Source: Thermoanaerobaculum aquaticum
GTDB lineage: Bacteria; Acidobacteriota; Thermoanaerobaculia; Thermoanaerobaculales; Thermoanaerobaculaceae
Assembly (NCBI RefSeq): GCF_000687145.1
Contig: NZ_JMFG01000006.1
Span: 1 to 64,000, forward strand
Length of the DNA: 64,000 nucleotides
Direction of reading: 5' to 3'
The position numbers and the translations under genes were made by a program. Positions 1 through 64,000 of the stretch are shown here, piece after piece; the stretch's first letter is position 1; each line of letters opens with the position of its first letter. The notes under the pieces are model-generated. The model saw nothing but the letters and a program-made list of their open reading frames with translations, did not search any database and was not told the DNA's origin.

Positions 1-2
1 CC

Positions 3-167
3 AACACCCCGGCCGTCACGCCCACCCGGACCCCTACTCGCACCAATACGCCGGCCGTGACACCCACCCGCACCCCAACCCGCACCAATACCCCGGCGGC
101 TACCCCAACGCGCACGCCCACCCGCACCAACACCCCGCCACCGACGTTCACCCCGACCCCCACCCGC
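3..167 (+). repeat. 42-bp tandem repeat coding a Thr/Pro/Arg linker
   Basis: The 42-bp unit codes for NTPAVTPTRTPTRT. Units lie at 3-44, 45-86 and 87-128, with a degraded fourth from 129. Copies differ mainly at third positions, plus one Val to Ala change. The array probably continues upstream of the window. Such Thr/Pro stalks are typical of extended, often O-glycosylated, cell-surface linkers. Confidence 0.9.
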
Positions 168-3100
168 ACCCCCACCAAGAAACCCCTTGGTCCCGAGCCG
201 CCTCCTCAGGCTAGGCTCAAAACCAATCCTTTGGATCGTCTGGCTTCCGTTTTCCGGCAGGCATGGGCATCGCTGGTGGCCGGCGTGAAAGCCTCCGCTT
301 CGCCGCGGGTTGCAGAAGCGCAGGTGGGTACGGGCAACATTTACGAGTACAGGTTGCGGTACTTTAACCCCAGCCGTTTGGCGGTGGTCAAAAACGTGAT
401 GGGTGACTCGGTGAGCGTCTGGGTGCCACCCCAGGAGTGGCCTGCGGTGGACAATAGCTTTTGGAACGAAAGCGTGGTCACTGATACCAGATCGGGTATC
501 ACCACCCGCACGTACACCACCTTGACCTGCCAGGCGATGGCCCCAGCACCCCCGTTTGACACAGCCGCCTTGCCCGCCCCACGTCTCCCAAGGAACGTGG
601 TCGGTCGCTATAAAGACAAGATCAATTGGGCAGTGCTCACCTATTCTTACGATGAGGGTGACCCCACCGTCTCTATTTCGAACTGTGATACCTGTACGGT
701 AAACCGCGAGATCAACTACTCAATGCTTGGCGACGTGACCAGCATTCTGGACAAGATGAAGCTTGCCAAAGATGGAGGCTTCAAGGTGTGGGCGGGGACG
801 CCCACCAAGGGAGCCCTTAAGTTTGCAAAAGAGGTAATTCAAAAGACCAAGGACGGTCTCTTATTCACGGATTACCAAGGCCAGGTATTCAGTCCCCCTG
901 GCGACGCGCTGGCGCAGTGTCGCCTTTGGGGTGTTTTGCTGATTACGGATGGAGCTTCCAATTACTGTAACCCAGAGAGTGGGGAGCCAGGTGGGCGCGA
1001 TAACTGGTGGAACGACTGCGCCACCAATGCCAGCAGTAACTGGGCTGACTACCCACCGGGCGAGGCCGATGCTATTTTCAACCTCTGGAGCCCCAACCCG
1101 CCCCGGACCTTTGCCATTGGGCTTTCCGCAGACGTGAACCAGTGCGAGCTTAACTGGACTGCCTTTAAGGGCCGCACCGACGCTTCGGCACCTTTGGGCG
1201 ACGGGGGCGTGAAGTATCAGTCCGACCCCAGGTTGTGGGACCCGGTTAACGGAACGTGGGCAAACTTTGACCCCTCCGCCCCATACGCATTCTTCGCCTT
1301 GACCCCGGAGCAATTCGAACAAGCCGTGGAGGCGGTGCCCGCCTCTCTGGGCACTGGTGATTACGTGACTGGTCCGCCCTCCGGTGCGCCGTCAGCCTCC
1401 GGCACCGGCACCGTAGGGCTCATTGCATCGGTTAAGTACCCCACCTGGCAGGGCCACCTCTACGCTTACGATGTCACCAATAAAGTATTTGACGCCCCGC
1501 CCTACTTCCCGCTGCTGTGGGACGCGGGTCAGGTTCTGGCTTCGGGGAATAACGGCTTTGCCCGCAAGATTTACACCTGGAACCCAATCACCAAGGACCT
1601 AATTCTAATTGACGATCCAGCTTCCGATGCCGCCACCCTCAACGCCTTGTGCGGTGGCTGTGGCATTACGCCCCAGGTGGTGGACTTCATGCTGGGCAAC
1701 GACGGCACCCTGACCAACACCCGCCGCCCCTGGCTTTTGGGGGCCCTGGTGAACAGCACACCCGCCATCATCGGCGCACCGGAGCATTGGACGCAATCCA
1801 TCGGGTTGGATACCCAGCGTCGCGATTTCGAGGCTACTTACTCGACTCGCCATTCAATTGTTTGGGTGGGAGCTTCTGACGGCATGCTCCACGCGTTTGA
1901 CCTTGTGGACGGGGCAGAAGTCTTGGCTATCGCCCCGCCCGACCTTTTGGACACACAAGTGCGGTTGTTTACCCAATACTCCCTGGACCCAGTCCGCTTC
2001 CCCATGGGGCAACCGGCCGCCGCCGACCGTCACATCTATGGGGTTGCTAGCTCGCCACGGTTTGCCGATGTGTACGACGGAAGCAAGTTCAGGACCGTGC
2101 TCTACCTCACCGAGGGCCCAGGTGGTACCGGTCTCCATGCTTTGGACGTGACCCATATCTACCCCGGCCGTACCATTGACGCCATAAATTACCCTGCAGA
2201 TCCCAACTACAGCGCCACCAAGCCTTTTGAACCGCTGTTCAGCATTACCCAAAACGGGGAAGCGGGTACCTCGGCGGTTTCGGGCTTGAAACTTACGCTC
2301 TCCGTGCCCGCAGTGGCTCGGGATGAGACAAACGTGTGGAGGGTGATGGTGGCCCGCGGGTATCCCTGGCCATCTGATCCTAACAAGCTCACAGCGCCGC
2401 AGGTGTTTGTCTTCGACGCTCTCACCGGCGCCCTTCTTGATACCGAGACTTTGAGCTCTCTGGCTGACGCCAAGGTTTGGGTGAAAAACCAGGCCCTTGC
2501 GGACACCGGCTTCTTCCAAACCCGCGCCAAGTTCTTTAGGCCCGATAACGCTGCCGACCAAGGTGTGCAACCCGACCTTCACGGACAGCTGTGGGTCTTG
2601 GATCGCCTTACTGCCAGCAGCTTCAAAGCAACGGTGAAGGCCTCGCTCGCTGACAAGTTCGGCAGTCGGTTCGTACCGTTCTACTTCCCCTCTGCGGAAA
2701 ATGGCTGGCCCACCAACGATCCAAAATACGACGTTTACGCCCTAGCGTCTGGGAGCTATTACGAAAACTCCTGGTTTATTAACCCGCCAACCACCACTTG
2801 GAACGGCGGAAACTTCTTCCGTGCTGGCCTTCACGTAGTGGTTGATAAGTTCGATCCGCCCAAGTCAACCAACACCTTAAGCCTCTGGGTTGAGGATCAA
2901 AAGCACCCCGATCCTGACAACCCACCGTTGAATCCGGGCGATCCGGTGATTTTGGAACCCTTTAGCCCCAGGTCTCAGCCCACAGCCCCGCCGTTCCTCT
3001 TCGTTCCCGAGGAAAAGAAGGGCGGGGCAGATGTGCTTGTCGTCGCGCTCATCTACGATCCCGATGCCGAGTTTTGCTTCGGCCACACCTACTTGGTCAC

Positions 3101-3332
3101 TTGGAAGGTGAAACCCTCTGACCTTTCGAACCCGGGTGAGTTCAAGGCCTACGAAGGCGGGAAGGGGGCTTCTTCCGGAATCTTAGTGACTCCATCCGGC
3201 ATTGTTTTTGCCAAATCGTGGGTGGGTAGCGAGTCTGAAGGTAACGCGTACTTTGAGCCTCCCCAGGTGCCCATTGATACGGGTGGAGCACCTACTCCCA
3301 GGGGGATCCTCTGGTGGCGAGAAGTCCAGTAG
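3..3332 (+). CDS. PilY1-like type IV pilus protein, 5' end outside window
   Basis: The frame is open from the first in-frame base, so the gene begins upstream; the GTG at 57 lies inside a repeat and is not the start. After a Thr/Pro linker comes a VWA-like region, with the strand LLITDGAS near residue 310, then a PilY1/PilC-type beta-propeller marked by VWVGASDGMLHAFD near residue 617. PilY1 proteins sit at the pilus tip or outer surface and act in pilus extension, adhesion and calcium-dependent retraction. The C-terminal half keeps the propeller features (HAFDLVDG, GLHALDVTH, VFVFDALTG). No other pilus gene is in the window. A GC-rich hairpin follows the stop. The PilY1 fold is secure; the exact role, pilus tip or stand-alone adhesin, is not. 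Confidence 0.85.
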   Translation, partial: NTPAVTPTRTPTRTNTPAVTPTRTPTRTNTPAATPTRTPTRTNTPPPTFTPTPTRTPTKKPLGPEPPPQARLKTNPLDRLASVFRQAWASLVAGVKASASPRVAEAQVGTGNIYEYRLRYFNPSRLAVVKNVMGDSVSVWVPPQEWPAVDNSFWNESVVTDTRSGITTRTYTTLTCQAMAPAPPFDTAALPAPRLPRNVVGRYKDKINWAVLTYSYDEGDPTVSISNCDTCTVNREINYSMLGDVTSILDKMKLAKDGGFKVWAGTPTKGALKFAKEVIQKTKDGLLFTDYQGQVFSPPGDALAQCRLWGVLLITDGASNYCNPESGEPGGRDNWWNDCATNASSNWADYPPGEADAIFNLWSPNPPRTFAIGLSADVNQCELNWTAFKGRTDASAPLGDGGVKYQSDPRLWDPVNGTWANFDPSAPYAFFALTPEQFEQAVEAVPASLGTGDYVTGPPSGAPSASGTGTVGLIASVKYPTWQGHLYAYDVTNKVFDAPPYFPLLWDAGQVLASGNNGFARKIYTWNPITKDLILIDDPASDAATLNALCGGCGITPQVVDFMLGNDGTLTNTRRPWLLGALVNSTPAIIGAPEHWTQSIGLDTQRRDFEATYSTRHSIVWVGASDGMLHAFDLVDGAEVLAIAPPDLLDTQVRLFTQYSLDPVRFPMGQPAAADRHIYGVASSPRFADVYDGSKFRTVLYLTEGPGGTGLHALDVTHIYPGRTIDAINYPADPNYSATKPFEPLFSITQNGEAGTSAVSGLKLTLSVPAVARDETNVWRVMVARGYPWPSDPNKLTAPQVFVFDALTGALLDTETLSSLADAKVWVKNQALADTGFFQTRAKFFRPDNAADQGVQPDLHGQLWVLDRLTASSFKATVKASLADKFGSRFVPFYFPSAENGWPTNDPKYDVYALASGSYYENSWFINPPTTTWNGGNFFRAGLHVVVDKFDPPKSTNTLSLWVEDQKHPDPDNPPLNPGDPVILEPFSPRSQPTAPPFLFVPEEKKGGADVLVVALIYDPDAEFCFGHTYLVTWKVKPSDLSNPGEFKAYEGGKGASSGILVTPSGIVFAKSWVGSESEGNAYFEPPQVPIDTGGAPTPRGILWWREVQ

Positions 3333-4180
3333 CGTTAACCGGTCTTCACCAGCGGGGGCGGGCTACAGCCCGCCCCCGCTGTGTTTCACCTTCGCTCGAA
3401 GAAGAACTGTACCGCCAACTCGAGGATCTACCGGCCTTTCGCGCGTTGGTGCGCGCGAAAGAAACGCTGCTCCTCCGTTCTTGGCCCAGACCTAGACCGG
3501 TTGTGGATTTGGGGTGCGGAGATGGGCACTTTGCCTCCATGACCTTTGCCCCACCGGCGGACGTTGGCGTTGATCCCCATTGGCTGGCCCTGCGGGAAGC
3601 CTCCGCTCGAAAAGGCCACCGGCTGCTGGTGCGGGCCAACGGGGCCAATCTGCCGTTTCCCTCGCAATCCGTTGGCACGGTGGTTGCCAACTCGGTGCTG
3701 GAGCATATCCCGGCGTTAGAAGCGGTGCTTTCCGAAGTGGTTAGGGTCCTGCGGCCGCAGGGGCGCTTCTACCTCACGGTCCCAGGGCCCGGCTTTTCCC
3801 GTTACCTTTCTGTGGCGCGGTTTTTCGACGCCCTCAGGTTAAGACCGCTCGCTGGTTGGTACCGGACGTTTTTCAACCGGGTTTCCCGCCACGTTCACGT
3901 GGACCCGCCGGAGGTCTGGATCGCCCGCCTGGATCGGCTGGGGTTTTCGGTGGTGGCCTCGCAGTCGTACCTGGGACCACGGGCGTTAACGGTGGTGGAG
4001 TGGGGCCACTACCTGGGCTTCCCGCTTTACCTGGCTAAGAAAATCACCAAGAGCTTTCGGCCCTGGCATTGGCGCTGGAAGCAAGCGTGGCTGGCGCACT
4101 GGCTGGTCAAGGTGGCCGCCGAAGACGTAGGGGAAGGGGCGTACTGGTTTTTCGCGGCGGAAAAGGGGAATACAACGTAA
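3314..4180 (+). CDS. Class I SAM-dependent methyltransferase (Methyltransf_11 type)
   Basis: Motif I is VVDLGCGDG (about residue 63). A motif II-like acidic end in GVDPHW, the post-core NSVLEHIP and the VLRPQGRFYLTVPG strand complete a Rossmann-fold SAM methyltransferase. The substrate is unknown. Its position between a surface protein and GT-C-like membrane proteins suggests a sugar, lipid or surface-polymer substrate, which is inference. The listed GTG start overlaps the previous gene by 19 nt, and the first 22 residues are coded by the 3350-3381 hairpin. The family-like segment begins near 3395 (LEEELYRQLEDLPAFRALVRAKE). The only later in-frame candidates before motif I (TTG 3446, GTG 3449) would cut into that segment, so the true start is unresolved. 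Confidence 0.75.
   Translation: MARSPVALTGLHQRGRATARPRCVSPSLEEELYRQLEDLPAFRALVRAKETLLLRSWPRPRPVVDLGCGDGHFASMTFAPPADVGVDPHWLALREASARKGHRLLVRANGANLPFPSQSVGTVVANSVLEHIPALEAVLSEVVRVLRPQGRFYLTVPGPGFSRYLSVARFFDALRLRPLAGWYRTFFNRVSRHVHVDPPEVWIARLDRLGFSVVASQSYLGPRALTVVEWGHYLGFPLYLAKKITKSFRPWHWRWKQAWLAHWLVKVAAEDVGEGAYWFFAAEKGNTT
3350..3381 (+). terminator. GC-rich hairpin after the pilY1-like gene
   Basis: A perfect 15-bp stem (3350-3364 with 3367-3381) closes on a two-base AC gap and lies 17 nt after the stop codon. The following tract TGTTTCACCTT is only moderately T-rich, so it may be a weak intrinsic terminator. It also lies inside the 5' part of the next open frame, which throws doubt on that gene's start. 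Confidence 0.45.
3436..3461 (+). repeat. Perfect 10-bp hairpin inside the methyltransferase gene
   Basis: CTTTCGCGCG (3436-3445) pairs exactly with CGCGCGAAAG (3452-3461) across a TTGGTG loop. It codes for AFRALVRAKE, so it may be partly a codon coincidence, but together with the hairpin at 3350 it makes the 5' part of this gene strongly structured. Confidence 0.6.
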
Positions 4181-4189
4181 AATACGTTT

Positions 4190-6187
4190 ATGACGCTCTT
4201 GTTCCAAGGTTTTGCCTGGTACGGGTTGTTGTTCGTGGGCGGCGTTGCGGGCTTTCCCCTAGCAAAAAAGTTGGTGCCAAGCGGTCTCGGGGCATGGGCT
4301 TGCGCACGCCTCGTGGGTTTCGCTATTCCCGCCTTTTTGTGCTGGTACCTGGGATTAGCAGGCTTAACCGGCTGGGTTTGGGTGGCCCTCCCGGTTGTCG
4401 CTTTTGGCGTGTTTTGGGGCACCCGAAACATCCGCCAGGAACAGAAAACCATCGTGGAGTTGGAAGCGGTAGGCCTTGCAGCTTTTTGGCTGCTGGTTTT
4501 GCTCCGCAGCCAAAACTTTGCAGTGACGGGAACGGAAAAACCCATGGATTTAGCCATTCTCGCCAGCCTCATGCGCCCCCAGGCTCTCCCACCGGGCGAC
4601 CCCTGGTTTGCCGGTTATCCTCTTCCCTATTACTACTGGGGGTTTTTGCCTTGGACTCTGCCAGCCAGACTGTCGGGGTTTTTCCCAGACGAGGTTTTCA
4701 ACCTTCTCGTCCCCACTTTGGCCGGTCTCACGGCGCAGTTAGCCTACGCTTGGGCGAGAACCTGGGACCTGGGGAAGCTTCCCGCGACAGCTGCAGCTGC
4801 AAGCTCAGTTTTTTTGGGCACTACCGATGGGTGGGTCCAGCTCTTGAAAGGCGAGGCCGGCTTCTTTACGTCCAACCTGTGGGACGCCTCGCGAGGAATT
4901 GCTCACACCATCACCGAGTTTCCGTTGTTCACCTACCATTTGGGGGACCTGCACCCCCACCTGTTGTGTCAGCCTTGGATTCTCGGCTGCTTCCTTCTTT
5001 GGACAGGTACCGAGAGCTTGCGCTGGCCTCTCAAGCTGTTAGTTCGGGCCCTGTTCTTCGGGGTGGTGGCCGCGACCAACCCCTGGGCCGTGCCTTTTCT
5101 TGGCCTCTCCCTGGCGGCGCTTCTCTGGGCCACCACGGGCCGAACGTTCCATGCGGGTGGTGAAGCGCTGCTTGCCGGCCTTTTGGCTTTCGCCCTGTTT
5201 TTCCCCGCCTGGGCTAGCTTGCCTGCCGGTGCTTCCGGGCTGGGATGGGTCACAACTCCCACCACCCTCGGAGAAATTGGGCGGGTCCTTCTGCCTGCCC
5301 TTATCCCATCTCTCGTTTTTGCCGCCTGGTTCTTCTTCAAAGAACACCGCCTCTTAGGGCTTCCAGCAGCGTTTCTGGGCTTTGTGGTCGTCGCTTTGGC
5401 TTCTGCCAGGCCTCTGGTGGCCCTGGCCCTGACCCTGGCCGTGGCGGCCTTGTGGTTTGCCATCAAGAACGGCGACGCCAAACCAGCTGCTGCCATCCTG
5501 GCATCGTGTCTGGCAGGTCTCATGCTGATGGAGCTCGTTTACCTCAAGGACCCGTACGGGCCCGAGTGGTACCGCATGAACACGGTGTTCAAAACCTTAA
5601 GCTTTGTCTTTCTGGTGCTGCCGGTTCCCAGCATCCGTTTGTTGGCGCTGGCTCAAAACCTTGGATTTCCACGGGCACTCCGCTGGCTCATCCTTCCCTG
5701 GGCCCTGAGCTTACCCCAGCTTGCCACCCTGGCTCGCTCCGCCTGGCCACCACCCCCTGACTTTTCCGGCCTTTACTGGATGGCCCCCGGTGAGGCGGAA
5801 GCCGCGCACTTTTTGCACCGGACTAGCGCCTCGGAGATCCTCGTTGAAGGCATTGGTCCCGCCTACTCCGACGCCGCTCGCCTGAGCGCCGCCTCAGGGG
5901 TGCCTGCGGTTTTGGGTTGGGAAAACCATGAGGGCCTTTGGCGCCGGCCTGAGTTCGGCCCTCTCATCGCGGACCGCAGCGAAAAGGTGAGCAGCCTCTA
6001 CCGCTGTCAAGAGGTTGAGTGCGTGCAGGGTTTTGCCGCCGAGCTGGGGGCCACGTTGTTGGTAGTGGGCTCCGTGGAACGCCGCCTTTACCCGGAAATG
6101 AACGAAGAGGTTCTCAAAAACGCTGGGGACGTCGCCTTTGCCTCAGGCGAGGTAACCCTCATCCGCCTGGCACCGCCCCTCCCCTAG
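4190..6187 (+). CDS. YYY-family membrane protein (DUF2298 / TIGR03662-like)
   Basis: This is a 665-residue, very hydrophobic protein with many predicted membrane spans. It carries the family signature EKPMDLAIL, then WFAGYPLPYYYWGF with the YYYxG motif near residue 146, followed by HLGDLHPHL. As I recall the TIGR03662 description, the single-domain form is about this size or slightly longer, and the family is of unknown function, occurs in archaea and Chloroflexi, and usually lies near TIGR03663 proteins. That is exactly the arrangement here. The ATG is 9 nt after the methyltransferase stop and the next gene begins 1 nt after this stop, so the genes form one operon. A GT-C-like glycosyl-transfer role is plausible but unproven. 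Confidence 0.8.
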   Translation: MTLLFQGFAWYGLLFVGGVAGFPLAKKLVPSGLGAWACARLVGFAIPAFLCWYLGLAGLTGWVWVALPVVAFGVFWGTRNIRQEQKTIVELEAVGLAAFWLLVLLRSQNFAVTGTEKPMDLAILASLMRPQALPPGDPWFAGYPLPYYYWGFLPWTLPARLSGFFPDEVFNLLVPTLAGLTAQLAYAWARTWDLGKLPATAAAASSVFLGTTDGWVQLLKGEAGFFTSNLWDASRGIAHTITEFPLFTYHLGDLHPHLLCQPWILGCFLLWTGTESLRWPLKLLVRALFFGVVAATNPWAVPFLGLSLAALLWATTGRTFHAGGEALLAGLLAFALFFPAWASLPAGASGLGWVTTPTTLGEIGRVLLPALIPSLVFAAWFFFKEHRLLGLPAAFLGFVVVALASARPLVALALTLAVAALWFAIKNGDAKPAAAILASCLAGLMLMELVYLKDPYGPEWYRMNTVFKTLSFVFLVLPVPSIRLLALAQNLGFPRALRWLILPWALSLPQLATLARSAWPPPPDFSGLYWMAPGEAEAAHFLHRTSASEILVEGIGPAYSDAARLSAASGVPAVLGWENHEGLWRRPEFGPLIADRSEKVSSLYRCQEVECVQGFAAELGATLLVVGSVERRLYPEMNEEVLKNAGDVAFASGEVTLIRLAPPLP

Positions 6188-6188
6188 C

Positions 6189-9100
6189 ATGAAACACAAG
6201 AAGCTCTTCTTCCCCTTCGTTTTGGCCGCCACTCTTCGCTTTACCGGCTTGGCCTGGGACGGGTGGTATCACCAGCACCCGGACGAGCGCTTCTTGGTCA
6301 TGGTTGCGGAAAGCCTTTCCTTCCCCAAAAGTTTGGGTGAAGCTCTGGATCCTAACCGCACCCCACTTAACCCACAAAACCACCCCGAGTTTGGCTTTTA
6401 CGTTTACGGCGCACTCTTCCCCAACCTCAATTTTACGGTGGCCAAGCTCTTTGGCTTGGCCCACTACCGGGGTCTTCTGCAAACCGGGCGGGTCTTGGCT
6501 TCCTTGTTTGACTGCCTCACCCTTTGGGTTTTAAGCCTTACCGCTTGGCGCTTGGCCGGCCCCGGGGCCGCAACGACCGTGGCGTGGCTTTACGCCTTTT
6601 CCGGCCTTCTGGTCCAAAACGCCCGATTTGGCACTCCTGATGCCCTGGGCATGCTGGCCGTAGCCCTGTGCCTGGCCTTCAGCCTCCGGGCTCAGTCCAC
6701 CCCGCGCGCAGCGCTTGCGGGCTTGGCGGTGGGGCTTGCCGCAGCCGTCCGTCCTAACTTGGTCACAATGGCCTTGCCGGTGAGCCTCGCTCTTCTCTTG
6801 ATGCCGTTGCGCAAACCAACCGCAAGGCCGTGGCTATCACGTGTCCTTTGGCTGTTGGTTGCCGGTGGAACGGCCCTGGTTACCTGGAAGCTTCTGGACC
6901 CTGGTTTCTTCGCCACCACTTTTTCGCCACTGCCGCACCCAAGAAGGCTGGCCTCGTTCCGTGAGCTGGCAGGATTTGTTTCCGGAGAAGGCCAGTACCC
7001 GCCTAACCTTCAGTGGGCCGACCGCGGTCCCGTCTTTCTCCTTTCCAATTACCTCTTTTGGGGGTTGGGACCAGCCTTGGGGCTAGCCTTCGCCTGGAGC
7101 CTCGTGGGGACTTTCAAGCGCGCACTCCTAGGGGATCGGCACACTTGGGTCATGCTGGCCTGGCTCGTTCCAGTTACCGCCTTTCAGGCCACGCGCTTGG
7201 TGTGTTCTGCGCGACATTACTTAGGCGCAACTCCGTTTTTCTTTTTGCTCCTGGCCATTATTGTCCGCCGCTGGCCTGCAAAACTGCGGGTCGCCCTGGT
7301 GGTTCTCACGCTCCCCTGGGGCCTTGCTTGGGCCGCGCGAGCCTGGCAGCCCTATACCCGGCTGGAAGCCAGCGAGTACCTTAGAGCCCATTTTCCACCT
7401 GAAACCGTCATTGCCACCGAGGCCTGGGACGATGGGCTGCCCATTGATTACGGTGCCGAACGTTTTAGGTACCGAGAAATTCCGGTGTACGCTCCCGACA
7501 CTCAAGAAAAACGGGAACAGCTCCTCGCTATTCTTCACGAAGCCAAGGTAATTGTCCTTTCTTCCCAAAGGGGTGTAGGGAGCATCTGCCGGGTCCCCGA
7601 CGCCTATCCCCTGATGTCCGAGTTTTACCACTTGCTCTTCGGTGGTCAGCTGGGTTTTCGCCTGGTGCACAGCCAGGAACGCCGCTTGGGGTGGGGTCGC
7701 TGGGGGCTTTCAGACCTTGGGGCTGAAGAAGCATTTTCCGTTTACGATCACCCACCGGTTTGGATTTTTGCAAAGGATGCCAGCTACAACCCGGAGATGG
7801 TGACCCACCTTTTGGCGCGGGTAAGGCTTCCGGAAAACACCGACTGGCACACCCGTGAGCTGGAGGCCCGCGGCCTTCCCCCCTATTTGAAGATTCCCGC
7901 GCAAGCCTACAGCACGTTTTTCAACTGGGGAAGAGGCTTTTTGGCCCAAGGAGCAAGTACCCTTTTGTGGCTGCTCTGGTGCGAATGGCTTGGTCTTTTG
8001 GCGACCGTCTGGCTCGTACACAAATGCGGCTTGGGCAGGCCTGCGGGGAGCCTGCTAGCAAGGCCTCTGGCCTTTCTGGTTCTGGGTATGGTCTTGCTTT
8101 GGACCGGCACCTTGGGAATGCCCCGCTGGCAATGGCTGCCATGGGTGGTGGTGGCGCTGATCCTGAGCTGGCGCTGGCGTTTCCTCCTGTGGTCAACTCT
8201 GAATCATGCCGAGGTTGGTTTTGCCAGACATTTGTTTGTCTTCACCTTCATTATCTTCCTGGCCATTCGCGCTTTTAACCCTGAAATTTACTGGGGTGAA
8301 AAGCCAATGGACAGCGCGATCTTCTTTTCCTTGGTACGCTCGCCTAGCGTGCCGCTCGCTGACCCTTGGTTTGCGGGGTACCCCATTAACTACTACTTTT
8401 TTGGCTTTTTGCCCCACGTCGCCCTGGCTTCCGCTTCTTTGGCGCATCCAGCGGTAGCTTTTAACTTGGCGGCGGCTACGGTACCTGCCTTGACTTTTTT
8501 GGGTGCGGCCTCGGTCAGTTTCACTTTCTGCCAAAGAAAATCCTCGGCTCTTCTCGGGGGCGTCATGGCCCAATTGGCAGGAACCGCCTACCTGTTGGTG
8601 CGACCGGGTCACCTTTTGAGTCCCAATTTTGACCGTTTCTGGGCGAGTTCGAGGGTAATCCCGGAGGGGATTAACGAATATCCAGTGTGGACGGCGCTGT
8701 TTGCGGATCTCCACGCCCATTTCTTAAGCTTTCCCGGGTTTCTCACCACCGTTGCCCTGCTTTTGTTTTTGGCCCAGGGATGGTACCAGGCCCGGAGTCT
8801 CCTATTCCCTCTGGCCCTGGCACTGGCCGCGCAGTACATGAGTAACACCTGGGAAATGCCGGCTTTAGCCTTCCTTTTCATGGTTGCCGTGGGGGCGAGC
8901 ATGTCAACGGCGCCCCGTCCTTATGTTTGCGGCCTGTGGTTCGGTGCTCGTACCCTTTTCTTCGCTGCTCTCTTGACTTACCCATTCCTCAGCGCCCAGC
9001 ACCTTCCGCAGGGTCGGTTTTTTCTCGAAAAAGGGCAAGGGGTGACGTGGGACCAGTACCTGGAGCTGTACGGCGTTCACGGCGTCGTCTTCCTCCTCGT

Positions 9101-9824
9101 GCTGGTCGCTGCTTGGCAAGGCCTATCTTGGGTACCCCATAGGTGGTTCGTGGGGGCAGTTGCGCTTTTGGCAACGGCGTACATTTGGGGTCCCGTTTAT
9201 TTCACCCTCGTGGACAAGATGAACACCTACTTCAAGCTGGGCTTGCAAGCCTTTCTCCTCTTGGGAGCTTTCGCCGGTGGATTATGGGGCAAGAGCTACG
9301 AGTTGTCCCCTACCTGGCCCCGACGGCTGTTGCGGGGCTGCGCTTGGGCGCTAATGGCTGTTGGTCTCGCCCAGGCTACCTGGAACGCCTGGGCCGTTGT
9401 CACCACCCGTCGCCTTCCCGGGCCCCGCCCCACCCTGGATGGCCAGGCTTACCTGCGGTCAGCCCAACCGCCAGTGGCCGTAGCGGCGGAGCGTTGCCAG
9501 AAGAGTCCATTGGGGGTTGTGGCAGAAGAGGCCAGCCCCTCGTACGGTGATAACCTGCGTCTGCCCATGTTTTGTGGGGTGCCGGCAATGGTGGGCTGGG
9601 ATTACCACCTCTGGCAAAGGGGGAAGTCGCAGGCGGAAATTCGCCTGCGGATGGCCGACTTAGACCTCATACTGCGGGGCAGCCCCCCGGAGATGGCTAA
9701 GGCTCTGGCCAACCGGTGGGATATTGACTGGCGGGCTTCCTGGCAGGAACCACCATCACCCTTGCCGGACTTTGAGCCGCTTTCGGAAACTGACGGGCGA
9801 GTGTGGGTAAGGAGCAAGAAATGA
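6189..9824 (+). CDS. Fusion of GT39/PMT-like domain with YYY (DUF2298) domain
   Basis: The protein has 1211 residues and two polytopic halves. The N-terminal half (about 1-480) resembles the PMT/GT39 family: an early acidic loop HQHPDERFLVM and a long series of membrane helices, then a soluble stretch. The C-terminal half (about 690-1211) is a second YYY domain, GEKPMDSAIFFSL then WFAGYPINYYFFGF, in which the YYYxG motif is changed to YYFFG, then LFADLHAHFLSFPG. The start codon lies 1 nt after the previous stop and the stop overlaps the next ATG, so translation is probably coupled. In known cases GT39 enzymes use polyprenyl-phosphate sugars at the membrane; activity here is inferred from fold similarity only. 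Confidence 0.75.
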   Translation: MKHKKLFFPFVLAATLRFTGLAWDGWYHQHPDERFLVMVAESLSFPKSLGEALDPNRTPLNPQNHPEFGFYVYGALFPNLNFTVAKLFGLAHYRGLLQTGRVLASLFDCLTLWVLSLTAWRLAGPGAATTVAWLYAFSGLLVQNARFGTPDALGMLAVALCLAFSLRAQSTPRAALAGLAVGLAAAVRPNLVTMALPVSLALLLMPLRKPTARPWLSRVLWLLVAGGTALVTWKLLDPGFFATTFSPLPHPRRLASFRELAGFVSGEGQYPPNLQWADRGPVFLLSNYLFWGLGPALGLAFAWSLVGTFKRALLGDRHTWVMLAWLVPVTAFQATRLVCSARHYLGATPFFFLLLAIIVRRWPAKLRVALVVLTLPWGLAWAARAWQPYTRLEASEYLRAHFPPETVIATEAWDDGLPIDYGAERFRYREIPVYAPDTQEKREQLLAILHEAKVIVLSSQRGVGSICRVPDAYPLMSEFYHLLFGGQLGFRLVHSQERRLGWGRWGLSDLGAEEAFSVYDHPPVWIFAKDASYNPEMVTHLLARVRLPENTDWHTRELEARGLPPYLKIPAQAYSTFFNWGRGFLAQGASTLLWLLWCEWLGLLATVWLVHKCGLGRPAGSLLARPLAFLVLGMVLLWTGTLGMPRWQWLPWVVVALILSWRWRFLLWSTLNHAEVGFARHLFVFTFIIFLAIRAFNPEIYWGEKPMDSAIFFSLVRSPSVPLADPWFAGYPINYYFFGFLPHVALASASLAHPAVAFNLAAATVPALTFLGAASVSFTFCQRKSSALLGGVMAQLAGTAYLLVRPGHLLSPNFDRFWASSRVIPEGINEYPVWTALFADLHAHFLSFPGFLTTVALLLFLAQGWYQARSLLFPLALALAAQYMSNTWEMPALAFLFMVAVGASMSTAPRPYVCGLWFGARTLFFAALLTYPFLSAQHLPQGRFFLEKGQGVTWDQYLELYGVHGVVFLLVLVAAWQGLSWVPHRWFVGAVALLATAYIWGPVYFTLVDKMNTYFKLGLQAFLLLGAFAGGLWGKSYELSPTWPRRLLRGCAWALMAVGLAQATWNAWAVVTTRRLPGPRPTLDGQAYLRSAQPPVAVAAERCQKSPLGVVAEEASPSYGDNLRLPMFCGVPAMVGWDYHLWQRGKSQAEIRLRMADLDLILRGSPPEMAKALANRWDIDWRASWQEPPSPLPDFEPLSETDGRVWVRSKK

Positions 9825-11353
9825 AGCGCTGGGAAAAGGTGGCGTGGTGGCTGCTGGGCCTTGCGGCTGTGGTTTCCCGATTCCTGTTCTTAGGGGAAAG
9901 GGTTCCCCACCATGACGAAGCCGTCCATGCGCACTTGGCCCGGGAGCTCCTGCTTTTAGGTAAGTACCAGTATGACCCCACCTACCACGGCCCGCTGCAG
10001 TTTTACGTCATGGCGCCGCTGATGGCGGTGTTCGGGCAAAACGACTTCGTAGTGCGGATTTGGGCAGCCGTCTGTGGTGTGGGGCTGGTCCTCGCCCCCG
10101 CGCTGCTCCGCAAACGGGTGGGCGGCTCCGGCGCTTTGGGCATGGGAGTGCTGATGCTCTTTTCGCCAACGCTCACCTATTACTCGCGCTTTGCCCGAGA
10201 GGATGCGCCGGTGATTTTCTTTACCTTTGCTGCTGCGGCCCTCCTTTTGGCGGGCCAGCGACACAGGCGCTATGCGCTGTTCCCCGTTGCGGTTTTGGCG
10301 GCGCTCCACCTGGCCTCCAAGGAAACCTTTTACGTTTACCTTGTGGTGTTGGCCGTGGCCTGGTGCGCCACGTGGATCAGGCGACCAAGTTACGCTTGGA
10401 CCACGCTCCAGCCATGGCTCAAGCAGAATCAAACTAACCTCTTAGCTGCTTTTTTCCTCTTCCTCGCGGTAACACTCACACTTTACACTTTTTTCTTCCG
10501 CCATCCTGAAGACATCCTTTTTCCCGTTAAGGCGGTGGTTTACTGGTGGGGTCAGCATGCCCAGGAGCGGGTTGCCGGACCGGCTTGGTACTACCTGCCG
10601 CGGCTGGCCCTTTACGAGTTTGCCATCCTAGGTTTAGCTGCGGGCTTTTACTGGCAGCGGCGGCGAAGGATTTCGGCAACGTGGCGTTTTTTCTTCTTTT
10701 GGGGTTTGGTTTCGCTGGCCATGTACGCGTACTTGGGAGAGAAGGTCCCGTGGCTCGCGTTGCATCAAATCCTCCCATTTCTGCCCCCGGCTGGAATCGC
10801 GTTGGGCCGGCTGGTGAGCAGGGGTGCGTGGCGTGCCCGAATGGGGGTTCTGGTTTTGTTTGCCGCCACCGCCTGGAACACCGTCCAGGCTTGCTTCGTC
10901 AACTCGGCCATTGAGCCTAGCACCGGAAAAGCCGAGCTTTTGGTGTACGTGCAAACCGTGCCGTCTTTCAAAGCCATCATTGAAGAGGGCAAGCAATTGG
11001 CGGCGCAAAGCGGGGATGAGTTGGCGATAGCCGTGGCCGGCGAAGCAGGATGGCCATTGGCTTGGAGCTGGGCCAACATCCCGGTCTGGTGGGACACACC
11101 CAAGGAGGGGCAAAACATCCGCTTGTTCCTCTGCGACCCGGGTCGGGAGCAGGAAATCGTCAACACCTTGGGCAAGGGCTTCGGATGCGGCGAAATTCCC
11201 TTACGGGCGTGGTGGGCAGAAGAAGGGCCTTTCACGCTAAGGGGGGTAACCACGTGGTTTTTCACCCGCCAGGCGTGGTCGCCGGTGGGATTTCAGTCGG
11301 TAACCGTTTGCCGTATCCTCCCGGAACCTCCCGCCGGCTCTTCGGCACCGTAA
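9821..11353 (+). CDS. TIGR03663 family protein (Agl23-like, GT39-related)
   Basis: This 510-residue polytopic protein carries the invariant features of TIGR03663 near its N-terminus: the DE dipeptide in HHDEAVHAHL, the HGP tripeptide in YHGPLQFYV and conserved arginines (YYSRFAREDAP). The family shows weak similarity to dolichyl-phosphate-mannose mannosyltransferases and is often annotated as flippase-associated Agl23; no function is established. I chose ATG 9821 over GTG 9803 because AAGGAG (9809-9814) sits 6 nt before it and the ATG overlaps the previous stop (ATGA). About 12 membrane segments are likely. It is the last gene of the membrane cluster; argS follows after 39 nt. Confidence 0.8.
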   Translation: MKRWEKVAWWLLGLAAVVSRFLFLGERVPHHDEAVHAHLARELLLLGKYQYDPTYHGPLQFYVMAPLMAVFGQNDFVVRIWAAVCGVGLVLAPALLRKRVGGSGALGMGVLMLFSPTLTYYSRFAREDAPVIFFTFAAAALLLAGQRHRRYALFPVAVLAALHLASKETFYVYLVVLAVAWCATWIRRPSYAWTTLQPWLKQNQTNLLAAFFLFLAVTLTLYTFFFRHPEDILFPVKAVVYWWGQHAQERVAGPAWYYLPRLALYEFAILGLAAGFYWQRRRRISATWRFFFFWGLVSLAMYAYLGEKVPWLALHQILPFLPPAGIALGRLVSRGAWRARMGVLVLFAATAWNTVQACFVNSAIEPSTGKAELLVYVQTVPSFKAIIEEGKQLAAQSGDELAIAVAGEAGWPLAWSWANIPVWWDTPKEGQNIRLFLCDPGREQEIVNTLGKGFGCGEIPLRAWWAEEGPFTLRGVTTWFFTRQAWSPVGFQSVTVCRILPEPPAGSSAP

Positions 11354-11392
11354 GCTTGCCGGCAGCGGGTAGAATCCCCGCCGGGAGGGGTC

Positions 11393-13582
11393 ATGGTTTT
11401 AGCGGTTCGGGCTGCTTTGGAAGCGCTGCTGCAAGAAGAGCTCAGCCTCCGGGGTTTTGAGGTTTCCCCACGGGTGGAGGTGCCGCCCCGTCGGGAGCTG
11501 GGGGATCTGGCGTGGGCGGGGGCTCTGGCCCTGGCCAAGAGCCTGGGAAAGCCACCACGGGGCCTGGCTCAGGAGCTGGCCAAATCCCTGGAGGCCAAGC
11601 TGCAGCAGGCTGAAGGGCCCCTGGGCTTGCTGGAGCCCAAAGTTTCCGTGGAAGGCCCCGGCTTTTTGAACTTCCACCTCCGGCGCGGCCCGGTGGTGGG
11701 CCAAGCTCTGCAGGCCGGCTTTCACGAAACGCCAGAGCGGCCGGCCAAGATCATCGTCGAGCACACCAACATCAACCCCAACAAGGCCGCCCACATTGGG
11801 CATCTGCGCAACGCGGTGCTGGGCGACGTGCTGGCCCGCTGCTTGCGGTTTTTGGGCTACCCCGTAGAGGTGCAGAACTACATTGACGACACCGGCGTGC
11901 AGGTGGCGGATGTGGTGGTGGGTTTTGTGTTTTTGCCGGAGGCCGAGCTGTTGGAGGCGGTTCGCCAGGTTTGGCCTTCCCCTTCCTCGCGCCGGGAGGT
12001 GCTGGAGGAGTTTGCCAAAAGAAAGCGGGAGAACCGCCTGGTGGTGGAGGCCTTGGGAGAAGCCGATTTCGATGACCTCTGCTGGCAGCTTTACCCCCAG
12101 GTCACCCGCTGGTACGAGCAGAACCCCGAAGCCAGCGCCAGAAGGACCGAGGTCCTGCACGCCCTGGAGGGCGGCGCTCCCGAAAGCCTCAGTCTGGAGG
12201 AGGCGGTGGCAGCCCTTGCCGCCGGCAACCAAGACCCGCAAGCCCTGGCCCGGCTGGGAGCGGCTGTCGCCGAGACCAACCTGCGCTGCCATTTGCTCAC
12301 CATGGGCCGGCTGGGGGTGGCCTACGACGTGCTGCCCCACGAGTCGGACATCCTGCGCCGGGGCTTTTGGCAACGGGCCTTTGAGCTCTTGCAAGAGGCG
12401 GGTTGCATCCGCAAGGAAACCGATGGGAAGAACGCCGGCTGCTGGGTGATGAGCCTGGCGGATTCCCCGGAGTTTGCAGGCATGGCCGATGCCGACAAGA
12501 TCCTGGTGCGCTCCAACGGCACCGTCACCTACACCGGCAAGGACATCGCCTACCAGCTCTGGAAGCTGGGGCTTCTGCGGGACCCCGACGGCACCTGCCA
12601 CGACTTCGGCTACGTGCCCTTTGCCCGCTTCCACCAGGATGGCCCCGCAGCTCCGGTGCGCTACGGGGAAGGGCCCCGGGTGCTGTTCCGCACCTCGGCG
12701 GACCCCAACCAAAAACCGGAAAACGCCTCCTTTGGCCGCGGGCAGAAGGTTTACAACGTCATTGACGTGCGCCAGTCCTACCCGCAAAAGGTGGTGAAGG
12801 AAGCGGTGCGAGCGCTAGGGTTTCCGGAAAGCGCGGAAAACTCCATCCACTTTGCTTACGAAATGGTGGCCCTCACCCCCAAGGCCGTGCACCAATTGGA
12901 AGCGCAAACGGGCACTTCCTTTGGCCTCAACCCGGAGGAAGAAAAAAAGCCCTTTGTGGAGATGTCCGGACGCCGGGGCCTGGGCGTCAAGGCCGACGAA
13001 CTCCTGACCACGCTGGTGGTGGAAGCCAAGAAGGCCATCCGCGAGCGGCTTCCCGAAGGGGAAAGCCCCGCCGATCTGGAAAGCCGTGCCCGGGACATTG
13101 CCGTGGGGGCTCTGCGCTACCAAATGGCCCGCCAGGGCCGCAACCGTGTATTGGCCTTTGACTTTGCGGAAGCCTTGGCCTTCGAAGGGGATACCGGGCC
13201 GTACCTGCAGTACTCGGCAGTGCGGGCCAAGAAGATCTTCGAAAAGCTCGCCCAGGCCGGGCTTGCGGGAAGCCCTGAGGAAGACGCCGCGGCGCTGGCC
13301 AGTACCCTGCTACCCAACGATCTCTGGGAGCTGGCCTTTTCCTGCCTCCGCACCCCGGAGGTGGTGGAAAAGGCCGTGGCTTCTCTGGAGTTTTCGCTTT
13401 TGGCCGGCCACGCCCGGGAGCTCGCCCAGACCTTCCACAACCTCTACCACCGCTACCCGGTGCTGCACGCGGAAAACGAACAGGAGCGGGCGGTGCGGCG
13501 GGCGGTCTTCCGCCTCTTCCTGCTCACCATCACCACGATCCTGGAAGAGCTTCTGGGCATCCCCGTCCCGGCGGAGATGTAA
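11393..13582 (+). CDS. argS: Arginine--tRNA ligase
   Basis: Class I aminoacyl-tRNA synthetase that charges tRNA-Arg. Visible parts are the N-terminal Add-1 domain (about 1-100, ending EGPGFLNFHL), the catalytic signature EHTNINPNKAAHIGHLRN with the HIGH sequence near residue 140, NYIDDTGVQVADVV, a KMSK-loop equivalent EMSGRRGLGVKADELL, and the DALR anticodon-binding domain (QYSAVRAKKIFEKL to the end). At 729 residues it is longer than many bacterial ArgS proteins (roughly 550-600), mainly through insertions in the catalytic half (about 190-330). GGGAGGGG (11383-11390) precedes the ATG. Confidence 0.97.
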   Translation: MVLAVRAALEALLQEELSLRGFEVSPRVEVPPRRELGDLAWAGALALAKSLGKPPRGLAQELAKSLEAKLQQAEGPLGLLEPKVSVEGPGFLNFHLRRGPVVGQALQAGFHETPERPAKIIVEHTNINPNKAAHIGHLRNAVLGDVLARCLRFLGYPVEVQNYIDDTGVQVADVVVGFVFLPEAELLEAVRQVWPSPSSRREVLEEFAKRKRENRLVVEALGEADFDDLCWQLYPQVTRWYEQNPEASARRTEVLHALEGGAPESLSLEEAVAALAAGNQDPQALARLGAAVAETNLRCHLLTMGRLGVAYDVLPHESDILRRGFWQRAFELLQEAGCIRKETDGKNAGCWVMSLADSPEFAGMADADKILVRSNGTVTYTGKDIAYQLWKLGLLRDPDGTCHDFGYVPFARFHQDGPAAPVRYGEGPRVLFRTSADPNQKPENASFGRGQKVYNVIDVRQSYPQKVVKEAVRALGFPESAENSIHFAYEMVALTPKAVHQLEAQTGTSFGLNPEEEKKPFVEMSGRRGLGVKADELLTTLVVEAKKAIRERLPEGESPADLESRARDIAVGALRYQMARQGRNRVLAFDFAEALAFEGDTGPYLQYSAVRAKKIFEKLAQAGLAGSPEEDAAALASTLLPNDLWELAFSCLRTPEVVEKAVASLEFSLLAGHARELAQTFHNLYHRYPVLHAENEQERAVRRAVFRLFLLTITTILEELLGIPVPAEM

Positions 13583-13605
13583 CCCGGGCGCGGCCGGCAC
13601 CCCCG

Positions 13606-13848
13606 CTATTCGGGAAGCGTGCGGTGGGTGCCGTCGCAAAAGGCCCCTTTGCCCGAGTGCTTGCACCCACACCAGGCCACCAGCTGCTTTTCGGTGATCT
13701 CCACCTTCACCGGCGAAAAGCCCGTGCCCTTGTGGGAGCCGTCGCAGAAGGGCTGGTTGGCCGAACGGCCGCAGGCGCACCAAAAGTACGTCCCCGGCTC
13801 CATTTCCAGCTTGTAAGGCTTCTTCTGGGCAATGGTAGGTTCTGCCAT
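13606..13848 (-). CDS. Dual CDGSH iron-sulfur domain protein
   Basis: An 80-residue protein with two CDGSH boxes. The first uses C24, C26, C35 and H39 (CACGRSANQPFCDGSH) and the second C60, C62, C71 and H75 (CGCKHSGKGAFCDGTH). Each box should hold one [2Fe-2S] cluster with 3Cys-1His ligation, as in mitoNEET relatives, so a small cytosolic electron or iron-sulfur carrier is expected. I chose ATG 13848 over GTG 13854 because AGGAGG lies at the right distance for the ATG and overlaps the GTG. It is 11 nt downstream of the TGS GTPase and probably co-transcribed with it. Confidence 0.9.
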   Translation of the reverse strand: MAEPTIAQKKPYKLEMEPGTYFWCACGRSANQPFCDGSHKGTGFSPVKVEITEKQLVAWCGCKHSGKGAFCDGTHRTLPE

Positions 13849-13859
13849 GCTCACCTCCT

Positions 13860-14834
13860 CTAGTAGTGCAATTCCACCACATCCCGGTCCCGCAGTTCAA
13901 AGTCCCGGGAAACCTTTTGTCCGTCCAGCTTGCCACCCCAAACCCGGGCAAAGGCCAGCTTTTCCGCAATGTCGCGGTGGATGCGCTCGGCCAGGTCCAA
14001 AACCGTTGAGCCCTGCGGCAGCACGAAAGGGGACGTGCGGTCGGCGGGCTTCCCCGGGGGCTTGGTGTACACGCGCACCAGCTGCAGCATCCGCCACAGC
14101 TTGACCTTGAAGGTTCCCAACCCCTGGTGGTTGGCCACCGAGATGCGCACCATGGGGTACTCGCCGCCGTACATCTCCTCCAGAACCTGCAGGTCCTCCT
14201 CCCGGGCGCGATCCACCTTGGATATCACCATGAGCGTGGGCAAAGGGGTGTCCCGGGGGTCAGCGTCTTCGGGGAGAGCCCCCACCAGCGGGATGCGCAC
14301 CTCGGCGAGCCGCTGGCGAACCTCCTCCACGTCCTCGGGGAGCTCCGGGGAAGTGGGATCCACCACCAGGATGGCCGCATCGGCCCCCCGCACCACGTTG
14401 GGAAGCCAGGGGTCCAGGTGGGAGGCGGTCACCGGCGGCAAATCCACCAGCTGAACGTGCACGTCCTCAAAGGGCATCATCCCCGGTTGCGGGCGGGTGG
14501 TGGTGAAGGGGAAATCGGCAATGGCCGGCTCGGCCCTGGTCACCGCCGCTAAAAGCGAGGATTTGCCTGCGTTTGGGGGCCCTAGGATCACCACCTGCGC
14601 CGCTCCCTCGGGCTCTACCTTGAACGTCAGCCCGTGCTTGGCCGCGCGGCTTTCCTCCTCCTGACGTAAGCGGGCCAGGCGCCTCTTGATGTCCGCCTGC
14701 AGCTTTTCCGTCCCCTTGTGTTTGGGGATGGTGGCCAGCATTTCCTCCAGAGCCTGGCGCTTTTCCTCCAAGGTTCTGGCGGCCCTGAACTTGGCTTCGG
14801 CGGCCTTGTACTGGGGCGTGAGGTTCGCCGGCAT
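13860..14834 (-). CDS. Obg/DRG-like GTPase with C-terminal TGS domain
   Basis: A 324-residue P-loop GTPase. A coiled, charged N-terminus (1-70) precedes G1 [11 protein letters not shown] (about 83), a switch region [12 protein letters not shown]3 DLPP in place of the usual DxxG, and an SKVD stretch as G4. The last 70 residues are a TGS domain ([20 protein letters not shown]). The architecture matches DRG-type GTPases, well known in archaea and eukaryotes, where they bind translating ribosomes; bacterial relatives are little studied. The DLPP replacement of DxxG is notable. GAGG precedes the ATG. It forms a two-gene unit with the CDGSH protein. Confidence 0.85.
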
Positions 14835-14875
14835 GGCCTCATTCTACCCAACGGCAAACGCTAAACTGCCCCGGT

Positions 14876-15196
14876 ATGGCCAGGCGCGTCCTTCTGGGAA
14901 TTACGGCCGCCGGAATGGTGCTCGCTGGGGTTTTTGCGCTTCCCCTGCTGGCGTTTTTGGGAGCGCTCGCAGCGGTGACGGCACTCTTGCTGGCCTGCAC
15001 GCGCACGCAAGAAAAGCCCAAACCGTCTTTCGCCCTCGCCTGGCTTTCCGCCCTAACGGTAGGTGTGGTGCTCTTGGGGGCGTTTCTGCTTAAAACCCAC
15101 TCGCCATGGGGCTTTCTGTGGCTTTTGGGACCTGGCTTCCTGCTGGCCGCTCCGGTTTTTCTCCGGTGGTTTGCGGAAAGCGCGCGTAAGCCATGA
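14876..15196 (+). CDS. Small membrane protein preceding a symporter
   Basis: A 106-residue protein with about four hydrophobic segments (9-25, 27-42, 55-72, 79-97) separated by a short charged loop (TRTQEKPKP). I recognise no family. Its stop overlaps the start of the sodium/solute symporter gene (ATGA), which suggests a partner subunit, as small membrane proteins accompany some SSS symporters; it does not resemble the common DUF4212 partner. The start codon is 41 nt after the divergent GTPase start, so the promoter must lie in that gap or overlap the GTPase gene. Confidence 0.7.
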   Translation: MARRVLLGITAAGMVLAGVFALPLLAFLGALAAVTALLLACTRTQEKPKPSFALAWLSALTVGVVLLGAFLLKTHSPWGFLWLLGPGFLLAAPVFLRWFAESARKP

Positions 15197-16554
15197 GCGT
15201 GGCTCCCCTTTTCCTGCTGCTTTTGGGCGTCGCTTTGGCCCTGGCCCTGGTACGCCGCCGGCTTTCCGCCGCTGGGTTTTTAGCAGCCGATCACCAGGCG
15301 GGGGCGGTGCTGACGGGCCTGGCGGGCACCGCCATAGGGCTTTCGGCGTTCGTGTTCGTGGGGGGACCGGCGCTCTTTGCCCAGCTGGGATCAGGGGCTT
15401 TTTGGCTCATCCTCTCCGCGCCCTTTACCGGCGTTTTGCAGTGCTGGGTGGTGGGGGGCTGGATCCTGGCGCACCACCCGCGCCCCCTCACGGTGCCCGA
15501 GCTTCTGGGCCAGCGTTTTGGCCCTGGGGTGAGGGTCACCGCGGCGGTGCTGGTGGCGCTGGGCTGCCTGGCGGCGCTTTCGGTGCAGGCCCGGGCGGTG
15601 GCGGTGCTGGCCGAGGGGCTGGGAGGGGGCAGCGGCGAGGTTTGGGCGCTGGCGGTTTTTCTCGCCACCGCGGCGTACATGGCTGCCGGCGGCATGCGCG
15701 CCGGGGTTTGGGTGGACGCGGTGCAGGGCGTGATCATGGGGTTGGTGGCGGTGGCGCTGGCCGCCAGTGCCCTGCTGCACACCCGGGAAGCTGTTGCCAA
15801 CCTCTTTGCCGCCGGTTCTCCCTGGCTTACCGTTTTTGGCAAGGTCCCTCCTTCCCAGGCGGTGGCCTGGTACCTGCTCTTCTGCCTGGGCACGCTGGCC
15901 CAGCCCCACTACCTGCAGAAGTTCTTCCTGCTCCGCTCCCGGGAGGAGCTCCGCCGCTTCCCCTGGGTGCTTACGGTAAGCCTCATGGCCGTGCTGACCG
16001 TGTGGGTGGGGGTGGGGCTTTCGGCGCTGGCCCTGGTGCAGCAGGGGGAGCTGCCGGCAGGCGCCGGGGACGCGGTGGTTCCCTTGCTTTTAAAACGGCT
16101 GGGGCCCACGGCGGTGCTGGCGGCGGCGGTGGGTTGCCTGGCCGCCATCATGTCCACGGTGGCTTCCTTCTGCAACCTGCTTTCGGCCTGCCTGGCTTAC
16201 GACCTCCCCCAGGCCTTGGGCCGCCCTGGGTGGTCCCTTGCCTGGTCGCGGGTGGTGACCCTGGCCGGTGGGCTTTTAGGGACGCTCCTGGGGGTAGGCA
16301 GTAGCCGCTCCGTGGCGTTTTTGGGGGTTTTGGGGTGGGGGTTCTTCACCGCCTCGCTGCTGCCGGCGGTGTTGGCCGCCCGTTTTTCCCTTGGCTCATC
16401 CCGCGCGCTCGTCACGGCCATGGTGCTGGGGGCGGGGGTTTGCGCCGGTCTCGAGCTCTTCCGCCCGCACCTGCCGATGGGGCTGGAACCCGGGCTTTTG
16501 GGGGCCTCCCTGGGGCTTTTGTGGCTGGTGGCCTTTTCCCGGGAGGAAACGTGA
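15193..16554 (+). CDS. Sodium/solute symporter family transporter
   Basis: A 453-residue SSS-family (LeuT-fold) transporter with about 12-13 membrane segments. Recognisable stretches are GLAGTAIGLSAFVFVGGPALFAQ-like TM2, AYMAAGGMRAGVWVDAVQ (the conserved GGM...D.vQ region) and LAAIMSTVASFCNLLS, which corresponds to the sodium-binding TM8 serine/threonine segment. The substrate cannot be read from sequence. The ATG overlaps the stop of the small membrane protein, and the stop overlaps the start of nth. Confidence 0.88.
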   Translation: MSVAPLFLLLLGVALALALVRRRLSAAGFLAADHQAGAVLTGLAGTAIGLSAFVFVGGPALFAQLGSGAFWLILSAPFTGVLQCWVVGGWILAHHPRPLTVPELLGQRFGPGVRVTAAVLVALGCLAALSVQARAVAVLAEGLGGGSGEVWALAVFLATAAYMAAGGMRAGVWVDAVQGVIMGLVAVALAASALLHTREAVANLFAAGSPWLTVFGKVPPSQAVAWYLLFCLGTLAQPHYLQKFFLLRSREELRRFPWVLTVSLMAVLTVWVGVGLSALALVQQGELPAGAGDAVVPLLLKRLGPTAVLAAAVGCLAAIMSTVASFCNLLSACLAYDLPQALGRPGWSLAWSRVVTLAGGLLGTLLGVGSSRSVAFLGVLGWGFFTASLLPAVLAARFSLGSSRALVTAMVLGAGVCAGLELFRPHLPMGLEPGLLGASLGLLWLVAFSREET

Positions 16555-17210
16555 GCTGGACCAAGGAAGACCTCACCTGGCTTTTGACCACCCTGCACGG
16601 GGCGGTCCGGGGGTTCCCCGCCACCACCCTGGCGCACGTGGAAAAAAGCAGGGATCCCTTTCGCCTTTTGGTGGCCTGCGTGATTTCCCTGCGCACCAAG
16701 GATCAGGTCACCGCCCAGGCCGCCGCCCGCCTCTTTGCGGTGGCCCCGGACGCAATGAGCCTGTCCCAGCTCCCCGCCGAGCGCATCGCCCAGCTCATTT
16801 ACCCTGCGGGCTTTTACCGCACCAAGGCCCGGCAGCTGCAAAAGCTCGCCCAAATCCTGGTGGAACGGTGGGGTGGGCGGGTCCCGGAGTCCCGCGAAGA
16901 GCTTTTGAGCTTACCCGGCGTAGGCCGCAAAACCGCCAACCTGGTCCTGGGTTTGGGCTTCGGCATCCCCGCCATTTGCGTGGACACCCACGTGCACCGC
17001 ATTGCCAACCGCCTGGGGCTGGTGCAAACCCGCCGCCCGGAAGAAACCGAAACCGCCCTGGAGCAGGTCTTGCCTTCCGAGTGGTGGATCCCCATCAACG
17101 ACGTGCTGGTGACCTTTGGCCAGGAGGTCTGTACCCCGGTTTCCCCCAGGTGCTCCCGCTGCCCGGTGTCGTCCCGCTGCCCCAAGATTGGCGTGAACCG
17201 CCAGCGGTAA
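16551..17210 (+). CDS. nth: Endonuclease III
   Basis: A DNA glycosylase/AP lyase for oxidised pyrimidines, 219 residues and close to family length. It has the helix-hairpin-helix LPGVGRKTANL, the catalytic lysine in SLRTKDQ and the catalytic aspartate in VDTHVHR, and the C-terminal [4Fe-4S] motif Cx6Cx2Cx5C (CTPVSPRCSRCPVSSRC). The GTG start was chosen because it overlaps the symporter stop (GTGA) and follows GGGAGG (16541-16546); a longer upstream frame lacks similarity. It is the last gene of the symporter operon, followed by terminator-like repeats. Confidence 0.95.
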   Translation: MSWTKEDLTWLLTTLHGAVRGFPATTLAHVEKSRDPFRLLVACVISLRTKDQVTAQAAARLFAVAPDAMSLSQLPAERIAQLIYPAGFYRTKARQLQKLAQILVERWGGRVPESREELLSLPGVGRKTANLVLGLGFGIPAICVDTHVHRIANRLGLVQTRRPEETETALEQVLPSEWWIPINDVLVTFGQEVCTPVSPRCSRCPVSSRCPKIGVNRQR

Positions 17211-17233
17211 ATCGGGCTGCAAAAAGCGAAGAG

Positions 17234-17275
17234 TGTGGGACCTGCGCTAAAAAATGTGGGAACCTCGCTAAAAAA
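17234..17275 (+). repeat. 21-bp tandem repeat, two units plus partial third
   Basis: Units lie at 17234-17254 and 17255-17275, of the form TGTGGGAMCYBCGCTAAAAAA, and a third begins at 17276 (TGTGGCACCCGCGCT) before turning into the 61-bp element. The A6 ends and the CGCT core suggest the units are decayed left arms of that element. Confidence 0.8.
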
Positions 17276-17333
17276 TGTGGCACCCGCGCTCCGTCGCGGG
17301 TCTTTTTTCTGTTTGCCGCCGCGGAGCGGCGGC
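17273..17333 (+). repeat. 61-bp repeat element, copy 1, with intrinsic terminator
   Basis: It matches 17484-17544 with one mismatch (17281 C, 17492 G). It contains ACCCGCG-CTCCGT-CGCGGGT followed by C and T6 (17282-17308), a textbook intrinsic terminator on the + strand, then a second hairpin GCCGCCGC-GGA-GCGGCGGC (17315-17333). It can terminate the symporter-nth transcript. Confidence 0.9.
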
Positions 17334-17483
17334 CCCACATTTTTCGCGGCGGCCCCACAGGAGCGCGCGTCCAGCTTTGCTGGCGCGCATGGGGGCGCCG
17401 GGGGCCAAGCACGGCCACGGAGGGGTGGGGGAGCGTGGCCGTGCCCCCCGCGTCAGATAGCCGGCAGCCCCACATTGATCACG

Positions 17484-17544
17484 AAATGTGGGACCCGCGC
17501 TCCGTCGCGGGTCTTTTTTCTGTTTGCCGCCGCGGAGCGGCGGC
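17484..17544 (+). repeat. 61-bp repeat element, copy 2, with intrinsic terminator
   Basis: Second copy, offset by 211 bp. The stem GACCCGCG (17492-17499) pairs with CGCGGGTC (17506-17513) and is followed by T6, and the GCCGCCGC hairpin is repeated at 17526-17544. On the opposite strand the hairpins have no U-tract, so they should not terminate mdh, which reads toward them. Confidence 0.9.
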
Positions 17545-17579
17545 GCCGCAGACAGCCCGGCTATGTTTGACGGTGCTCC

Positions 17580-18521
17580 CTACACGCCAAAATCTGCCGG
17601 CAGCTTGTTCATTTGGTTCTTCACGTCAGCTGCGCTCTTGTGCAGCAGGGCCAGCTCCTCCTGGGTGAGCTTGAGCTCGAACACCCCTTCCATACCGGAA
17701 GCGCCCAGCTTGCAGGGAACGCCAACCCACACGTCCTTAAGCCCGAACTCGCCCTGGAGGTACACCGAGCAGGGGAGGATCTTCTTGCGGTCCCTGACGA
17801 TGGAATCCACCATCTCCCACACGCCAGCGGCCGGCGCGTAGTAGGCGGAGCCGGTCTTGAGCAGCTTGACGATCTCGCCACCACCTTGGGCGGTGCGCTG
17901 AACGATGGCGTCAATTTTCTCCTTGGGCAGAAGCTCCGGCAGCGGCACGCCGGAAACCGTGGTGTAACGAGGCAAGGGCACCATGGAATCGCCGTGGCCG
18001 CCCAAGACGATGGCAAACACGCTTTCGGTGGAAACGCCCATTTCCATGGCAATGAACGCCCGCATACGGGCGGTGTCCAGGATGCCGGCCATGCCGATCA
18101 CCCGCTCCCGGGGGAACCCCGTTACCCGGCGCGCCACCTCGCACATCACGTCCAAGGGGTTTGTAACCATAATGACAATGGCATCCCGGGAGGTCTTGGC
18201 CACCCGGGACATGCACTCCGCCACGATCTTGGCGTTGGCATCCTGGAGATCGTCGCGGCTCATGCCGGGTTTCCGGGCTAGTCCAGCGGTCATCACCACG
18301 ATATCCGAGCCCTCGGTGGGACCGTAGTCGTTGGTACCCACCAGAATGGAGTCGTGGTGCACCACCGGGGCGGCTTGGTAGAGGTCGAGGGCTTTGCCCT
18401 GAGGCATCCCCTCCACCACGTCTACCAGCACCACATCCCCCAAACCGCTTTCCGCCAACCGCATGGCGGTGGTGGATCCCACGTTGCCCGCACCAATCAC
18501 TGTGATCTTGGGTTTCTTCAT
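17580..18521 (-). CDS. mdh: Malate dehydrogenase (LDH-like type)
   Basis: NAD-dependent interconversion of malate and oxaloacetate in the TCA cycle. The 313 residues begin with the Rossmann motif [12 protein letters not shown]. The substrate-specificity loop has R in [13 protein letters not shown], as expected for malate rather than lactate, TNPLDVM carries the substrate-contact region, and [10 protein letters not shown] holds the catalytic histidine. AGGGAGGC precedes the ATG. The gene stands alone between two repeat-bearing intergenic regions and has its own promoter. Confidence 0.96.
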
Positions 18522-18564
18522 GGCCTTGCCTCCCTTCGGGTCGTCTCCGCTTGACCCAGCTTTT

Positions 18565-18593
18565 ACAATAGCACCGCGTGAGAATAATCACAA
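18565..18593 (-). promoter_or_regulatory. Putative sigma-70 promoter of mdh
   Basis: Read on the - strand: TTGTGA (18593-18588), 17-bp spacer, TATTGT (18570-18565), about 45 nt before the mdh start codon. Both boxes match the consensus at four of six positions. Confidence 0.5.
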
Positions 18594-18687
18594 GAGCAAA
18601 GCGGCCTGTGGGAGGTAGCCGTCCTTGCACCACCCGGCTGCGCCACAAAATTTGGTTTCGGCGCTGCACGTGGCGCGGAGGGGCCGT

Positions 18688-18716
18688 TGTGGAACCCGTG
18701 CCCCGTGGCGGGTTTT
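18688..18716 (+). repeat. Degenerate copy of the terminator repeat
   Basis: TGTGGAACCCGTG followed by CCCGTGGCGGGTTTT matches the pattern TGTGGRACCCGYGC...GCGGGTYTT of the 61-bp element. The stem AACCCG/CGGGTT is kept but the T-tract is short. Confidence 0.55.
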
Positions 18717-18897
18717 GGAAGGAGTGCCATGGGCCTCCGCTCCCCCGGCGGCCCCACATTTCCCACCACGGAACGCGGAGCGGCAGCCGGCCTTGCCGCG
18801 TGAAGCAATAAGCGACTTGGTGCCTGGCTGCCCCGCGTCCCGAGACCCACGGCCCGCATAGAAAACCCGGGAGTGCAACCCGGGCGCCACCCGCCCC

Positions 18898-18926
18898 TTG
18901 ATTTTCCTGGGCAAAGGGGGGATACT
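18898..18926 (+). promoter_or_regulatory. Putative promoter of the rimP-nusA-infB operon
   Basis: TTGATT (18898-18903), 17-bp spacer, GATACT (18921-18926); both boxes match four of six consensus bases. The expected start near 18933 would place the following hairpin within the first 20-45 nt of the leader. Confidence 0.4.
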
Positions 18927-18947
18927 TTCGACGGCTGCTTTCGCGAG

Positions 18948-18976
18948 AAAGTGGGACGTGTGTCCCACTTTTTTTT
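18948..18976 (+). terminator. Intrinsic terminator/attenuator in the rimP leader
   Basis: AAAGTGGGA (18948-18956), loop CGTGTG, TCCCACTTT (18963-18971) and five more T form a strong intrinsic terminator. No + strand gene lies upstream that it could serve, and rimP starts only 21 nt later, so transcription attenuation of the operon is the likely role. NusA itself modulates such hairpins, which would allow autoregulation; that part is inference. Confidence 0.75.
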
Positions 18977-18997
18977 CGAGGTGGCCGAGGTGATGGG

Positions 18998-19501
18998 GTG
19001 AAGAGGTTACCCGAGGAGCTGACGACTAAGCTCGAGGCCCTGGTGGCCAGCGAGGGCATGGAGCTGTTGGCGGTGGAGTTTGCCGGAACAGCCAAAAAGC
19101 CCATCCTCCGCTTGGTCATTGACCGCGAAGGCGGGGTGAGCCTCGATGACTGCGCGCTGGTTTCCGAGCAAGCCAGCGTGCTTCTGGATGTCTATGATCC
19201 GTTCCCCGGCGCCTACACCCTGGAGGTTTCCTCTCCGGGGATGGAGCGCAAGTTTTACCGCCGGGAGGACTACCTGCGGTTTGTGGGGCAAGCGGTGCGG
19301 GTGCGCATGGCCCCCACCTGGAGCGGGGCCAAGGTCATCGAGGGGTACCTGGAGGGTCTGGAGGCAGGGATGGTGCGGGTGCGGGACCCGCAGGACGTGG
19401 TGCATCTTTTGCCGGAACGTGAGATATTTGAAACGCGCTTGGCGCCCTTTGCCGAAGAAAGTTGGCGCGCCAAGCCCAAGGGTCGAGGGAAGAAGCCATG
19501 A
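18998..19501 (+). CDS. rimP: Ribosome maturation factor RimP
   Basis: A 167-residue 30S assembly factor. Family hallmarks are RLVIDREGGVSLDDCALVSEQ and LEVSSPGMERKFYRREDYLRFVG, followed by the C-terminal SH3-like domain (VRMAPTWSGAKVIEGYLEGL). The start is GTG 18998. The stop overlaps the nusA start (ATGA), the classic rimP-nusA-infB arrangement. Confidence 0.95.
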   Translation: MKRLPEELTTKLEALVASEGMELLAVEFAGTAKKPILRLVIDREGGVSLDDCALVSEQASVLLDVYDPFPGAYTLEVSSPGMERKFYRREDYLRFVGQAVRVRMAPTWSGAKVIEGYLEGLEAGMVRVRDPQDVVHLLPEREIFETRLAPFAEESWRAKPKGRGKKP

Positions 19502-20940
19502 AGCTTGCACAACTGAAAGGTCTTATTCACCAGGCAGCCGCCGAAAGGGAAATTACCCCTGAGCGCATGGTGCAGGCGCTCGAGGACGCCATTGCCCAGG
19601 CGGCGAGAAAGCACTTTAAGGAAAAGGGGGTTCAGGCCAAGGTGGACCTGGAAACCGGAGAGATCTCCTGCCTGCGCGTGCGGCAGGTGGTGGCCACCCC
19701 GGAAGAGGTCAAAAACCCCACCGAAGCCATCACCCTGGAGGAAGCGCAAAAGCTCGATCCCAACGTGAAAGTTGGTGACACCCTGGTGCTCGGAGAATTG
19801 GACGCCGAACAGCTCGGCCGCATTGCCGCCCAGGCTGCCCGGCAGATGCTCTTCCAGCGGGTGCGGGAAGCGGAAAGGGACAACATTCACCGCGAGTACT
19901 CGCAAAAGATCGGGGAAATGGTCAACGGAATCGTCAAGCGCATCGAGCGGGGCGATGTCATCGTGGATTTGGGGCGCACCGAGGGGATCCTCCCCAAGCG
20001 CGAGCAGATCCGCTCCGAACGCTTCAACCAGGGGGAAAGGGTGCGGGCGGTGATCGTGGAGGTCACCAAGGACGCCAACAAACCGCAGGTGGTGCTTTCC
20101 CGCACCTCGCCCATGCTTTTGGTGCGGCTTCTGGAAATGGAGGTGCCGGAAATCTTCGATGGCACCGTGGTGATCAAGGGCTGCGTCCGGGCTCCGGGCG
20201 AGCGGGCGAAGGTGGCGGTGACCTCCCGGGACCGGGAGGTGGACCCCATCGGCGCCTGCGTGGGCATGCGGGGTACCCGCGTGCAGGCCATCATGCGCGA
20301 GCTCAAAGGGGAAAAGGTGGACATCATCCCCTGGTCCCCAGACCTGGTGACCTTCGTGCAGGCCGCCTTGGCCCCGGCCAAGGTCAACCGGGTGCGGGTG
20401 GACGAGGAAGTGATTGAAGAGCCGTTGCGGGACGCCGAAGGCAAGGTTGCCGTGGACGAGGAAGGCAAGCCCATCACCATCACGAAACGCCGTCCCGTCA
20501 TGGAAGTGGTGGTGTCCTCCGAGCAGTACTCCATGGCCATCGGTAAGAACGGGCAAAACGTCAAGCTGGCGGACAAGCTCACCGGCTGCAAGATCATCAT
20601 CAAGACCGAAAAGGAAGTGAAGGACGAGATTTCTTCGGCGCTGGCCGCCCTTTTGCGGGAAGTGGAGGGGGAGCTGGCGGAGGAAATGAGCGAAAAAGAG
20701 GAAGCCCCGACGGCCGTGGAGTACGACCTGGTGATCCCGCTGGAAGACGTCCCGGGGATTTCCGAGCGCATGCGCGAGAGGCTTACCGAGCACGGGATTT
20801 CTCACGCTCAAGCTTTGGCCAACACGCCAGCGGAAAAGCTCATGGAAATCCCGGGGATTGGTCCGCACTCGGCAGCCAAGCTCATCGAGGCGGCCAAGCA
20901 GGCTCTCGAAGCCCAGGTAGCTTCCCGAAGTGAGGAGTAA
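19498..20940 (+). CDS. nusA: Transcription termination/antitermination factor NusA
   Basis: A 480-residue RNA polymerase-associated factor controlling pausing, termination and antitermination. Domain order: N-terminal RNAP-binding domain (1-135), S1 (about 136-205, GIVKRIERGDVIVDLG), KH1 and KH2 (DPIGACVGMRGTRVQAI and SMAIGKNGQNVKLA), an acidic linker, and a C-terminal helix-hairpin-helix unit (VPGISERMRERLTEHGI...IPGIGPHSAAKLI). ATG 19498 was preferred to the longer upstream frame because it overlaps the rimP stop and begins at the conserved N-terminus. Confidence 0.97.
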   Translation: MKLAQLKGLIHQAAAEREITPERMVQALEDAIAQAARKHFKEKGVQAKVDLETGEISCLRVRQVVATPEEVKNPTEAITLEEAQKLDPNVKVGDTLVLGELDAEQLGRIAAQAARQMLFQRVREAERDNIHREYSQKIGEMVNGIVKRIERGDVIVDLGRTEGILPKREQIRSERFNQGERVRAVIVEVTKDANKPQVVLSRTSPMLLVRLLEMEVPEIFDGTVVIKGCVRAPGERAKVAVTSRDREVDPIGACVGMRGTRVQAIMRELKGEKVDIIPWSPDLVTFVQAALAPAKVNRVRVDEEVIEEPLRDAEGKVAVDEEGKPITITKRRPVMEVVVSSEQYSMAIGKNGQNVKLADKLTGCKIIIKTEKEVKDEISSALAALLREVEGELAEEMSEKEEAPTAVEYDLVIPLEDVPGISERMRERLTEHGISHAQALANTPAEKLMEIPGIGPHSAAKLIEAAKQALEAQVASRSEE

Positions 20941-20943
20941 GGC

Positions 20944-23667
20944 ATGGTTCAGGTCTTTCGCGTCGGCGATGTGGCCCGCCAAATGGGCGTGGAGGTACCG
21001 GAGCTCATCTTCAAGCTCCGGGCCATTGGCGTGGAGGTATCCAGTGCTGAGGACAGCTTAGACCTGGAGACGGTGCGCGCCATTATCCGCGGCGAAACCT
21101 TAAGCCGCCGCCCCAAAGAGGTCATTATTCGCCAGGAGACCACCACCCCGGCTCCCGCGGAACCGGCGCCCAAGGCCGTGCTCCGCAAGCCAAAGAAGGG
21201 CGTGCGTCGCCACGTTCTGGAGGAGGACCTCCCGGACGAGGTCCCCAGCTTGGACGGCCTGGGGGTGCCGGCCTCCCAACCGCGGCCCGTACCGCCTCCG
21301 CCACCGCCTCCGGAAACGGCACCGACGGCTGCTGCCGAGGAGGCCACCGAGGCGGCCAAAGCTGAAGCAGGAGCTGCAGCCCCGGCGGCCCCTCAAGAAG
21401 CCGTAGCCAAGGAGACACCCGAAGAGCTCGCACCCAGGCCGGCACCCGAAGAGGCCCCGGTTCGGGAGGCCGCAGCCGAAGTGAGCGCCGCCAAGCCCGC
21501 GGAAGAGGCACGGGCAGCGGCTCCGGCGCCCAAGCAAGCACCCGCTCCTGCGGCGGAGGCTAAGCCCGCCAAGCGGACGGCCAAAACCCCGCTGGAGGGC
21601 AAGCTGCGGGAGCTTTCCGAAGAGGAAATCAAGCAGCGCCTTCTGGCGCAAAAGCAAGCGCAAAAGGCGGCAGCTACAGCAAAACCGGGGAAAAAGGGCA
21701 AGGCCTCGGCCGATGCCGCGCTCATCCGCGAGCTTTTGGAGACCTTCGAGCAGCAAAAGGTTCGCCCCACCACCGAAGTGAAAGCGCCCACCCCCGGGCC
21801 CGTGGTTCCCGTGGCCGCAGGAAAGCCAAAGGCTGCCAAGCCATCCAAGAAGCGGGAAGCCCCGGTGGAGCCGGTGGAAGTGACCCTGGAGTTTAGGGAT
21901 GGCAAGAAACCCGAAGGTCCCGTGTACCTCTCCGAGGCGGTCACCGTGCGGGAGCTGGCCGAAAAGCTCAACGTGCTGGTGAAGGACCTCATGAAGTTCT
22001 TGCTTTCCAAGAAGATCCTGGTCACCGCCAACCAAACCCTGCCCCGCGATCTGGCCGAGCAAATCTGCGAGTGGCTGGGGGTGGAAGCCATGGTGGTTTC
22101 CTTCGAGGAGGAAATTGACCTCACCCTGGAGGAAACCGGCAAGCTGGGCCGCGGCGAGCCTCGCCCGCCGGTGGTTACGGTCATGGGCCACGTGGACCAT
22201 GGCAAGACCTCGCTTCTGGACGCCATTCGCAAGACGCAGGTGGCGGCCCGGGAAGCCGGTGGCATCACCCAGCACATCGGCGCTTCGCGGGTGGTGCACC
22301 AGGGTAAGGCCATCGTCTTCATTGACACCCCTGGCCACGAAGCCTTTACCGCCATGCGCGCCCGGGGGGCCAAGGTCACCGACATCGTGGTGCTGGTGGT
22401 GGCTGCCGACGACGGCGTCATGCCGCAAACGGTGGAGGCCATCAACCACGCCCGCGCCGCCAAAGTGCCCATCGTTGTGGCCATCAACAAGATTGACAAA
22501 CCCAACGCCAACCCCGATCGGGTCAAGCGCGAGTTGGCCGAGCACGGAGTGCTGGTGGAGGGCTGGGGCGGCGATGTGCCGGTGGTGGAGGTTTCGGCCC
22601 TGAAAAAGCAAGGTATCTCCGACCTTCTGGAGGTCATCCTGCTGGTGGCCGAAATGAACGACCTGCGGGCGCCCAAGGAAGGGCCGGCCCGCGGCACCAT
22701 CCTGGAAGCCCGCAAGGAAAAGGGTCGGGGCGTGGTGGCCACGGTTCTGGTGCAGCAGGGCACCCTGCGCCCCGGCGATTGCTTTTTTGCCGGCGCCACC
22801 TGGGGACGGGTGCGCAACATGGTGGACGCCAACGGCAAGCCGGTGAAGGAAGCCGGGCCTTCGGATCCGGTGGAGGTCATGGGCTTCGAGGACCTCCCCG
22901 AAGCCGGTGACATCTTCCAGGTGGTGGAAAACGAAGCGAAAGCTCGGGAAGTGGCCACCTTGCGGCAGGAGCGGGCCCGGGAAGAGCAAATGGCGGCCAA
23001 GCGGGTTTCCCTGGAAGGGCTTTTGGACCACATTGCCAGCAAGGACGTCAAGGAGCTCAACGTGGTGCTGAAGGCCGACGTCCAGGGCTCAGTGGAGGTG
23101 CTGCGGGATACGCTCACCAAGCTCTCCACCTCAGAAGTGGCGGTGAACGTGCTCCACGCTTCGGTGGGTGCCATCACCGAAAACGACATCCACCTGGCTT
23201 CCGCCTCCGACGCCATCGTCATCGGCTTCAACGTGCGGCCCGAGCGCACCGCCCGGGAGCTGGCCGAGCGGCACCGGGTGGAAATCCGCACCTACAACGT
23301 GATTTACCAGCTCACCGAGGACATCCAGAAGGCCATGACGGGTCTTCTGAAGCCGGTGTACGAGGAAAAGGAGCTGGGCCGCGCCGAGGTGCGGCAGATC
23401 TTCCACATTCCCAAGGTGGGCACGGTGGCGGGGTGCATGGTAACCGACGGGATCATCCCGCGTTCGGCCAAGGTACGGCTGGTGCGGGACAGCGTGGTGG
23501 TGTGGGAAGGCAGCCTCGGCAGCCTCAAGCGCTTTAAAGACGACGTGAGCGAGGTGAAGGCTGGCTTTGAGTGCGGCCTGACCCTGGCGGGCTACCAGGA
23601 CATCAAGCAGGGTGACGTCATCGAGGCTTACCAGCTGGTGGAGGTAGCCCGCACCCTGGAAAGCTAG
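20944..23667 (+). CDS. infB: Translation initiation factor IF-2
   Basis: The 907-residue GTPase that brings fMet-tRNA to the 30S subunit. An IF2 N-terminal subdomain ([23 protein letters not shown], 5-27) precedes a long low-complexity Ala/Pro/Glu linker (about 60-300), then a second IF2_N unit ([21 protein letters not shown]). The G domain has G1 GHVDHGKTS (about 415), G3 DTPGHEAF and G4 NKID; domains II, III and the C-terminal tRNA-binding domain follow. It sits 3 nt after nusA. The Ala/Pro linker makes long antisense frames that are not genes. Confidence 0.98.
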
Positions 23668-23677
23668 GGAGGCGCCG

Positions 23678-23989
23678 GTGCCGGGTGAGCTGTCGCCTCT
23701 TTTTGTGGCGGTAGCGGAAGTGGAGCTCCACTTCCCGGGGGCTCGCTCGCTCAAGGACAAGCGGCAGGACCTGCGGTCGCTCTCAGACCGCCTCCGCCAT
23801 CGCTTGCCGGTTTTGGTGGTGGAAGCCGACTTTCAGGACCTGCACCAGCGGGCCGGTTTGGCCATTTCCGCCTTGGCCACCGGTGAAGCGCAAGCCCGGG
23901 GTACCGTCAACCGCGCCCTGGAGGTGGTGCACCAGCTCTTCCCGGGGGTGGTGTTGGCGGAACGGGTAAGCGTGGTTCAGCTGCGTTAG
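23678..23989 (+). CDS. DUF503 family protein (YlxP-like)
   Basis: A 103-residue protein with the DUF503 pattern: VAVAEVELHFPGARSLKDKRQDLRS, then VVEADFQDLHQRAGLAISALATGEAQA and the C-terminal strand VLAERVSVVQ. YlxP-type proteins lie between infB and rbfA in many bacteria and have been linked to ribosome assembly; the biochemical role is not settled. The GTG start follows GGGAGG and lies 10 nt after the infB stop. Confidence 0.88.
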   Translation: MPGELSPLFVAVAEVELHFPGARSLKDKRQDLRSLSDRLRHRLPVLVVEADFQDLHQRAGLAISALATGEAQARGTVNRALEVVHQLFPGVVLAERVSVVQLR

Positions 23990-23999
23990 GAGGCAAGCT

Positions 24000-24371
24000 A
24001 TGCGTGACCCAAGGCTGCGAAAAGCACGCCTGGAAGAAACCATCCGCGAGGTTTTGTCCTCGCTTTTGCTGCGGGAGGCCAAGGACCCGCGGCTTTCCGG
24101 GGTTGTCATTTCCGCGGTGGAGCTTTCCGGGGATCTGCGGCAGGCCAAAGCGTACTTTTCGGTTTTTGGCGACGCCGAGCGGGAACGGCAAGCGGCGGAG
24201 GGGCTGGAGCAGGCCAAAGGCTTCCTGCGCGCCGAGCTGCGCCGCCACCTCAAGGCGGAAACCATCCCCGAGCTCGTCTTCCTCAGGGACAAAGGCTACG
24301 AGCACGCCGATCGCGTCTTCCAAATCCTGGACCAGCTCAAGAAGGAACACCCCGAGGGGAACGATGAGTAA
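24000..24371 (+). CDS. rbfA: Ribosome-binding factor A
   Basis: A 123-residue KH-fold 30S maturation factor that acts on the 5' end of 16S rRNA. Family features: RKARLEETIREVLSSLL at the N-terminus, DPRLSGVVISAVELSGDLRQAKAYFSVFG, and LRRHLKAETIPELVFLRDKGYE. AGGAGG precedes the ATG. The last codons overlap the next gene by 8 nt. Confidence 0.95.
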   Translation: MRDPRLRKARLEETIREVLSSLLLREAKDPRLSGVVISAVELSGDLRQAKAYFSVFGDAERERQAAEGLEQAKGFLRAELRRHLKAETIPELVFLRDKGYEHADRVFQILDQLKKEHPEGNDE

Positions 24372-25347
24372 CACCGCGGGAAAAGCTTTGGAGGTGGCGC
24401 AGGCGCTTTCTTCCGCGCGCTTCGTGCTCATCACCAGCCACCGCAGCCCCGACGGTGACGCTTTGGGTTCGGAGCTGGCGCTCTGGGAAATGTGCGGGCT
24501 TTTGGGTCGGCAAGCGGTGGTGGTCAACCGCGACCCGCACCCTGCCAGCCTGGCGTTCTTGCCTAACCTCGCAAAGGCCCAGGTCACCGAACGCGTTCCT
24601 GCCGAGCTCTTGGACCAGGTGGATCTGGTGGTGTTTTTGGAATGCCCCGGCCCCGAGCGCCCGGGCTTTCCGGAGCTTTTGCCAAAGCCTTTGGTCAACG
24701 TGGACCACCACCTGGACAACCCCCTTTACGGCACCGTCAACTTCGTGGACCCCGAAGCCCCGGCGGTGGGGGAAATGCTTCTGGCGGTAGCCGACGCCGC
24801 CGGCGTTGCCCTCACCCCCACCATGGCCACCTGCCTTTACACGGCTTTGGTCACCGACACCGGCGACTTTCGCTACTCCAACGCCACCCCCAGGGCCTTT
24901 GCGGCGGCCCAGCGGCTGGTGGAAGCCGGGGCGCAACCCGCCGCCATTGCCGAAGCCCTCAACGACCACGTCCCCGCCCGGGTCATCCGCCTGCAAGCCC
25001 TGGTGCTGGGGACCCTGGAGCTGCAGGCAGACGGGCGGGTGGCGGTCATCACCTGCACCGCAGACATGCTCAAGACCGCCGGTGCCTTCCCCGAAGACAC
25101 CGAGGACATGATCAACATCGTCAGGGCCATTGACGGCGTCAAGGTGGCGGTGTTCTTCAAAGCCTTTGCCCCCGATACCGTGCGGGTTTCTCTGCGTTCC
25201 AAAGGGCCCATCAACGTTCAGAAGCTGGCCGCTGCCTTTGGCGGCGGTGGGCACGAAAACGCCTCCGGTTTAACCTTTCACGGCGACCTCCCCCAGGCCC
25301 GGGCAGCGATCCTGCCGGGTATTTTGCAACTATTGGAGAAAGCATGA
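24364..25347 (+). CDS. DHH/DHHA1 family phosphoesterase, NrnA-like nanoRNase
   Basis: A 327-residue two-domain enzyme. The DHH domain has motif I SHRSPDGDALGS (near 21), FLECP, the DHH motif in VNVDHHLDN and TDTGDFRYSN; the DHHA1 domain ends with the substrate-binding FGGGGHENASG. NrnA enzymes degrade short oligoribonucleotides and dephosphorylate pAp in the cytoplasm with Mn2+. The motif III aspartate position is replaced by E in VVFLECP, a departure worth checking. The position between rbfA and truB is standard. Both ends overlap neighbouring genes. Confidence 0.92.
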   Translation: MSNTAGKALEVAQALSSARFVLITSHRSPDGDALGSELALWEMCGLLGRQAVVVNRDPHPASLAFLPNLAKAQVTERVPAELLDQVDLVVFLECPGPERPGFPELLPKPLVNVDHHLDNPLYGTVNFVDPEAPAVGEMLLAVADAAGVALTPTMATCLYTALVTDTGDFRYSNATPRAFAAAQRLVEAGAQPAAIAEALNDHVPARVIRLQALVLGTLELQADGRVAVITCTADMLKTAGAFPEDTEDMINIVRAIDGVKVAVFFKAFAPDTVRVSLRSKGPINVQKLAAAFGGGGHENASGLTFHGDLPQARAAILPGILQLLEKA

Positions 25348-26264
25348 GCGGAAAAGCTGGTTTGCTGTTGGTGGACAAGCCGGCGGGTCCCACCTCCCAC
25401 GATGTGGTGCAGGTTGCCCGTCGCGGGCTCAAGGAAAAGCGCATCGGTCACACCGGGACCCTGGACCCCGCAGCCACCGGGCTTTTGGTGCTGTGCGTGG
25501 GCAAGGCCACGCGCCTGCAAGGCTACCTCTTGGCCTGGGAAAAGGCTTACCAAGGGGAAATCCGCTTGGGCTTTGCCACCACCACTTACGACGCTGAAGG
25601 CGAGCCCCTGGCCGAACCCAAGCCCGTCCCCGAACTGACCCCTGAGCTTTTGGCCGAGCTTACCCGCCGCTTTTCCGGCGAGCAGGCGCAGCTTCCCCCA
25701 CCCTTTTCCGCCAAGAAGAAGGACGGCAAAAAGTTCTACGAGCTGGCGCGGGAAGGGCAAGAGGTACCGCGGGAACCCAAGCTGGTCACCATCTTTGAGC
25801 TGACCCTGGAACCCGCGGGACAAGACCGCTTGCGCTTTTCCGTGGTGTGCTCTTCGGGCACCTACGTGCGCTCCCTGGCCCACGACATCGGCGAGGTCTT
25901 GGGGTGCGGTGGGCACCTGGCCACCCTTCGCCGGGTGCGGGTGGGGCCGTGGAGTGTGGAGCAGGCGGTGGCCGCCGAGGAGCTGGCCAAAAGGCCACCG
26001 GAGATTCCCGAGGGCGCCTTTATCGAGCTGGACAACATTGCCCTCCCCTTCCCCACGGTTACCCTCAACCCGGTGGCCGTTCAGCACTTCAGCCGCGGCC
26101 AGGAGGTGGTGGTGCGCGACGTGGTGGGGGATTTCGTGCCGGGAAAGATGGTGGCGGTCCGCGACCGGGCCGGCAAGCTGGTGGGCATTGGTCAAACGGC
26201 CCTTTACCTACCCCGCGCCCGCAGCCTCACCATTGCCCCCCGCACCGTGCTGGCCGAAGGCTGA
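25344..26264 (+). CDS. truB: tRNA pseudouridine(55) synthase TruB
   Basis: 306 residues. It makes pseudouridine 55 in the T loop of tRNAs. The catalytic aspartate lies in GHTGTLDPAATGLL (near residue 40); VDKPAGPTSHDVV, PPPFSAKKKDGKKFYELARE and VVCSSGTYVRSLAHDIG are the other family blocks, followed by a PUA-like C-terminal region. The start overlaps the previous stop (ATGA). It is the last gene of the rimP operon and converges with the PAP2 gene 71 bp away. Confidence 0.96.
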   Translation: MSGKAGLLLVDKPAGPTSHDVVQVARRGLKEKRIGHTGTLDPAATGLLVLCVGKATRLQGYLLAWEKAYQGEIRLGFATTTYDAEGEPLAEPKPVPELTPELLAELTRRFSGEQAQLPPPFSAKKKDGKKFYELAREGQEVPREPKLVTIFELTLEPAGQDRLRFSVVCSSGTYVRSLAHDIGEVLGCGGHLATLRRVRVGPWSVEQAVAAEELAKRPPEIPEGAFIELDNIALPFPTVTLNPVAVQHFSRGQEVVVRDVVGDFVPGKMVAVRDRAGKLVGIGQTALYLPRARSLTIAPRTVLAEG

Positions 26265-26335
26265 GCTGGCAAAGACCAGCGAGATCTCCCTGCACCTGGC
26301 GCGGCTTTGGCTTTTTTTCAATTTGGGAAGCTGGA

Positions 26336-27094
26336 CTAGGGCAGCACGACCCGCACAAACACCGCTCTGGGACCCGCCATCACCGCCACCGGCAGCTTGT
26401 TCGCCCCCACCGCTGAGGCTCCCAGCCGCGAACCCAACCACCAGCCGATGCCGGCGCCGGCCACCACATCGGCGAAAAAGTGCTGGCGTTCCTTAACCCG
26501 GGATAATGCCACCCCCGAGGCCAGCACCGGGAAAACCCAGCGGGCTTTGAACTCGGGGTAGCTCCCCCACAGCACCCCGGCCCAGGCAAAAGCGTGGGCT
26601 GCATGGGCCGAGGGGAACGAGCTCCCGCCCCGGCCAAAATCGCCGGCGTGGGCTTGCCAGGGTCGGGCTCTGCCGGTGAGGTTTTGCAAACCCGCCACCA
26701 GCCAACTGGCCAGCAGGTTGGCCTCCACAAAGGCCACCCCCCGGCTTGCCACCTTTTTCTCACCCGTTGCCAAGCCCACCGCCAAAAACGACGCCCCCAG
26801 CGCGTTCCCCACCCCAAACCGCCCCAAAGGCTCCAGAGAGCTCAACCCTCCCGGGGCACTGTCGGCAAAATCCCGAGAGGGCCTGCGGTCCAGGCGCGTC
26901 AAAACCCAAACCCCCGCCACCCCCGCCAGCAGCCTGGGTGCTTCCTGGCGCCTGGGCACAAATGCAGCAAGGTCTCGCTCCAGCCTCGCCTTTACCGCTG
27001 CCACCACCGACGGCCTGGCCGCTTCCTGCCCCGCCGCCGGCGCCACCAGCCCCGCCGCCACGACCACAAGAGCCACCGAGCGCCACCCGCACAT
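26336..27094 (-). CDS. PAP2-family phosphatase, exported or membrane-bound
   Basis: A 252-residue protein with an N-terminal hydrophobic leader (CGWRSVALVVVAAGLVAPAAGQ) and PAP2 motifs: motif 1 QNLTGRARP, motif 2 SSFPSAHAAHAFA and motif 3 SRVKERQHFFADVVAG (SRx5Hx3D). The motif 1 lysine of KX6RP is glutamine here. Several membrane segments follow. Lipid phosphate or polyprenyl diphosphate phosphatase activity is typical of the family; the substrate is unknown. No clear ribosome-binding site precedes the ATG. Confidence 0.85.
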   Translation of the reverse strand: MCGWRSVALVVVAAGLVAPAAGQEAARPSVVAAVKARLERDLAAFVPRRQEAPRLLAGVAGVWVLTRLDRRPSRDFADSAPGGLSSLEPLGRFGVGNALGASFLAVGLATGEKKVASRGVAFVEANLLASWLVAGLQNLTGRARPWQAHAGDFGRGGSSFPSAHAAHAFAWAGVLWGSYPEFKARWVFPVLASGVALSRVKERQHFFADVVAGAGIGWWLGSRLGASAVGANKLPVAVMAGPRAVFVRVVLP

Positions 27095-27264
27095 TTGAGC
27101 CGGATTGTAATCCCGAACTCACTTGCAGCGCATACGACCAGCAGAGTAGCTAGGCCCTCGGCACCTTGGAAGTGTTGGGAACTATGGGTCTTCCCAGAGT
27201 ACCAACTGGTGATACCTTTTCGTGTTGACCCACAGTGTTTGGACGACCCGCCATCGCCGAAGAA

Positions 27265-27810
27265 CTAGTCAGCATCAATGAGAATCACTTTTACCGGAAC
27301 AGCAGGGAAATGCCGCTTTAAGCGTTCAATATCGTAGACCAGCTGTTCTCCGTAGGACACGCCAGTGGACATTTGCTTATGGAGCGCATGGGAAGGAACA
27401 ATCTCAACCCCAACATCAGCCTTATTCTCGTTGAAGAAGTACTGAAACTTGGCCATATCGTAAAACATGAAGGCGTACTTACCCAGTTGGACTTCAATTA
27501 GAACTTTGCCCTTTACGAAGTCAATTTGCTTAAAACCACCAGGAATACTTACATTGCAATTGGGAATAGTGATTGTGTAAGTGTCCCGAAGCTCAGTATA
27601 ACCTTTCGCCCGGAATGCTTCGCGGAACTGCTGGTTCATATCCTTCGGGGAGAAGAAGGCTTTTCCATGGCTAGCACGTTCCCGACTGACCTTGGTTCTC
27701 CTTGCTTTCACCATGGAAATGACTTCATTAATCTCAGCCTCCCACTCTGGGTACCGCACGTGCAAAATTTCAGCTCCCCCGAGGTGCGAGTACTCGTAAA
27801 CTATTCTCAT
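27265..27810 (-). CDS. BglII/BstYI-family type II restriction endonuclease
   Basis: 181 residues. The line IDFVKGKVLIEVQLGKYAF holds D97, E106 and Q108, the same spacing as the BglII active site (D84, E93, Q95), and the N-terminal RIVYEYSHLGGAEIL and the block VGVEIVPSHALHKQMSTGVSYGEQ resemble BstYI as I remember it. BstYI cuts RGATCY and BglII AGATCT, so a GATC-centred site is likely; the exact site is inference. The start overlaps the methyltransferase stop (ATGA). Base composition is visibly lower in GC than in neighbouring genes, which points to horizontal transfer. Confidence 0.9.
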   Translation of the reverse strand: MRIVYEYSHLGGAEILHVRYPEWEAEINEVISMVKARRTKVSRERASHGKAFFSPKDMNQQFREAFRAKGYTELRDTYTITIPNCNVSIPGGFKQIDFVKGKVLIEVQLGKYAFMFYDMAKFQYFFNENKADVGVEIVPSHALHKQMSTGVSYGEQLVYDIERLKRHFPAVPVKVILIDAD

Positions 27811-28763
27811 TCTTCTCGCTCCTGCAGAACATCAACCCCACCCTGATCAAACAACTGGGGCTGAACTACAGGCGGACCTAAACGGACTATTTGTGGTGGG
27901 ACATTGAGGTTCGGCATACCAGGGTCAAAGACCGACCTTGTCATGGGTCTGATCCGCAACGCACCCTTTTCTGCAAGGCGGATCCGATCTCGGGCGATGG
28001 TCACGTACTCTTCCATAATTTCCGCGCCTATGGTCTTCCGGTGGTGCATGAGCGCCGCAATGGCTGTGGTACCTACCCCAACGAAGGGGTCAAGAACCCA
28101 GTCGCCTTCATCGGTCATTGCGAGAACCAGGCGCTCAATTAATTCCACCGGGAATTGGCAAGGATGAATGGTCTTCTCCACGTGATTAGCCTTAACATTT
28201 GGGATCTCCCACACATCACTAGGGTTCTTACCAAGGGGATTACCGGATAGCTGTCCTTTTTTTGGGCCTTTGAAGTACTTTTTCTGCGGATACTTCTGCG
28301 GCACACGAACCGCATCAAGGTTAAAGGTGTAATCGTCGCCTTTGGTGAACCACAGGATAACTTCATAGCGACCAGAAAACCTCCGGGAGGCATGCAAGCC
28401 ATGACCAAAATGCCACACGATGCGGTTTCGAAGACGCAAACCCAGTGACTTAAAGATGGGATATAACACGATATCAAGAGGAATAATCTCCCCATTGTCG
28501 ACATAATTCCCCACCTGCCAACAAATGCTGCCCCGATCATCCAGAACCCGCACACATTCCTCGATCACTCGTCGCTGCTGGGCCAAGTATTCGCCCATAT
28601 CCAGGCGGCTCTCATAGGGCTTCCCCAGGTTGTAGGGCGGCGAGGTAACCACAAGCTTCACAAATTTTTCCGGGATCGTGGGCAGCAACTTAAGGCAGTC
28701 ACCCTGGTAGAGGACCAAATCCGCCGCTGGGTCGAACTTCGAAGCTACTTTAATTTTCGACAT
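27807..28763 (-). CDS. DNA methyltransferase of the R-M pair, probable N4-cytosine type
   Basis: A 318-residue beta-class enzyme: catalytic motif IV TSPPYNLGKPYESR near residue 40 comes before the SAM motif I DPFVGVGTTAIAA near 232, with the target-recognition region (about 140-200) between. SPPY is usual for m4C enzymes, and M.BglII is an m4C enzyme of this type, so protection of a GATC-containing site by N4-cytosine methylation is the best reading. GGAGG precedes the ATG. Methylase first, nuclease second, with a 4-nt overlap, ensures protection before cutting. Confidence 0.9.
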   Translation of the reverse strand: MSKIKVASKFDPAADLVLYQGDCLKLLPTIPEKFVKLVVTSPPYNLGKPYESRLDMGEYLAQQRRVIEECVRVLDDRGSICWQVGNYVDNGEIIPLDIVLYPIFKSLGLRLRNRIVWHFGHGLHASRRFSGRYEVILWFTKGDDYTFNLDAVRVPQKYPQKKYFKGPKKGQLSGNPLGKNPSDVWEIPNVKANHVEKTIHPCQFPVELIERLVLAMTDEGDWVLDPFVGVGTTAIAALMHHRKTIGAEIMEEYVTIARDRIRLAEKGALRIRPMTRSVFDPGMPNLNVPPQIVRLGPPVVQPQLFDQGGVDVLQEREE

Positions 28764-28921
28764 CCTTCCTCCAGGTAATAACCCGGACGCCTGAAGTCCT
28801 CCCCCTGCCTCACGAAAGCTTGGTCAGACTTCCGACCCTTCCTTCCGTTCCGCCTCATCTGTTCTCATCAATACGAGTTTCGCCCCGCACCCATCACCTG
28901 TCAACTCACGACTCATGATAG

Positions 28922-29230
28922 CCTACGGCGGAAGCAGTACCTGCTTCCCGCTCGGCGTACGCCCTCACCCATCCGGTGTGGGAAGCCTCGGTCACTGCTC
29001 CGTGGAAGCGCGGGCGGCTTCTCGTCTCGCCGCTTTTGACCTACCGCAAAGCTCAGCAGCGGGGTGGCTTTCTTTTGCTGGACCTGCAAGCCCGCTGGCC
29101 GCTGACCACCAGCTGGGACCTCTCGCTTTCGGTGTGGAACGCCTTCCACCGTCGCTACCAGGAAATCCCCGGGGTTCCCCAGCCCGGACGTTGGCTTGCC
29201 ATCGCCCTTGAGTGGCGGGGCTTGCCGTGA
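28922..29230 (+). pseudogene. 3' remnant of a TonB-dependent receptor gene
   Basis: The frame is open from just after a TAG at 28919 and has no plausible start. It reads as the last three or so beta-strands of an outer-membrane barrel: YALTHPVWEASVTAPW, LLVSPLLTYR, GGFLLLDLQARWPL, then the plug-distal receptor signature SLSVWNAFHRRYQEIPGVPQ, PGRWLAIALEWRGLP at the C-terminus. Intact receptors have 600-900 residues, so over 80 percent is missing. The break is next to the low-GC restriction-modification genes, so the receptor was probably truncated when the island arrived. Confidence 0.75.
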
Positions 29231-29236
29231 TAGAGT
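29208..29236 (+). promoter_or_regulatory. Putative rpsO-pnp promoter
   Basis: TTGAGT (29208-29213), 17-bp spacer, TAGAGT (29231-29236); each box matches four of six. It overlaps the last codons of the receptor remnant. The leader then forms a small hairpin, TGTGGGGG-TAG-CCCCGCA at 29246-29263, upstream of the rpsO ATG, a place where S15 autoregulation commonly acts. Confidence 0.4.
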
Positions 29237-29292
29237 AAGGTGCTTTGTGGGGGTAGCCCCGCAGGAAGAGGTATGGAAAGAAGGAGTCGAGA

Positions 29293-29568
29293 ATGACGGA
29301 AAGGGAATACGCCCAAGCGAAAGAGCAGATCATCGCCGAGTTTCGGCGTCACGAGCACGATACCGGCTCGCCCGAGGTGCAGGTGGCGTTGCTCACCAAG
29401 CGCATCGAGTACCTCACCGAGCATTTCAAGGTGCACGTCAAGGACCACCACTCCCGACGGGGCCTTTTGATGCTGGTGGGGCAACGTCGTAGGCTCCTGG
29501 AGTACTTGAAGCGCAAGGACATCAACCGCTACCGCGCCCTCATTGAGCGCCTCGGACTGCGCCGCTGA
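29293..29568 (+). CDS. rpsO: 30S ribosomal protein S15
   Basis: 91 residues, standard length. The S15 signature block [24 protein letters not shown] and the C-terminal [22 protein letters not shown] are intact. It binds the central domain of 16S rRNA early in assembly. pnp follows after 34 nt, the usual rpsO-pnp pair, in which S15 often represses its own translation through the leader. Confidence 0.98.
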
Positions 29569-29602
29569 GGGACCGGCATCCACGGCTTTTAAAAGGAGCA
29601 CC

Positions 29603-31780
29603 ATGGAAGTCATTGAAAGCGTCACATTAGAAGGAAGATCCCTGCAACTGGAAGTGGGGAAAGTTGCCAAGCAGGCCGATGGGGCCTGCTTGGTTCGTTA
29701 CGGGGAAACGGTGGTGCTGGTCACCGCCTGTTTTGCCAAGGAGCCGCGGGTGGGGGTAGATTTCTTGCCGCTCACCGTGGACTACCGGGAGTACACCTAC
29801 GCCGGTGGCCGCATCCCGGGCGGCTGGTTCAAGCGCGAAGGACGCCCCACCGAAAAGGAAATCCTTACCGCGCGTTTGATTGACCGCCCCCTGCGTCCCC
29901 TCTTTCCTGAGGGCTACCGCCAGGAAACGCAAATCATTGGCACCGTGCTTTCCGCGGACGGCGCCAACGATCCCGATGTTTTGGCCATCAACGCGGCCTC
30001 TGCCGCCCTCATGGTTTCCGACTGCCCCTTTAACACCCCCGTGGGTGCGGTGCGGGTGGGCCTGGTGGATGGCAGCTTCGTCATCAACCCCACCCACGAC
30101 CAGCGGGCGCGGGCGCAGCTGGAGATCGTGGTGGCCGGCACCGAGGAAGCGGTGGTGATGGTGGAAGCCGGGGCGCAAGGGGTCCCGGAATCGGTCATTC
30201 TCGACGCCATTGACCTGGCCCATCACCACATTCGCGAGCTCATCAAAGCGCAACGGGCATTGGCGGAAAAGGTGGGCAAACCCAAACCCACCTGGGTGCC
30301 ACCGGCCGACCCCTGGCCTGCCGAGTTCGAAGAAAACATCCGCAAGCAGTTTGCCGCTCCTTTGGATGAGGCGTTGCGGGTGAAGGGCAAGCTCAACCAG
30401 AAGAAAGCCATTGAAGCGGTGGAAGACCAAGCTCTGGCCAGCTTGCCCGAGGAAGAGCAGGCGGAAAAGGGCCCGTGGGTGTTGGCCATCATCCACCGCA
30501 TGGTGAAAGACCAGTTCCGGCACGCGGTTTTGGAAAAGGGCGAGCGTCTGGACGGCCGGGCATTTGACCAAATGCGAAAGGTCACGTGCGAGGTGGGGCT
30601 TTTGCCGCGCACCCATGGCTCGGCGCTTTTCACCCGCGGTGAAACCCAGGCGCTGGTCACCTGCACGCTGGGCACCTCCGAAGACGTGCAAATCATCGAA
30701 GCGCTGGAAGGGGAAACCCAGCAGCGCTTCATGCTCCACTACAACTTCCCGCCGTTTTCGGTGGGCGAGGTGAAGCCCATGCGGGGACCCTCCCGGCGGG
30801 AAATTGGCCACGGCAACCTGGCACGGCGAGCCCTGGCACCGGTGATCCCCTCCCAGGACCTCTTCCCCTACACCCTGCGGGTGGTTTCCGACATTCTGGA
30901 GTCCAACGGCTCTTCCTCCATGGCCACGGTGTGCGGGGGAACCCTGGCGCTGATGGACGCTGGTGTCCCCATTGCTCAGGCGGTGGCCGGCATTGCCATG
31001 GGTCTGGTTTCCGATGGGCAAAAGCACGCGGTGCTCACCGACATTGCCGGGCAGGAGGACCACTACGGGGACATGGACTTCAAGGTGGCCGGCACCCGGG
31101 AAGGCGTTACCGCCTTGCAAATGGACATCAAGGTTTCCGGGTTGACCCGGGATGTTCTGGAAAAGGCCTTGGAGCAGGCCAAGAAGGCGCGGCTGGAGCT
31201 TTTGGACATCATGACCGCCACCATTGCGGCTCCCCGGCCGGACATTTCGCCCTACGCCCCCCGCATCATCAACGTGTACATTGACCCCGACAAGATCCGC
31301 GACGTCATCGGACCCGGCGGCAAGACCATCCGCGCCATTTGCGAGCAAACCGGAGCCCGCATCACCATTGAGGACGACGGGCGCGTGGAGATTGCTTCCC
31401 CCGACCTGGAAGCGGCCCACAAGGCCAGGCAAATCATTGAAAACCTCACCCGTCAGGTGCAAGTTGGGGAAATCTTTGAGGGCACCGTCAAGCGCATTGA
31501 ACCCTATGGTGCTTTCATTGAGATCCTCCCCAACCAGGACGGGCTCTTGCACATTTCGGAAATTGCCCACGAGCGCATCCGCGAGGTCACCGATGTTCTC
31601 AAGCTGGGGGACAAGGTGACGGTGAAGGTCATCGGCATTGACGCCCAGGACCGCATCAAGCTGTCCCGCAAGGCACTGCTCACCCCGCCCCCTTCCACCC
31701 CCAGCGGCGAAGGCCAGCGGGAAGAACGGCGCGGTGGGGGCCATCGTGGCAGCGGCGGTCGCCCCCCCAGGCGACACTAG
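29603..31780 (+). CDS. pnp: Polyribonucleotide nucleotidyltransferase (PNPase)
   Basis: A 725-residue 3'-5' phosphorolytic exoribonuclease. Two RNase PH domains (about 10-225 and 315-545; GHGNLARRALAPVIP and MDAGVPIAQAVAGIAMG in the second), then KH (VIGPGGKTIRAICEQTG, near 565) and S1 (GEIFEGTVKRIEPYGAFIEILP, near 620). The tail is Arg/Gly-rich, which may add RNA contacts. ATG 29603 was chosen over a longer frame because AAAAGGAG (29591-29598) precedes it and the conserved N-terminus starts there. Confidence 0.97.
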   Translation: MEVIESVTLEGRSLQLEVGKVAKQADGACLVRYGETVVLVTACFAKEPRVGVDFLPLTVDYREYTYAGGRIPGGWFKREGRPTEKEILTARLIDRPLRPLFPEGYRQETQIIGTVLSADGANDPDVLAINAASAALMVSDCPFNTPVGAVRVGLVDGSFVINPTHDQRARAQLEIVVAGTEEAVVMVEAGAQGVPESVILDAIDLAHHHIRELIKAQRALAEKVGKPKPTWVPPADPWPAEFEENIRKQFAAPLDEALRVKGKLNQKKAIEAVEDQALASLPEEEQAEKGPWVLAIIHRMVKDQFRHAVLEKGERLDGRAFDQMRKVTCEVGLLPRTHGSALFTRGETQALVTCTLGTSEDVQIIEALEGETQQRFMLHYNFPPFSVGEVKPMRGPSRREIGHGNLARRALAPVIPSQDLFPYTLRVVSDILESNGSSSMATVCGGTLALMDAGVPIAQAVAGIAMGLVSDGQKHAVLTDIAGQEDHYGDMDFKVAGTREGVTALQMDIKVSGLTRDVLEKALEQAKKARLELLDIMTATIAAPRPDISPYAPRIINVYIDPDKIRDVIGPGGKTIRAICEQTGARITIEDDGRVEIASPDLEAAHKARQIIENLTRQVQVGEIFEGTVKRIEPYGAFIEILPNQDGLLHISEIAHERIREVTDVLKLGDKVTVKVIGIDAQDRIKLSRKALLTPPPSTPSGEGQREERRGGGHRGSGGRPPRRH

Positions 31781-31877
31781 GGACCTTGGCTCTACGCCCG
31801 GGACACAGAAAACTTGCAGGCTCACGGCAACGTAAGCTACCCATGGTCGCCGGAGGAAACCGGCGCAAGGAGGGAAC

Positions 31878-33935
31878 ATGAAACGCTTTTTTGCTGCACT
31901 CATGGCCTGCGGTCTGGCGAGCTTGGCCGCAGCGGAAGAAGGCATGTGGACCTTTGACAACCCCCCGGTGAAGCAGCTCCAGCAAAAGTACAACTTCACC
32001 CCCACCCAGGAATGGCTGGATCATTTGCGGCTTTCCTCGGTGCGCTTCAACGACGGCGGGAGCGGCTCCTTCGTTTCCGCCACCGGCCTGGTGCTCACCA
32101 ACCACCACGTGGCCCTGGGGCAACTGCAGAAGGTTTCCTCGCCGCAAAAGGACTACGTGGCCGATGGCTTCCTGGCCCGTACGCCGGAGGAAGAGCTCAA
32201 ATGCCCCGACCTGGAGCTCAACGTGCTGGTGTCCATGGAAAACGTTACCGATCGGGTGCTGGCCGCCGTCAAACCCGGCATGAGCGAAAAGCAAGCCAAC
32301 GACGCCCGCAAAGCCGCCATTGCCGCCATTGAAAAGGAAAGCATGGAGAAAACCGGCCTGCGCTCGGACGTGGTCACCCTTTACCACGGCGGCGAGTACT
32401 GGCTTTACCGCTACAAGAAGTACACCGACGTGCGCTTGGTGTTTGCCCCCGAGCAGCAAATCGCCTTTTACGGTGGCGACCCCGACAACTTCACCTACCC
32501 CCGCTACGACCTGGACATGGCCCTGTTCCGCGTGTACGAGGACGGCAAGCCTGTCAAGCCCCAGCACTACCTCAAGTGGAACCCGGAAGGCGCCAAGGAT
32601 GGGGAGTTGGTGTTTGTTTCCGGGCATCCCGGCTCCACCAACCGGCTTTACACCCTGGCACAGCTGGAAACCCTCCGCGACCTCAGCTACCCCATGCGCC
32701 TGGAGGGCATCGAGCGGCGCCTGGGGGTGGCCCGGGCTTACGCCGCCCGCGGCAAGGAGCAGGCACGGCAAGCGGCAGGCCTGATTTTCGGTCTGGAAAA
32801 CTCGAAAAAGGCCCTTTCCGGCGAGTACAAGGGCTTGAAGGACCCGCAGCTCATGCAAATCAAGGCCCGGGAGGAAAAAGAGCTGCGGGATAAGGTAGCC
32901 GCCAACCCCGAATGGCAAAAGGCCTACGGGGATGCCTGGCAGGCCATCGAAAAGGCGCAGGCCAGCTTCCGGGAGCGGGCCAAGGAGTACAGCTACCGGA
33001 GGCTTTCCGGTTACCGTCTGCCCGGCGTTGCGCTTTCCATCGTGCAGCTGGTGGCGGAAGTGAAAAAGCCCGACGGGGAAAGGCTGGATGGCTTCCACGA
33101 AAGCCAGCTCCCCTCCCTGAAATTCCGCCTCTTCTCCCCGGCTCCCATTTACCCCGAGTTTGAAGAGGTTTTGCTCGCCGATGGCCTGCGGGAAGCCCTG
33201 GAGAAGCTGGGGCCCGAAGACCCGTTTGTGAAGGCTGCCCTGGCAGGCAAAACCCCTGAGCAGGTAGCCCATGAGGCCATTGCCGGCACCAAGCTTGCCG
33301 ACCCCGACTTCCGCAAGCAGCTGGTGGAGGGCGGTGAAGAAGCGGTGGCGGAAAGCCAAGATCCCCTCATCGCCCTGGCCCGCCGGGTGGACCCCATCTT
33401 GCGCCAGGAGCGCAAGTGGTACGAAGACACCATCGAGTCGGTGGTGCGCACCGCCGGCGAAAAGATTGGCAAGGCCCGCTTTGCCATTTACGGCAAGGAC
33501 ACCTACCCCGACGCCACCTTTACCCTGCGGCTCACCTACGGCACGGTCACCGGCTACCCCTACAACGGCACCATCGCGCCGTCAAAAACCACCTTCTACG
33601 GCCTCTACGACCGCGCCGCTTCCTTCGATTACAAGCCCCCCTTCCACCTGCCCCAGCGCTGGCTTGACCGCAAAGACGCCTTGAACCTGGCCACCCCCTT
33701 AAACTTCGTTTCCACCTGCGACATCATTGGCGGCAACTCCGGCTCACCGGTGGTCAACCGCCAAGGGGAAATCGTGGGCCTCATCTTTGACGGCAACATC
33801 GAGTCCCTGGTGGGGAGGTTTGTCTTTGACATCACCGCCAACCGCGCAGTGGCGGTGCACACCGCCGGCATGACCGAAGCCCTGAAGAAGGTTTACGACG
33901 CCGAGTTCCTGGTGAAGGAACTCCTAGGTCAGTAA
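31878..33935 (+). CDS. S46-family dipeptidyl-peptidase (DPP7/DPP11 type)
   Basis: 685 residues with a signal peptide (MKRFFAALMACGLASLAAA). S46 peptidases remove N-terminal dipeptides in the periplasm. Triad positions are visible: His in GLVLTNHHVALG, Asp in YDLDMALFRVYEDGK and Ser in IIGGNSGSPVVNRQG. After the serine, GLIFDGNIESL carries Gly where DPP11 has Arg, which in characterised enzymes goes with hydrophobic (DPP7-like) rather than acidic P1 preference; that assignment rests on my memory of the alignment. AAGGAGGG lies 3 nt before the ATG. A strong terminator follows. Confidence 0.93.
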   Translation: MKRFFAALMACGLASLAAAEEGMWTFDNPPVKQLQQKYNFTPTQEWLDHLRLSSVRFNDGGSGSFVSATGLVLTNHHVALGQLQKVSSPQKDYVADGFLARTPEEELKCPDLELNVLVSMENVTDRVLAAVKPGMSEKQANDARKAAIAAIEKESMEKTGLRSDVVTLYHGGEYWLYRYKKYTDVRLVFAPEQQIAFYGGDPDNFTYPRYDLDMALFRVYEDGKPVKPQHYLKWNPEGAKDGELVFVSGHPGSTNRLYTLAQLETLRDLSYPMRLEGIERRLGVARAYAARGKEQARQAAGLIFGLENSKKALSGEYKGLKDPQLMQIKAREEKELRDKVAANPEWQKAYGDAWQAIEKAQASFRERAKEYSYRRLSGYRLPGVALSIVQLVAEVKKPDGERLDGFHESQLPSLKFRLFSPAPIYPEFEEVLLADGLREALEKLGPEDPFVKAALAGKTPEQVAHEAIAGTKLADPDFRKQLVEGGEEAVAESQDPLIALARRVDPILRQERKWYEDTIESVVRTAGEKIGKARFAIYGKDTYPDATFTLRLTYGTVTGYPYNGTIAPSKTTFYGLYDRAASFDYKPPFHLPQRWLDRKDALNLATPLNFVSTCDIIGGNSGSPVVNRQGEIVGLIFDGNIESLVGRFVFDITANRAVAVHTAGMTEALKKVYDAEFLVKELLGQ

Positions 33936-33958
33936 AGCAGCTTAGGCCCGGAAAGACG

Positions 33959-33988
33959 AACGCCCCGGCCCCGCCGGGGCGTTTTTTT
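33959..33988 (+). terminator. Intrinsic terminator after the S46 peptidase
   Basis: AACGCCCCGGC (33959-33969), loop CCC, GCCGGGGCGTT (33973-33983), continuing into a run of seven T (33982-33988). It has no U-tract on the - strand and so serves only the + strand transcript. Confidence 0.92.
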
Positions 33989-34008
33989 AAGTCGAGCCAA
34001 AAGTGGCT

Positions 34009-36957
34009 TTACAAAGCGTCCTCCAGGATGATCCACCGCGTGCCTCTATGCTTGCAAGCCTCGGCTACCGGGAGGTCCCAGCTCCACCACGCGTAAAGCC
34101 GGCTGTAGGCCCAACGGTACTGGTAGGAAACAAAGGGCAGCCGTTCCACCGCCACCCGGTACCAGCGGGCGGCTTCGCTACAGCGGCCCTCCGCTTGCGC
34201 CTTCAAGCCCAAGTAATAAGCAAGCTCGCCGCCATCTCGCCGGGAAAACCTGGTGGAAAGCAGCATCTCCTCCTCCTTGGGTGTGGCCACACCCAGCAAA
34301 TACCGCACTAAAGCGCCGTTGGGGTCGGAACTGGGCTTGCTAAACTCGCTCAGCAGCAGCTCCCGGTTTTTCCTGCCCGGATCAAACCCCAGGGCCAGCG
34401 CCGCGGCCCGCTGGATCCAAACCCGCTCCGCCCCGTCCCCCTGCGGCTGGGGCGGCAGCAAATCCCAAAGCACCTCGTAGCTTTCCGAATCCCAGCACTC
34501 GTAGGAAACCCGGTTCCAGGGTTCAACCTTGAGCCGCTCCTGCAACCACTCCAAGGCGGCGCGCTTTCCCTTCAGCTGCCGCAGGTAGCGGTACGCTTCG
34601 AAAAGCAGATCCGGCCGCCCGGGAGGCCATATCGCCTTTTCTGCCACCACAAAGGCGAGCTCCACATCTCCCAACCTTGCGGACTCGTGGGCAAGGGTGA
34701 TGAGCTTTTCCCCTTCCACCTTGCGCCCAAAGGCCTTCATGGCCTCGATGGCTTGCTGGCTTTTGCCGTGAAAACGGCGCACGAACACCGGTCCCAGGTC
34801 GAATCGCCAGCGCTCCGCGCTCAGGGTATTCCGGTGGCGGGCAAAAGCCTCGGCCGCAGCGGCGTAGTTGCCCAAGGCCCAATGGACGTCCATAAGCGCA
34901 ACCAGGGAATACTCTGAAAACGGATAGCGCTCATAAGCCTTCTGCGCCCACTCCAGGGCTTCTTGCTTTCGCCCGTTAGCCAAAAGCGCGCGAACGTAGA
35001 CGAAAAGCACGTTCTCCTGGTACGAAGGCACCACTTCTTCCACTGTGGTCAGGGCCTCCCGGTTTTTCCCCATTTTCAACAGCACCTGCGCCAGGTGGGC
35101 TCGGGCTACCGCGTATTCCAGGCCGCCTTGGGACAAGCCCTGGCAAAGGTCCTCCAAAATCCGCACGGCTTTTTCCGGATGGCCTCGGGCTACAAACACC
35201 CGCGCCATTTCTTCTGCCAGGTTCCATGGATCCGGAATGGCGTCCCGCAGCTTTTCGTAAGCCTCCTCCAAAGCGGGAAGCGGTTGATCCGGAAGCCGCC
35301 CCAGGTACCGCAAAGCCATGTGACGCACCAGGGGTGGGCTTTGCGGGTCGTTGACCCACTGCCAGAGCAAGTTCTGCTCCCCAGCAACGGCCTTGTGGTA
35401 CACGACTGCAAGGGGAAAAAGCAGGCGGGAGCTGCGGTAAAGCTCCTCTGTAACTTTCTCTGCTAACTCCAGATCCAGAAGCGTGTTGCGGGCCAAGACT
35501 ATCAGACTTTGACGATGGTCGGGGCGGCTATCCAACGACAAAAAGGCCACCCGCGCCGCCGCCAGGCGCTCGGGAACCCCATAGGCCATGGCCCGCTCCA
35601 GCTTCCAGAAAAGGTCCATCCTGGCCTGGCCTCCCGGCGCCCCGGGGGTTGCCAGCACCCGCAGCAGGGTTTGCTGATCGCCCTCACCCAAGAAGCTCCC
35701 CACCACCGCAGCGGCCCACTTTTCCAGTGCCCTCCCCCAGGGGCTTTTGGCATTTCCCAGAGCTGTACGCAGCTGCCTTGCGGCGTTCACCTCGGCGTAC
35801 TGACGCACAGCGTAATCCACCAGGATCTCCACACCCGAGGCAAACAGGCTCCGGGCAAAGCTCTGGTGCCACGAGCGGGGAAACAGAGCATTCTCAGGCC
35901 AGGAGCGGGACGCCAGAGCCTTCTCAAAGGCGCCAAGGAGCTGAGCTTCCGGTAACCCCTCCCTGGCTTGAGGCTTTCTTCCTTTTGCCCAGGCCATGGC
36001 TGCAGAAAGCGCCTGCCGCCCCGCCTCCTGGGCCACCGGCATTTCGTGCCTTTGGCCCACCGCCCGCAGCCACACTAAAGACCAGGGGTCAACCTGCTTT
36101 GTGCGCTGGGCCATGTCGTAGGCTTTGGAGAAAAGCAGGCTCTCGCTCAAACTTTCGGCCGCAAAAAGCACCGTTAATGGGTCCGAGGAGCGAGCCGCAA
36201 GAGCTTGCAGTTTGTCGCTTTCGTGGTTTACGAACAAAACCAGAGGATGCTCCGGCCCCAGCTTGCCTAAAAGCTCATCCCCCGGCCAGTAACCCAGACG
36301 AAAGGCCAGCACCGCCGTTTCTTGCGGCAGCTCCTGGCCGAAGACCTCGGCCAGAGCCACCAGGGCCAAAGCGTGGGCCGAAACTTCATCCCCGGTTTCC
36401 AGCAAATCCAAATGATGGGCCGCCAAAACCGTCGCCAGTTGAGCAGCATCGGCAAGCGTTTTTGCCGATGGCCCTTGCTGCCACCGGTTGGCAAGCTCCT
36501 TGGCTTGTTCCAAAAAATTCAGGGAGGGCTTCAAAGCCTCTTTTTTGCCGTTGTCGTCCTTCAGCTTCGGGGCAAGTTTCGGCTGCAACTGCTGCGCCCA
36601 CGAACGCAACAGCTGCCAGTAATCCTCAAACACCGGCCAGGCGGGCAGGCTCCCTACGGGCGTTTCCCCGTAGCGAATGGCCCAACCGTTGTCCTGCCAC
36701 ACCGCCGTTGTGTCCGCTTTCGAATCCCCCAGAGCGAGCCGCGCCATTTCAGTGACGGCAAGCAGAAACCGCCGGTCCGGCGGCAGCTGGAACGCCCGCT
36801 CTAGGTAGTCCCGCACCTCCGCAAGCGTGGCTTGATCAGGCAGTTCCTCCCCGGCCCGCTTGACCTCCCGAGGGACCGGCTCCTCTGTTGGTCCCTGATA
36901 GCCACAACCCGAAAGCAGCACCAGCAAAACCGCAAGCCCCGCTATTGGTCGCCGCAT
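34009..36957 (-). CDS. Large lipoprotein with helical (TPR-like) repeats, unknown function
   Basis: 982 residues. A lipoprotein signal (MRRPIAGLAVLLVLLSGC, Cys18) is followed by an all-helical protein. TPR-like pairs are clearest around 560-740 (ARVFVARGHPEKAVRILEDL, AQVLLKMGKNREALTTVEEV, ALLANGRKQEALEWAQKAYE). No catalytic motif is evident. Such lipoproteins often scaffold envelope complexes, but no partner is suggested by the neighbours. ATG 36957 was chosen because GGGAGGGG stands just before it. Its stop is 21 bp from the S46 terminator, so the two genes converge. Confidence 0.8.
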   Translation of the reverse strand: MRRPIAGLAVLLVLLSGCGYQGPTEEPVPREVKRAGEELPDQATLAEVRDYLERAFQLPPDRRFLLAVTEMARLALGDSKADTTAVWQDNGWAIRYGETPVGSLPAWPVFEDYWQLLRSWAQQLQPKLAPKLKDDNGKKEALKPSLNFLEQAKELANRWQQGPSAKTLADAAQLATVLAAHHLDLLETGDEVSAHALALVALAEVFGQELPQETAVLAFRLGYWPGDELLGKLGPEHPLVLFVNHESDKLQALAARSSDPLTVLFAAESLSESLLFSKAYDMAQRTKQVDPWSLVWLRAVGQRHEMPVAQEAGRQALSAAMAWAKGRKPQAREGLPEAQLLGAFEKALASRSWPENALFPRSWHQSFARSLFASGVEILVDYAVRQYAEVNAARQLRTALGNAKSPWGRALEKWAAAVVGSFLGEGDQQTLLRVLATPGAPGGQARMDLFWKLERAMAYGVPERLAAARVAFLSLDSRPDHRQSLIVLARNTLLDLELAEKVTEELYRSSRLLFPLAVVYHKAVAGEQNLLWQWVNDPQSPPLVRHMALRYLGRLPDQPLPALEEAYEKLRDAIPDPWNLAEEMARVFVARGHPEKAVRILEDLCQGLSQGGLEYAVARAHLAQVLLKMGKNREALTTVEEVVPSYQENVLFVYVRALLANGRKQEALEWAQKAYERYPFSEYSLVALMDVHWALGNYAAAAEAFARHRNTLSAERWRFDLGPVFVRRFHGKSQQAIEAMKAFGRKVEGEKLITLAHESARLGDVELAFVVAEKAIWPPGRPDLLFEAYRYLRQLKGKRAALEWLQERLKVEPWNRVSYECWDSESYEVLWDLLPPQPQGDGAERVWIQRAAALALGFDPGRKNRELLLSEFSKPSSDPNGALVRYLLGVATPKEEEMLLSTRFSRRDGGELAYYLGLKAQAEGRCSEAARWYRVAVERLPFVSYQYRWAYSRLYAWWSWDLPVAEACKHRGTRWIILEDAL

Positions 36958-37165
36958 AACCCCTCCCACGGCTCACAAGGCCTCGAGTTTTCTGAAAAAA
37001 GTGTAAAGCCTCTGCGGTTGTCCGCAAGCCCTCGCTGCCAACCGATTCTTAGGCGGAGGTACTAGTGTTTCGGCAGGAAAAGCCCGCTAATGCTTTGAGG
37101 ACGATGCCCGCCGCCGAGGCGAATGCCTCGGGCTGACCAACGAACCGGCGAAGCGGAAGAACGAA

Positions 37166-37405
37166 TCAGCAAAGCTTGGAAAACAACGTCTTGAGCTCAT
37201 CCACAGTGGGGACGCGGCCGGCCACCACGATCTTGCCGTCCACGATCACGGCGGGTGTTAGGGTCACGCCCATGCGGGCAAACTCCTCCACGCGGGTGAC
37301 ATGGGCAACCTCGGCGGCCAGGTTGAGCTCGGCGCAGGCGTTCATGACGTTCCGTTCGGTGGCTTGACAACGGGGACAACCGGGACCCGCAACCACGATT
37401 TTCAT
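37166..37405 (-). CDS. Small thioredoxin-like redox protein (redox-active disulfide protein 2 type)
   Basis: A 79-residue thioredoxin fold with the active site C10-P-R-C13 at the end of strand 1 and the cis-proline region TLTPAVIVDG. This matches the small redox-active disulfide protein family found beside DUF318 permeases. It lies 15 nt downstream of the permease gene and shares its transcript. It could reduce the substrate or the permease cysteines; that is inference from the pairing. Confidence 0.88.
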   Translation of the reverse strand: MKIVVAGPGCPRCQATERNVMNACAELNLAAEVAHVTRVEEFARMGVTLTPAVIVDGKIVVAGRVPTVDELKTLFSKLC

Positions 37406-37420
37406 GGTTTTCCCTCCTTT

Positions 37421-38470
37421 TTAAAAGACAAAGTTGCCAAAAACCCAGCCCACCACCGTGCCAAGAACCACGACGGTGGGCACATAAACCAGAGTTTTTT
37501 TCACCCCGAAGACGCGAGCAATGGCTAGCCAGTTGGGCAAGGAAAGACCGGGTCCGGTGAGCAGCAGGGCGAGAGCCGGCCCTTTGCCCATGCCCATCTT
37601 CATGAGGGTGTCCACAAAAGGGGCCTCGGTCATGGTGGCAAAGTAGCTGACCGCACCGAAAAGGGTGGCCACAAAGGAAGCCAAAAGCCCGTTCCCACCT
37701 ACCAGCCGTCGAACCCACTCTTCGGGTAGCACCGCTCCCACGACCCCCACCACGAAGACCCCTACCAGCAGCAGCGGAAAGATGATGCGGACAAACCACC
37801 AGGTTTCTGCAAGCCACTGGCGGATGAGCTCCCGGGCCACAACCCGCCAAGCGTAAAGCGCCATCACGCCCGAAGCTAACGCCCACACCACCACCTTGCG
37901 GCCGTAGGAGCCCCCCTGCACCAGGTAGTTGGGCAGCAGCAGGGAAAGCACCAAGAAAGCCAGCAAAACCAAGTGGCGGGGATCAACCATCCCCGAATGG
38001 GTGTCCGGGTCATGGACCTGATGGGGAAGCTCCCGGCGTTCGCCGGAAAAAGCCCAGCTCATGACGCCCCCCACCACAAAGGCCATGACCAAGGCCGCCG
38101 CCACCCGGGCCAGGGCCATTTCGCCCCCCAGGATGCTGCCGGTGTAGGTGAGGGCCAGGATGTTGCTGGCTGGCGTTACCCAGAGCACGATGAACGCCAC
38201 ACCCACCCCAGCACCGCCGTAAAACAAGCCGCTGGCCACCGGAATCACCGTGCAGGAGCAGGCAGCCACCAAAAAGCTGGCCACGCTGGCAAGAGAAAAG
38301 GACTTGAGCTTGTGGACCTGCTCCCCCAAAAGCCGGAGGATGGTGTCCCGGCGAATGAACGTCACCATGGCGCCCGCAAGCAGAAACGCCGGCACCAAAC
38401 AGGTAAGCACGTGGGCGGCCACGTACTCCTTCACCGCCGCAAGTCCGGCTACCAGCAGCTTTTCCAGCAC
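37421..38470 (-). CDS. DUF318 (ArsP/YraQ-like) permease
   Basis: A 349-residue membrane protein with about eight to ten spans. The family signature VAACSCTVIPVASGLF (C71, C73) lies in the first half and its counterpart FGAVSYFATMTEAPFVDTLMKMGM in the second. ArsP members export trivalent organoarsenicals; other DUF318 permeases have no known substrate. A His-containing loop HQVHDPDTHSG separates the halves. It is followed by the redox protein and controlled by an ArsR-type operator, so efflux or uptake of a thiol-reactive metalloid is likely. Confidence 0.88.
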   Translation of the reverse strand: MLEKLLVAGLAAVKEYVAAHVLTCLVPAFLLAGAMVTFIRRDTILRLLGEQVHKLKSFSLASVASFLVAACSCTVIPVASGLFYGGAGVGVAFIVLWVTPASNILALTYTGSILGGEMALARVAAALVMAFVVGGVMSWAFSGERRELPHQVHDPDTHSGMVDPRHLVLLAFLVLSLLLPNYLVQGGSYGRKVVVWALASGVMALYAWRVVARELIRQWLAETWWFVRIIFPLLLVGVFVVGVVGAVLPEEWVRRLVGGNGLLASFVATLFGAVSYFATMTEAPFVDTLMKMGMGKGPALALLLTGPGLSLPNWLAIARVFGVKKTLVYVPTVVVLGTVVGWVFGNFVF

Positions 38471-38749
38471 AGGACACCTCCGAAGGCAGGTTGTTTTCTC
38501 GTCACCTTTTGGGCCATGAAAACGATCTCGCTCGGGGCACAGGCAGCGTCAAGCCCCGCCGGTTTTTCGCCGGACCGTTTTCGGAAAGGCTCGATGTCCC
38601 CGCGGTCTTCGGTTCCCAAGAAGCCTGGGTTTTCGGCTTTGTGTACAGCCCGGTTAGCAGGAGAGGCCGGACCAAACCGCCACCGCGGGTCGGGGAATCC
38701 TTCTGGTAATACGAACATGGGTGGCCACCGGCAGGCGCTTACGGATCTC

Positions 38750-38769
38750 ATTTCGTCTTCTTGCGAAAT
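38750..38769 (-). promoter_or_regulatory. ArsR-type operator at the permease promoter
   Basis: ATTTCG (38750-38755), eight bases, CGAAAT (38764-38769) is a perfect dyad. It overlaps the -10 box and the expected start site, so a bound repressor would block RNA polymerase. The same dyad with one change occurs at the arsR start codon. Confidence 0.7.
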
Positions 38770-38795
38770 ATAGCGGTGCGTCCCTAAGCTGTCAA
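38767..38795 (-). promoter_or_regulatory. Near-consensus promoter for the permease-redox operon
   Basis: Read on the - strand: TTGACA (38795-38790), 17-bp spacer, TATATT (38772-38767). The -35 box is perfect and the -10 box matches five of six. It is by far the best sigma-70 promoter seen in the window, consistent with a strong promoter kept off by a repressor. Confidence 0.8.
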
Positions 38796-38869
38796 GCGGG
38801 TGTGCTTGCGGCCGGGCGGTAGCTGTGCCTGGGCTTCAGGAGGCAGATCCTAGAGTTTCATTGCTTGAG

Positions 38870-38902
38870 CCTGGTTACGCTGTCTCGTAACCGTTAACCA
38901 GG
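38870..38902. repeat. Inverted repeat downstream of arsR
   Basis: CCTGGTTA (38870-38877) pairs with TAACCAGG (38895-38902); an alternative inner pairing GGTTAC/GTAACC is also possible. Neither strand has a T-tract directly after it, so a terminator role is doubtful. Confidence 0.5.
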
Positions 38903-38925
38903 GAAAAACCGAGAAGCGTCAAGCT

Positions 38926-39327
38926 CTAACGCTTGAGCTGGGGGGCAAGCAAGCCCAGGCGGGAGAGGTCCAGGTCGGCGTCGCACAGCACCTGCGGGTC
39001 AATGCAGCGGAGCTTGCCCACCAGCGCGGCGTCCTGGGCAATTTGCGGATCGCCGGTCAGCTCCTCCCTGAGCTGGGCCAAAAGCCTTTCCCCTTCCGGC
39101 TCCAGGTGGTAGTAAACCCAGCGGCCCACCTTGCGCTCCCCCACCAACCCGCCCCGGCGCAGGGCAGCCAGGTGAGCAGAAACGGTGGAAGGGGCAAGGC
39201 GCAAGACGGCGGTGAGCTGGCACACGCACAAATCCCCCAAACCCAGCATGGCCATCATGCGCAAACGGGCGGGGTGGGCCAGTGCCTTGAAGCGATCCAC
39301 AACCAGGGACAGTGCCGTGCGCGCCAT
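38926..39327 (-). CDS. ArsR/SmtB-family metalloregulator
   Basis: A 133-residue winged-helix repressor. Helix 3 carries GDLCVCQLTAVL with C34 and C36, the CVC part of the As(III) site of ArsR; the third cysteine of the classic site is absent. LAPSTVSAHLAALRRGGLV is the recognition helix and RWVYYHLEP the wing. It should dissociate from the ATTTCG-N8-CGAAA dyads on binding a soft metal or metalloid. No Shine-Dalgarno is evident and the operator overlaps the ATG, so the message may have a very short leader. Confidence 0.92.
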   Translation of the reverse strand: MARTALSLVVDRFKALAHPARLRMMAMLGLGDLCVCQLTAVLRLAPSTVSAHLAALRRGGLVGERKVGRWVYYHLEPEGERLLAQLREELTGDPQIAQDAALVGKLRCIDPQVLCDADLDLSRLGLLAPQLKR

Positions 39328-39345
39328 TTCGCTTTCAGACGAAAG
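39326..39345 (-). promoter_or_regulatory. ArsR-type operator at the arsR start codon
   Basis: ATTTCG (39326-39331), eight bases, CGAAAG (39340-39345), matching the permease operator in 11 of 12 dyad positions. A TTGACA box (39371-39366 on the - strand) lies upstream, with no good -10 at the standard distance. The position supports autorepression. Confidence 0.6.
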
Positions 39346-39452
39346 GTCCTACACTTTTTTGGGGATGTCAAGAACATGCCGGCAAGACGCGGGTGAACCC
39401 ATGGTCAAGGCGTCTGGGTCTTGCCAGGCCGGCCAGCTATAGTAACGTCACC

Positions 39453-41342
39453 ATGGCCAAGGCGGAGCCAAAAGCCGACAGCACTGGAAAGACCAGGGCG
39501 CAACCGTTCAAAAGCGCGCCGCCCGAAGTGCGGTTGGGCGTGCTGGCCGCTCTGGTGGTGCTGGTGCTCGCGGGAAGCAGGTTGGCGGACCGCTGGGAGC
39601 TCCCCTTCCGGGATCTTCTGTTGTCATGGGCCCCCCATCGGCCCCCTCGCCTTACGGCAGCGGTGGTGGTGGATGAGCAGGCGCTGGCCCGTTTTGGACG
39701 CTTCCCCTGGCCCCGGGAGCGGTTGGCCCAGGTGGTGGAGGCCATTCGGGAGGCGGGTGCCCGGGGCCTGGTGGTGGACCTGCTGCTGGCCGAACCAGCC
39801 CCCGGCGACGCGCTTCTCGCTTCCGCCCTTTCCCAAATCCCCGCGGTGTTGGCAGTGGCGCCCACCGACAGCGGGGATCGCTGGCTTTGGCCCAGCCCGC
39901 AGCTGGCGGCAGCCGCTCGCCTGGGGCACGCCACCTTTGCCGGCGACCACGATGGTGTGGTGCGGCGGCTTTCTTCCACCCAGCAACTGGGTGACCGCAT
40001 GCTCCCCGCTTTGGCCTGGGAAGCGGTGCGGCTGGTGGCGCCCTCCCTTCCTCTTCCCGTGGGCCGTGCCTTAAGGCCCGACTTCCGCACCCGGGCCCGG
40101 GCCATCCCCCAGGTGAGCGTGAACGCGGTGCTGGAGGCCCAGGGCTCCCACAGCATCCTGAAGGGGCGCGTGGTCTTCCTGGGAGTTACCGCCGCCGGCT
40201 TGGGAGACCGGGTGGTTACCCCTACCTCGGTGCCCGGAATCCCCGATGCCGGGGTGCTGGTGCAAGCGGCATTTGCCGAGTGCCTGTACCAAGGAGGGTT
40301 GTTGCAAAGGCTCCCCCCCTGGGGGGCCGCTCTGGCTGCGGGTTTGCTGGTTTGGGCCGGCGCCGTGCTGCGCCGCCGGGCTTCCCTTTCCCTGGCGCTC
40401 ACCGCAGCCCTTGCGGTTTTGGTCCCCCTGGCCGCAGGGGTTGTGAGCTTGCTGGGGTTGGGCTGGGAAACGCCTCTGCTCACGCTGGCGGCGACCTCGG
40501 GTTCGGTGGTGCTGCTTTCGGGTTTGCGCATCCTCCGCCACATCGAGGAGGCCACCCAAAGGTTGGAGACTACCGCGGCACACCCGCGCCTTTCGCCGGA
40601 GGAGCGGGTCGCGCAGCTCTTGCGTTTGGCGCAAAGCGTTGCGGAGCTCGAGCGGCAGTCGGCGGAAAGCCGGCGCCTTTTGGTCCACGAGCTCAAAACC
40701 CCGCTGGCGGGGCTTAAAGGCTTGAGCCAGCTTCTCAGCGAGTACGAGCTTTCCCCGGAAGAGCACCAGCGGGTGGCTGGGCTCGTGGCGCAAGAGTCTT
40801 CCCGCTTGGCCGAGCTGGTGGAAACCCTTCTGGAGCTGGAAAACCTCACCTTGCGCCCCTTCCCCCCCGATGCACCGGTGGTGGACCTGGAGCAGCTGGT
40901 TCGGGAGCGGGTGGAGTTGTTCCGGGCCGGCACCGGGCGAAACGTGCAGTGGCAGAGCGACGGCCCGGCACCGGTGCGGGGCGTCAGCTCGCTTTTGGCG
41001 CGGGTAGTGGACAACCTGCTGGCCAACGCCCACAAGTTCTCGCCCCCGGAAGCCCCCGTGATGGTGCGGCTTTCCCGCACAGACCAGGTGCTCTTGGAGG
41101 TGGAAGACCGCGGCCCCGGCATTGCCCCCGAAGAGCAGGAGCGCATCTTCCAACGCTTCGTGCGCGGACAATCAGCGCGGGAAGTGCCCGGGTTGGGTTT
41201 GGGGCTTTCGGTCGTGCGGGAGGTTGTAACATGGCATGGGGGCCGTGTGGGCGTGCGGAGCACCCCCGGTGCGGGAAGCACCTTCACCGTAGTCCTACCG
41301 CTGAGCGGGGAGGCCAGTCGTGGCAAAAGTACTGGTGGTTGA
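39453..41342 (+). CDS. CHASE2-domain sensor histidine kinase
   Basis: 629 residues. A TM segment (about 25-45), an extracytoplasmic CHASE2 domain (about 55-270; VVVDEQALARFGRFPWPRERLAQVV and LKGRVVFLGVTAAGLGD are typical), a cluster of three TM segments (about 285-370), then HisKA with the phosphorylated histidine in LLVHELKTPLAGLKG (near 411) and HATPase with N box DNLLANAHKF, G1 EDRGPGIAPEEQ and G2 GLGLGLSVV. CHASE2 kinases sense unknown periplasmic or membrane signals. ATG 39453 was chosen because upstream codons overlap the arsR control region. The stop overlaps the response-regulator gene by 23 nt, so they form a pair. Confidence 0.92.
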   Translation: MAKAEPKADSTGKTRAQPFKSAPPEVRLGVLAALVVLVLAGSRLADRWELPFRDLLLSWAPHRPPRLTAAVVVDEQALARFGRFPWPRERLAQVVEAIREAGARGLVVDLLLAEPAPGDALLASALSQIPAVLAVAPTDSGDRWLWPSPQLAAAARLGHATFAGDHDGVVRRLSSTQQLGDRMLPALAWEAVRLVAPSLPLPVGRALRPDFRTRARAIPQVSVNAVLEAQGSHSILKGRVVFLGVTAAGLGDRVVTPTSVPGIPDAGVLVQAAFAECLYQGGLLQRLPPWGAALAAGLLVWAGAVLRRRASLSLALTAALAVLVPLAAGVVSLLGLGWETPLLTLAATSGSVVLLSGLRILRHIEEATQRLETTAAHPRLSPEERVAQLLRLAQSVAELERQSAESRRLLVHELKTPLAGLKGLSQLLSEYELSPEEHQRVAGLVAQESSRLAELVETLLELENLTLRPFPPDAPVVDLEQLVRERVELFRAGTGRNVQWQSDGPAPVRGVSSLLARVVDNLLANAHKFSPPEAPVMVRLSRTDQVLLEVEDRGPGIAPEEQERIFQRFVRGQSAREVPGLGLGLSVVREVVTWHGGRVGVRSTPGAGSTFTVVLPLSGEASRGKSTGG

Positions 41343-42681
41343 TGACGACGCGGGCATCCGCGAGATGGCAAGCTTGGCTTTGGAAAAAGCAGGCCACCAG
41401 GTGTTGCGCGCCGCCTCCATCGCCTCCGCCCGCCGGCTTCTCGCCGAGGAAACCGTGGCGCTGGTGCTCTGCGACATTTATCTGCCCGGGGAAAACGGCT
41501 TGGAGCTTTTGGCGGACATCCAGAAGCTTCCCCACGCCCCCAAGGTCATCCTCATGACCGCCCGGGGCAGCCTGGAAACCGCCCTGGACGCTACCCGCCT
41601 GGGCGCCCACGACTACCTGGCTAAGCCTTTTGATTTGCGGGAACTGGTGGCCGTGGTGGAAAAGGCTCTGCAGCCTCCACCGCCACCGGCGCCGGCGCTT
41701 CCACCCATGCCCGGCTTGTTTGTGGGCTCCCACCCCTCTATGGTGGAGGTGTACAAGGCCATTGCCCGGGTGGCGCCGCTGCCGGTGCCGGTGCTGGTGC
41801 TGGGGGAAACCGGAACCGGCAAGGAGCTGGTGGCGAAAGCGCTGCACCAGTACTCCCCCTTTGCCACCGGTCCCTTTGTGGCGGTGAACTGCGGGGCCAT
41901 CCCCGATTCGTTGCTGGAAAGCGAGCTCTTCGGCCACAAGAAGGGGGCCTTCACCGATGCCCACACCGACCGCAAAGGAGCTCTGGCCAGTGCCGATGGC
42001 GGAACGGTTTTCCTGGACGAAATTGGCGAGGTTTCCCCGGCGTTCCAGGTGAAGCTGTTGCGCTTTTTGCAGGACTCCTTGGTCCGCCCGTTGGGGAGCG
42101 ACAAGCCCATCCCGGTGCGGGTGCGGGTGGTGGCGGCCACCAACCGGGACCTGGTGGCCCAGGTGAAAGAGGGGAAGTTCCGGGCCGATCTGTACTACCG
42201 CTTGGCGGCGTACGAGATCCGCCTTCCCCCGCTGCGGGCCCGCGCTTCCGATATCCCGGAGCTGGTGGAGCATTTCCGCCAGAAGATCACCGCCGAGCTG
42301 GGGCTGGGGGAAACGCTCCCCGCCACGGAAGAGGTCCTCGCCATGCTGGCCCAGCACCCCTGGCCGGGCAACGTGCGGGAGCTGGAGCAGGTGGTGCGCC
42401 GCATGCTCATCAACACCCGGGGCCTCGCCGACGCCCAGGAGCTGGGGCGGCTCTTGGCGCTCGCCCCAACCCGCAACCAACCCTCCCCTAGCCCCGAGCC
42501 TGCCCTCACCTCGCTGGAAGAAGCCGAACGCAGCCACATCCTGGAGGTGCTGTCCCGGGTGGGGGGCAACCGCAGCCAAGCGGCGCGGCTTCTGGGCATC
42601 GATCGCAAGACCCTGGCACGAAAGCTCAAGCGCTTTGGCATCAATTTTGAAAACGAAAGCACTGGAGAGGGTGAACCATGA
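41320..42681 (+). CDS. NtrC-family sigma-54 response regulator with GAFTDA loop
   Basis: 453 residues. Receiver (1-120; acidic pocket DDD at 9-11, phospho-acceptor D in CDIYLPG, K in AKPFD), AAA+ domain (about 138-375; Walker A GETGTGKE, Walker B GTVFLDEIGE, R fingers in RADLYYRL) and a Fis-type HTH (NRSQAARLLGIDRKTLARKLKR). The sigma-54-contact loop reads GAFTDA instead of GAFTGA. The GTG start lies inside the kinase gene. The stop overlaps the FecR-domain gene (ATGA). A sigma-54 promoter lies downstream at 43446, an obvious target. Confidence 0.95.
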   Translation: MAKVLVVDDDAGIREMASLALEKAGHQVLRAASIASARRLLAEETVALVLCDIYLPGENGLELLADIQKLPHAPKVILMTARGSLETALDATRLGAHDYLAKPFDLRELVAVVEKALQPPPPPAPALPPMPGLFVGSHPSMVEVYKAIARVAPLPVPVLVLGETGTGKELVAKALHQYSPFATGPFVAVNCGAIPDSLLESELFGHKKGAFTDAHTDRKGALASADGGTVFLDEIGEVSPAFQVKLLRFLQDSLVRPLGSDKPIPVRVRVVAATNRDLVAQVKEGKFRADLYYRLAAYEIRLPPLRARASDIPELVEHFRQKITAELGLGETLPATEEVLAMLAQHPWPGNVRELEQVVRRMLINTRGLADAQELGRLLALAPTRNQPSPSPEPALTSLEEAERSHILEVLSRVGGNRSQAARLLGIDRKTLARKLKRFGINFENESTGEGEP

Positions 42682-43361
42682 AGTACGCTGGTGTCCTTTG
42701 CTTGTTGCTGTTGGCCGAGCCCAGCGCTGGGCCGCTGGAGTACCGTTTTGCGGAAGTGAAAAGTAAGGTGATCATCACCCACGGGCAAACGGAACGTCGA
42801 GCCCAGGTGGGCACGGTGGCCCTGGCCGGTGACCGGGTGCGCACCGGCTGGTTTGGCCGGGCGGTGATCGAGGTTCCCACCCGCGGCTCCCGCTTCGAGC
42901 TTTTCCCCCTCACCCAGGCGGTGCTAGCCGGGGAGCAACCGGGGGTGCTCATCGAGCTGAAGCGCGGCAGGCTCTGGGCGGTTTTTGAGGCCATCACCGG
43001 CCAGGAGGAGCGCTTGGTGGCCACACCCGGAGCCATCCTGGCGGTGCGGGGAACAGCTTACGGCCTGGAAGTGGACCGCAGCGCCAACGTTGAGCTGGCG
43101 GTTTTTGAAGGCACGGTGGAGGTGCGCTCCAGCTTGCCGGAGGTTCCGCCGCTTCTGGTTCCTGCCGGGCACTTCTGCACCTTTTCCCCCGCCCGGCAAC
43201 CCTTTTCCCGCCCCATGCCGCAAGGGATGAGCCCGGAAATGTGGCGGCATGGGGGCGGCATGGGCGGTATGCGCCCGGGGGATATGGGCGGACGCGGTGC
43301 CGGCGGCATGGGTGACAGCACCCGCCGTCCCCCTTCCGGCATGGGGCCCCACCGGCACTGA
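42678..43361 (+). CDS. Exported FecR-domain protein with Met/Gly/His-rich tail
   Basis: 227 residues. A short signal peptide (MKYAGVLCLLLLAEPSAG), then a FecR domain (about 35-160; LAGDRVRTGWFGRAVIEVP, RGRLWAVFEAITG, VATPGAILAVRGTAYGLEV, VAVFEGTVEVRS-like strands) and a tail from about 175 with repeated MSPEM, GGGMGGMRPGDMGG and a terminal HRH. FecR domains transmit or anchor in the envelope. The Met/His-rich tail suggests soft-metal binding. It is translationally coupled to the response regulator, so it may be a sensor accessory; that part is inference. Confidence 0.82.
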   Translation: MKYAGVLCLLLLAEPSAGPLEYRFAEVKSKVIITHGQTERRAQVGTVALAGDRVRTGWFGRAVIEVPTRGSRFELFPLTQAVLAGEQPGVLIELKRGRLWAVFEAITGQEERLVATPGAILAVRGTAYGLEVDRSANVELAVFEGTVEVRSSLPEVPPLLVPAGHFCTFSPARQPFSRPMPQGMSPEMWRHGGGMGGMRPGDMGGRGAGGMGDSTRRPPSGMGPHRH

Positions 43362-43370
43362 GGGCCCTAG
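43358..43370 (+). promoter_or_regulatory. 13-bp near-palindrome, upstream copy (possible activator site)
   Basis: CTGAGGGCCCTAG, centred about 108 bp before the expected start of the sigma-54 transcript, a typical enhancer distance for NtrC-type activators. An identical copy lies at 43478-43490. It overlaps the FecR-gene stop codon. Confidence 0.45.
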
Positions 43371-43445
43371 GGGCAGCTTGCCCCAGGGGTGAGGCAGGAC
43401 ACCCCAGCCAGCCGGCAAAAGGGCCTTCCAGGAACAGCAGGGTTG

Positions 43446-43461
43446 TGGCATGAAAGGTGCA
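43446..43461 (+). promoter_or_regulatory. Sigma-54 (-24/-12) promoter
   Basis: TGGCATGAAAGGTGCA matches TGGCACG-N4-TTGCW with two mismatches, and the essential GG and GC are 10 bp apart. The start would be near 43472, 36 nt before the ATG of the Met-rich protein. It lies directly downstream of genes for a sigma-54 activator. Confidence 0.78.
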
Positions 43462-43477
43462 TAAGTCTCAAGCGGGC

Positions 43478-43490
43478 CTGAGGGCCCTAG
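43478..43490 (+). promoter_or_regulatory. 13-bp near-palindrome, downstream copy
   Basis: CTGAGGGCCCTAG, identical to 43358-43370, just before the ribosome-binding site AAAAGGAGG (43491-43499). A bound protein here would lie within the leader, so this copy could also act on the mRNA or as a roadblock. Confidence 0.4.
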
Positions 43491-43507
43491 AAAAGGAGGC
43501 AACAGAG

Positions 43508-44155
43508 ATGAAAAAAATCCTAGCAATTTCGGTCTTGGTTCTGGGCTTGGCCACTACGGGCTTTGCGCAGATGGGGATGGGAGGGGGCATGGACGGCATG
43601 GAGCCGGTGGTGGCACCCACCGGTGAGGTGCTGGTGGTTCGTCCCACCCTGGATCAACAGCAGTTCCCCAACGGCATGGAGCTGGTGGTCCTCTCCCCTG
43701 CGGGACAGGTCCTCTGGACCTGGCAGGCGCAAGCGGGGCTCGGTGAGGTCTTGGTGGTTGGGCAAACGGTGCTGGTGCCCGTGGGTATGGGCTTCTTCAC
43801 CCCCAACAACAACACCACCACCAACGCTCAGCTGGTGGCCCTGCACCTGGCCAACGGCGTGGAGCTGTGGCGCCTGAACCTCCCCGGCATGGCTCACGGC
43901 CTCACCGCCGCCGGCGATCGGGTGTACGCCTTTGTGGGTGCCGGCCCCAACTCCACTCCTCAAAACCCGGGAGGAAACCAGGGTGGCCAGGGTGGTCAAG
44001 GGGGTATGGGTCGCGGCCACATGGGCGGCAACCGCGGCAACGGTGGCATGAACGGCAACGGCGGCATGAACCAGGGGCAAGGCCCCGGGGCCCGCACCCT
44101 GGTGGCCATCTCCCTCTCGGGACAGATCCTGTGGTCCTATCCACCCTTAAACTGA
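43508..44155 (+). CDS. Secreted Met/Gly/Asn-rich protein with PQQ-like strands
   Basis: 215 residues with a clear signal peptide (MKKILAISVLVLGLATTGFAQ). The mature start is Met/Gly-rich (MGMGGGMDGMEP). The middle has PQQ-propeller-like strands (VVLSPAGQVLWTWQAQ, LVALHLANGVELWRLNLPG, LVAISLSGQILWSYPP), interrupted near 155-200 by a Gly/Asn/Met/His stretch (GMGRGHMGGNRGNGG). There is too little for a full propeller. The Met-rich parts resemble soft-metal ligands such as those of Cu(I) proteins; the function is unknown. ATG 43508 follows AAAAGGAGG. Transcribed from the sigma-54 promoter and ended by a strong terminator. Confidence 0.8.
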   Translation: MKKILAISVLVLGLATTGFAQMGMGGGMDGMEPVVAPTGEVLVVRPTLDQQQFPNGMELVVLSPAGQVLWTWQAQAGLGEVLVVGQTVLVPVGMGFFTPNNNTTTNAQLVALHLANGVELWRLNLPGMAHGLTAAGDRVYAFVGAGPNSTPQNPGGNQGGQGGQGGMGRGHMGGNRGNGGMNGNGGMNQGQGPGARTLVAISLSGQILWSYPPLN

Positions 44156-44174
44156 GGCCCTTGCGGGCAAAGCC

Positions 44175-44206
44175 ACGAGGGGCGCTGCGGCGCCCCTCGT
44201 TTTTTT
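44175..44206 (+). terminator. Intrinsic terminator after the Met-rich protein gene
   Basis: ACGAGGGGCGC (44175-44185), loop TGCG, GCGCCCCTCG (44190-44199), then seven T. It closes the kinase-regulator-FecR-Met-rich unit just before the convergent efflux operon. Confidence 0.93.
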
Positions 44207-44228
44207 ACGCCGGAAGCTTTTGCCTCTG

Positions 44229-47200
44229 TTACCGTGCCCGCTGGAAGACCCGCCAGAACACGCTGTACACCGTAGGCAAAACAAAAAGCGTCAGGGCAGT
44301 GCAGGTGACAAGCCCGCCAATGACCACCGTGGCCAGCGGCCGCTGCACCTCAGCACCGGAACCGGTGGCCAAAGCCATGGGTAAAAACCCCAGAGACGCC
44401 ACCAGGGCGGTCATCAGCACCGGGCGCATGCGGGCCCCACAGGCTTCCTGGAGGACCTCAAAGACCGACCTGTTCCCCTGTTTTTCCAAACTGCGCACCT
44501 GGCTCATTAAAACCACGCCGTTGAGCACCGCCACACCAAACAGGGCAATGAAGCCCACCCCGGCCGAAATGGAAAAGGGCATGTCCCGCAGGGCCAGGGC
44601 AAAAACCCCGCCGGTAGCGGCCATGGGGATGTTGAGGTAAATCAAAGCGGCATGTTTCGCGCTGCCAAAGGTGAAGTAAAGCATGGCAAAAATGAGCGCC
44701 AACACCAAAGGCACCACCAGCGCCAGCCGCTTGCTGGCCGCCTCCAGGTTTTCAAACTGCCCTCCCCAGCGGATGAAGTAACCGGGCGGCAAAGAAACCT
44801 CCCGGGCCAGGCGCTCCTGCGCCTCAGCCACGAAGGAAGCCACGTCCCTACCCTGCACGTTAGCCTCCACCACGATCCGCCGACGCACCGCTTCCCGGCT
44901 AATTTGGGCCGGGCCGGTTTCCAGAGTGAGGTGCGCCAGTTGCCCCAGGGGGACCAGGGCTCCGGAAGGTGTGGCCACCGGCAGGTTGGCCAGGGCCTCC
45001 AGGCCGCGGGCAGCGTCGTCGCTGAAGCGCACCACCAGCGAAAAGCGCTTTTGCCCCTCAAACACCGTTCCCACCACCTTGCCGGCCCGGGAGGCCTCCA
45101 CCGTGTCCAGCACCTCCCCCACCGAAACCCCGTAGCGGGCGCAGCGATCCCGATCCACCCGCACCCGCATGACCGGCAAGCCGGCGGTTTGCTCCAGCTT
45201 CACGTCCGCTGCCCCGGGCACTGCCGCTACCACCCGGCGAATGGCCTCCCCTTTTTCCCGAAGCACCTCCAGGTCATCCCCAAAGAGTTTGACCGCCACA
45301 TCGGAGCGTACCCCCGCCAGCAGCTCGTTAAACCGCATTTCAATGGGCTGGGTGAAGGAAAAGCCGGTCCCCGGTACCTCTCGCTCCAGGGTTTCCCGCA
45401 TCCGCTCCACCAGCTCACCCTTGGTTTTGGCTGTCTGCCACTGCCTTGGGTCCTTCAAAATCACAAACACATCGGCCAGCTCAATGCCCATGACGTCGGT
45501 GGCCAATTCGGGACTGCCCAGCCGGGTGACCACGGTGGCAACCTCCGGGAAGCGCCGGAGCACCTTTTCAATCCTGGTGGTCCCGGCCACCGCCTCGGAC
45601 AACGCCACCGAGGGCAAGCGCACCGCGTTCATGGCGATATCCCCCTCGTCCAGCCGGGGGATGAACTCAGCACCCAAACGCGCCGCCACCACCCCACCCG
45701 CCACCACCGCAAGCACCGCCCCCGACACCACCAGGCCCGGCCGCCGCAGGCATCCCGAAAGCGCCTTCAGGTACAGAACCCGCAGGCGGCTTACGAACCG
45801 CGGTTCCTGGGCGTGGGCGATCTTCTTAAGCCACAGCGAGGCCAGCACCGGAATCAAGGTCAGGGTGAGCAAAAGAGAGGCCACCAACGCAAAGAGCACC
45901 GTAAAGGCCATGGGTTTGAACATCTTCCCCTCCACACCGGTGAGGGTGAGGATGGGCAGGTAAACCAGGATGATGATGCCAATGCCAAAGGCAATGGGCC
46001 GAACCACCTCGCCGGCCGCCTCGGCCACCTCCCGCCGGAGGTCCTTTTCGGAGCTACCCTGCTGCCCCAGCCGCCGCAGCACGTTTTCCACCAAAACCAC
46101 CGCCCCGTCCACGATGAGCCCAAAGTCAATGGCCCCAAGGCTCATGAGGTTGGCGGAAAGGCGGGTCTGGGCCATCCCCAGAAAGGCAAAGAGCATGGAA
46201 AGGGGAATGGCCGAAGCCACAATGAGCCCCGCCCGCAGGTGGCCCAGAAAGGCAAAAAGCACCGCCACCACCAAGATAGCCCCCTCCACCAGGTTCTTCT
46301 CCACCGTGGCGATCACCCGCCGCACCAGCAAAGCCCGATCGTAGTAAGGCACAAGCTTTAAACCTTCGGGCAGAGAGGGCTGGATTTCCTCCAGTGCCCT
46401 GCGCACCCGGGTGGCCACATCTAGGGCGTTTTCCCCGGCCAGCATTTGCACTATGCCAATGACCGTTTCCCCCCGGCCGTTGGCGGTGGCGGCGCCGATG
46501 CGCAGCATGGACCCCTCCCGCACCTGGGCCACGCTTCCCACCGTCACCGGCACCCCGTTTTCATCGGTTTTTAAAACGATCTTGGCAATGTCCTCCAGCG
46601 ACCCCACCATCCCTTCGCCGCGGATCACCACCTGCTCCTGGTTGTGCTCGATGTAGCCGCCCCCGGCGTTGCGGGTCCCCTGGGCTACCGCTTGGAACAC
46701 CTCCCGCAGGGAAAGCCCGTAGGCCACCAGCCGCCGGGGGTCCACCACCACTTCGTACTGCTTGGGGAGCCCACCCCACACGTTCACCTCGGTAACCCCC
46801 GGCACCGCCCGCAGCCTGGGGGCAATGAGCCAATCCAAGATGGTCCGCCGCTCCATGGGGGAAAAGGAGTCCCCTTCCACCGTGAACATGAACACCTCGC
46901 CCAGGCCGGTGGACACCGGCCCCAACTCGGGATTGCCAAACCCTTCGGGGATTTGCTCCCGGGCCTGGGCCAACCGCTCGGAGACCAGCTGGCGGGCAAA
47001 GTACACGTTCACGTGGTCGGCAAACACCACCGTCACCGCGGAAAGACCGTAGCGGGTGACCGAACGGATTTCCTTGAGGTTGGGCAAGCCGTTCATAGCG
47101 GCTTCAATGGGGTAGGTGACGTACTGCTCCATTTCCAGAGGCCCCAGGGCCGGGGCTTTGGTGAGGATTTGCACCTGCACGTTGGTGATGTCGGGAACCG

Positions 47201-47312
47201 CGTCAATGGGCAGGCGGTACAGGGCCGCCACCCCGGCCACCACCAAAAGGGCGGTAGCCAGCAGCACCAAGCTGCGGTTTTTCAAGCTCCATTCCACGAT
47301 TCTTGCCAGCAT
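44229..47312 (-). CDS. czcA: Heavy-metal efflux RND pump, CzcA type
   Basis: A 1027-residue inner-membrane proton/metal antiporter with 12 TM segments and two large periplasmic loops. The TM4 signature is DFGLIVDGAVVLVEN (near residue 400), the divalent-cation (Zn/Co/Cd) form, rather than the Cu/Ag form of CusA. The N-terminus LPIDAVPDITNVQVQILTKAPALG and the block GFIALFGVAVLNGVVLMSQ are also typical. It would work with the adaptor and outer-membrane channel encoded just upstream (2-nt gap to the adaptor gene). The ion assignment follows family rules and is not proved. Confidence 0.93.
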   Translation of the reverse strand: MLARIVEWSLKNRSLVLLATALLVVAGVAALYRLPIDAVPDITNVQVQILTKAPALGPLEMEQYVTYPIEAAMNGLPNLKEIRSVTRYGLSAVTVVFADHVNVYFARQLVSERLAQAREQIPEGFGNPELGPVSTGLGEVFMFTVEGDSFSPMERRTILDWLIAPRLRAVPGVTEVNVWGGLPKQYEVVVDPRRLVAYGLSLREVFQAVAQGTRNAGGGYIEHNQEQVVIRGEGMVGSLEDIAKIVLKTDENGVPVTVGSVAQVREGSMLRIGAATANGRGETVIGIVQMLAGENALDVATRVRRALEEIQPSLPEGLKLVPYYDRALLVRRVIATVEKNLVEGAILVVAVLFAFLGHLRAGLIVASAIPLSMLFAFLGMAQTRLSANLMSLGAIDFGLIVDGAVVLVENVLRRLGQQGSSEKDLRREVAEAAGEVVRPIAFGIGIIILVYLPILTLTGVEGKMFKPMAFTVLFALVASLLLTLTLIPVLASLWLKKIAHAQEPRFVSRLRVLYLKALSGCLRRPGLVVSGAVLAVVAGGVVAARLGAEFIPRLDEGDIAMNAVRLPSVALSEAVAGTTRIEKVLRRFPEVATVVTRLGSPELATDVMGIELADVFVILKDPRQWQTAKTKGELVERMRETLEREVPGTGFSFTQPIEMRFNELLAGVRSDVAVKLFGDDLEVLREKGEAIRRVVAAVPGAADVKLEQTAGLPVMRVRVDRDRCARYGVSVGEVLDTVEASRAGKVVGTVFEGQKRFSLVVRFSDDAARGLEALANLPVATPSGALVPLGQLAHLTLETGPAQISREAVRRRIVVEANVQGRDVASFVAEAQERLAREVSLPPGYFIRWGGQFENLEAASKRLALVVPLVLALIFAMLYFTFGSAKHAALIYLNIPMAATGGVFALALRDMPFSISAGVGFIALFGVAVLNGVVLMSQVRSLEKQGNRSVFEVLQEACGARMRPVLMTALVASLGFLPMALATGSGAEVQRPLATVVIGGLVTCTALTLFVLPTVYSVFWRVFQRAR

Positions 47313-47314
47313 GG

Positions 47315-48541
47315 TCAGTCCTCCCCCACCAGGGCTTCCCGGGAAAACTCGGACTTGAGCACAAAGGACCCCTCACTCACCACCTCCTCGCCGGCCGCCA
47401 AGCCCGAAAGCACCTCGGTGTAGCCGTCAAAGCTGTGGCCCACGGTCACCGCCCGGCGCACGAACACCCCGCCCCCCAGGTGGACAAACACCACCGGCTG
47501 GGAGTCCATGGTTTGCAGGGCCCCTTGGGGCACCGCCAGTTTCGGGGTTTCCCCGCCTTCCCCATGGGGGACCATGATTTTCGCGGTGACGAACATGCCG
47601 GGGCGCAGCTTTTCCTGGGGGTTGGGCACGGTGGCGCGGACCCGCACCGTGCGGGTAGCCGGGTCCACCACCGAGCCCACAAAGTCCACCTTTCCGGCAA
47701 AGCTCTCGTGGGGAAAGGCCTCGGCCTCCACCGTCACCGGCAAACCCTCCCGCAGCACCGCCAGGTCCTTCTCGTAGGCCTGCAGGAAAACCCACACTGA
47801 AGTGAGGTCGGCCACGGTGACCAGCGGCTGCAGCGCCTCAAAAAGCGCCCCGGGGGTGACCTTGCGGTCAATCACGCGGCCGGCAAAAGGAGCGGTGAGC
47901 GTGAGCGAAGCCGCTCCCCCCAAGGAACGCGCAGGGTCGTGGCTGTTTACCGATTGCCGCAGCCGGTCCACCGCTTCCTGCGACTCCCCGTAAAGGTGCA
48001 GGGTGCGCTCGGCCGCCTCGGCGGCCGCTTTTTTCACCAGGTACTCCCCTTCTCGCGCATGCAGCTCACCGGCGGCAATGGCCTTGGCTTCCGCTAAGGC
48101 GCGGGCCCGCTGCAGTGCCCGCTCGGCAACGTTGAGCTCGGCCAGGGCCCGCACCAGCTCCTCCCGGGCCCGCCCCAGCTCCACCGATTCCAGCCGCAAG
48201 ATCGGGTCCCCGGGGGAAACCCGCTGCCCCAAATCCACCGCAATTTCCGCCACCCGCCCCTTGACGTTGGCGGCCAGGTGCAGCAAGCGGTTTTCGTTGT
48301 AGCCCACGCTGCCGTTAAGCACCATCACGTGGGGCAGCACCATGGGCTGCACCTTGAAGGTGCGGATCCCCGACTCGGCCATGACCCGCTCACTTAGCCG
48401 GATGCTGTTCGGGGGCAGCTCGGTTTTTGTGTGCTCATCTTCGGCCACGCTTTCGGTCTTTGGCTTTTGACAGGCCGTGGCCAACATCAAGGCCCACAGC
48501 AACAGCAAGGTTCCGTTTATGGCTTTCCAAGCTTTTTTCAT
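47315..48541 (-). CDS. czcB: RND efflux periplasmic adaptor, CzcB type
   Basis: A 408-residue membrane-fusion protein. The N-terminus has a lipobox-like end (LMLATAC, Cys24). The barrel-sandwich halves are VKGRVAEIAVDLGQRVSPGDPI and LTAPFAGRVIDRKVTPGALF, split by a helical hairpin (about 120-190), followed by the beta-barrel (WVFLQAYEKDLAVLREGLPVTVEAEAF) and the membrane-proximal domain. It links pump and outer-membrane channel. The start overlaps the czcC stop (ATGA). Confidence 0.92.
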   Translation of the reverse strand: MKKAWKAINGTLLLLWALMLATACQKPKTESVAEDEHTKTELPPNSIRLSERVMAESGIRTFKVQPMVLPHVMVLNGSVGYNENRLLHLAANVKGRVAEIAVDLGQRVSPGDPILRLESVELGRAREELVRALAELNVAERALQRARALAEAKAIAAGELHAREGEYLVKKAAAEAAERTLHLYGESQEAVDRLRQSVNSHDPARSLGGAASLTLTAPFAGRVIDRKVTPGALFEALQPLVTVADLTSVWVFLQAYEKDLAVLREGLPVTVEAEAFPHESFAGKVDFVGSVVDPATRTVRVRATVPNPQEKLRPGMFVTAKIMVPHGEGGETPKLAVPQGALQTMDSQPVVFVHLGGGVFVRRAVTVGHSFDGYTEVLSGLAAGEEVVSEGSFVLKSEFSREALVGED

Positions 48542-49845
48542 GGCTTTTCCTCCTGAACGATTTGGTAAGCATTTGGGCCTTCGGCTTTCACCCCAGCCTC
48601 CACCCCCAGCGGCGGGCCCATGGGCAAAGCCGCCAGGCTTTCCAGCTCCACGCGCCAGAGGTGCAGCTGCCGCCGGGCCTCCAGCTCTTCCAGAGCCACC
48701 GCTTGCCAGGAGCGCCGGGCGTCTAAGGCATCCAAAAGCGAGGTTTCACCCTGGCGCAGGGAAAAATCAGAAAGTTCCTGGGCGCGCTGGGCCAAAGGCA
48801 AAGCGGTTTGCCGCAGCCTTTCAGCCACCTGCAGCGCACCCCTCAGGCGCTCGGCCGCCGCCCGCACCGCCGCCGCCACTTCCCGCTGGCTGGCCTCCAG
48901 CTCCGCCTGCACTTGCCGCAACCGCGCTGCCGCTGCTGCCCGTTGCCCGCGGTTGGCGTTCCAGAGGGGCAGGCGGAAGCTCAAAGAGAGAGCCTGGGAA
49001 CGGGTATCCACGTCCTCGCTGCGTTCCCAGCGGGCCACCACCGTGGGGCTGCGCTCCCCGGAAACCAGGGAAAGGCGGGCCCGAGCCGCCGCCACCTGCG
49101 CTTCCCGCTCGGCCAGTATGGGGTTTTGGGCCAGCGCCCGGGCCACCAAATCTTGATCTTCAAGACCCGGCACCGACCCCCCCAAGCGACCCTCCAGCCG
49201 GAAGGAAGCGGGCAACCTACCGGCCAACCGCGCCAGCACCCCGGCCAATGCTTGCACTTCCGCCTGGGCCAGCTGCAGCTCCCGGCCCACCCGCTCCAGC
49301 TCCACCAGAAGCCGCAAGCGCTCCAGCTCCCGGCTTTCCCCCAGCTCCACCCGCAAGGCCATGAGCTGGGCCAATTCGGCGGTGAGCTGGTGCTGCTGGC
49401 TCACGATGTCCACCCGCTCCTGGGCGGCCGCCAGCTCCACCACCAACGCCCGCACCCGGGCCCTCACCTCCAGCTGGGTGCGGGCCAAAGCACCCGCAGC
49501 CTCCCTCACACCGGCCGCCGCCACTGCCTTACCGGGCCGGTAGCTCCAGGGCAACGGCACCTCCCAGGCCACCGCCCCAAGACCGCGGGTGGCAGCAGCG
49601 GCTCCCAGGCGCTCGCGGCTGTGTAAAGCCCCCACCTCCAGCACCGGATCGGGCAAGAGCCGGGCCGCCTTGAGCTCGCCTTCGGCAGCCTCCAGCGCCG
49701 CTTGGGCGGCCGTGATTTCCGGAAAAGCGGCCAGCACCTGCTGCTCCAGCACCTCCGGCGAGATGACCGGCGGTGCGGAAAACGCGGTGGCCCCCACCAA
49801 AAGCAAAGAGCTATGCAAACACGCTGACAGCACACACACCTTCAT
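48538..49845 (-). CDS. czcC: Outer-membrane efflux channel, CzcC/TolC type
   Basis: A 435-residue outer-membrane factor: signal peptide (MKVCVLSACLHSSLLLVGATAFS) and the two TolC-like repeats rich in Ala/Glu/Arg helices (ITAAQAALEAAEGELKAARLLPDPVLEVG; ARARLSLVSGERSPTVVARWE, then ELSDFSLRQGETSLLDALDARR). ATG 49845 was preferred over the upstream frame because AAGGAGGT precedes it and a signal peptide begins there. First of the three efflux genes, 83 nt after the Cys-rich secreted protein gene. Confidence 0.9.
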   Translation of the reverse strand: MKVCVLSACLHSSLLLVGATAFSAPPVISPEVLEQQVLAAFPEITAAQAALEAAEGELKAARLLPDPVLEVGALHSRERLGAAAATRGLGAVAWEVPLPWSYRPGKAVAAAGVREAAGALARTQLEVRARVRALVVELAAAQERVDIVSQQHQLTAELAQLMALRVELGESRELERLRLLVELERVGRELQLAQAEVQALAGVLARLAGRLPASFRLEGRLGGSVPGLEDQDLVARALAQNPILAEREAQVAAARARLSLVSGERSPTVVARWERSEDVDTRSQALSLSFRLPLWNANRGQRAAAAARLRQVQAELEASQREVAAAVRAAAERLRGALQVAERLRQTALPLAQRAQELSDFSLRQGETSLLDALDARRSWQAVALEELEARRQLHLWRVELESLAALPMGPPLGVEAGVKAEGPNAYQIVQEEKP

Positions 49846-49928
49846 TCCTACCTCCTTGGGTTTTGACAGCAAAAACTTGAGTTTTGCTTGCGGAAAATGC
49901 TAAAGCGTTGAAAGGAAAAAGCTGGGGT

Positions 49929-50324
49929 CTAAATCAAAAGGAACACCGTGCGCCAGGCACGGCAAGGGGGAAGGAGGAAAGCTGCGGTGCGCAGCTCCGG
50001 GAAGGCTGGAGGCTGGGGCGGCACCACCTCCAGGCACGCTCCTAAGCTCGCGGAAACAACAGCCGGGGTTTGCCCCGCCCGCGCCGGAACCGGCGTATCC
50101 GAGCAGGAGTCCGAGCCGCTGGGAACCCACGCTGAGGTGGCCGGCCCCTCCGGGGCGCAAGCTCCCTCCTCGATGCAGCACACCACGTTCCAGGCCCCCA
50201 GCACCACCTTGCCCGAGGCTTCCCGGCAAAGGGCCGGCGATACCAGCATCAGGAGCGGCACCAGCAGAGCTCCCCAAAAGGAGCTCCACCGGGTCAACGC
50301 TCGCCATCTCCCGTGCTTCTTCAA
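49929..50324 (-). CDS. Small secreted Cys-rich protein at the head of the czc operon
   Basis: 131 residues from a TTG start with GGAGGGG just upstream. A signal peptide (WSSFWGALLVPLLMLVSPALC) is followed by NVVCCIEEGACAPEG and GSDSCSDTPVP, with a run of Cys and acidic residues, then a Pro-rich tail ending RTVFLLI. I recognise no family. Small periplasmic proteins encoded with metal-efflux systems often bind or buffer the ion, so a metal-handling role is a guess from position and cysteines. The alternative frame 50307-49900 has no such features. Confidence 0.55.
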   Translation of the reverse strand: MKKHGRWRALTRWSSFWGALLVPLLMLVSPALCREASGKVVLGAWNVVCCIEEGACAPEGPATSAWVPSGSDSCSDTPVPARAGQTPAVVSASLGACLEVVPPQPPAFPELRTAAFLLPPCRAWRTVFLLI

Positions 50325-50483
50325 AACCCCTCCGGCGCGCGCCAGAAAAGCGCGCCTGTGGATTCTAACACCCGGCCAGACGGCAGCATTTCCTGGCGCC
50401 GCGGCCATGGGCCTCAGCAGGGGGAGCAAGCGTCCTTGTTCGAACCTGCCCCGAGCTTTCAAGGAAGAAGGAAAACGCCCCCC

Positions 50484-50648
50484 TCAGCTCTTGCGGGAGG
50501 TTTTGGCGTAAAAAGCGGAAAACACCCGCTCCACTTTTTCGGATTTGCAGTCGGGGCACTGCACCTTGGTTTTTTCCCGCTCCTCGAGGCTTGAACGCAC
50601 CTCAAAGCGCTTCTTGCAGTCCTGGCAGGCGTACTCGTACACGGGCAT
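50484..50648 (-). CDS. FmdB-type zinc-ribbon protein
   Basis: 54 residues: MPVYEYACQDC start, C8/C11 and C31/C34 as two CxxC zinc knuckles, and a basic tail. This is the FmdB/CxxC_CXXC_SSSS putative regulatory family, seen in very many bacteria, mostly without known function. GGGAGGTG lies just before the ATG. It stands alone between the efflux operon and the asparaginase-like gene. Confidence 0.85.
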   Translation of the reverse strand: MPVYEYACQDCKKRFEVRSSLEEREKTKVQCPDCKSEKVERVFSAFYAKTSRKS

Positions 50649-50734
50649 AAACACCTCCCGGTCGGTGCACCTACCGACCTTCCATTACTTACAATGGCGA
50701 ACCGTCAAAGAATTTGCAAGGGCCCTGAGGCTAC

Positions 50735-51811
50735 CTAAGTCGTCCGCCGCGGCCGCTCAAAAAGGTAAGCACAGGGGCGCAGTTCCGGGGCTTGACCGGC
50801 CCGGCACACCGCAAACTGCGCGCCAGACCAAATGCTTGCCCCTCCCACCTCACCCCGCAGGTTCACGGCGTAAAGCGTGAGGTTGTTCTTGGGCCTTCCC
50901 TGGGCATCCTTGAGGTAGGCCTCCCGGGTGTTGCGCACCACCCGCTGCAGGGTGGCCAGACAGGCCTCTTCCGGGCTTTTCCCCTGCCGCATGAACTCCA
51001 CCACCGTGTGGGCGCCCACCACGATGATGTTGGACTCCCCATGCCCGGTGGCACCGGCGGAACCCAGCTCCCCGTCGCAGTAAAGCCCACAGCCCACGAG
51101 CGGTGAGTCCCCCACCCGGCCGGGGAGCTTGAAAAACAAGCCTGAGGTGGTGGTGCAGCACCCCACCCGCCCTTGCCCATCCACCGCCGAAAGGTGAATG
51201 GTGCCCTGGGGACGGAAGTAGGCATCCCCAAACTTTTCCACGAACCAGCGAAGGTCGGGGTCCTCCAGCTCCTTGGGGTCGGGAAGCCAATCATCGCCGG
51301 GCGCGGCGTTTTCCTTCCAGTAAAGCCAAATCTTGCGGGCCCTTTCGGTGAGGAGCTTTTCCTCTTTAAAACCGTGCGCCAAGGCAAACTTCTTGGCCCC
51401 TTCCCCCACCAGCAGCACCCGCGTGGTGCGGCGCATGACCGTAAGCGCCACCTGGGAGGGATGCTTGATGCCCTCCAGCGCCGCCACCGCACCGGCGCGC
51501 ATGGTGGTGCCGTCCATCACCGCGGCGTCCAACTGCACCACCCCTTCTTCGTTGGGCAGGCCGCCATAACCCACGGTCACGTCGTTGGGATCGGCCTCCA
51601 CCAGGCTCACCCCGGCCACCGCCGCTTCCACCGGGGGAAGACCCTGCTCCATGCGCTTGACGGCTTCCGCCACCGCCTGCAAGCCGTTGCTGGAAGCCAC
51701 CGCCACCGGTAGCGGCTGCGGAGAAGCTACAGGTTTGACCGCCTGCGCCGCTGCCAGCGCCGGAATGGCTGCCAACGCTTCTCTGCGGGTTAAGCCTCGG
51801 GCTTGGCTCAT
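50735..51811 (-). CDS. Glycosylasparaginase/isoaspartyl peptidase-family Ntn hydrolase, Tat-exported
   Basis: 358 residues. A twin-arginine leader (LTRREALAAIPALAAAQA) marks Tat export, as expected for an enzyme that folds and self-cleaves in the cytoplasm. The Ntn nucleophile is the Thr of PQGTIHLSAVD (near 206), the autocleavage site; GRVGDSPLVGCGLYCDGELGSAGATGHGE is the substrate pocket of the glycosylasparaginase branch. It could cut N-acetylglucosaminyl-asparagine or isoaspartyl bonds in the periplasm. ATG 51811 follows GGAGGTG. Divergent from the amidohydrolase-pcm pair. Confidence 0.88.
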   Translation of the reverse strand: MSQARGLTRREALAAIPALAAAQAVKPVASPQPLPVAVASSNGLQAVAEAVKRMEQGLPPVEAAVAGVSLVEADPNDVTVGYGGLPNEEGVVQLDAAVMDGTTMRAGAVAALEGIKHPSQVALTVMRRTTRVLLVGEGAKKFALAHGFKEEKLLTERARKIWLYWKENAAPGDDWLPDPKELEDPDLRWFVEKFGDAYFRPQGTIHLSAVDGQGRVGCCTTTSGLFFKLPGRVGDSPLVGCGLYCDGELGSAGATGHGESNIIVVGAHTVVEFMRQGKSPEEACLATLQRVVRNTREAYLKDAQGRPKNNLTLYAVNLRGEVGGASIWSGAQFAVCRAGQAPELRPCAYLFERPRRTT

Positions 51812-51839
51812 GGGCACCTCCGCTGCAAAGCTTAGGGGT

Positions 51840-51868
51840 TTGCAAGGGCGTGGAGCAAGGGGTACAGT
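51840..51868 (+). promoter_or_regulatory. Putative promoter of the amidohydrolase-pcm pair
   Basis: TTGCAA (51840-51845), 17-bp spacer, TACAGT (51863-51868). The expected start falls on the GTG start codon at 51875, which would make the message leaderless. Confidence 0.45.
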
Positions 51869-51874
51869 GAAGAG

Positions 51875-53524
51875 GTGCGAGCTGGTTTTTGGGTGTTTAT
51901 GCTGCTTTTAACAACTGCCTGCGGAAGTCCCCCTCCGGTGGACCGTTTGCTGGTAGGTGGCACCGTGCACCTTCCCGAAGGGGCCCGGCGCGTGGAGATA
52001 GCCGTCAAGGACGGCAAGATCGTGGCCCTGGTGCCGCCAAGCCAGGCCCGGTCCTGGCAAAAGAAGGCCAAGGAGGTGGTCAACCTCGCCGGAGCCCACG
52101 TGTACCCGGGTTTTACCGAAAGCCACGGCCACCTCACCGGCTTTGGCTTGGCCCTGGAAACCGTGGATCTCACGGGCAGCCCGAGCTTTCAGGAGGTGGT
52201 GCGGCGCCTTTCGGCAAAAGCCGCTGACCTTCCCCGGGGGAGCTGGGTCCTGGCCCGGGGTTGGGACCAGAACCTCTGGCCGGAAAAGAGCTTCCCCCAC
52301 CACCGGGAGCTTTCCCAGGCGCTGCCTGAGCATCCGGTGCTGGCCCGGAGGGTGGACGGCCACGCCATCCTGGTGAACCAGAAAGCCCTGGAGCTGGCCG
52401 GTATCAGCGCCGCCACCCCGGACCCGCCAGGGGGGCAAATCCTTCGGGATGAAAAAGGCCAACCCACCGGCGTGCTGGTGGATGCCGCCACCGATCTGGT
52501 GGAAAGGATCCTCCCCGCGCCCAGCCCGGAAGACCTCGCCCGCCGGCAGCTCAAGGCCGCAGAGAAGCTCGCCGCTTTAGGTTTTACCGCCTTCCACGAC
52601 GCCGGAACCGGAAGCAGCGAGCTTGCCTCCTTACGGAAGCTCGCCCAGAGCGGGAAGCTTCCCATCCGCGTGTACGTCATGCTGGACGGCAGCAACCCGG
52701 AGCTTCTCGCCCAGGAGTTTGCCAGGGGCATCCAGCGGGACGAAAGGGGCATGCTCACCGTTCGGGCGGTGAAGCTTTACGCCGACGGGGCTTTGGGCTC
52801 CCGCGGGGCGTGGCTTTCCCAACCCTATAGCGACGCCCCGGGGCACGTGGGCCTGGCGGTGACGCCGGTGGCCAAGCTCAAGGAGATCGTGGCGCGCATT
52901 GCGGCGGCCGGTTTTCAGCCCTGCATCCACGCCATTGGTGATGAAGCGGTGCACCAGGTTTTGAACGTGTACCAGGAGGTTTTGGCCGCTAAAACCGCCT
53001 CCCTGCGCCCCAGAATCGAACACGCTCAAATCGTGCGGCCGGAGGACGTCCCACGCTTTGCCCAGCTGGGGGTCATTGCTTCGGTGCAGCCCACCCACTG
53101 CACCTCGGACATGCCCTGGGCTCCCTCCCGCCTGGGACCCGAACGCATCCTCTGGGCCTACCGCTGGCGTTCCCTGCTTTCGGCAGGGGCTCGCCTGTGT
53201 TTGGGCTCCGACGTTCCCGTGGAAAACCCCGATCCCCGCTTGGGGCTCTGGGCGGCCATGACCCGCAAAACCCCGCAAAACCAGCCCGAGGAAGGTTGGA
53301 ACCCGGAAGAGCGGCTCTCGCCGGCGGAAGCCATTGCCGGCTTCACCGAGTGGGCGGCTTACGCGGCTTTTGAGGAAGAAAAGCGGGGGCAAATTGCCCC
53401 CGGGTTTTTCGCGGACCTCACGATTTTTGATCGGGCCTTGGAGGAGGATGCGGTGCTTTCGGCCCGCCTGCTGCGCACGGTGGTGGGTGGGGCCGACGTT
53501 TTCGTGGCCAGAGGTGGGCCGTGA
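51875..53524 (+). CDS. Lipoprotein amidohydrolase (Amidohydro_3, YtcJ-like)
   Basis: 549 residues. The signal ends in a lipobox (LLTTAC, Cys16). Metal and catalytic features of the metallo-hydrolase barrel: ESHGH (near 87), KLYADGALGSRG (candidate lysine), HAIGDEAVH, IEHAQIV and GSDVPVE near the C-terminal end of the barrel. Members hydrolyse amide or cyclic substrates that are mostly unknown. No Shine-Dalgarno precedes the GTG. The stop overlaps the start of the isoaspartyl methyltransferase gene, which links the two functionally. Confidence 0.88.
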   Translation: MRAGFWVFMLLLTTACGSPPPVDRLLVGGTVHLPEGARRVEIAVKDGKIVALVPPSQARSWQKKAKEVVNLAGAHVYPGFTESHGHLTGFGLALETVDLTGSPSFQEVVRRLSAKAADLPRGSWVLARGWDQNLWPEKSFPHHRELSQALPEHPVLARRVDGHAILVNQKALELAGISAATPDPPGGQILRDEKGQPTGVLVDAATDLVERILPAPSPEDLARRQLKAAEKLAALGFTAFHDAGTGSSELASLRKLAQSGKLPIRVYVMLDGSNPELLAQEFARGIQRDERGMLTVRAVKLYADGALGSRGAWLSQPYSDAPGHVGLAVTPVAKLKEIVARIAAAGFQPCIHAIGDEAVHQVLNVYQEVLAAKTASLRPRIEHAQIVRPEDVPRFAQLGVIASVQPTHCTSDMPWAPSRLGPERILWAYRWRSLLSAGARLCLGSDVPVENPDPRLGLWAAMTRKTPQNQPEEGWNPEERLSPAEAIAGFTEWAAYAAFEEEKRGQIAPGFFADLTIFDRALEEDAVLSARLLRTVVGGADVFVARGGP

Positions 53525-54246
53525 CGAGGATGTGGGTGATTTGGCCTTTGGCGCTTTTGGGCATCTTTGGCAGCTGCGGCAACGACGGCAAGAAGCCCCA
53601 GGACGATGCCCGATGGGCGGCGGTGCGGGCGGCCATGGTGCAAACGCAAATTGCCGCCCGCGGGGTGAAGGACGAGCGTGTGCTTTCGGCCCTCCGGGAG
53701 GTGCCCCGCCACCTCTTCGTTCCCGAGGAGTTCCGCGACCAGGCCTACGAGGATCACCCGCTGCCCATTGGCGAAGGGCAAACCATCTCGCAGCCCTACA
53801 TCGTGGGGCTCATGACCGAGCTGCTGCAGGTCAAACCGGGAGACAAGGTGCTGGAAGTGGGCACCGGCTCCGGCTACCAAGCGGCGGTGCTTGCCGCCAT
53901 GGGCTGCCAGGTGTTTACCATCGAAATTCGCCCCACCCTGGCTGCGCAGGCGGCGGAAAGGCTCAAGCGCCTGGGTTACGCCAACGTGCAGGTGCGGGTG
54001 GGGGACGGGTACCGGGGCTGGCCGGAGGAAGCGCCTTTTGCCGGAATTATCGTCACCGCCGCTCCGGAAAAGATCCCGCAGCCGTTGCTCCAGCAGCTGG
54101 CGGTGGGGGGGCGGCTGGTGATCCCCGTGGGCTCCTTTTACCAGCAGCTCAAGGTCATTACCCGTGAAGCCGAGGGGTACAGCGAAAAGGACGTGATTCC
54201 CGTTCGCTTTGTGCCCATGGCTGGGGAGGTGGAGCGCACCCCGTGA
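53521..54246 (+). CDS. pcm: Protein-L-isoaspartate O-methyltransferase with signal sequence
   Basis: 241 residues. The catalytic part from about 35 is typical: RHLFVPEEFRDQAYEDHPLPIG, GQTISQPYIVGLMTEL, motif I LEVGTGSGYQAAVLA and GGRLVIPVG. The enzyme methylates isoaspartyl residues to start their repair. The first 20 residues (WVIWPLALLGIFGSC) form a hydrophobic leader with a lipobox-like end (Phe at -3, Cys19), so this copy may be a lipoprotein or membrane-anchored; family members are otherwise cytosolic and need SAM. The GTG start overlaps the previous stop. An internal start giving a cytosolic form is the alternative. Confidence 0.9.
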   Translation: MTRMWVIWPLALLGIFGSCGNDGKKPQDDARWAAVRAAMVQTQIAARGVKDERVLSALREVPRHLFVPEEFRDQAYEDHPLPIGEGQTISQPYIVGLMTELLQVKPGDKVLEVGTGSGYQAAVLAAMGCQVFTIEIRPTLAAQAAERLKRLGYANVQVRVGDGYRGWPEEAPFAGIIVTAAPEKIPQPLLQQLAVGGRLVIPVGSFYQQLKVITREAEGYSEKDVIPVRFVPMAGEVERTP

Positions 54247-54279
54247 GCATCCACCCGGGCTTCCCGCATTTGGCCGGTC

Positions 54280-55272
54280 ATGCTTAGGCTCGCCATCACC
54301 CTTCCCGACGGTTCCACCGCTGAGCGTGCGTTCCTCACCGGCCCGGTCACCGTGGGGCGGGCGGAGGACGTCACGCTTTCCCTCAAAGACCTTTCGCTTT
54401 CCCGCCGCCACGCCCTCTTTGAACCGGGGCCCCACGGCTGGACCGTCCAGGATTTGGGCTCCCGCAACGGCACCTTCGTTAACGGTCACCGTCTCACAGG
54501 GCCCCAAGCCCTCCGGATGGGCGACGCCCTGCAGCTGGGTCAGGTGCGCATCCAGGTGCTGGAGTGCGGCGCGCCGGCGGAGGTTTCCGACCGGGAAATA
54601 GGCGAAACCACGCTTCTAAAGCCTGTAGCCAAAGTGCTCAAGGACAGCGGCGTGGACGCCTTGCCGGTCACCGCTGAAGCTTCCAAGGAGACGCTGCACC
54701 GGTACGCCGAAAGGCTGTCGCTTTTGGCCAAGGTGCATGAGGCCCTGGCCTCGCAGGTCACGGAAGAGGGGCTTTTGACGCTGGTTTTGGACCAGATTTT
54801 CGACCAACTCCACCCCGACCAGGCCGCCATTTTCCTCAAAGGGGAGGACGGCTCCTTTGCGTGCGCCGCCAGCCGCTGCCAAAAGGACTGCTACGACAAG
54901 CTTTTGCTTTCCCGCTCGCTGGTAAGGGAGGTGGTGGACAAAAAAGCCGCAGCGCTGGTGGTGGATGCCTTCACCGACGCCCGCTTCCAGCAGGCCATGA
55001 GCTTGCGTGCAGTGGGGGTGCGCAGTATTCTGGCCGTTCCCCTGCTCACCGAGGACGTGGCTCTGGGGCTTTTAGTGTGCGCCTCCCGCCTGGCGGTGCG
55101 CAGCTTCACCCAGGAGGACTTGGAGTTTGTGGTGCCCCTGGCTTCGGTGGCAGCCATGCGCCTGCGCAACCTGCGTCTGGCCCTGGAGGCTGCGGAAAAG
55201 AAACGCCTGGAGCAAGAGCTGGCGCTGGCCCGGCGCATTCAGGTGGGGCTGTTCCGGGAGGAAATCCCCTAG
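54280..55272 (+). CDS. FHA-GAF half of a split serine-phosphatase regulator
   Basis: 330 residues ending at a TAG. An FHA domain (about 1-95: VTVGRAEDVTLSLKDLSLSRRHALF, LGSRNGTFVNGHRL) binds phosphothreonine partners; a GAF domain (about 150-305: HPDQAAIFLKGEDGSFACAASR, GVRSILAVPLL) senses a ligand or redox state; then the linker helix LEQELALARRIQVGLFREEIP that normally runs straight into a PP2C domain. The same frame continues after the TAG with LPGYAILGGN and the phosphatase, so the gene looks interrupted by one nonsense codon. Confidence 0.85.
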   Translation: MLRLAITLPDGSTAERAFLTGPVTVGRAEDVTLSLKDLSLSRRHALFEPGPHGWTVQDLGSRNGTFVNGHRLTGPQALRMGDALQLGQVRIQVLECGAPAEVSDREIGETTLLKPVAKVLKDSGVDALPVTAEASKETLHRYAERLSLLAKVHEALASQVTEEGLLTLVLDQIFDQLHPDQAAIFLKGEDGSFACAASRCQKDCYDKLLLSRSLVREVVDKKAAALVVDAFTDARFQQAMSLRAVGVRSILAVPLLTEDVALGLLVCASRLAVRSFTQEDLEFVVPLASVAAMRLRNLRLALEAAEKKRLEQELALARRIQVGLFREEIP

Positions 55273-55302
55273 CTTCCCGGCTACGCCATCCTGGGGGGAA
55301 AC

Positions 55303-55938
55303 GTGCCTTCCCGGGTGGTTTCCGGGGACTTTTACCAGCTTTTAAGCTCGGACAACGGCTGTACAGCGCTGGTGGCTGACGTGTCGGGCAAAGGCATTGG
55401 CGCCGCGCTGCTGGCGGCCTCCCTGGAAGCCCTCTTCGCCGGCCCCTTGCACCTCAACCTCCCGCCCTCCGAAGTGTGCAACCGGGTATCGCAGCTTTTT
55501 TACGCCCGCACCGATGCCAGCAAGTTTGCCACTGCTTTTTTGGCGCAGCTGGACGCTGCTTCCGGGGTGGTGACCTATTGCAACGCCGGCCACTGCCCGG
55601 CGGTGCTGGTGACCGCGCCAGGGGAGGTCAAAGCCTTAACGTCCACCGGCCCACCCCTGGGGATGTTTGCCGATCAACAGTACAGCCAGGAGCAGGTGGC
55701 CCTCCAGCCCGGGGACACGCTGGTGCTTTACAGCGACGGGGTCACGGAAACCACCGACGCCCACGGCGAAGAGTTTGGGCTGGAGCGGTTTTCCGAGCTT
55801 CTCCGGTCCTACCGAACCCTGCCTCTGGAAGACCTCTGGGAGCAGGTAGAGCAGGAGCTTTCCACGTACTCCCAAAGCCCCACCCCCGGCGACGACCGCA
55901 CCCTGGTGTTTATCCGCAGGGAAACCAAGCCGGCGTAA
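55303..55938 (+). CDS. SpoIIE/PP2C phosphatase half, in frame with the upstream FHA-GAF gene
   Basis: 211 residues from GTG 55303, in the same frame as 54280-55272. The PP2C (SpoIIE-like) core is intact from its second strand: RVVSGDFYQLL, VADVSGKGIGAALLAA, TYCNAGHCPAVLV, LVLYSDGVTETTDAHGEEFG and GDDRTLVFIRR, with the metal-binding Asp residues present. The first strand (LPGYAILGGNVP) lies between the TAG and this GTG. GGGGGG stands just before the GTG, so re-initiation could give a separate phosphatase lacking its sensor part. Confidence 0.75.
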   Translation: MPSRVVSGDFYQLLSSDNGCTALVADVSGKGIGAALLAASLEALFAGPLHLNLPPSEVCNRVSQLFYARTDASKFATAFLAQLDAASGVVTYCNAGHCPAVLVTAPGEVKALTSTGPPLGMFADQQYSQEQVALQPGDTLVLYSDGVTETTDAHGEEFGLERFSELLRSYRTLPLEDLWEQVEQELSTYSQSPTPGDDRTLVFIRRETKPA

Positions 55939-55977
55939 GCCGGTTTTGTGGCTGTCGCTTGGATTTCTCGATGACCG

Positions 55978-56712
55978 CTAGCGGGACCCGGCAGGCCTCT
56001 GTGGCCAATGGAGGGAAGCCGCACCGGAACGGCTGTCCACCACCGAAGCTAACAGGAAAAACGGCGCGCTGCCGCTGGCTTCAATGCGGGCCGCTTCCGC
56101 CCTTTGCACGCCAAAGCTCAACAGCACGTCGTCCAACGGCAAAAGCCCCCCCGGGGCCAGGCCGTAGGTTTGCTCACCGTAAACCTCACCCCGCTCCCCC
56201 ACCACCCGCAGCCGCACGGTAGCCCCTTCCGGACCCGGGCAAAACAGCAGCACGTTGGTGCGGAACTGGGCGCTTCGCCGCAAACCGGTGAGGTGCACCA
56301 CCTCCCCGCGGCGCACCGCCTCCTGCCGCGACAGCGCCGGGATCACCTGCCCTGAGGAAACCCGCCCGGAAGCGTTGTAAATGCGGGCCGCCACCACCAC
56401 CCCCGGGGAAACCACAAAGCGCAACGCCCCCAGCTCTCCCTGCGGTACCAAATCCGTGTACACCGCGGAAGCAAAACCCGCAAGCTCCTCGATGCGCTCC
56501 GGCTCCTGCCGCAAAAGCTCGGCGTTGCCCTGGCCTGCTGGCAGGAACACCACGCCCCAGTGGGCCACAGAACCGGTGGTGTTCACCACCCAAACCTCGG
56601 TGTTCCACCACGCCCCTTCCTGCCCCTGCTTTTGCACCGCCACCGGCACGAAAAGCTCTTCAGCCGACAGCGCGGTGGCCAAAAGCAGGCCCGCAAGGGA
56701 AGTGATCCGCAT
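55978..56712 (-). CDS. Secreted protein of unknown function, beta-rich
   Basis: 244 residues with a signal peptide (MRITSLAGLLLATALSA). The mature part reads as a beta-sandwich protein: ELFVPVAVQKQGQEGAWWNTEVWVVN, WGVVFLPAGQGN, LRFVVSPGVVVAARIYNASG and FRTNVLLFCPGPEGATVRLRVVG. The pattern FVPVA...W.T.VWVVN recurs, as far as I remember, in secreted proteins of Acidobacteria without assigned function. ATG 56712 was chosen over the overlapping GTG. No enzymatic motif; an adhesion or surface role is a guess. Confidence 0.7.
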   Translation of the reverse strand: MRITSLAGLLLATALSAEELFVPVAVQKQGQEGAWWNTEVWVVNTTGSVAHWGVVFLPAGQGNAELLRQEPERIEELAGFASAVYTDLVPQGELGALRFVVSPGVVVAARIYNASGRVSSGQVIPALSRQEAVRRGEVVHLTGLRRSAQFRTNVLLFCPGPEGATVRLRVVGERGEVYGEQTYGLAPGGLLPLDDVLLSFGVQRAEAARIEASGSAPFFLLASVVDSRSGAASLHWPQRPAGSR

Positions 56713-56886
56713 CACCCATCATCCTAAGCCCTCCCCACCCCCGATGCAAGGACCACGTTTTCACGTGCCAAGTCACTTATGCGGTGCGCAGCTCCCGAGC
56801 TTTTTTCAACAAGTAGCCAGCACGGCTACTGCCAGCTTTCTTAACTCGTTGCAAACGGGCGCAACTATCGCCTCACGCCGCGCCCA

Positions 56887-57327
56887 TCAATCCGGGGTGA
56901 CGGTGAAGCGCACGCGGACCTTGCGGGCGTGGCGGAGGCCAAACTGGGAGGTGGGGAACACCGCGTTTACCAGCTGGTGGACCTTGCCGTCGTCCAGCTC
57001 CAACACCCCGCGAAACCCGTCAATGACCTCGTTTTTGCCGTCCAGAAGCTCCACCAGATAGTGGAGGTTGTAATCGTGACCGGTGGGGTTGGAAAACTCC
57101 ACCTGGAAAAACAAAAGCTGGTGGTAGCTGGGGTCAAAGTACCAGTCCCTGTTGGGCACCGGGCCTGGGTGCTTGTCCAAGAGCCAACGGTGCAGGGTCA
57201 CCGGCGGCTCGGAGGCCTCCAGCGTCATCCAGGAGCCCAATTTTAGGGGCACTTCTTTACGGGTTTCCCCGTAAGCCACAAGGCTTTGGGTGAGCAATAA
57301 AGCCAGGACAAAACGAACCAGCCGCAT
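56887..57327 (-). CDS. Small secreted protein of unknown function
   Basis: 146 residues. Signal peptide MRLVRFVLALLLTQSLVAYG, then a single domain with strands LGSWMTLEASEPPVTLHRWLL, YHQLLFFQVEFSNPTGHDYNLHYLVELLDG and HARKVRVRFTVTP, probably an immunoglobulin-like beta-sandwich. I recognise no family. ATG 57327 was chosen because AAGGAGG precedes it. The 174 bp between its stop and the next gene on this strand (56713-56886) hold only a weak 7-bp inverted repeat (AGTAGCC/GGCTACT). Confidence 0.65.
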   Translation of the reverse strand: MRLVRFVLALLLTQSLVAYGETRKEVPLKLGSWMTLEASEPPVTLHRWLLDKHPGPVPNRDWYFDPSYHQLLFFQVEFSNPTGHDYNLHYLVELLDGKNEVIDGFRGVLELDDGKVHQLVNAVFPTSQFGLRHARKVRVRFTVTPD

Positions 57328-57478
57328 ATGGTCCTCCTTTTTTAAAAAGGCTACCACAGGCCTGGGGTTTGCGAAACAGCGTTGCAGGCTCAGCACAACC
57401 ACAATCGCCTGCCGAGCGGCTTTGGATACCCCGTTCTCGCCGGCGATGCTGGTGGATTAAACTCCCCGTGGAGGGTGC

Positions 57479-59251
57479 ATGAAAAAGCTTCCGTTTCTTG
57501 CGCTTCTTTTGGCCGCAGGCCTTGCGGTTGCTGCGGATCTCCCCAGCCTCCGGAGGGATGTGTACTTCCTGGCTTCCTCCGGGCTAGAGGGGCGGCGGGC
57601 GGGAAGCGTGGGGGCGCAGGTGGCCGCCTCCTACATTGCCCAGCGCTTTGCCGCTCTAGGGCTTTCTCCAGCCGGGGAGGAGGGCAGCTTTTTCCAGCCT
57701 TTTACCTTTGTGGCCAACGTCACCCCGGGGCCTGCAAACGCCTTGAGCTTTTCCGGGGCCGTGACGCTACAAGCCCAACCCCAGGAGTTTGCCCCTGTGC
57801 CCTTTTCCGCATCCGGGGAAGCGGAAGGCGAAGTGGTGTTCGTGGGCTACGGGATTTCCGCGCCGGAGGCCGGCTACGACGACTACCAAGGCGTGGACGT
57901 GAAGGGCAAGGTGGCGCTTTTGTTGCGCTTTTCCCCCGCGGGAGACGACCCTTCCTCCCCCTTTGCGCCTTACCTGCCGCTGCGCCGTAAGGTTTCCGAC
58001 GCGGTGGCCAAAGGTGCGGCTGCGGTGCTCATCGCCACCGGTCCCGCCTCCAAGGAGTCCGGGGAGCCGGTGAAGGTGCCCTTTGATTACTCCTTTGCCG
58101 ATGCCGGGGTGCCGGTGATGGCCATTGCCACGCCTCTGGCCGAGCGCTTGTTTGCCGGCCAGGGTTTTACCCTGCGGGAGTTGCAGGAGCGCATGGACTC
58201 CCGCCGCGAGCCGGCTTCCCGGCCGCTTCCGGTGACCGCCCGCATCAAAGCCGACCTTCAGCCAGAGCGGCGGCAAACGGCCAACGTTTTAGCTATGCTG
58301 CCGGGCACCGACCCCGTGGTGGGCCACGAGCTGGTGGTGGTGGGAGCCCATTACGACCACCTGGGCTTTGGTGGCCCGGGAAGCAACTCCCTAGCACCCG
58401 ACGTGCGCGCTGTGCACAACGGCGCCGATGACAACGCCTCCGGTGTGGCAGCGCTTTTGGAAATTGCCCGCCAGCTGGCCGCTCATCCGCCCAGGCGCTC
58501 GGTGCTGTTTGTGTCCTTTGGCGCTGAGGAGCTGGGGCTTTTGGGCTCCTCGTACCTGCTCCAGCACTTCCCCCTGCCCAAGGATTGGGTGGTGGCCATG
58601 GTGAACCTGGATATGGTGGGAAGACCAAAGAAAGGTCCAGCCCTTACCGTGGGCGGCTACGGCACCGCCAAGGAATGGGCGGAGCTCATCCCCAAGCTCA
58701 ACCGCAACCACCACCTCAAGCTCACCACTTCCGCCGGTGGCTACGGCGCTTCCGACCACTCCAGCTTTTACAGCGCCGGCATTCCCGTGCTGTTCTTCTT
58801 CACCGGTGCCCACGAGGACTACCACAGGCCCAGCGACGACGCGGAAAAGCTCAACTACCCGGGCTTTGCCAGGGTGGTGCAGTTTGCCACCGACACCGTC
58901 CGGGCGGTGGCCAACCTCCCCGAGCGGCCCACTTATCAAAAAGTGGCGCAGGAAGAAGGTCCCCGCCGCAGCTTCAAGGTGCGCACCGGACTTATCCCCG
59001 AGTACGGTTGGGAAGGGCGAGGGGTTAAGGTGTCCGGGGTGCGTGGCGGATCGGCGGCGGAAAAGGCCGGCCTGCAAGCGGGGGACGTGGTGATCAAGGT
59101 GGGCGAGCGGGTGGTGCACAACATTTACGACTACATGTACGCCCTGGGCGACCACCTTCCCGGCGAAACCGTGCCGTTTACCGTCCAGCGAGGGGAACAA
59201 ACGCTGACCTTGCCGGTAACTTTCGAAGCCGGGGGCGGAGGCAAGAGCTAA
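57479..59251 (+). CDS. Secreted M28 aminopeptidase with PA and PDZ domains
   Basis: 590 residues with a signal peptide (MKKLPFLALLLAAGLAVAA). A PA insert (about 115-230; VVFVGYGISAPEAGYDDYQGVDVKGK) precedes the M28 zinc peptidase core: HYDHLG (His ligand), NGADDNASG (bridging Asp), the catalytic and ligand Glu in GAEELGLLG, NLDMVGR and GASDHSSF. A PDZ domain (about 500-580; GVKVSGVRGGSAAEKAGLQAGDVVIKVG) ends the protein. It removes N-terminal residues from peptides outside the cytoplasm and complements the S46 dipeptidyl-peptidase. GGAGGG precedes the ATG; aroC starts within the stop codon. Confidence 0.92.
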   Translation: MKKLPFLALLLAAGLAVAADLPSLRRDVYFLASSGLEGRRAGSVGAQVAASYIAQRFAALGLSPAGEEGSFFQPFTFVANVTPGPANALSFSGAVTLQAQPQEFAPVPFSASGEAEGEVVFVGYGISAPEAGYDDYQGVDVKGKVALLLRFSPAGDDPSSPFAPYLPLRRKVSDAVAKGAAAVLIATGPASKESGEPVKVPFDYSFADAGVPVMAIATPLAERLFAGQGFTLRELQERMDSRREPASRPLPVTARIKADLQPERRQTANVLAMLPGTDPVVGHELVVVGAHYDHLGFGGPGSNSLAPDVRAVHNGADDNASGVAALLEIARQLAAHPPRRSVLFVSFGAEELGLLGSSYLLQHFPLPKDWVVAMVNLDMVGRPKKGPALTVGGYGTAKEWAELIPKLNRNHHLKLTTSAGGYGASDHSSFYSAGIPVLFFFTGAHEDYHRPSDDAEKLNYPGFARVVQFATDTVRAVANLPERPTYQKVAQEEGPRRSFKVRTGLIPEYGWEGRGVKVSGVRGGSAAEKAGLQAGDVVIKVGERVVHNIYDYMYALGDHLPGETVPFTVQRGEQTLTLPVTFEAGGGGKS

Positions 59252-60447
59252 TGCTTTCCCTTATCACCGCCGGGGAGTCCCACGGCCCTGAGCTTTTGGC
59301 GGTGCTTTCCGGTTTGCCTTCGGGCTTGCGCCTTTCCCGGGAAGCCATTGACCGGGAGCTGGCCCGCCGCCAGCACGGTTTTGGCCGTGGAGGTCGCCAA
59401 AAAATCGAAAAGGACCAGGTGGAGGTGCGGGCCGGCCTCCGCAACGGAGTCACCCTGGGCTCGCCGTTGGTGCTCGCCATCCGCAACCGGGACTTTGAAA
59501 ACTGGGCGAAGATCATGGACCCTTGGGAAACCGACCCGGCGCAAGCCGCGCGTCGGCAGGTCACTGCCCCGCGGCCGGGGCACGCCGATCTTGCCGGTGC
59601 CTGGAAGTTCAACCACCGGGAGGACCTCCGCAACGTCCTGGAGCGGGCCTCGGCGCGGGAAACCGCGGCGCGGGTGGCCGCAGGGGCGGTGTGTAAGCAG
59701 TTCTTGGCCAACTTCGGGGTGGAGGTTCGCTCGGGGGTGTTGGCCCTTGGGGAAAAGGTGCTGCACCCAGGGCCCCCTTCCTTTGAGCTTTTGGCCCAGG
59801 TGGACGACCACTCCCCCCTGCGCACGCCCTTTCCGGAAAAAGAGGCGGAGCTTGTGGCTTACGTGGAAGCCGTCAAACACCAGGGCGACACCCTGGGCGG
59901 CATCGTTGGGGTGGTGGCCCGGGGCGTTCCCCCGGGCTTGGGCTCCTACACCCAGTGGGACGAGCGCTTGGACGGACAGCTGGCGCAAGCCGTCATGGCG
60001 GTGCAAGCGGTGAAATCGGTGGTGATCGGAGCGGGTTGGGAGGTGGCGTTGGGGCCGGGTTCCAAAGCCCACGACCCCATCGTGCCCGGCACCCGGGGCC
60101 TGCGCCGCAGCTCCAACCACGCCGGTGGTCTGGAGGGGGGAGTCACCAACGGCGAGGACATCGTGCTGCGGGCGGCCATGAAGCCCATTTCCACCCTCCG
60201 GGAGCCCCTGCCTTCCGTGGATTTGGCCACGCTGGAAGCAAGACCGGCCGCTTACGAGCGTTCGGACGTGACCGCAGTTCCCGCTTTAGGTGTGATCCTG
60301 GAAAACGTGGTGGCCTTTGTGTTGGCGCGGGCGTTCCTCGCCAAGTTTGGTGGAGACCACATGGACGACGTCCGGGCTTCCTTCGAAGCCTACCAAAAGC
60401 GGCTGGCCGGCTGGGGCCCGGAAGCTTTTTTGACGCCAAACTGTTAG
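59251..60447 (+). CDS. aroC: Chorismate synthase
   Basis: 398 residues. It converts EPSP to chorismate with reduced FMN, the last shared step of aromatic amino acid synthesis. Family blocks: TAGESHGPELLAVLSGLPSGL, RRQHGFGRGGRQKIEKD, the conserved RPGHADLAGAWKF, RASARETAARVAAGAV, RRSSNHAGGLEGGVTNGEDI and FGGDHMDDVRASFEAY. The start overlaps the M28 stop by one base (TAATG), although the functions are unrelated. ispH follows after 10 nt. Confidence 0.97.
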   Translation: MLSLITAGESHGPELLAVLSGLPSGLRLSREAIDRELARRQHGFGRGGRQKIEKDQVEVRAGLRNGVTLGSPLVLAIRNRDFENWAKIMDPWETDPAQAARRQVTAPRPGHADLAGAWKFNHREDLRNVLERASARETAARVAAGAVCKQFLANFGVEVRSGVLALGEKVLHPGPPSFELLAQVDDHSPLRTPFPEKEAELVAYVEAVKHQGDTLGGIVGVVARGVPPGLGSYTQWDERLDGQLAQAVMAVQAVKSVVIGAGWEVALGPGSKAHDPIVPGTRGLRRSSNHAGGLEGGVTNGEDIVLRAAMKPISTLREPLPSVDLATLEARPAAYERSDVTAVPALGVILENVVAFVLARAFLAKFGGDHMDDVRASFEAYQKRLAGWGPEAFLTPNC

Positions 60448-60457
60448 CCGAGGCGGT

Positions 60458-61327
60458 ATGGGTGTGAAGATCAAGCGCGCGGAAAAGTACGGGTTTTGCT
60501 CCGGGGTAAGGGTGGCCGACATCAAAGTGCGCCGGTTTGCCCAAAGCGGCGGAAAAGCCGCCATCCTCGGTCAAGTGGTCCACAACGAGCGGGTGGTCGC
60601 GGACCTCGAAAAGCTGGGCGTTCGCACCGTGCAGCGTATGGAGGAGGCCACCGAGCCGGTCATTGTGTTTTCCGCCCACGGAGTGCCGCCTTCCTTCCAT
60701 CAAAAGGCCCGGGAGCTGGGCCTGGAAATCCTGGACACCACCTGCAAGTTCGTGTACGACATCCATAAAGAAGCCAAGCGCGCCCTGGAAGCCGGCATGC
60801 ATTTGGTTTTTATCGGGGAACGTCGCCACCGGGAGGTCATTGGTTACACCCACGACCTGGACCCCGCCTGCTACCACGTGATTCAAAGCCTGGAGGAAGC
60901 CCGGGCCGTGGACTGGCGCCAGTTTCCGGCTATCAAGATCCTGTACCAGACCACCCTCAACGCCGAAGACTTCGAAGAGGTGGTGCGGTACATCGAAAGC
61001 CAAAACCCCAACACCCACCGGGCCGACACCATTTGCTACGCCACCAAGGAAAACCAGGACGCCGCCCGCAAGCTGGCCCAGGATCCGGAGGTGGACCTGG
61101 TTTTGGTCATTGGCGGCAAAAACTCCGCCAACACCCGGCATCTTTTTGAGATTTGCCAGCGCTTTAAACCCACCTACCTCATCCAAGGTGCGGAAAACTT
61201 GCGCCCCGAATGGTTTGACAACGTTCGCTGCGTGGGCATCACCGCCGGTGCTTCCACCCCCGATTACGTGGTGGCGGAAGTGGAGGACGCCATCCGCCAG
61301 CTCACGGAAGCGGCTGCCGTCCGCTAG
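60458..61327 (+). CDS. ispH: 4-hydroxy-3-methylbut-2-enyl diphosphate reductase
   Basis: 289 residues, near family length. The last enzyme of the MEP isoprenoid pathway, with a [3Fe-4S]/[4Fe-4S] cluster held by three cysteines: C14 (KYGFCSGVRVAD), the Cys of LDTTCKFV (near 97) and that of ADTICYAT (near 190). GQVVHNERVV and FSAHGVPP carry the substrate-binding His residues. It converges with sfsA, and the stop codons overlap. Confidence 0.96.
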   Translation: MGVKIKRAEKYGFCSGVRVADIKVRRFAQSGGKAAILGQVVHNERVVADLEKLGVRTVQRMEEATEPVIVFSAHGVPPSFHQKARELGLEILDTTCKFVYDIHKEAKRALEAGMHLVFIGERRHREVIGYTHDLDPACYHVIQSLEEARAVDWRQFPAIKILYQTTLNAEDFEEVVRYIESQNPNTHRADTICYATKENQDAARKLAQDPEVDLVLVIGGKNSANTRHLFEICQRFKPTYLIQGAENLRPEWFDNVRCVGITAGASTPDYVVAEVEDAIRQLTEAAAVR

Positions 61328-62031
61328 CCCGCAGGCTGCAACACCACCGGTAGCGGCCGCGCGGGCCTGAGCTCCTCGAGGCTTGCCGCCACCTCCACCG
61401 CTGCAAACACCACGCCGGCTTGCGCCGCCTCCCAGGCAGCCCGGGCGTAATGGGGATCCACCTCCGCTGCCGCCCGCACCCGCAGGCTGTCGGTTCGCTG
61501 CACCACGTACACCACCGCCGTGCGCTCCCCACCTGCCGCCAGCTCTGCCAAAAGCCGCAGGTGCTTGGCCCCGCGGGCCGTCACCGCATCGGGAAACAGC
61601 GCCTCGCCGCCCTCCACCATGGTGATGTTTTTGACCTCCACCCAGAAAACACCGCGTCGGTCCACCAGCTGCAGGTCCAGCCGGCTCCCAGGGGCGGGGA
61701 CCACCTCTCGCCGTACGGAAAACGGCCGGTTAAGACCGGGAAGCAAAAGCAGGTTGGAGGTCAGCGCTTCCTCCGCCAAGCGCATGGCCCGCAGGGTGTT
61801 GACCCCAACCAGCGTGCTTCCCACCTCCACAATCTCCAGGCGAAACCGCAGCTTCCCCGAAACCGTGGGCAAAAGCCAGCAGCGGCGGCCCGGGTGAAAA
61901 ACGCCGGTGAGCCTGCCGGAGTTGGGGACATGGACCACCACCTCCTGGCCGTCGTTCAGCCGCACGTCGGCCAAAAACCGCTGGTACCTTCGCAGGAGGA
62001 CGCCTTCCACCAAAGGCTTTTCAAAGCGCAC
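61324..62031 (-). CDS. sfsA: Sugar fermentation stimulation protein A family nuclease-like protein
   Basis: 235 residues. Family blocks are EGVLLRRYQRFLADVRLNDG, VVHVPNSGRLTGVFHPG, LVGVNTLRAMRLAEEAL, RLDLQLVDRRGVFWVEVKNITMVEGG and FPDAVTARGAKHLRLLAEL, including the D...ExK-type nuclease core. SfsA is described as a DNA-binding protein with nuclease-like fold; its role is unclear. The GTG at 62031 gives family length and family N-terminus; ATG 62100 would add 23 unlike residues and lies in the rpmE promoter on the other strand. Confidence 0.85.
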   Translation of the reverse strand: MRFEKPLVEGVLLRRYQRFLADVRLNDGQEVVVHVPNSGRLTGVFHPGRRCWLLPTVSGKLRFRLEIVEVGSTLVGVNTLRAMRLAEEALTSNLLLLPGLNRPFSVRREVVPAPGSRLDLQLVDRRGVFWVEVKNITMVEGGEALFPDAVTARGAKHLRLLAELAAGGERTAVVYVVQRTDSLRVRAAAEVDPHYARAAWEAAQAGVVFAAVEVAASLEELRPARPLPVVLQPAG

Positions 62032-62094
62032 GGGCCAGTGTAACCCAGCGGCAGCCGCCGTTCCGAGCCAAGGCCAGAACGCCAAGTTGCGCGT

Positions 62095-62123
62095 TTGCAT
62101 CCTTGGCGCGAGGCTGCTACACT
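62095..62123 (+). promoter_or_regulatory. Putative rpmE promoter with leader hairpin
   Basis: TTGCAT (62095-62100), 17-bp spacer, TACACT (62118-62123). The leader that follows holds CCCACC-GCGA-GGTGGG (62130-62145), a GNRA-capped hairpin just before the ribosome-binding site GGGAGGTG, a possible site of translational control of L31. Confidence 0.5.
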
Positions 62124-62157
62124 CACCATCCCACCGCGAGGTGGGCCGGGAGGTGTT

Positions 62158-62361
62158 ATGAAAGAGGGAATTCATCCACCGTACTACGAGGTGGAGGTGC
62201 ACTGCGCGTGCGGGAACACCTGGAAAACCCGCTCCACCAAAAAGGAGCTGCGGCTGGAAATTTGCTCGGCGTGCCACCCGCTGTTCACCGGCAAGCAGAA
62301 GTTCGTGGACTCCGCCGGTATGGTGGAGCGCTTCCAGCGCCGTTACGGCAAGAAGCAGTAA
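62158..62361 (+). CDS. rpmE: 50S ribosomal protein L31 (zinc-binding type)
   Basis: 67 residues with C16, C18, C36 and C39 forming the zinc site of the C+ form ([25 protein letters not shown]). ATG 62158 follows GGGAGGTG; an upstream frame reading into the promoter is not coding. Zinc-dependent L31 can be swapped for a zinc-free paralogue when zinc is short in some bacteria; no paralogue is in this window. Confidence 0.96.
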
Positions 62362-62424
62362 CGGGACGGAAAGCTCGAGCGTCAGGGCGGCGGTGTGACC
62401 CTGGCGCTCGTGGTGTTTTTACCC

Positions 62425-63513
62425 ATGAACGACCTTCTCCCCAAGCTTGAGGAAATCGAAAGGACCTTCCAGGGCCTGCAAGAAGAGCAGGCTTCCCCCG
62501 AGGTTTTGGCCAACCCCGAGCGCCTGGCCGAGCTTTCCCGCAAGGTGGCGGAGCTGGCGCCGGTGGTGGAGTCCATCCGCGCCTACCGCAGCTTGCGGGA
62601 AAGGCAAGCGCAAGCCAGGGCCATGCTGGCCGAGGAAAAGGACCCCGAGCTTCTGGCGCTGGCCGAGGAGGAGCTTTCCCAGGTGAACGAGGCGCTGGAG
62701 CAAGCGGAAGCCGAGCTCAAGCTCATGCTCCTCCCCGCCGATCCCCACGACAGCCGCAACGTCATCCTTGAGGTTCGCGCCGGCACCGGCGGACAGGAAG
62801 CTGCGCTTTTTGCCGGCGAGCTTTTGCGCATGTATTTGCGGTACGCGGAGGCCAAGGGCTGGAAGGCAACCATTACCGAGCTTTCCGAGGCCGACCTGGG
62901 CGGGGTGAAAGAAGCGGTGGTGCTCATCGAGGGACGGGGCGCCTACTCCCGCTTGAAGTACGAGTCCGGCGTCCACCGGGTGCAAAGGGTGCCGGTCACC
63001 GAGGCTTCTGGCCGCATCCACACCTCAGCAGCCACGGTGGCGGTGCTCCCGGAAGCCGAGGACGTGGAAATCCAAATTGACCCCAAGGAGCTGCGCATTG
63101 ACACCTTTTGCTCGTCGGGCCATGGCGGTCAATCGGTGAATACCACGTATTCGGCGGTGCGCATCACCCACCTCCCCACCGGCATTGCCGTTTCCTGCCA
63201 GGATGAGCGCTCGCAAATTCAAAACCGCGCCAAGGCCATGCGCATCTTGAAATCCCGGCTTCTGGAAATCAAACAGCGGGAGCAGCAGGAAGCTTTGGCA
63301 GCACAGCGGCGCTCGCAGGTGGGCACCGGGGACCGCTCGGAAAAGATCCGCACCTACAACTTCCCCCAGTCCCGGGTCACCGACCACCGCATTGGCCTCA
63401 CCGTGTACCGTCTGCAGGAGGTTTTGGACGGGGAGCTGGACCTCATCCTCGACCCGCTCATCGCCCACTTCCAGGCCGAGCGCTTGAAGGAAGAGCTTGC
63501 CGCTTCGGCATGA
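62425..63513 (+). CDS. prfA: Peptide chain release factor 1
   Basis: 362 residues. It ends translation at UAA and UAG. The PxT codon-recognition motif is PVT in VQRVPVTEASGRIHTSAATV (near 195), and the peptidyl-hydrolysis GGQ lies in SSGHGGQSVNTT (near 233). Domain 1 is helical (1-105). ATG 62425 matches the usual N-terminus (NDLLPKLEEIERTFQGL) but has no clear Shine-Dalgarno; GTG 62395 is the alternative. Its presence shows that UAG is a normal stop in this organism. Confidence 0.96.
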   Translation: MNDLLPKLEEIERTFQGLQEEQASPEVLANPERLAELSRKVAELAPVVESIRAYRSLRERQAQARAMLAEEKDPELLALAEEELSQVNEALEQAEAELKLMLLPADPHDSRNVILEVRAGTGGQEAALFAGELLRMYLRYAEAKGWKATITELSEADLGGVKEAVVLIEGRGAYSRLKYESGVHRVQRVPVTEASGRIHTSAATVAVLPEAEDVEIQIDPKELRIDTFCSSGHGGQSVNTTYSAVRITHLPTGIAVSCQDERSQIQNRAKAMRILKSRLLEIKQREQQEALAAQRRSQVGTGDRSEKIRTYNFPQSRVTDHRIGLTVYRLQEVLDGELDLILDPLIAHFQAERLKEELAASA

Positions 63514-63932
63514 AACCCTGGAAAAACCTCCGCATCTTGCAGGAAGGAAAGTTCGTCTTGGGGGCCGCCGCCGCCGGCTGCGTGGTAGGCGCGGTGGCTG
63601 CGCTCATGGTGCCGCCGCTCCCCTGGGTGACGCCGCCCCTTTCCCCGGCTGCACAGGTAACCGTGCGCATCGCCCACGGGGTGGGGTTGGGGTGGTGGGC
63701 CGGCCTGTTTTGGGCTGTCTTTGCCGTGCTCCTGGCCCGCTCCCAACCGCAACGACCCGAGGTTTCCGCCTTGCCCACGCTGGGGCTCTGGGCAGCAGCG
63801 GCGGGGCTTTTTACGCTGGCGGTTTTTGTGCTCTTTGGCTTTTCCGCCCAGGTGAGCTTGCTTTCCAGCTTGATACTGGCGCTGATTGCCACCCGCGTGG
63901 GCCTTTTTTGGGCTTGTCGTGACCATCGCTGA
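63510..63932 (+). CDS. Small membrane protein between prfA and a prmC-like gene
   Basis: 140 residues with about four hydrophobic segments (16-35, 60-74, 90-107, 115-134). No family recognised. The start overlaps the prfA stop (ATGA) and the stop overlaps the next gene by 14 nt, so it belongs to the release-factor operon. It interrupts the usual direct prfA-prmC order. The first residues (MKPWKNLRILQEGKFVLG) are basic and probably cytoplasmic. Confidence 0.7.
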   Translation: MKPWKNLRILQEGKFVLGAAAAGCVVGAVAALMVPPLPWVTPPLSPAAQVTVRIAHGVGLGWWAGLFWAVFAVLLARSQPQRPEVSALPTLGLWAAAAGLFTLAVFVLFGFSAQVSLLSSLILALIATRVGLFWACRDHR

Positions 63933-64000
63933 GCTTTTGGCCGAAGCTCGAGCGCTGCTCAAACCCCGGGAGGGGATGCTCTTCCCCGAACGGGAAGCCC
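63919..64000 (+). CDS. prmC: 5' end of a probable PrmC (release-factor glutamine methyltransferase)
   Basis: Only 27 codons are in the window, from GTG 63919, reading TIAELLAEARALLKPREGML and on. This resembles the helical N-terminal domain of PrmC, and prmC usually follows prfA, whose GGQ glutamine it methylates. Assignment rests on position and a short match. Confidence 0.5.
   Translation, partial: MTIAELLAEARALLKPREGMLFPEREA

Follow-up and report, generated by a model that had tools for sequence, protein, structure and literature searches.

A conserved inverted repeat as the predicted ArsR operator of dispersed arsenic genes in Thermoanaerobaculum aquaticum

The window analysed here, the first 64,000 nucleotides of a Thermoanaerobaculum aquaticum contig, carries an arsR gene encoded between two nearly identical inverted repeats, which raises the question of what binds these repeats and which genes they control. 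The first-pass annotation of this DNA had proposed that they are operators of a CVC-type ArsR controlling a DUF318 permease (DUF318 being the earlier name for PF03773, ArsP_1) and a redox protein. As it had stated, and as a recheck of both sequences confirms, the two dyads agree at 11 of 12 positions with their starts 576 bp apart; judged from sequence, they are almost certainly landing sites of the 133-residue ArsR. We put at about 0.88 the probability that they would serve as ArsR operators in a steric repression of arsR, arsP-arsE, and acr3 that is relieved by arsenicals.

The features of the locus are collected in Table 1. The ArsR assignment rests on PF01022 (49.1 bits, cut-off 22) and NF033788 (87.4 bits, cut-off 55), and that of the small redox protein on the ArsE family TIGR00412 (79.7 bits, cut-off 62) as well as PF13192. 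The permease, a predicted arsenical exporter, matches PF03773 at 232.2 bits (cut-off 32.3) and falls short of the SaoE and SO_0444 equivalog thresholds of NCBIfam. ArsP organoarsenical permeases are defined by efflux of MAs(III) or trivalent roxarsone, but the fold family also includes permeases with other substrates. Relatives carry arsE-arsF-arsG beside a PF03773 permease, while here the ArsEFG set is incomplete, with no match to arsF or arsG beside arsE in window positions 33001-45000. Terminator-like hairpins are no more frequent in positions 36900-39600 (3 found) than in shuffled sequence (4.4). Divergent from arsR, positions 39453-42681 encode a sensor histidine kinase with a CHASE2 domain and, after it, a sigma-54-dependent response regulator.

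Table 1. Genes and predicted control elements of the arsR-arsP locus (window positions)
Feature	Positions	Strand	Description
arsE-family thioredoxin-like protein	37166..37405	-	79 aa, TIGR00412, PF13192
arsP-like permease	37421..38470	-	349 aa, GTG start, GGAGGTG upstream
100-codon ORF	38449..38751	-	begins at operator 1 ATG, overlaps arsP start
Operator 1 (arsP), predicted	38750..38769	-	ATTTCGTCTTCTTGCGAAAT, perfect 6-8-6 dyad ATTTCG-N8-CGAAAT
arsP promoter, -10 box TATATT	38767..38772	-	17 bp from -35 box, overlaps operator 1
arsP promoter, -35 box TTGACA	38790..38795	-	20 bp from dyad
Terminator-like hairpin, weak	38914..38934	-	arsR end
arsR	38926..39327	-	133 aa, HTH_5 / metalloregulator ArsR-SmtB
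Operator 2 (arsR), predicted	39326..39345	-	ATTTCGCTTTCAGACGAAAG, dyad with one mismatch
arsR -35-like TTGACA	39366..39371	-	20 bp upstream of operator 2

The positions first claimed for the two dyads are correct: operator 1 overlaps the -10 box of a minus-strand TTGACA-N17-TATATT promoter, and operator 2 overlaps the arsR start codon (39327-39325), its final two minus-strand bases being the AT of the ATG. The accompanying description of a near-consensus promoter suits arsP but not arsR, where the N17 after TTGACA leads to a weak -10, GACCTT (39348-39343). Operator 1 is the exception to this layout in its own genome: its ATG opens not the permease but the 100-codon frame, in which no known domain is recognised, and arsP starts 280 nt downstream of the operator, behind a long leader and with its own GGAGGTG. 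Similar orphan ATGs stand behind the dyad in two other genomes, one opening a frame of 20 codons (G002, ahead of acr3) and the other a frame of 44 codons (G049, ahead of arsP).

A third predicted site lies on another contig, C9. The arrangement TTGACA-N17-TATATTTCG occurs in exactly two copies in the genome, one before arsP and one before acr3, the latter with its -35 box and dyad at C9 positions 30589-30634, ~230 bp before the acr3 start. Two positions mismatch in its dyad, ATTTCGCGCGGGGACAAAAC, and both fall in the right half; the gene behind it is the single acr3 that a family search of this genome identifies (379 bits, cut-off 282.8). With this third site, the predicted regulon comprises arsR, arsP-arsE, and acr3 on two contigs. 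The regulon as first proposed was thus right about arsR, the permease, and the ArsE-family protein but too small, since acr3 probably belongs to it too, through a weaker predicted site. Around a place resembling arsC on contig C22 (121 bits, cut-off 174.3), no dyad in the 3378 bases fetched comes closer than three mismatches, and a family search of the genome returned no arsM above the cut-off.

Counts of the dyad give different answers at different scales. Within the window, four matches at ≤1 mismatch (two palindromic places, each on both strands) compare with 0.78 expected, and 3 of 100 shuffles of the window also reach four; the chance test on the window alone is only suggestive. A scan of the 2.66 Mb genome with ATTTCG-N8-CGAAA, which the first-pass annotation had suggested, finds that the dyad is not common, with exact matches in just two places, at 38750 and 39326. 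At one mismatch there are 45 matches in this genome against 96 for the reversed control and hence no enrichment, so the regulon cannot be extended by loose matches. Twelve stretches around one-mismatch places among these 45 were read by their flanks; that of the C9 acr3 is the one known to precede an arsenic gene, the other eleven being judged by flanking bases alone, without gene calling.

The weight of the case lies in the position of the dyads and in the comparison with relatives. Across 59 genomes (this one and relatives up to class level), with genes near the dyads assigned by codon-position score and then tblastn, we found 37 exact dyads in 29 genomes, whereas the reversed control gave 0 in all 59. 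Arsenic clusters hold 29 of the 37, and include acr3, arsC, arsM, arsA, arsD, arsF, arsG, arsP, and arsE; the remaining eight (L089-L094, L098, L100) lie mostly within predicted reading frames. At one of these eight, L092, a weak ArsA-like match lies ~4.5 kb off. An exact ars-linked dyad is present in 24 of the 34 genomes that encode a close homologue of this ArsR (its own included) and in 0 of the 25 that do not (Fisher p ~1e-8, a value that ignores the relatedness of the genomes); if every exact dyad is included, whether or not it is linked to ars genes, these become 27/34 and 2/25. A close homologue is here one scoring at least 60 bits, a cut chosen after the homologue scores had been viewed. 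At the level of genes, 30 of 42 close homologues have a dyad with ≤1 mismatch near their start, against none of 33 distant ArsR paralogues, and at 28 of these 30 places the dyad begins exactly 18 bases before the start of homology. The earlier expectation that the dyad would be conserved in relatives is thus borne out, and this conservation at arsenic genes supports the prediction of an ArsR operator for arsR, the PF03773 permease, and the ArsE-family protein.

Conservation is incomplete. Twelve of the 42 close homologues have no dyad at ≤1 mismatch; of these, three have a dyad at the usual offset that carries 2-3 mismatches, and nine have none. G002, of the same genus, encodes the closest ArsR (67%), but its arsR lacks the dyad, the best candidate there having 5 mismatches; in this genome the dyad is found solely before acr3. 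In G001, the third species of the genus, this ArsR finds no match and exact dyads are absent. One candidate, the Elusimicrobia locus L039, was set aside: a 37-residue match in which no ArsR reading frame was seen, the best dyads, with 2-3 mismatches, lying elsewhere. Among 264 genomes of the phylum from outside the class, 14 match ATTTCGY-N6-RCGAAATG, six of them at arsenic genes; for the other eight, no ars gene appears in the 3 kb fetched, and some are repeats behind tRNA-like sequence or longer hairpins. Three loci from a single family within the phylum (L131, L133, L148) carry near-identical copies of ATTTCGC-N6-GCGAAAT directly behind tRNA-like 3' ends, where a terminator or repeat is more probable than an operator.

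The sites that end in a start codon reveal how the element is built. We compared 31 of them at ≤3 mismatches, including the arsR site described here and leaving out an accidental site inside the acr3 of G021 and the arsP start in G049, which would be a 32nd. They comprise 29 arsR, one acr3, and one arsE, starting with ATG in 30 cases and GTG in one. Dyad positions 3, 4, 6, 15, 17, and 18 are identical in 31/31; positions 19-20 are partly conserved by construction, the sites having been selected for a start codon, and their mirror positions 1 and 2 are A and T in 28/31 each. The 6-8-6 conserved core might form the inside of an imperfect 12-2-12 operator, a form associated with ArsR/SmtB metalloregulators. 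At 22 of the 31 sites TTGAC is found precisely 20 bp ahead of the dyad, which gives a 17-bp spacer to a -10 box ending in the first three bases of the dyad (TATATT 10, GATATT 7, TACATT 4, other forms 10); by sequence, then, the palindrome lies over the promoter, overlapping the -10 at a conserved TTGACA spacing. The usual promoter geometry puts the start of the transcript at the dyad centre and leaves a leader of ~9 nt. The N8 resembles a Shine-Dalgarno sequence in 14/31 by a 5-base test and 23/31 by a looser 4-base test, both counts being without a shuffle control. The layout of promoter, operator, and start codon is unusually compact, and overlap with the start codon is a conserved rule.

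The protein itself carries the metal box DLCVCQ at residues 32-37, of the ELCV(C/G)D type. Among 29 dyad-linked ArsR proteins, Cys34 is present in 29, Cys36 in 26, and Cys115 in 27, with Thr replacing Cys115 in the other two. The R773-type C-V-C-x-x-C is not found here: its last position is Thr39, and the corresponding column holds no cysteine in 19 of 19 aligned homologues. Because this third cysteine is missing throughout, we guess that the arsenic site consists of Cys34, Cys36, and Cys115. Three genomes encode a second ArsR type with CVG for CVC (L070 2894-3325, L078 1136-1567, and L072 near 5011), which adjoins acr3 and likewise has the ATTTCG dyad at the start codon. A paralogous clade with the helix ADVSTVSKHL or near variants instead has TTTGGC-N6-GCCAAA, at ≤1 mismatch and exactly at -47, in 6/6 loci (L170, at G031:C395:765-956, and L171, L176, L178, L180, and L185), with half-sites spaced as in the first dyad. 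The remaining 27 distant paralogues have neither dyad, the best TTTGGC dyads among them having at least 3 mismatches. Since the second clade has its own dyad in all six cases, operator type follows ArsR clade. Both clades with both dyads occur together in four genomes (G009, G025, G031, G032). The contig of L170 in G031 carries a second, weaker TTTGGC dyad close to an arsP-like gene.

These observations bear on several other ways of accounting for the dyads. Coincidence would be in keeping with the window shuffles that match the observed one-mismatch count and with the lack of genome-wide enrichment at one mismatch, but it leaves position and offset, kept at arsenic genes through the class and parts of the phylum, without an explanation, and we regard it as barely conceivable. 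The first claim that chance is unlikely therefore stands on position and conservation and not on the window taken alone. These operators might instead belong to a different DNA-binding protein found alongside arsenic genes, with ArsR binding elsewhere, as the 12 close arsR genes lacking a dyad at ≤1 mismatch would allow. Against this, the dyad tracks this ArsR across genomes, overlaps arsR itself in most relatives, and is replaced by a different dyad of equal half-site spacing at a different ArsR clade of the same genomes; since each of the two clades pairs with its own dyad, a third protein as binder is improbable.

Alternatively, an RNA hairpin formed by the dyad over ribosome site and start codon might control translation, which would fit the way that the dyad covers the arsR AUG and an N8 containing, in those 14 of 31 start-codon sites, a 5-base piece of the extended Shine-Dalgarno sequence. 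A transcript starting where TTGAC, 20 bp upstream, places it would begin within the dyad and exclude the left half, however, and the half-sites are near invariant at the six fixed positions rather than covarying. Moreover, five of the 29 exact ars-linked dyads lie away from any start codon and no Rfam match occurs in 38400-39500, which makes such control very improbable, even more so than a third protein. Somewhat less remote, yet still unlikely, is an ArsR operator answering to a signal other than arsenic, such as Cu(I), Zn(II), or reactive sulfur. ArsR/SmtB proteins respond to many ligands, the permease has weak, sub-threshold matches to SaoE and to a Cu/Zn efflux family, and a threonine occupies the place of the third R773 cysteine; on the other hand, the regulon that is conserved is specific to arsenic, with acr3, arsC, arsM, arsA, arsD, arsF, and arsG near the same operator in relatives and an acr3 in this genome.

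We hypothesize that, under ArsR control, a dimer of the repressor would occupy the 20-bp dyad, of which the left half forms the end of the -10 box and the centre the predicted transcription start. Spanning from the end of the -10 to ~+11, the bound dimer would leave RNA polymerase unable to open the promoter. In the case of arsR, the dyad extends with its right half into the start codon, so that the predicted leader is only ~9 nt. A trivalent arsenical such as As(III), with methyl-As(III) and Sb(III) as further candidates, may then bind Cys34, Cys36, and probably Cys115, and the loaded dimer would release the DNA, whereby three units would rise together, namely arsR (as feedback), arsP-arsE, and acr3. 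The arsP site, with a perfect dyad and a near-consensus promoter, is predicted to be the strongest, and the acr3 site, with its two mismatches, should be bound more weakly.

More generally, this analysis offers a precise and searchable predicted operator for arsenic genes in a little-studied bacterial group, and links the dispersed transporters arsP and acr3 to one predicted repressor. PF03773 permeases might be assigned to arsenic wherever the dyad stands before them, and the two ArsR clades with two dyads offer a convenient way to test DNA reading by this fold and could yield orthogonal parts for arsenic biosensors. A bolder proposal, which we advance tentatively and at somewhat under even odds, is that a single composite 20 bp takes in the last bases of the -10, the point where transcription starts, the spacer used in ribosome binding, and the AT of the start codon, together with an orthogonal pair of clades and a Cys34/Cys36/Cys115 site. 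If true, repressor, polymerase, and ribosome would share one sequence across the lineage, TTTCG and TTTGG half-sites would form a natural orthogonal pair in the same cells, and the arsenic site would be unlike characterised ones.

A search of the literature by titles and abstract openings, with few subscription journals covered, returned no report of this operator sequence or its reach into the start codon; at the same level of titles and abstract openings, none was found of a tie of arsP and acr3 to one ArsR or of a two-clade operator pair. The known systems are compared here from excerpts of the cited sources. Cysteines of the CVC type are shared with the ArsR of E. coli R773 and of Bacillus subtilis, which are autoregulated As(III)-responsive repressors; their operators are placed ahead of the promoter or next to it, at -64 to -40 in E. 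coli, and the third ligand of R773 is Cys37, whereas here the place is taken by Thr39 and a conserved C-terminal Cys115 is present instead (PMC12607644). A PF03773 permease with an ArsE-family protein recalls Campylobacter jejuni ArsP (PMC6205960) and the ArsEFG set (whose paper is cited in PMC10190100), although, unlike that set, the window has no arsF or arsG beside arsE. As with TtSmtB of Thermus thermophilus, one ArsR/SmtB repressor would serve arsenic genes scattered on the chromosome; the site footprinted for TtSmtB includes TTGCTCAA and overlaps with the -35 box, with no start-codon overlap described in the excerpts of that source (PMC5658604). Another likeness is to Pars1 and Pars2 of Pseudomonas putida, where ArsR1 and ArsR2 exert a steric block over the -10 that is relieved by As(III), with an operator over the -10, a footprint across the predicted transcription start, and two ArsR paralogues in one genome (PMC7994332). 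That operator is an ATATTCG-type partial palindrome resembling the SmtB/ArsR consensus, while here a 6-8-6 ATTTCG dyad reaches the start codon; ArsR1 and ArsR2 cross-bind each other's promoters, whereas the clades described here differ in their half-sites (PMC7994332). The kind of system is thus known, an ordinary ArsR/SmtB regulon, and its exact operator looks new.
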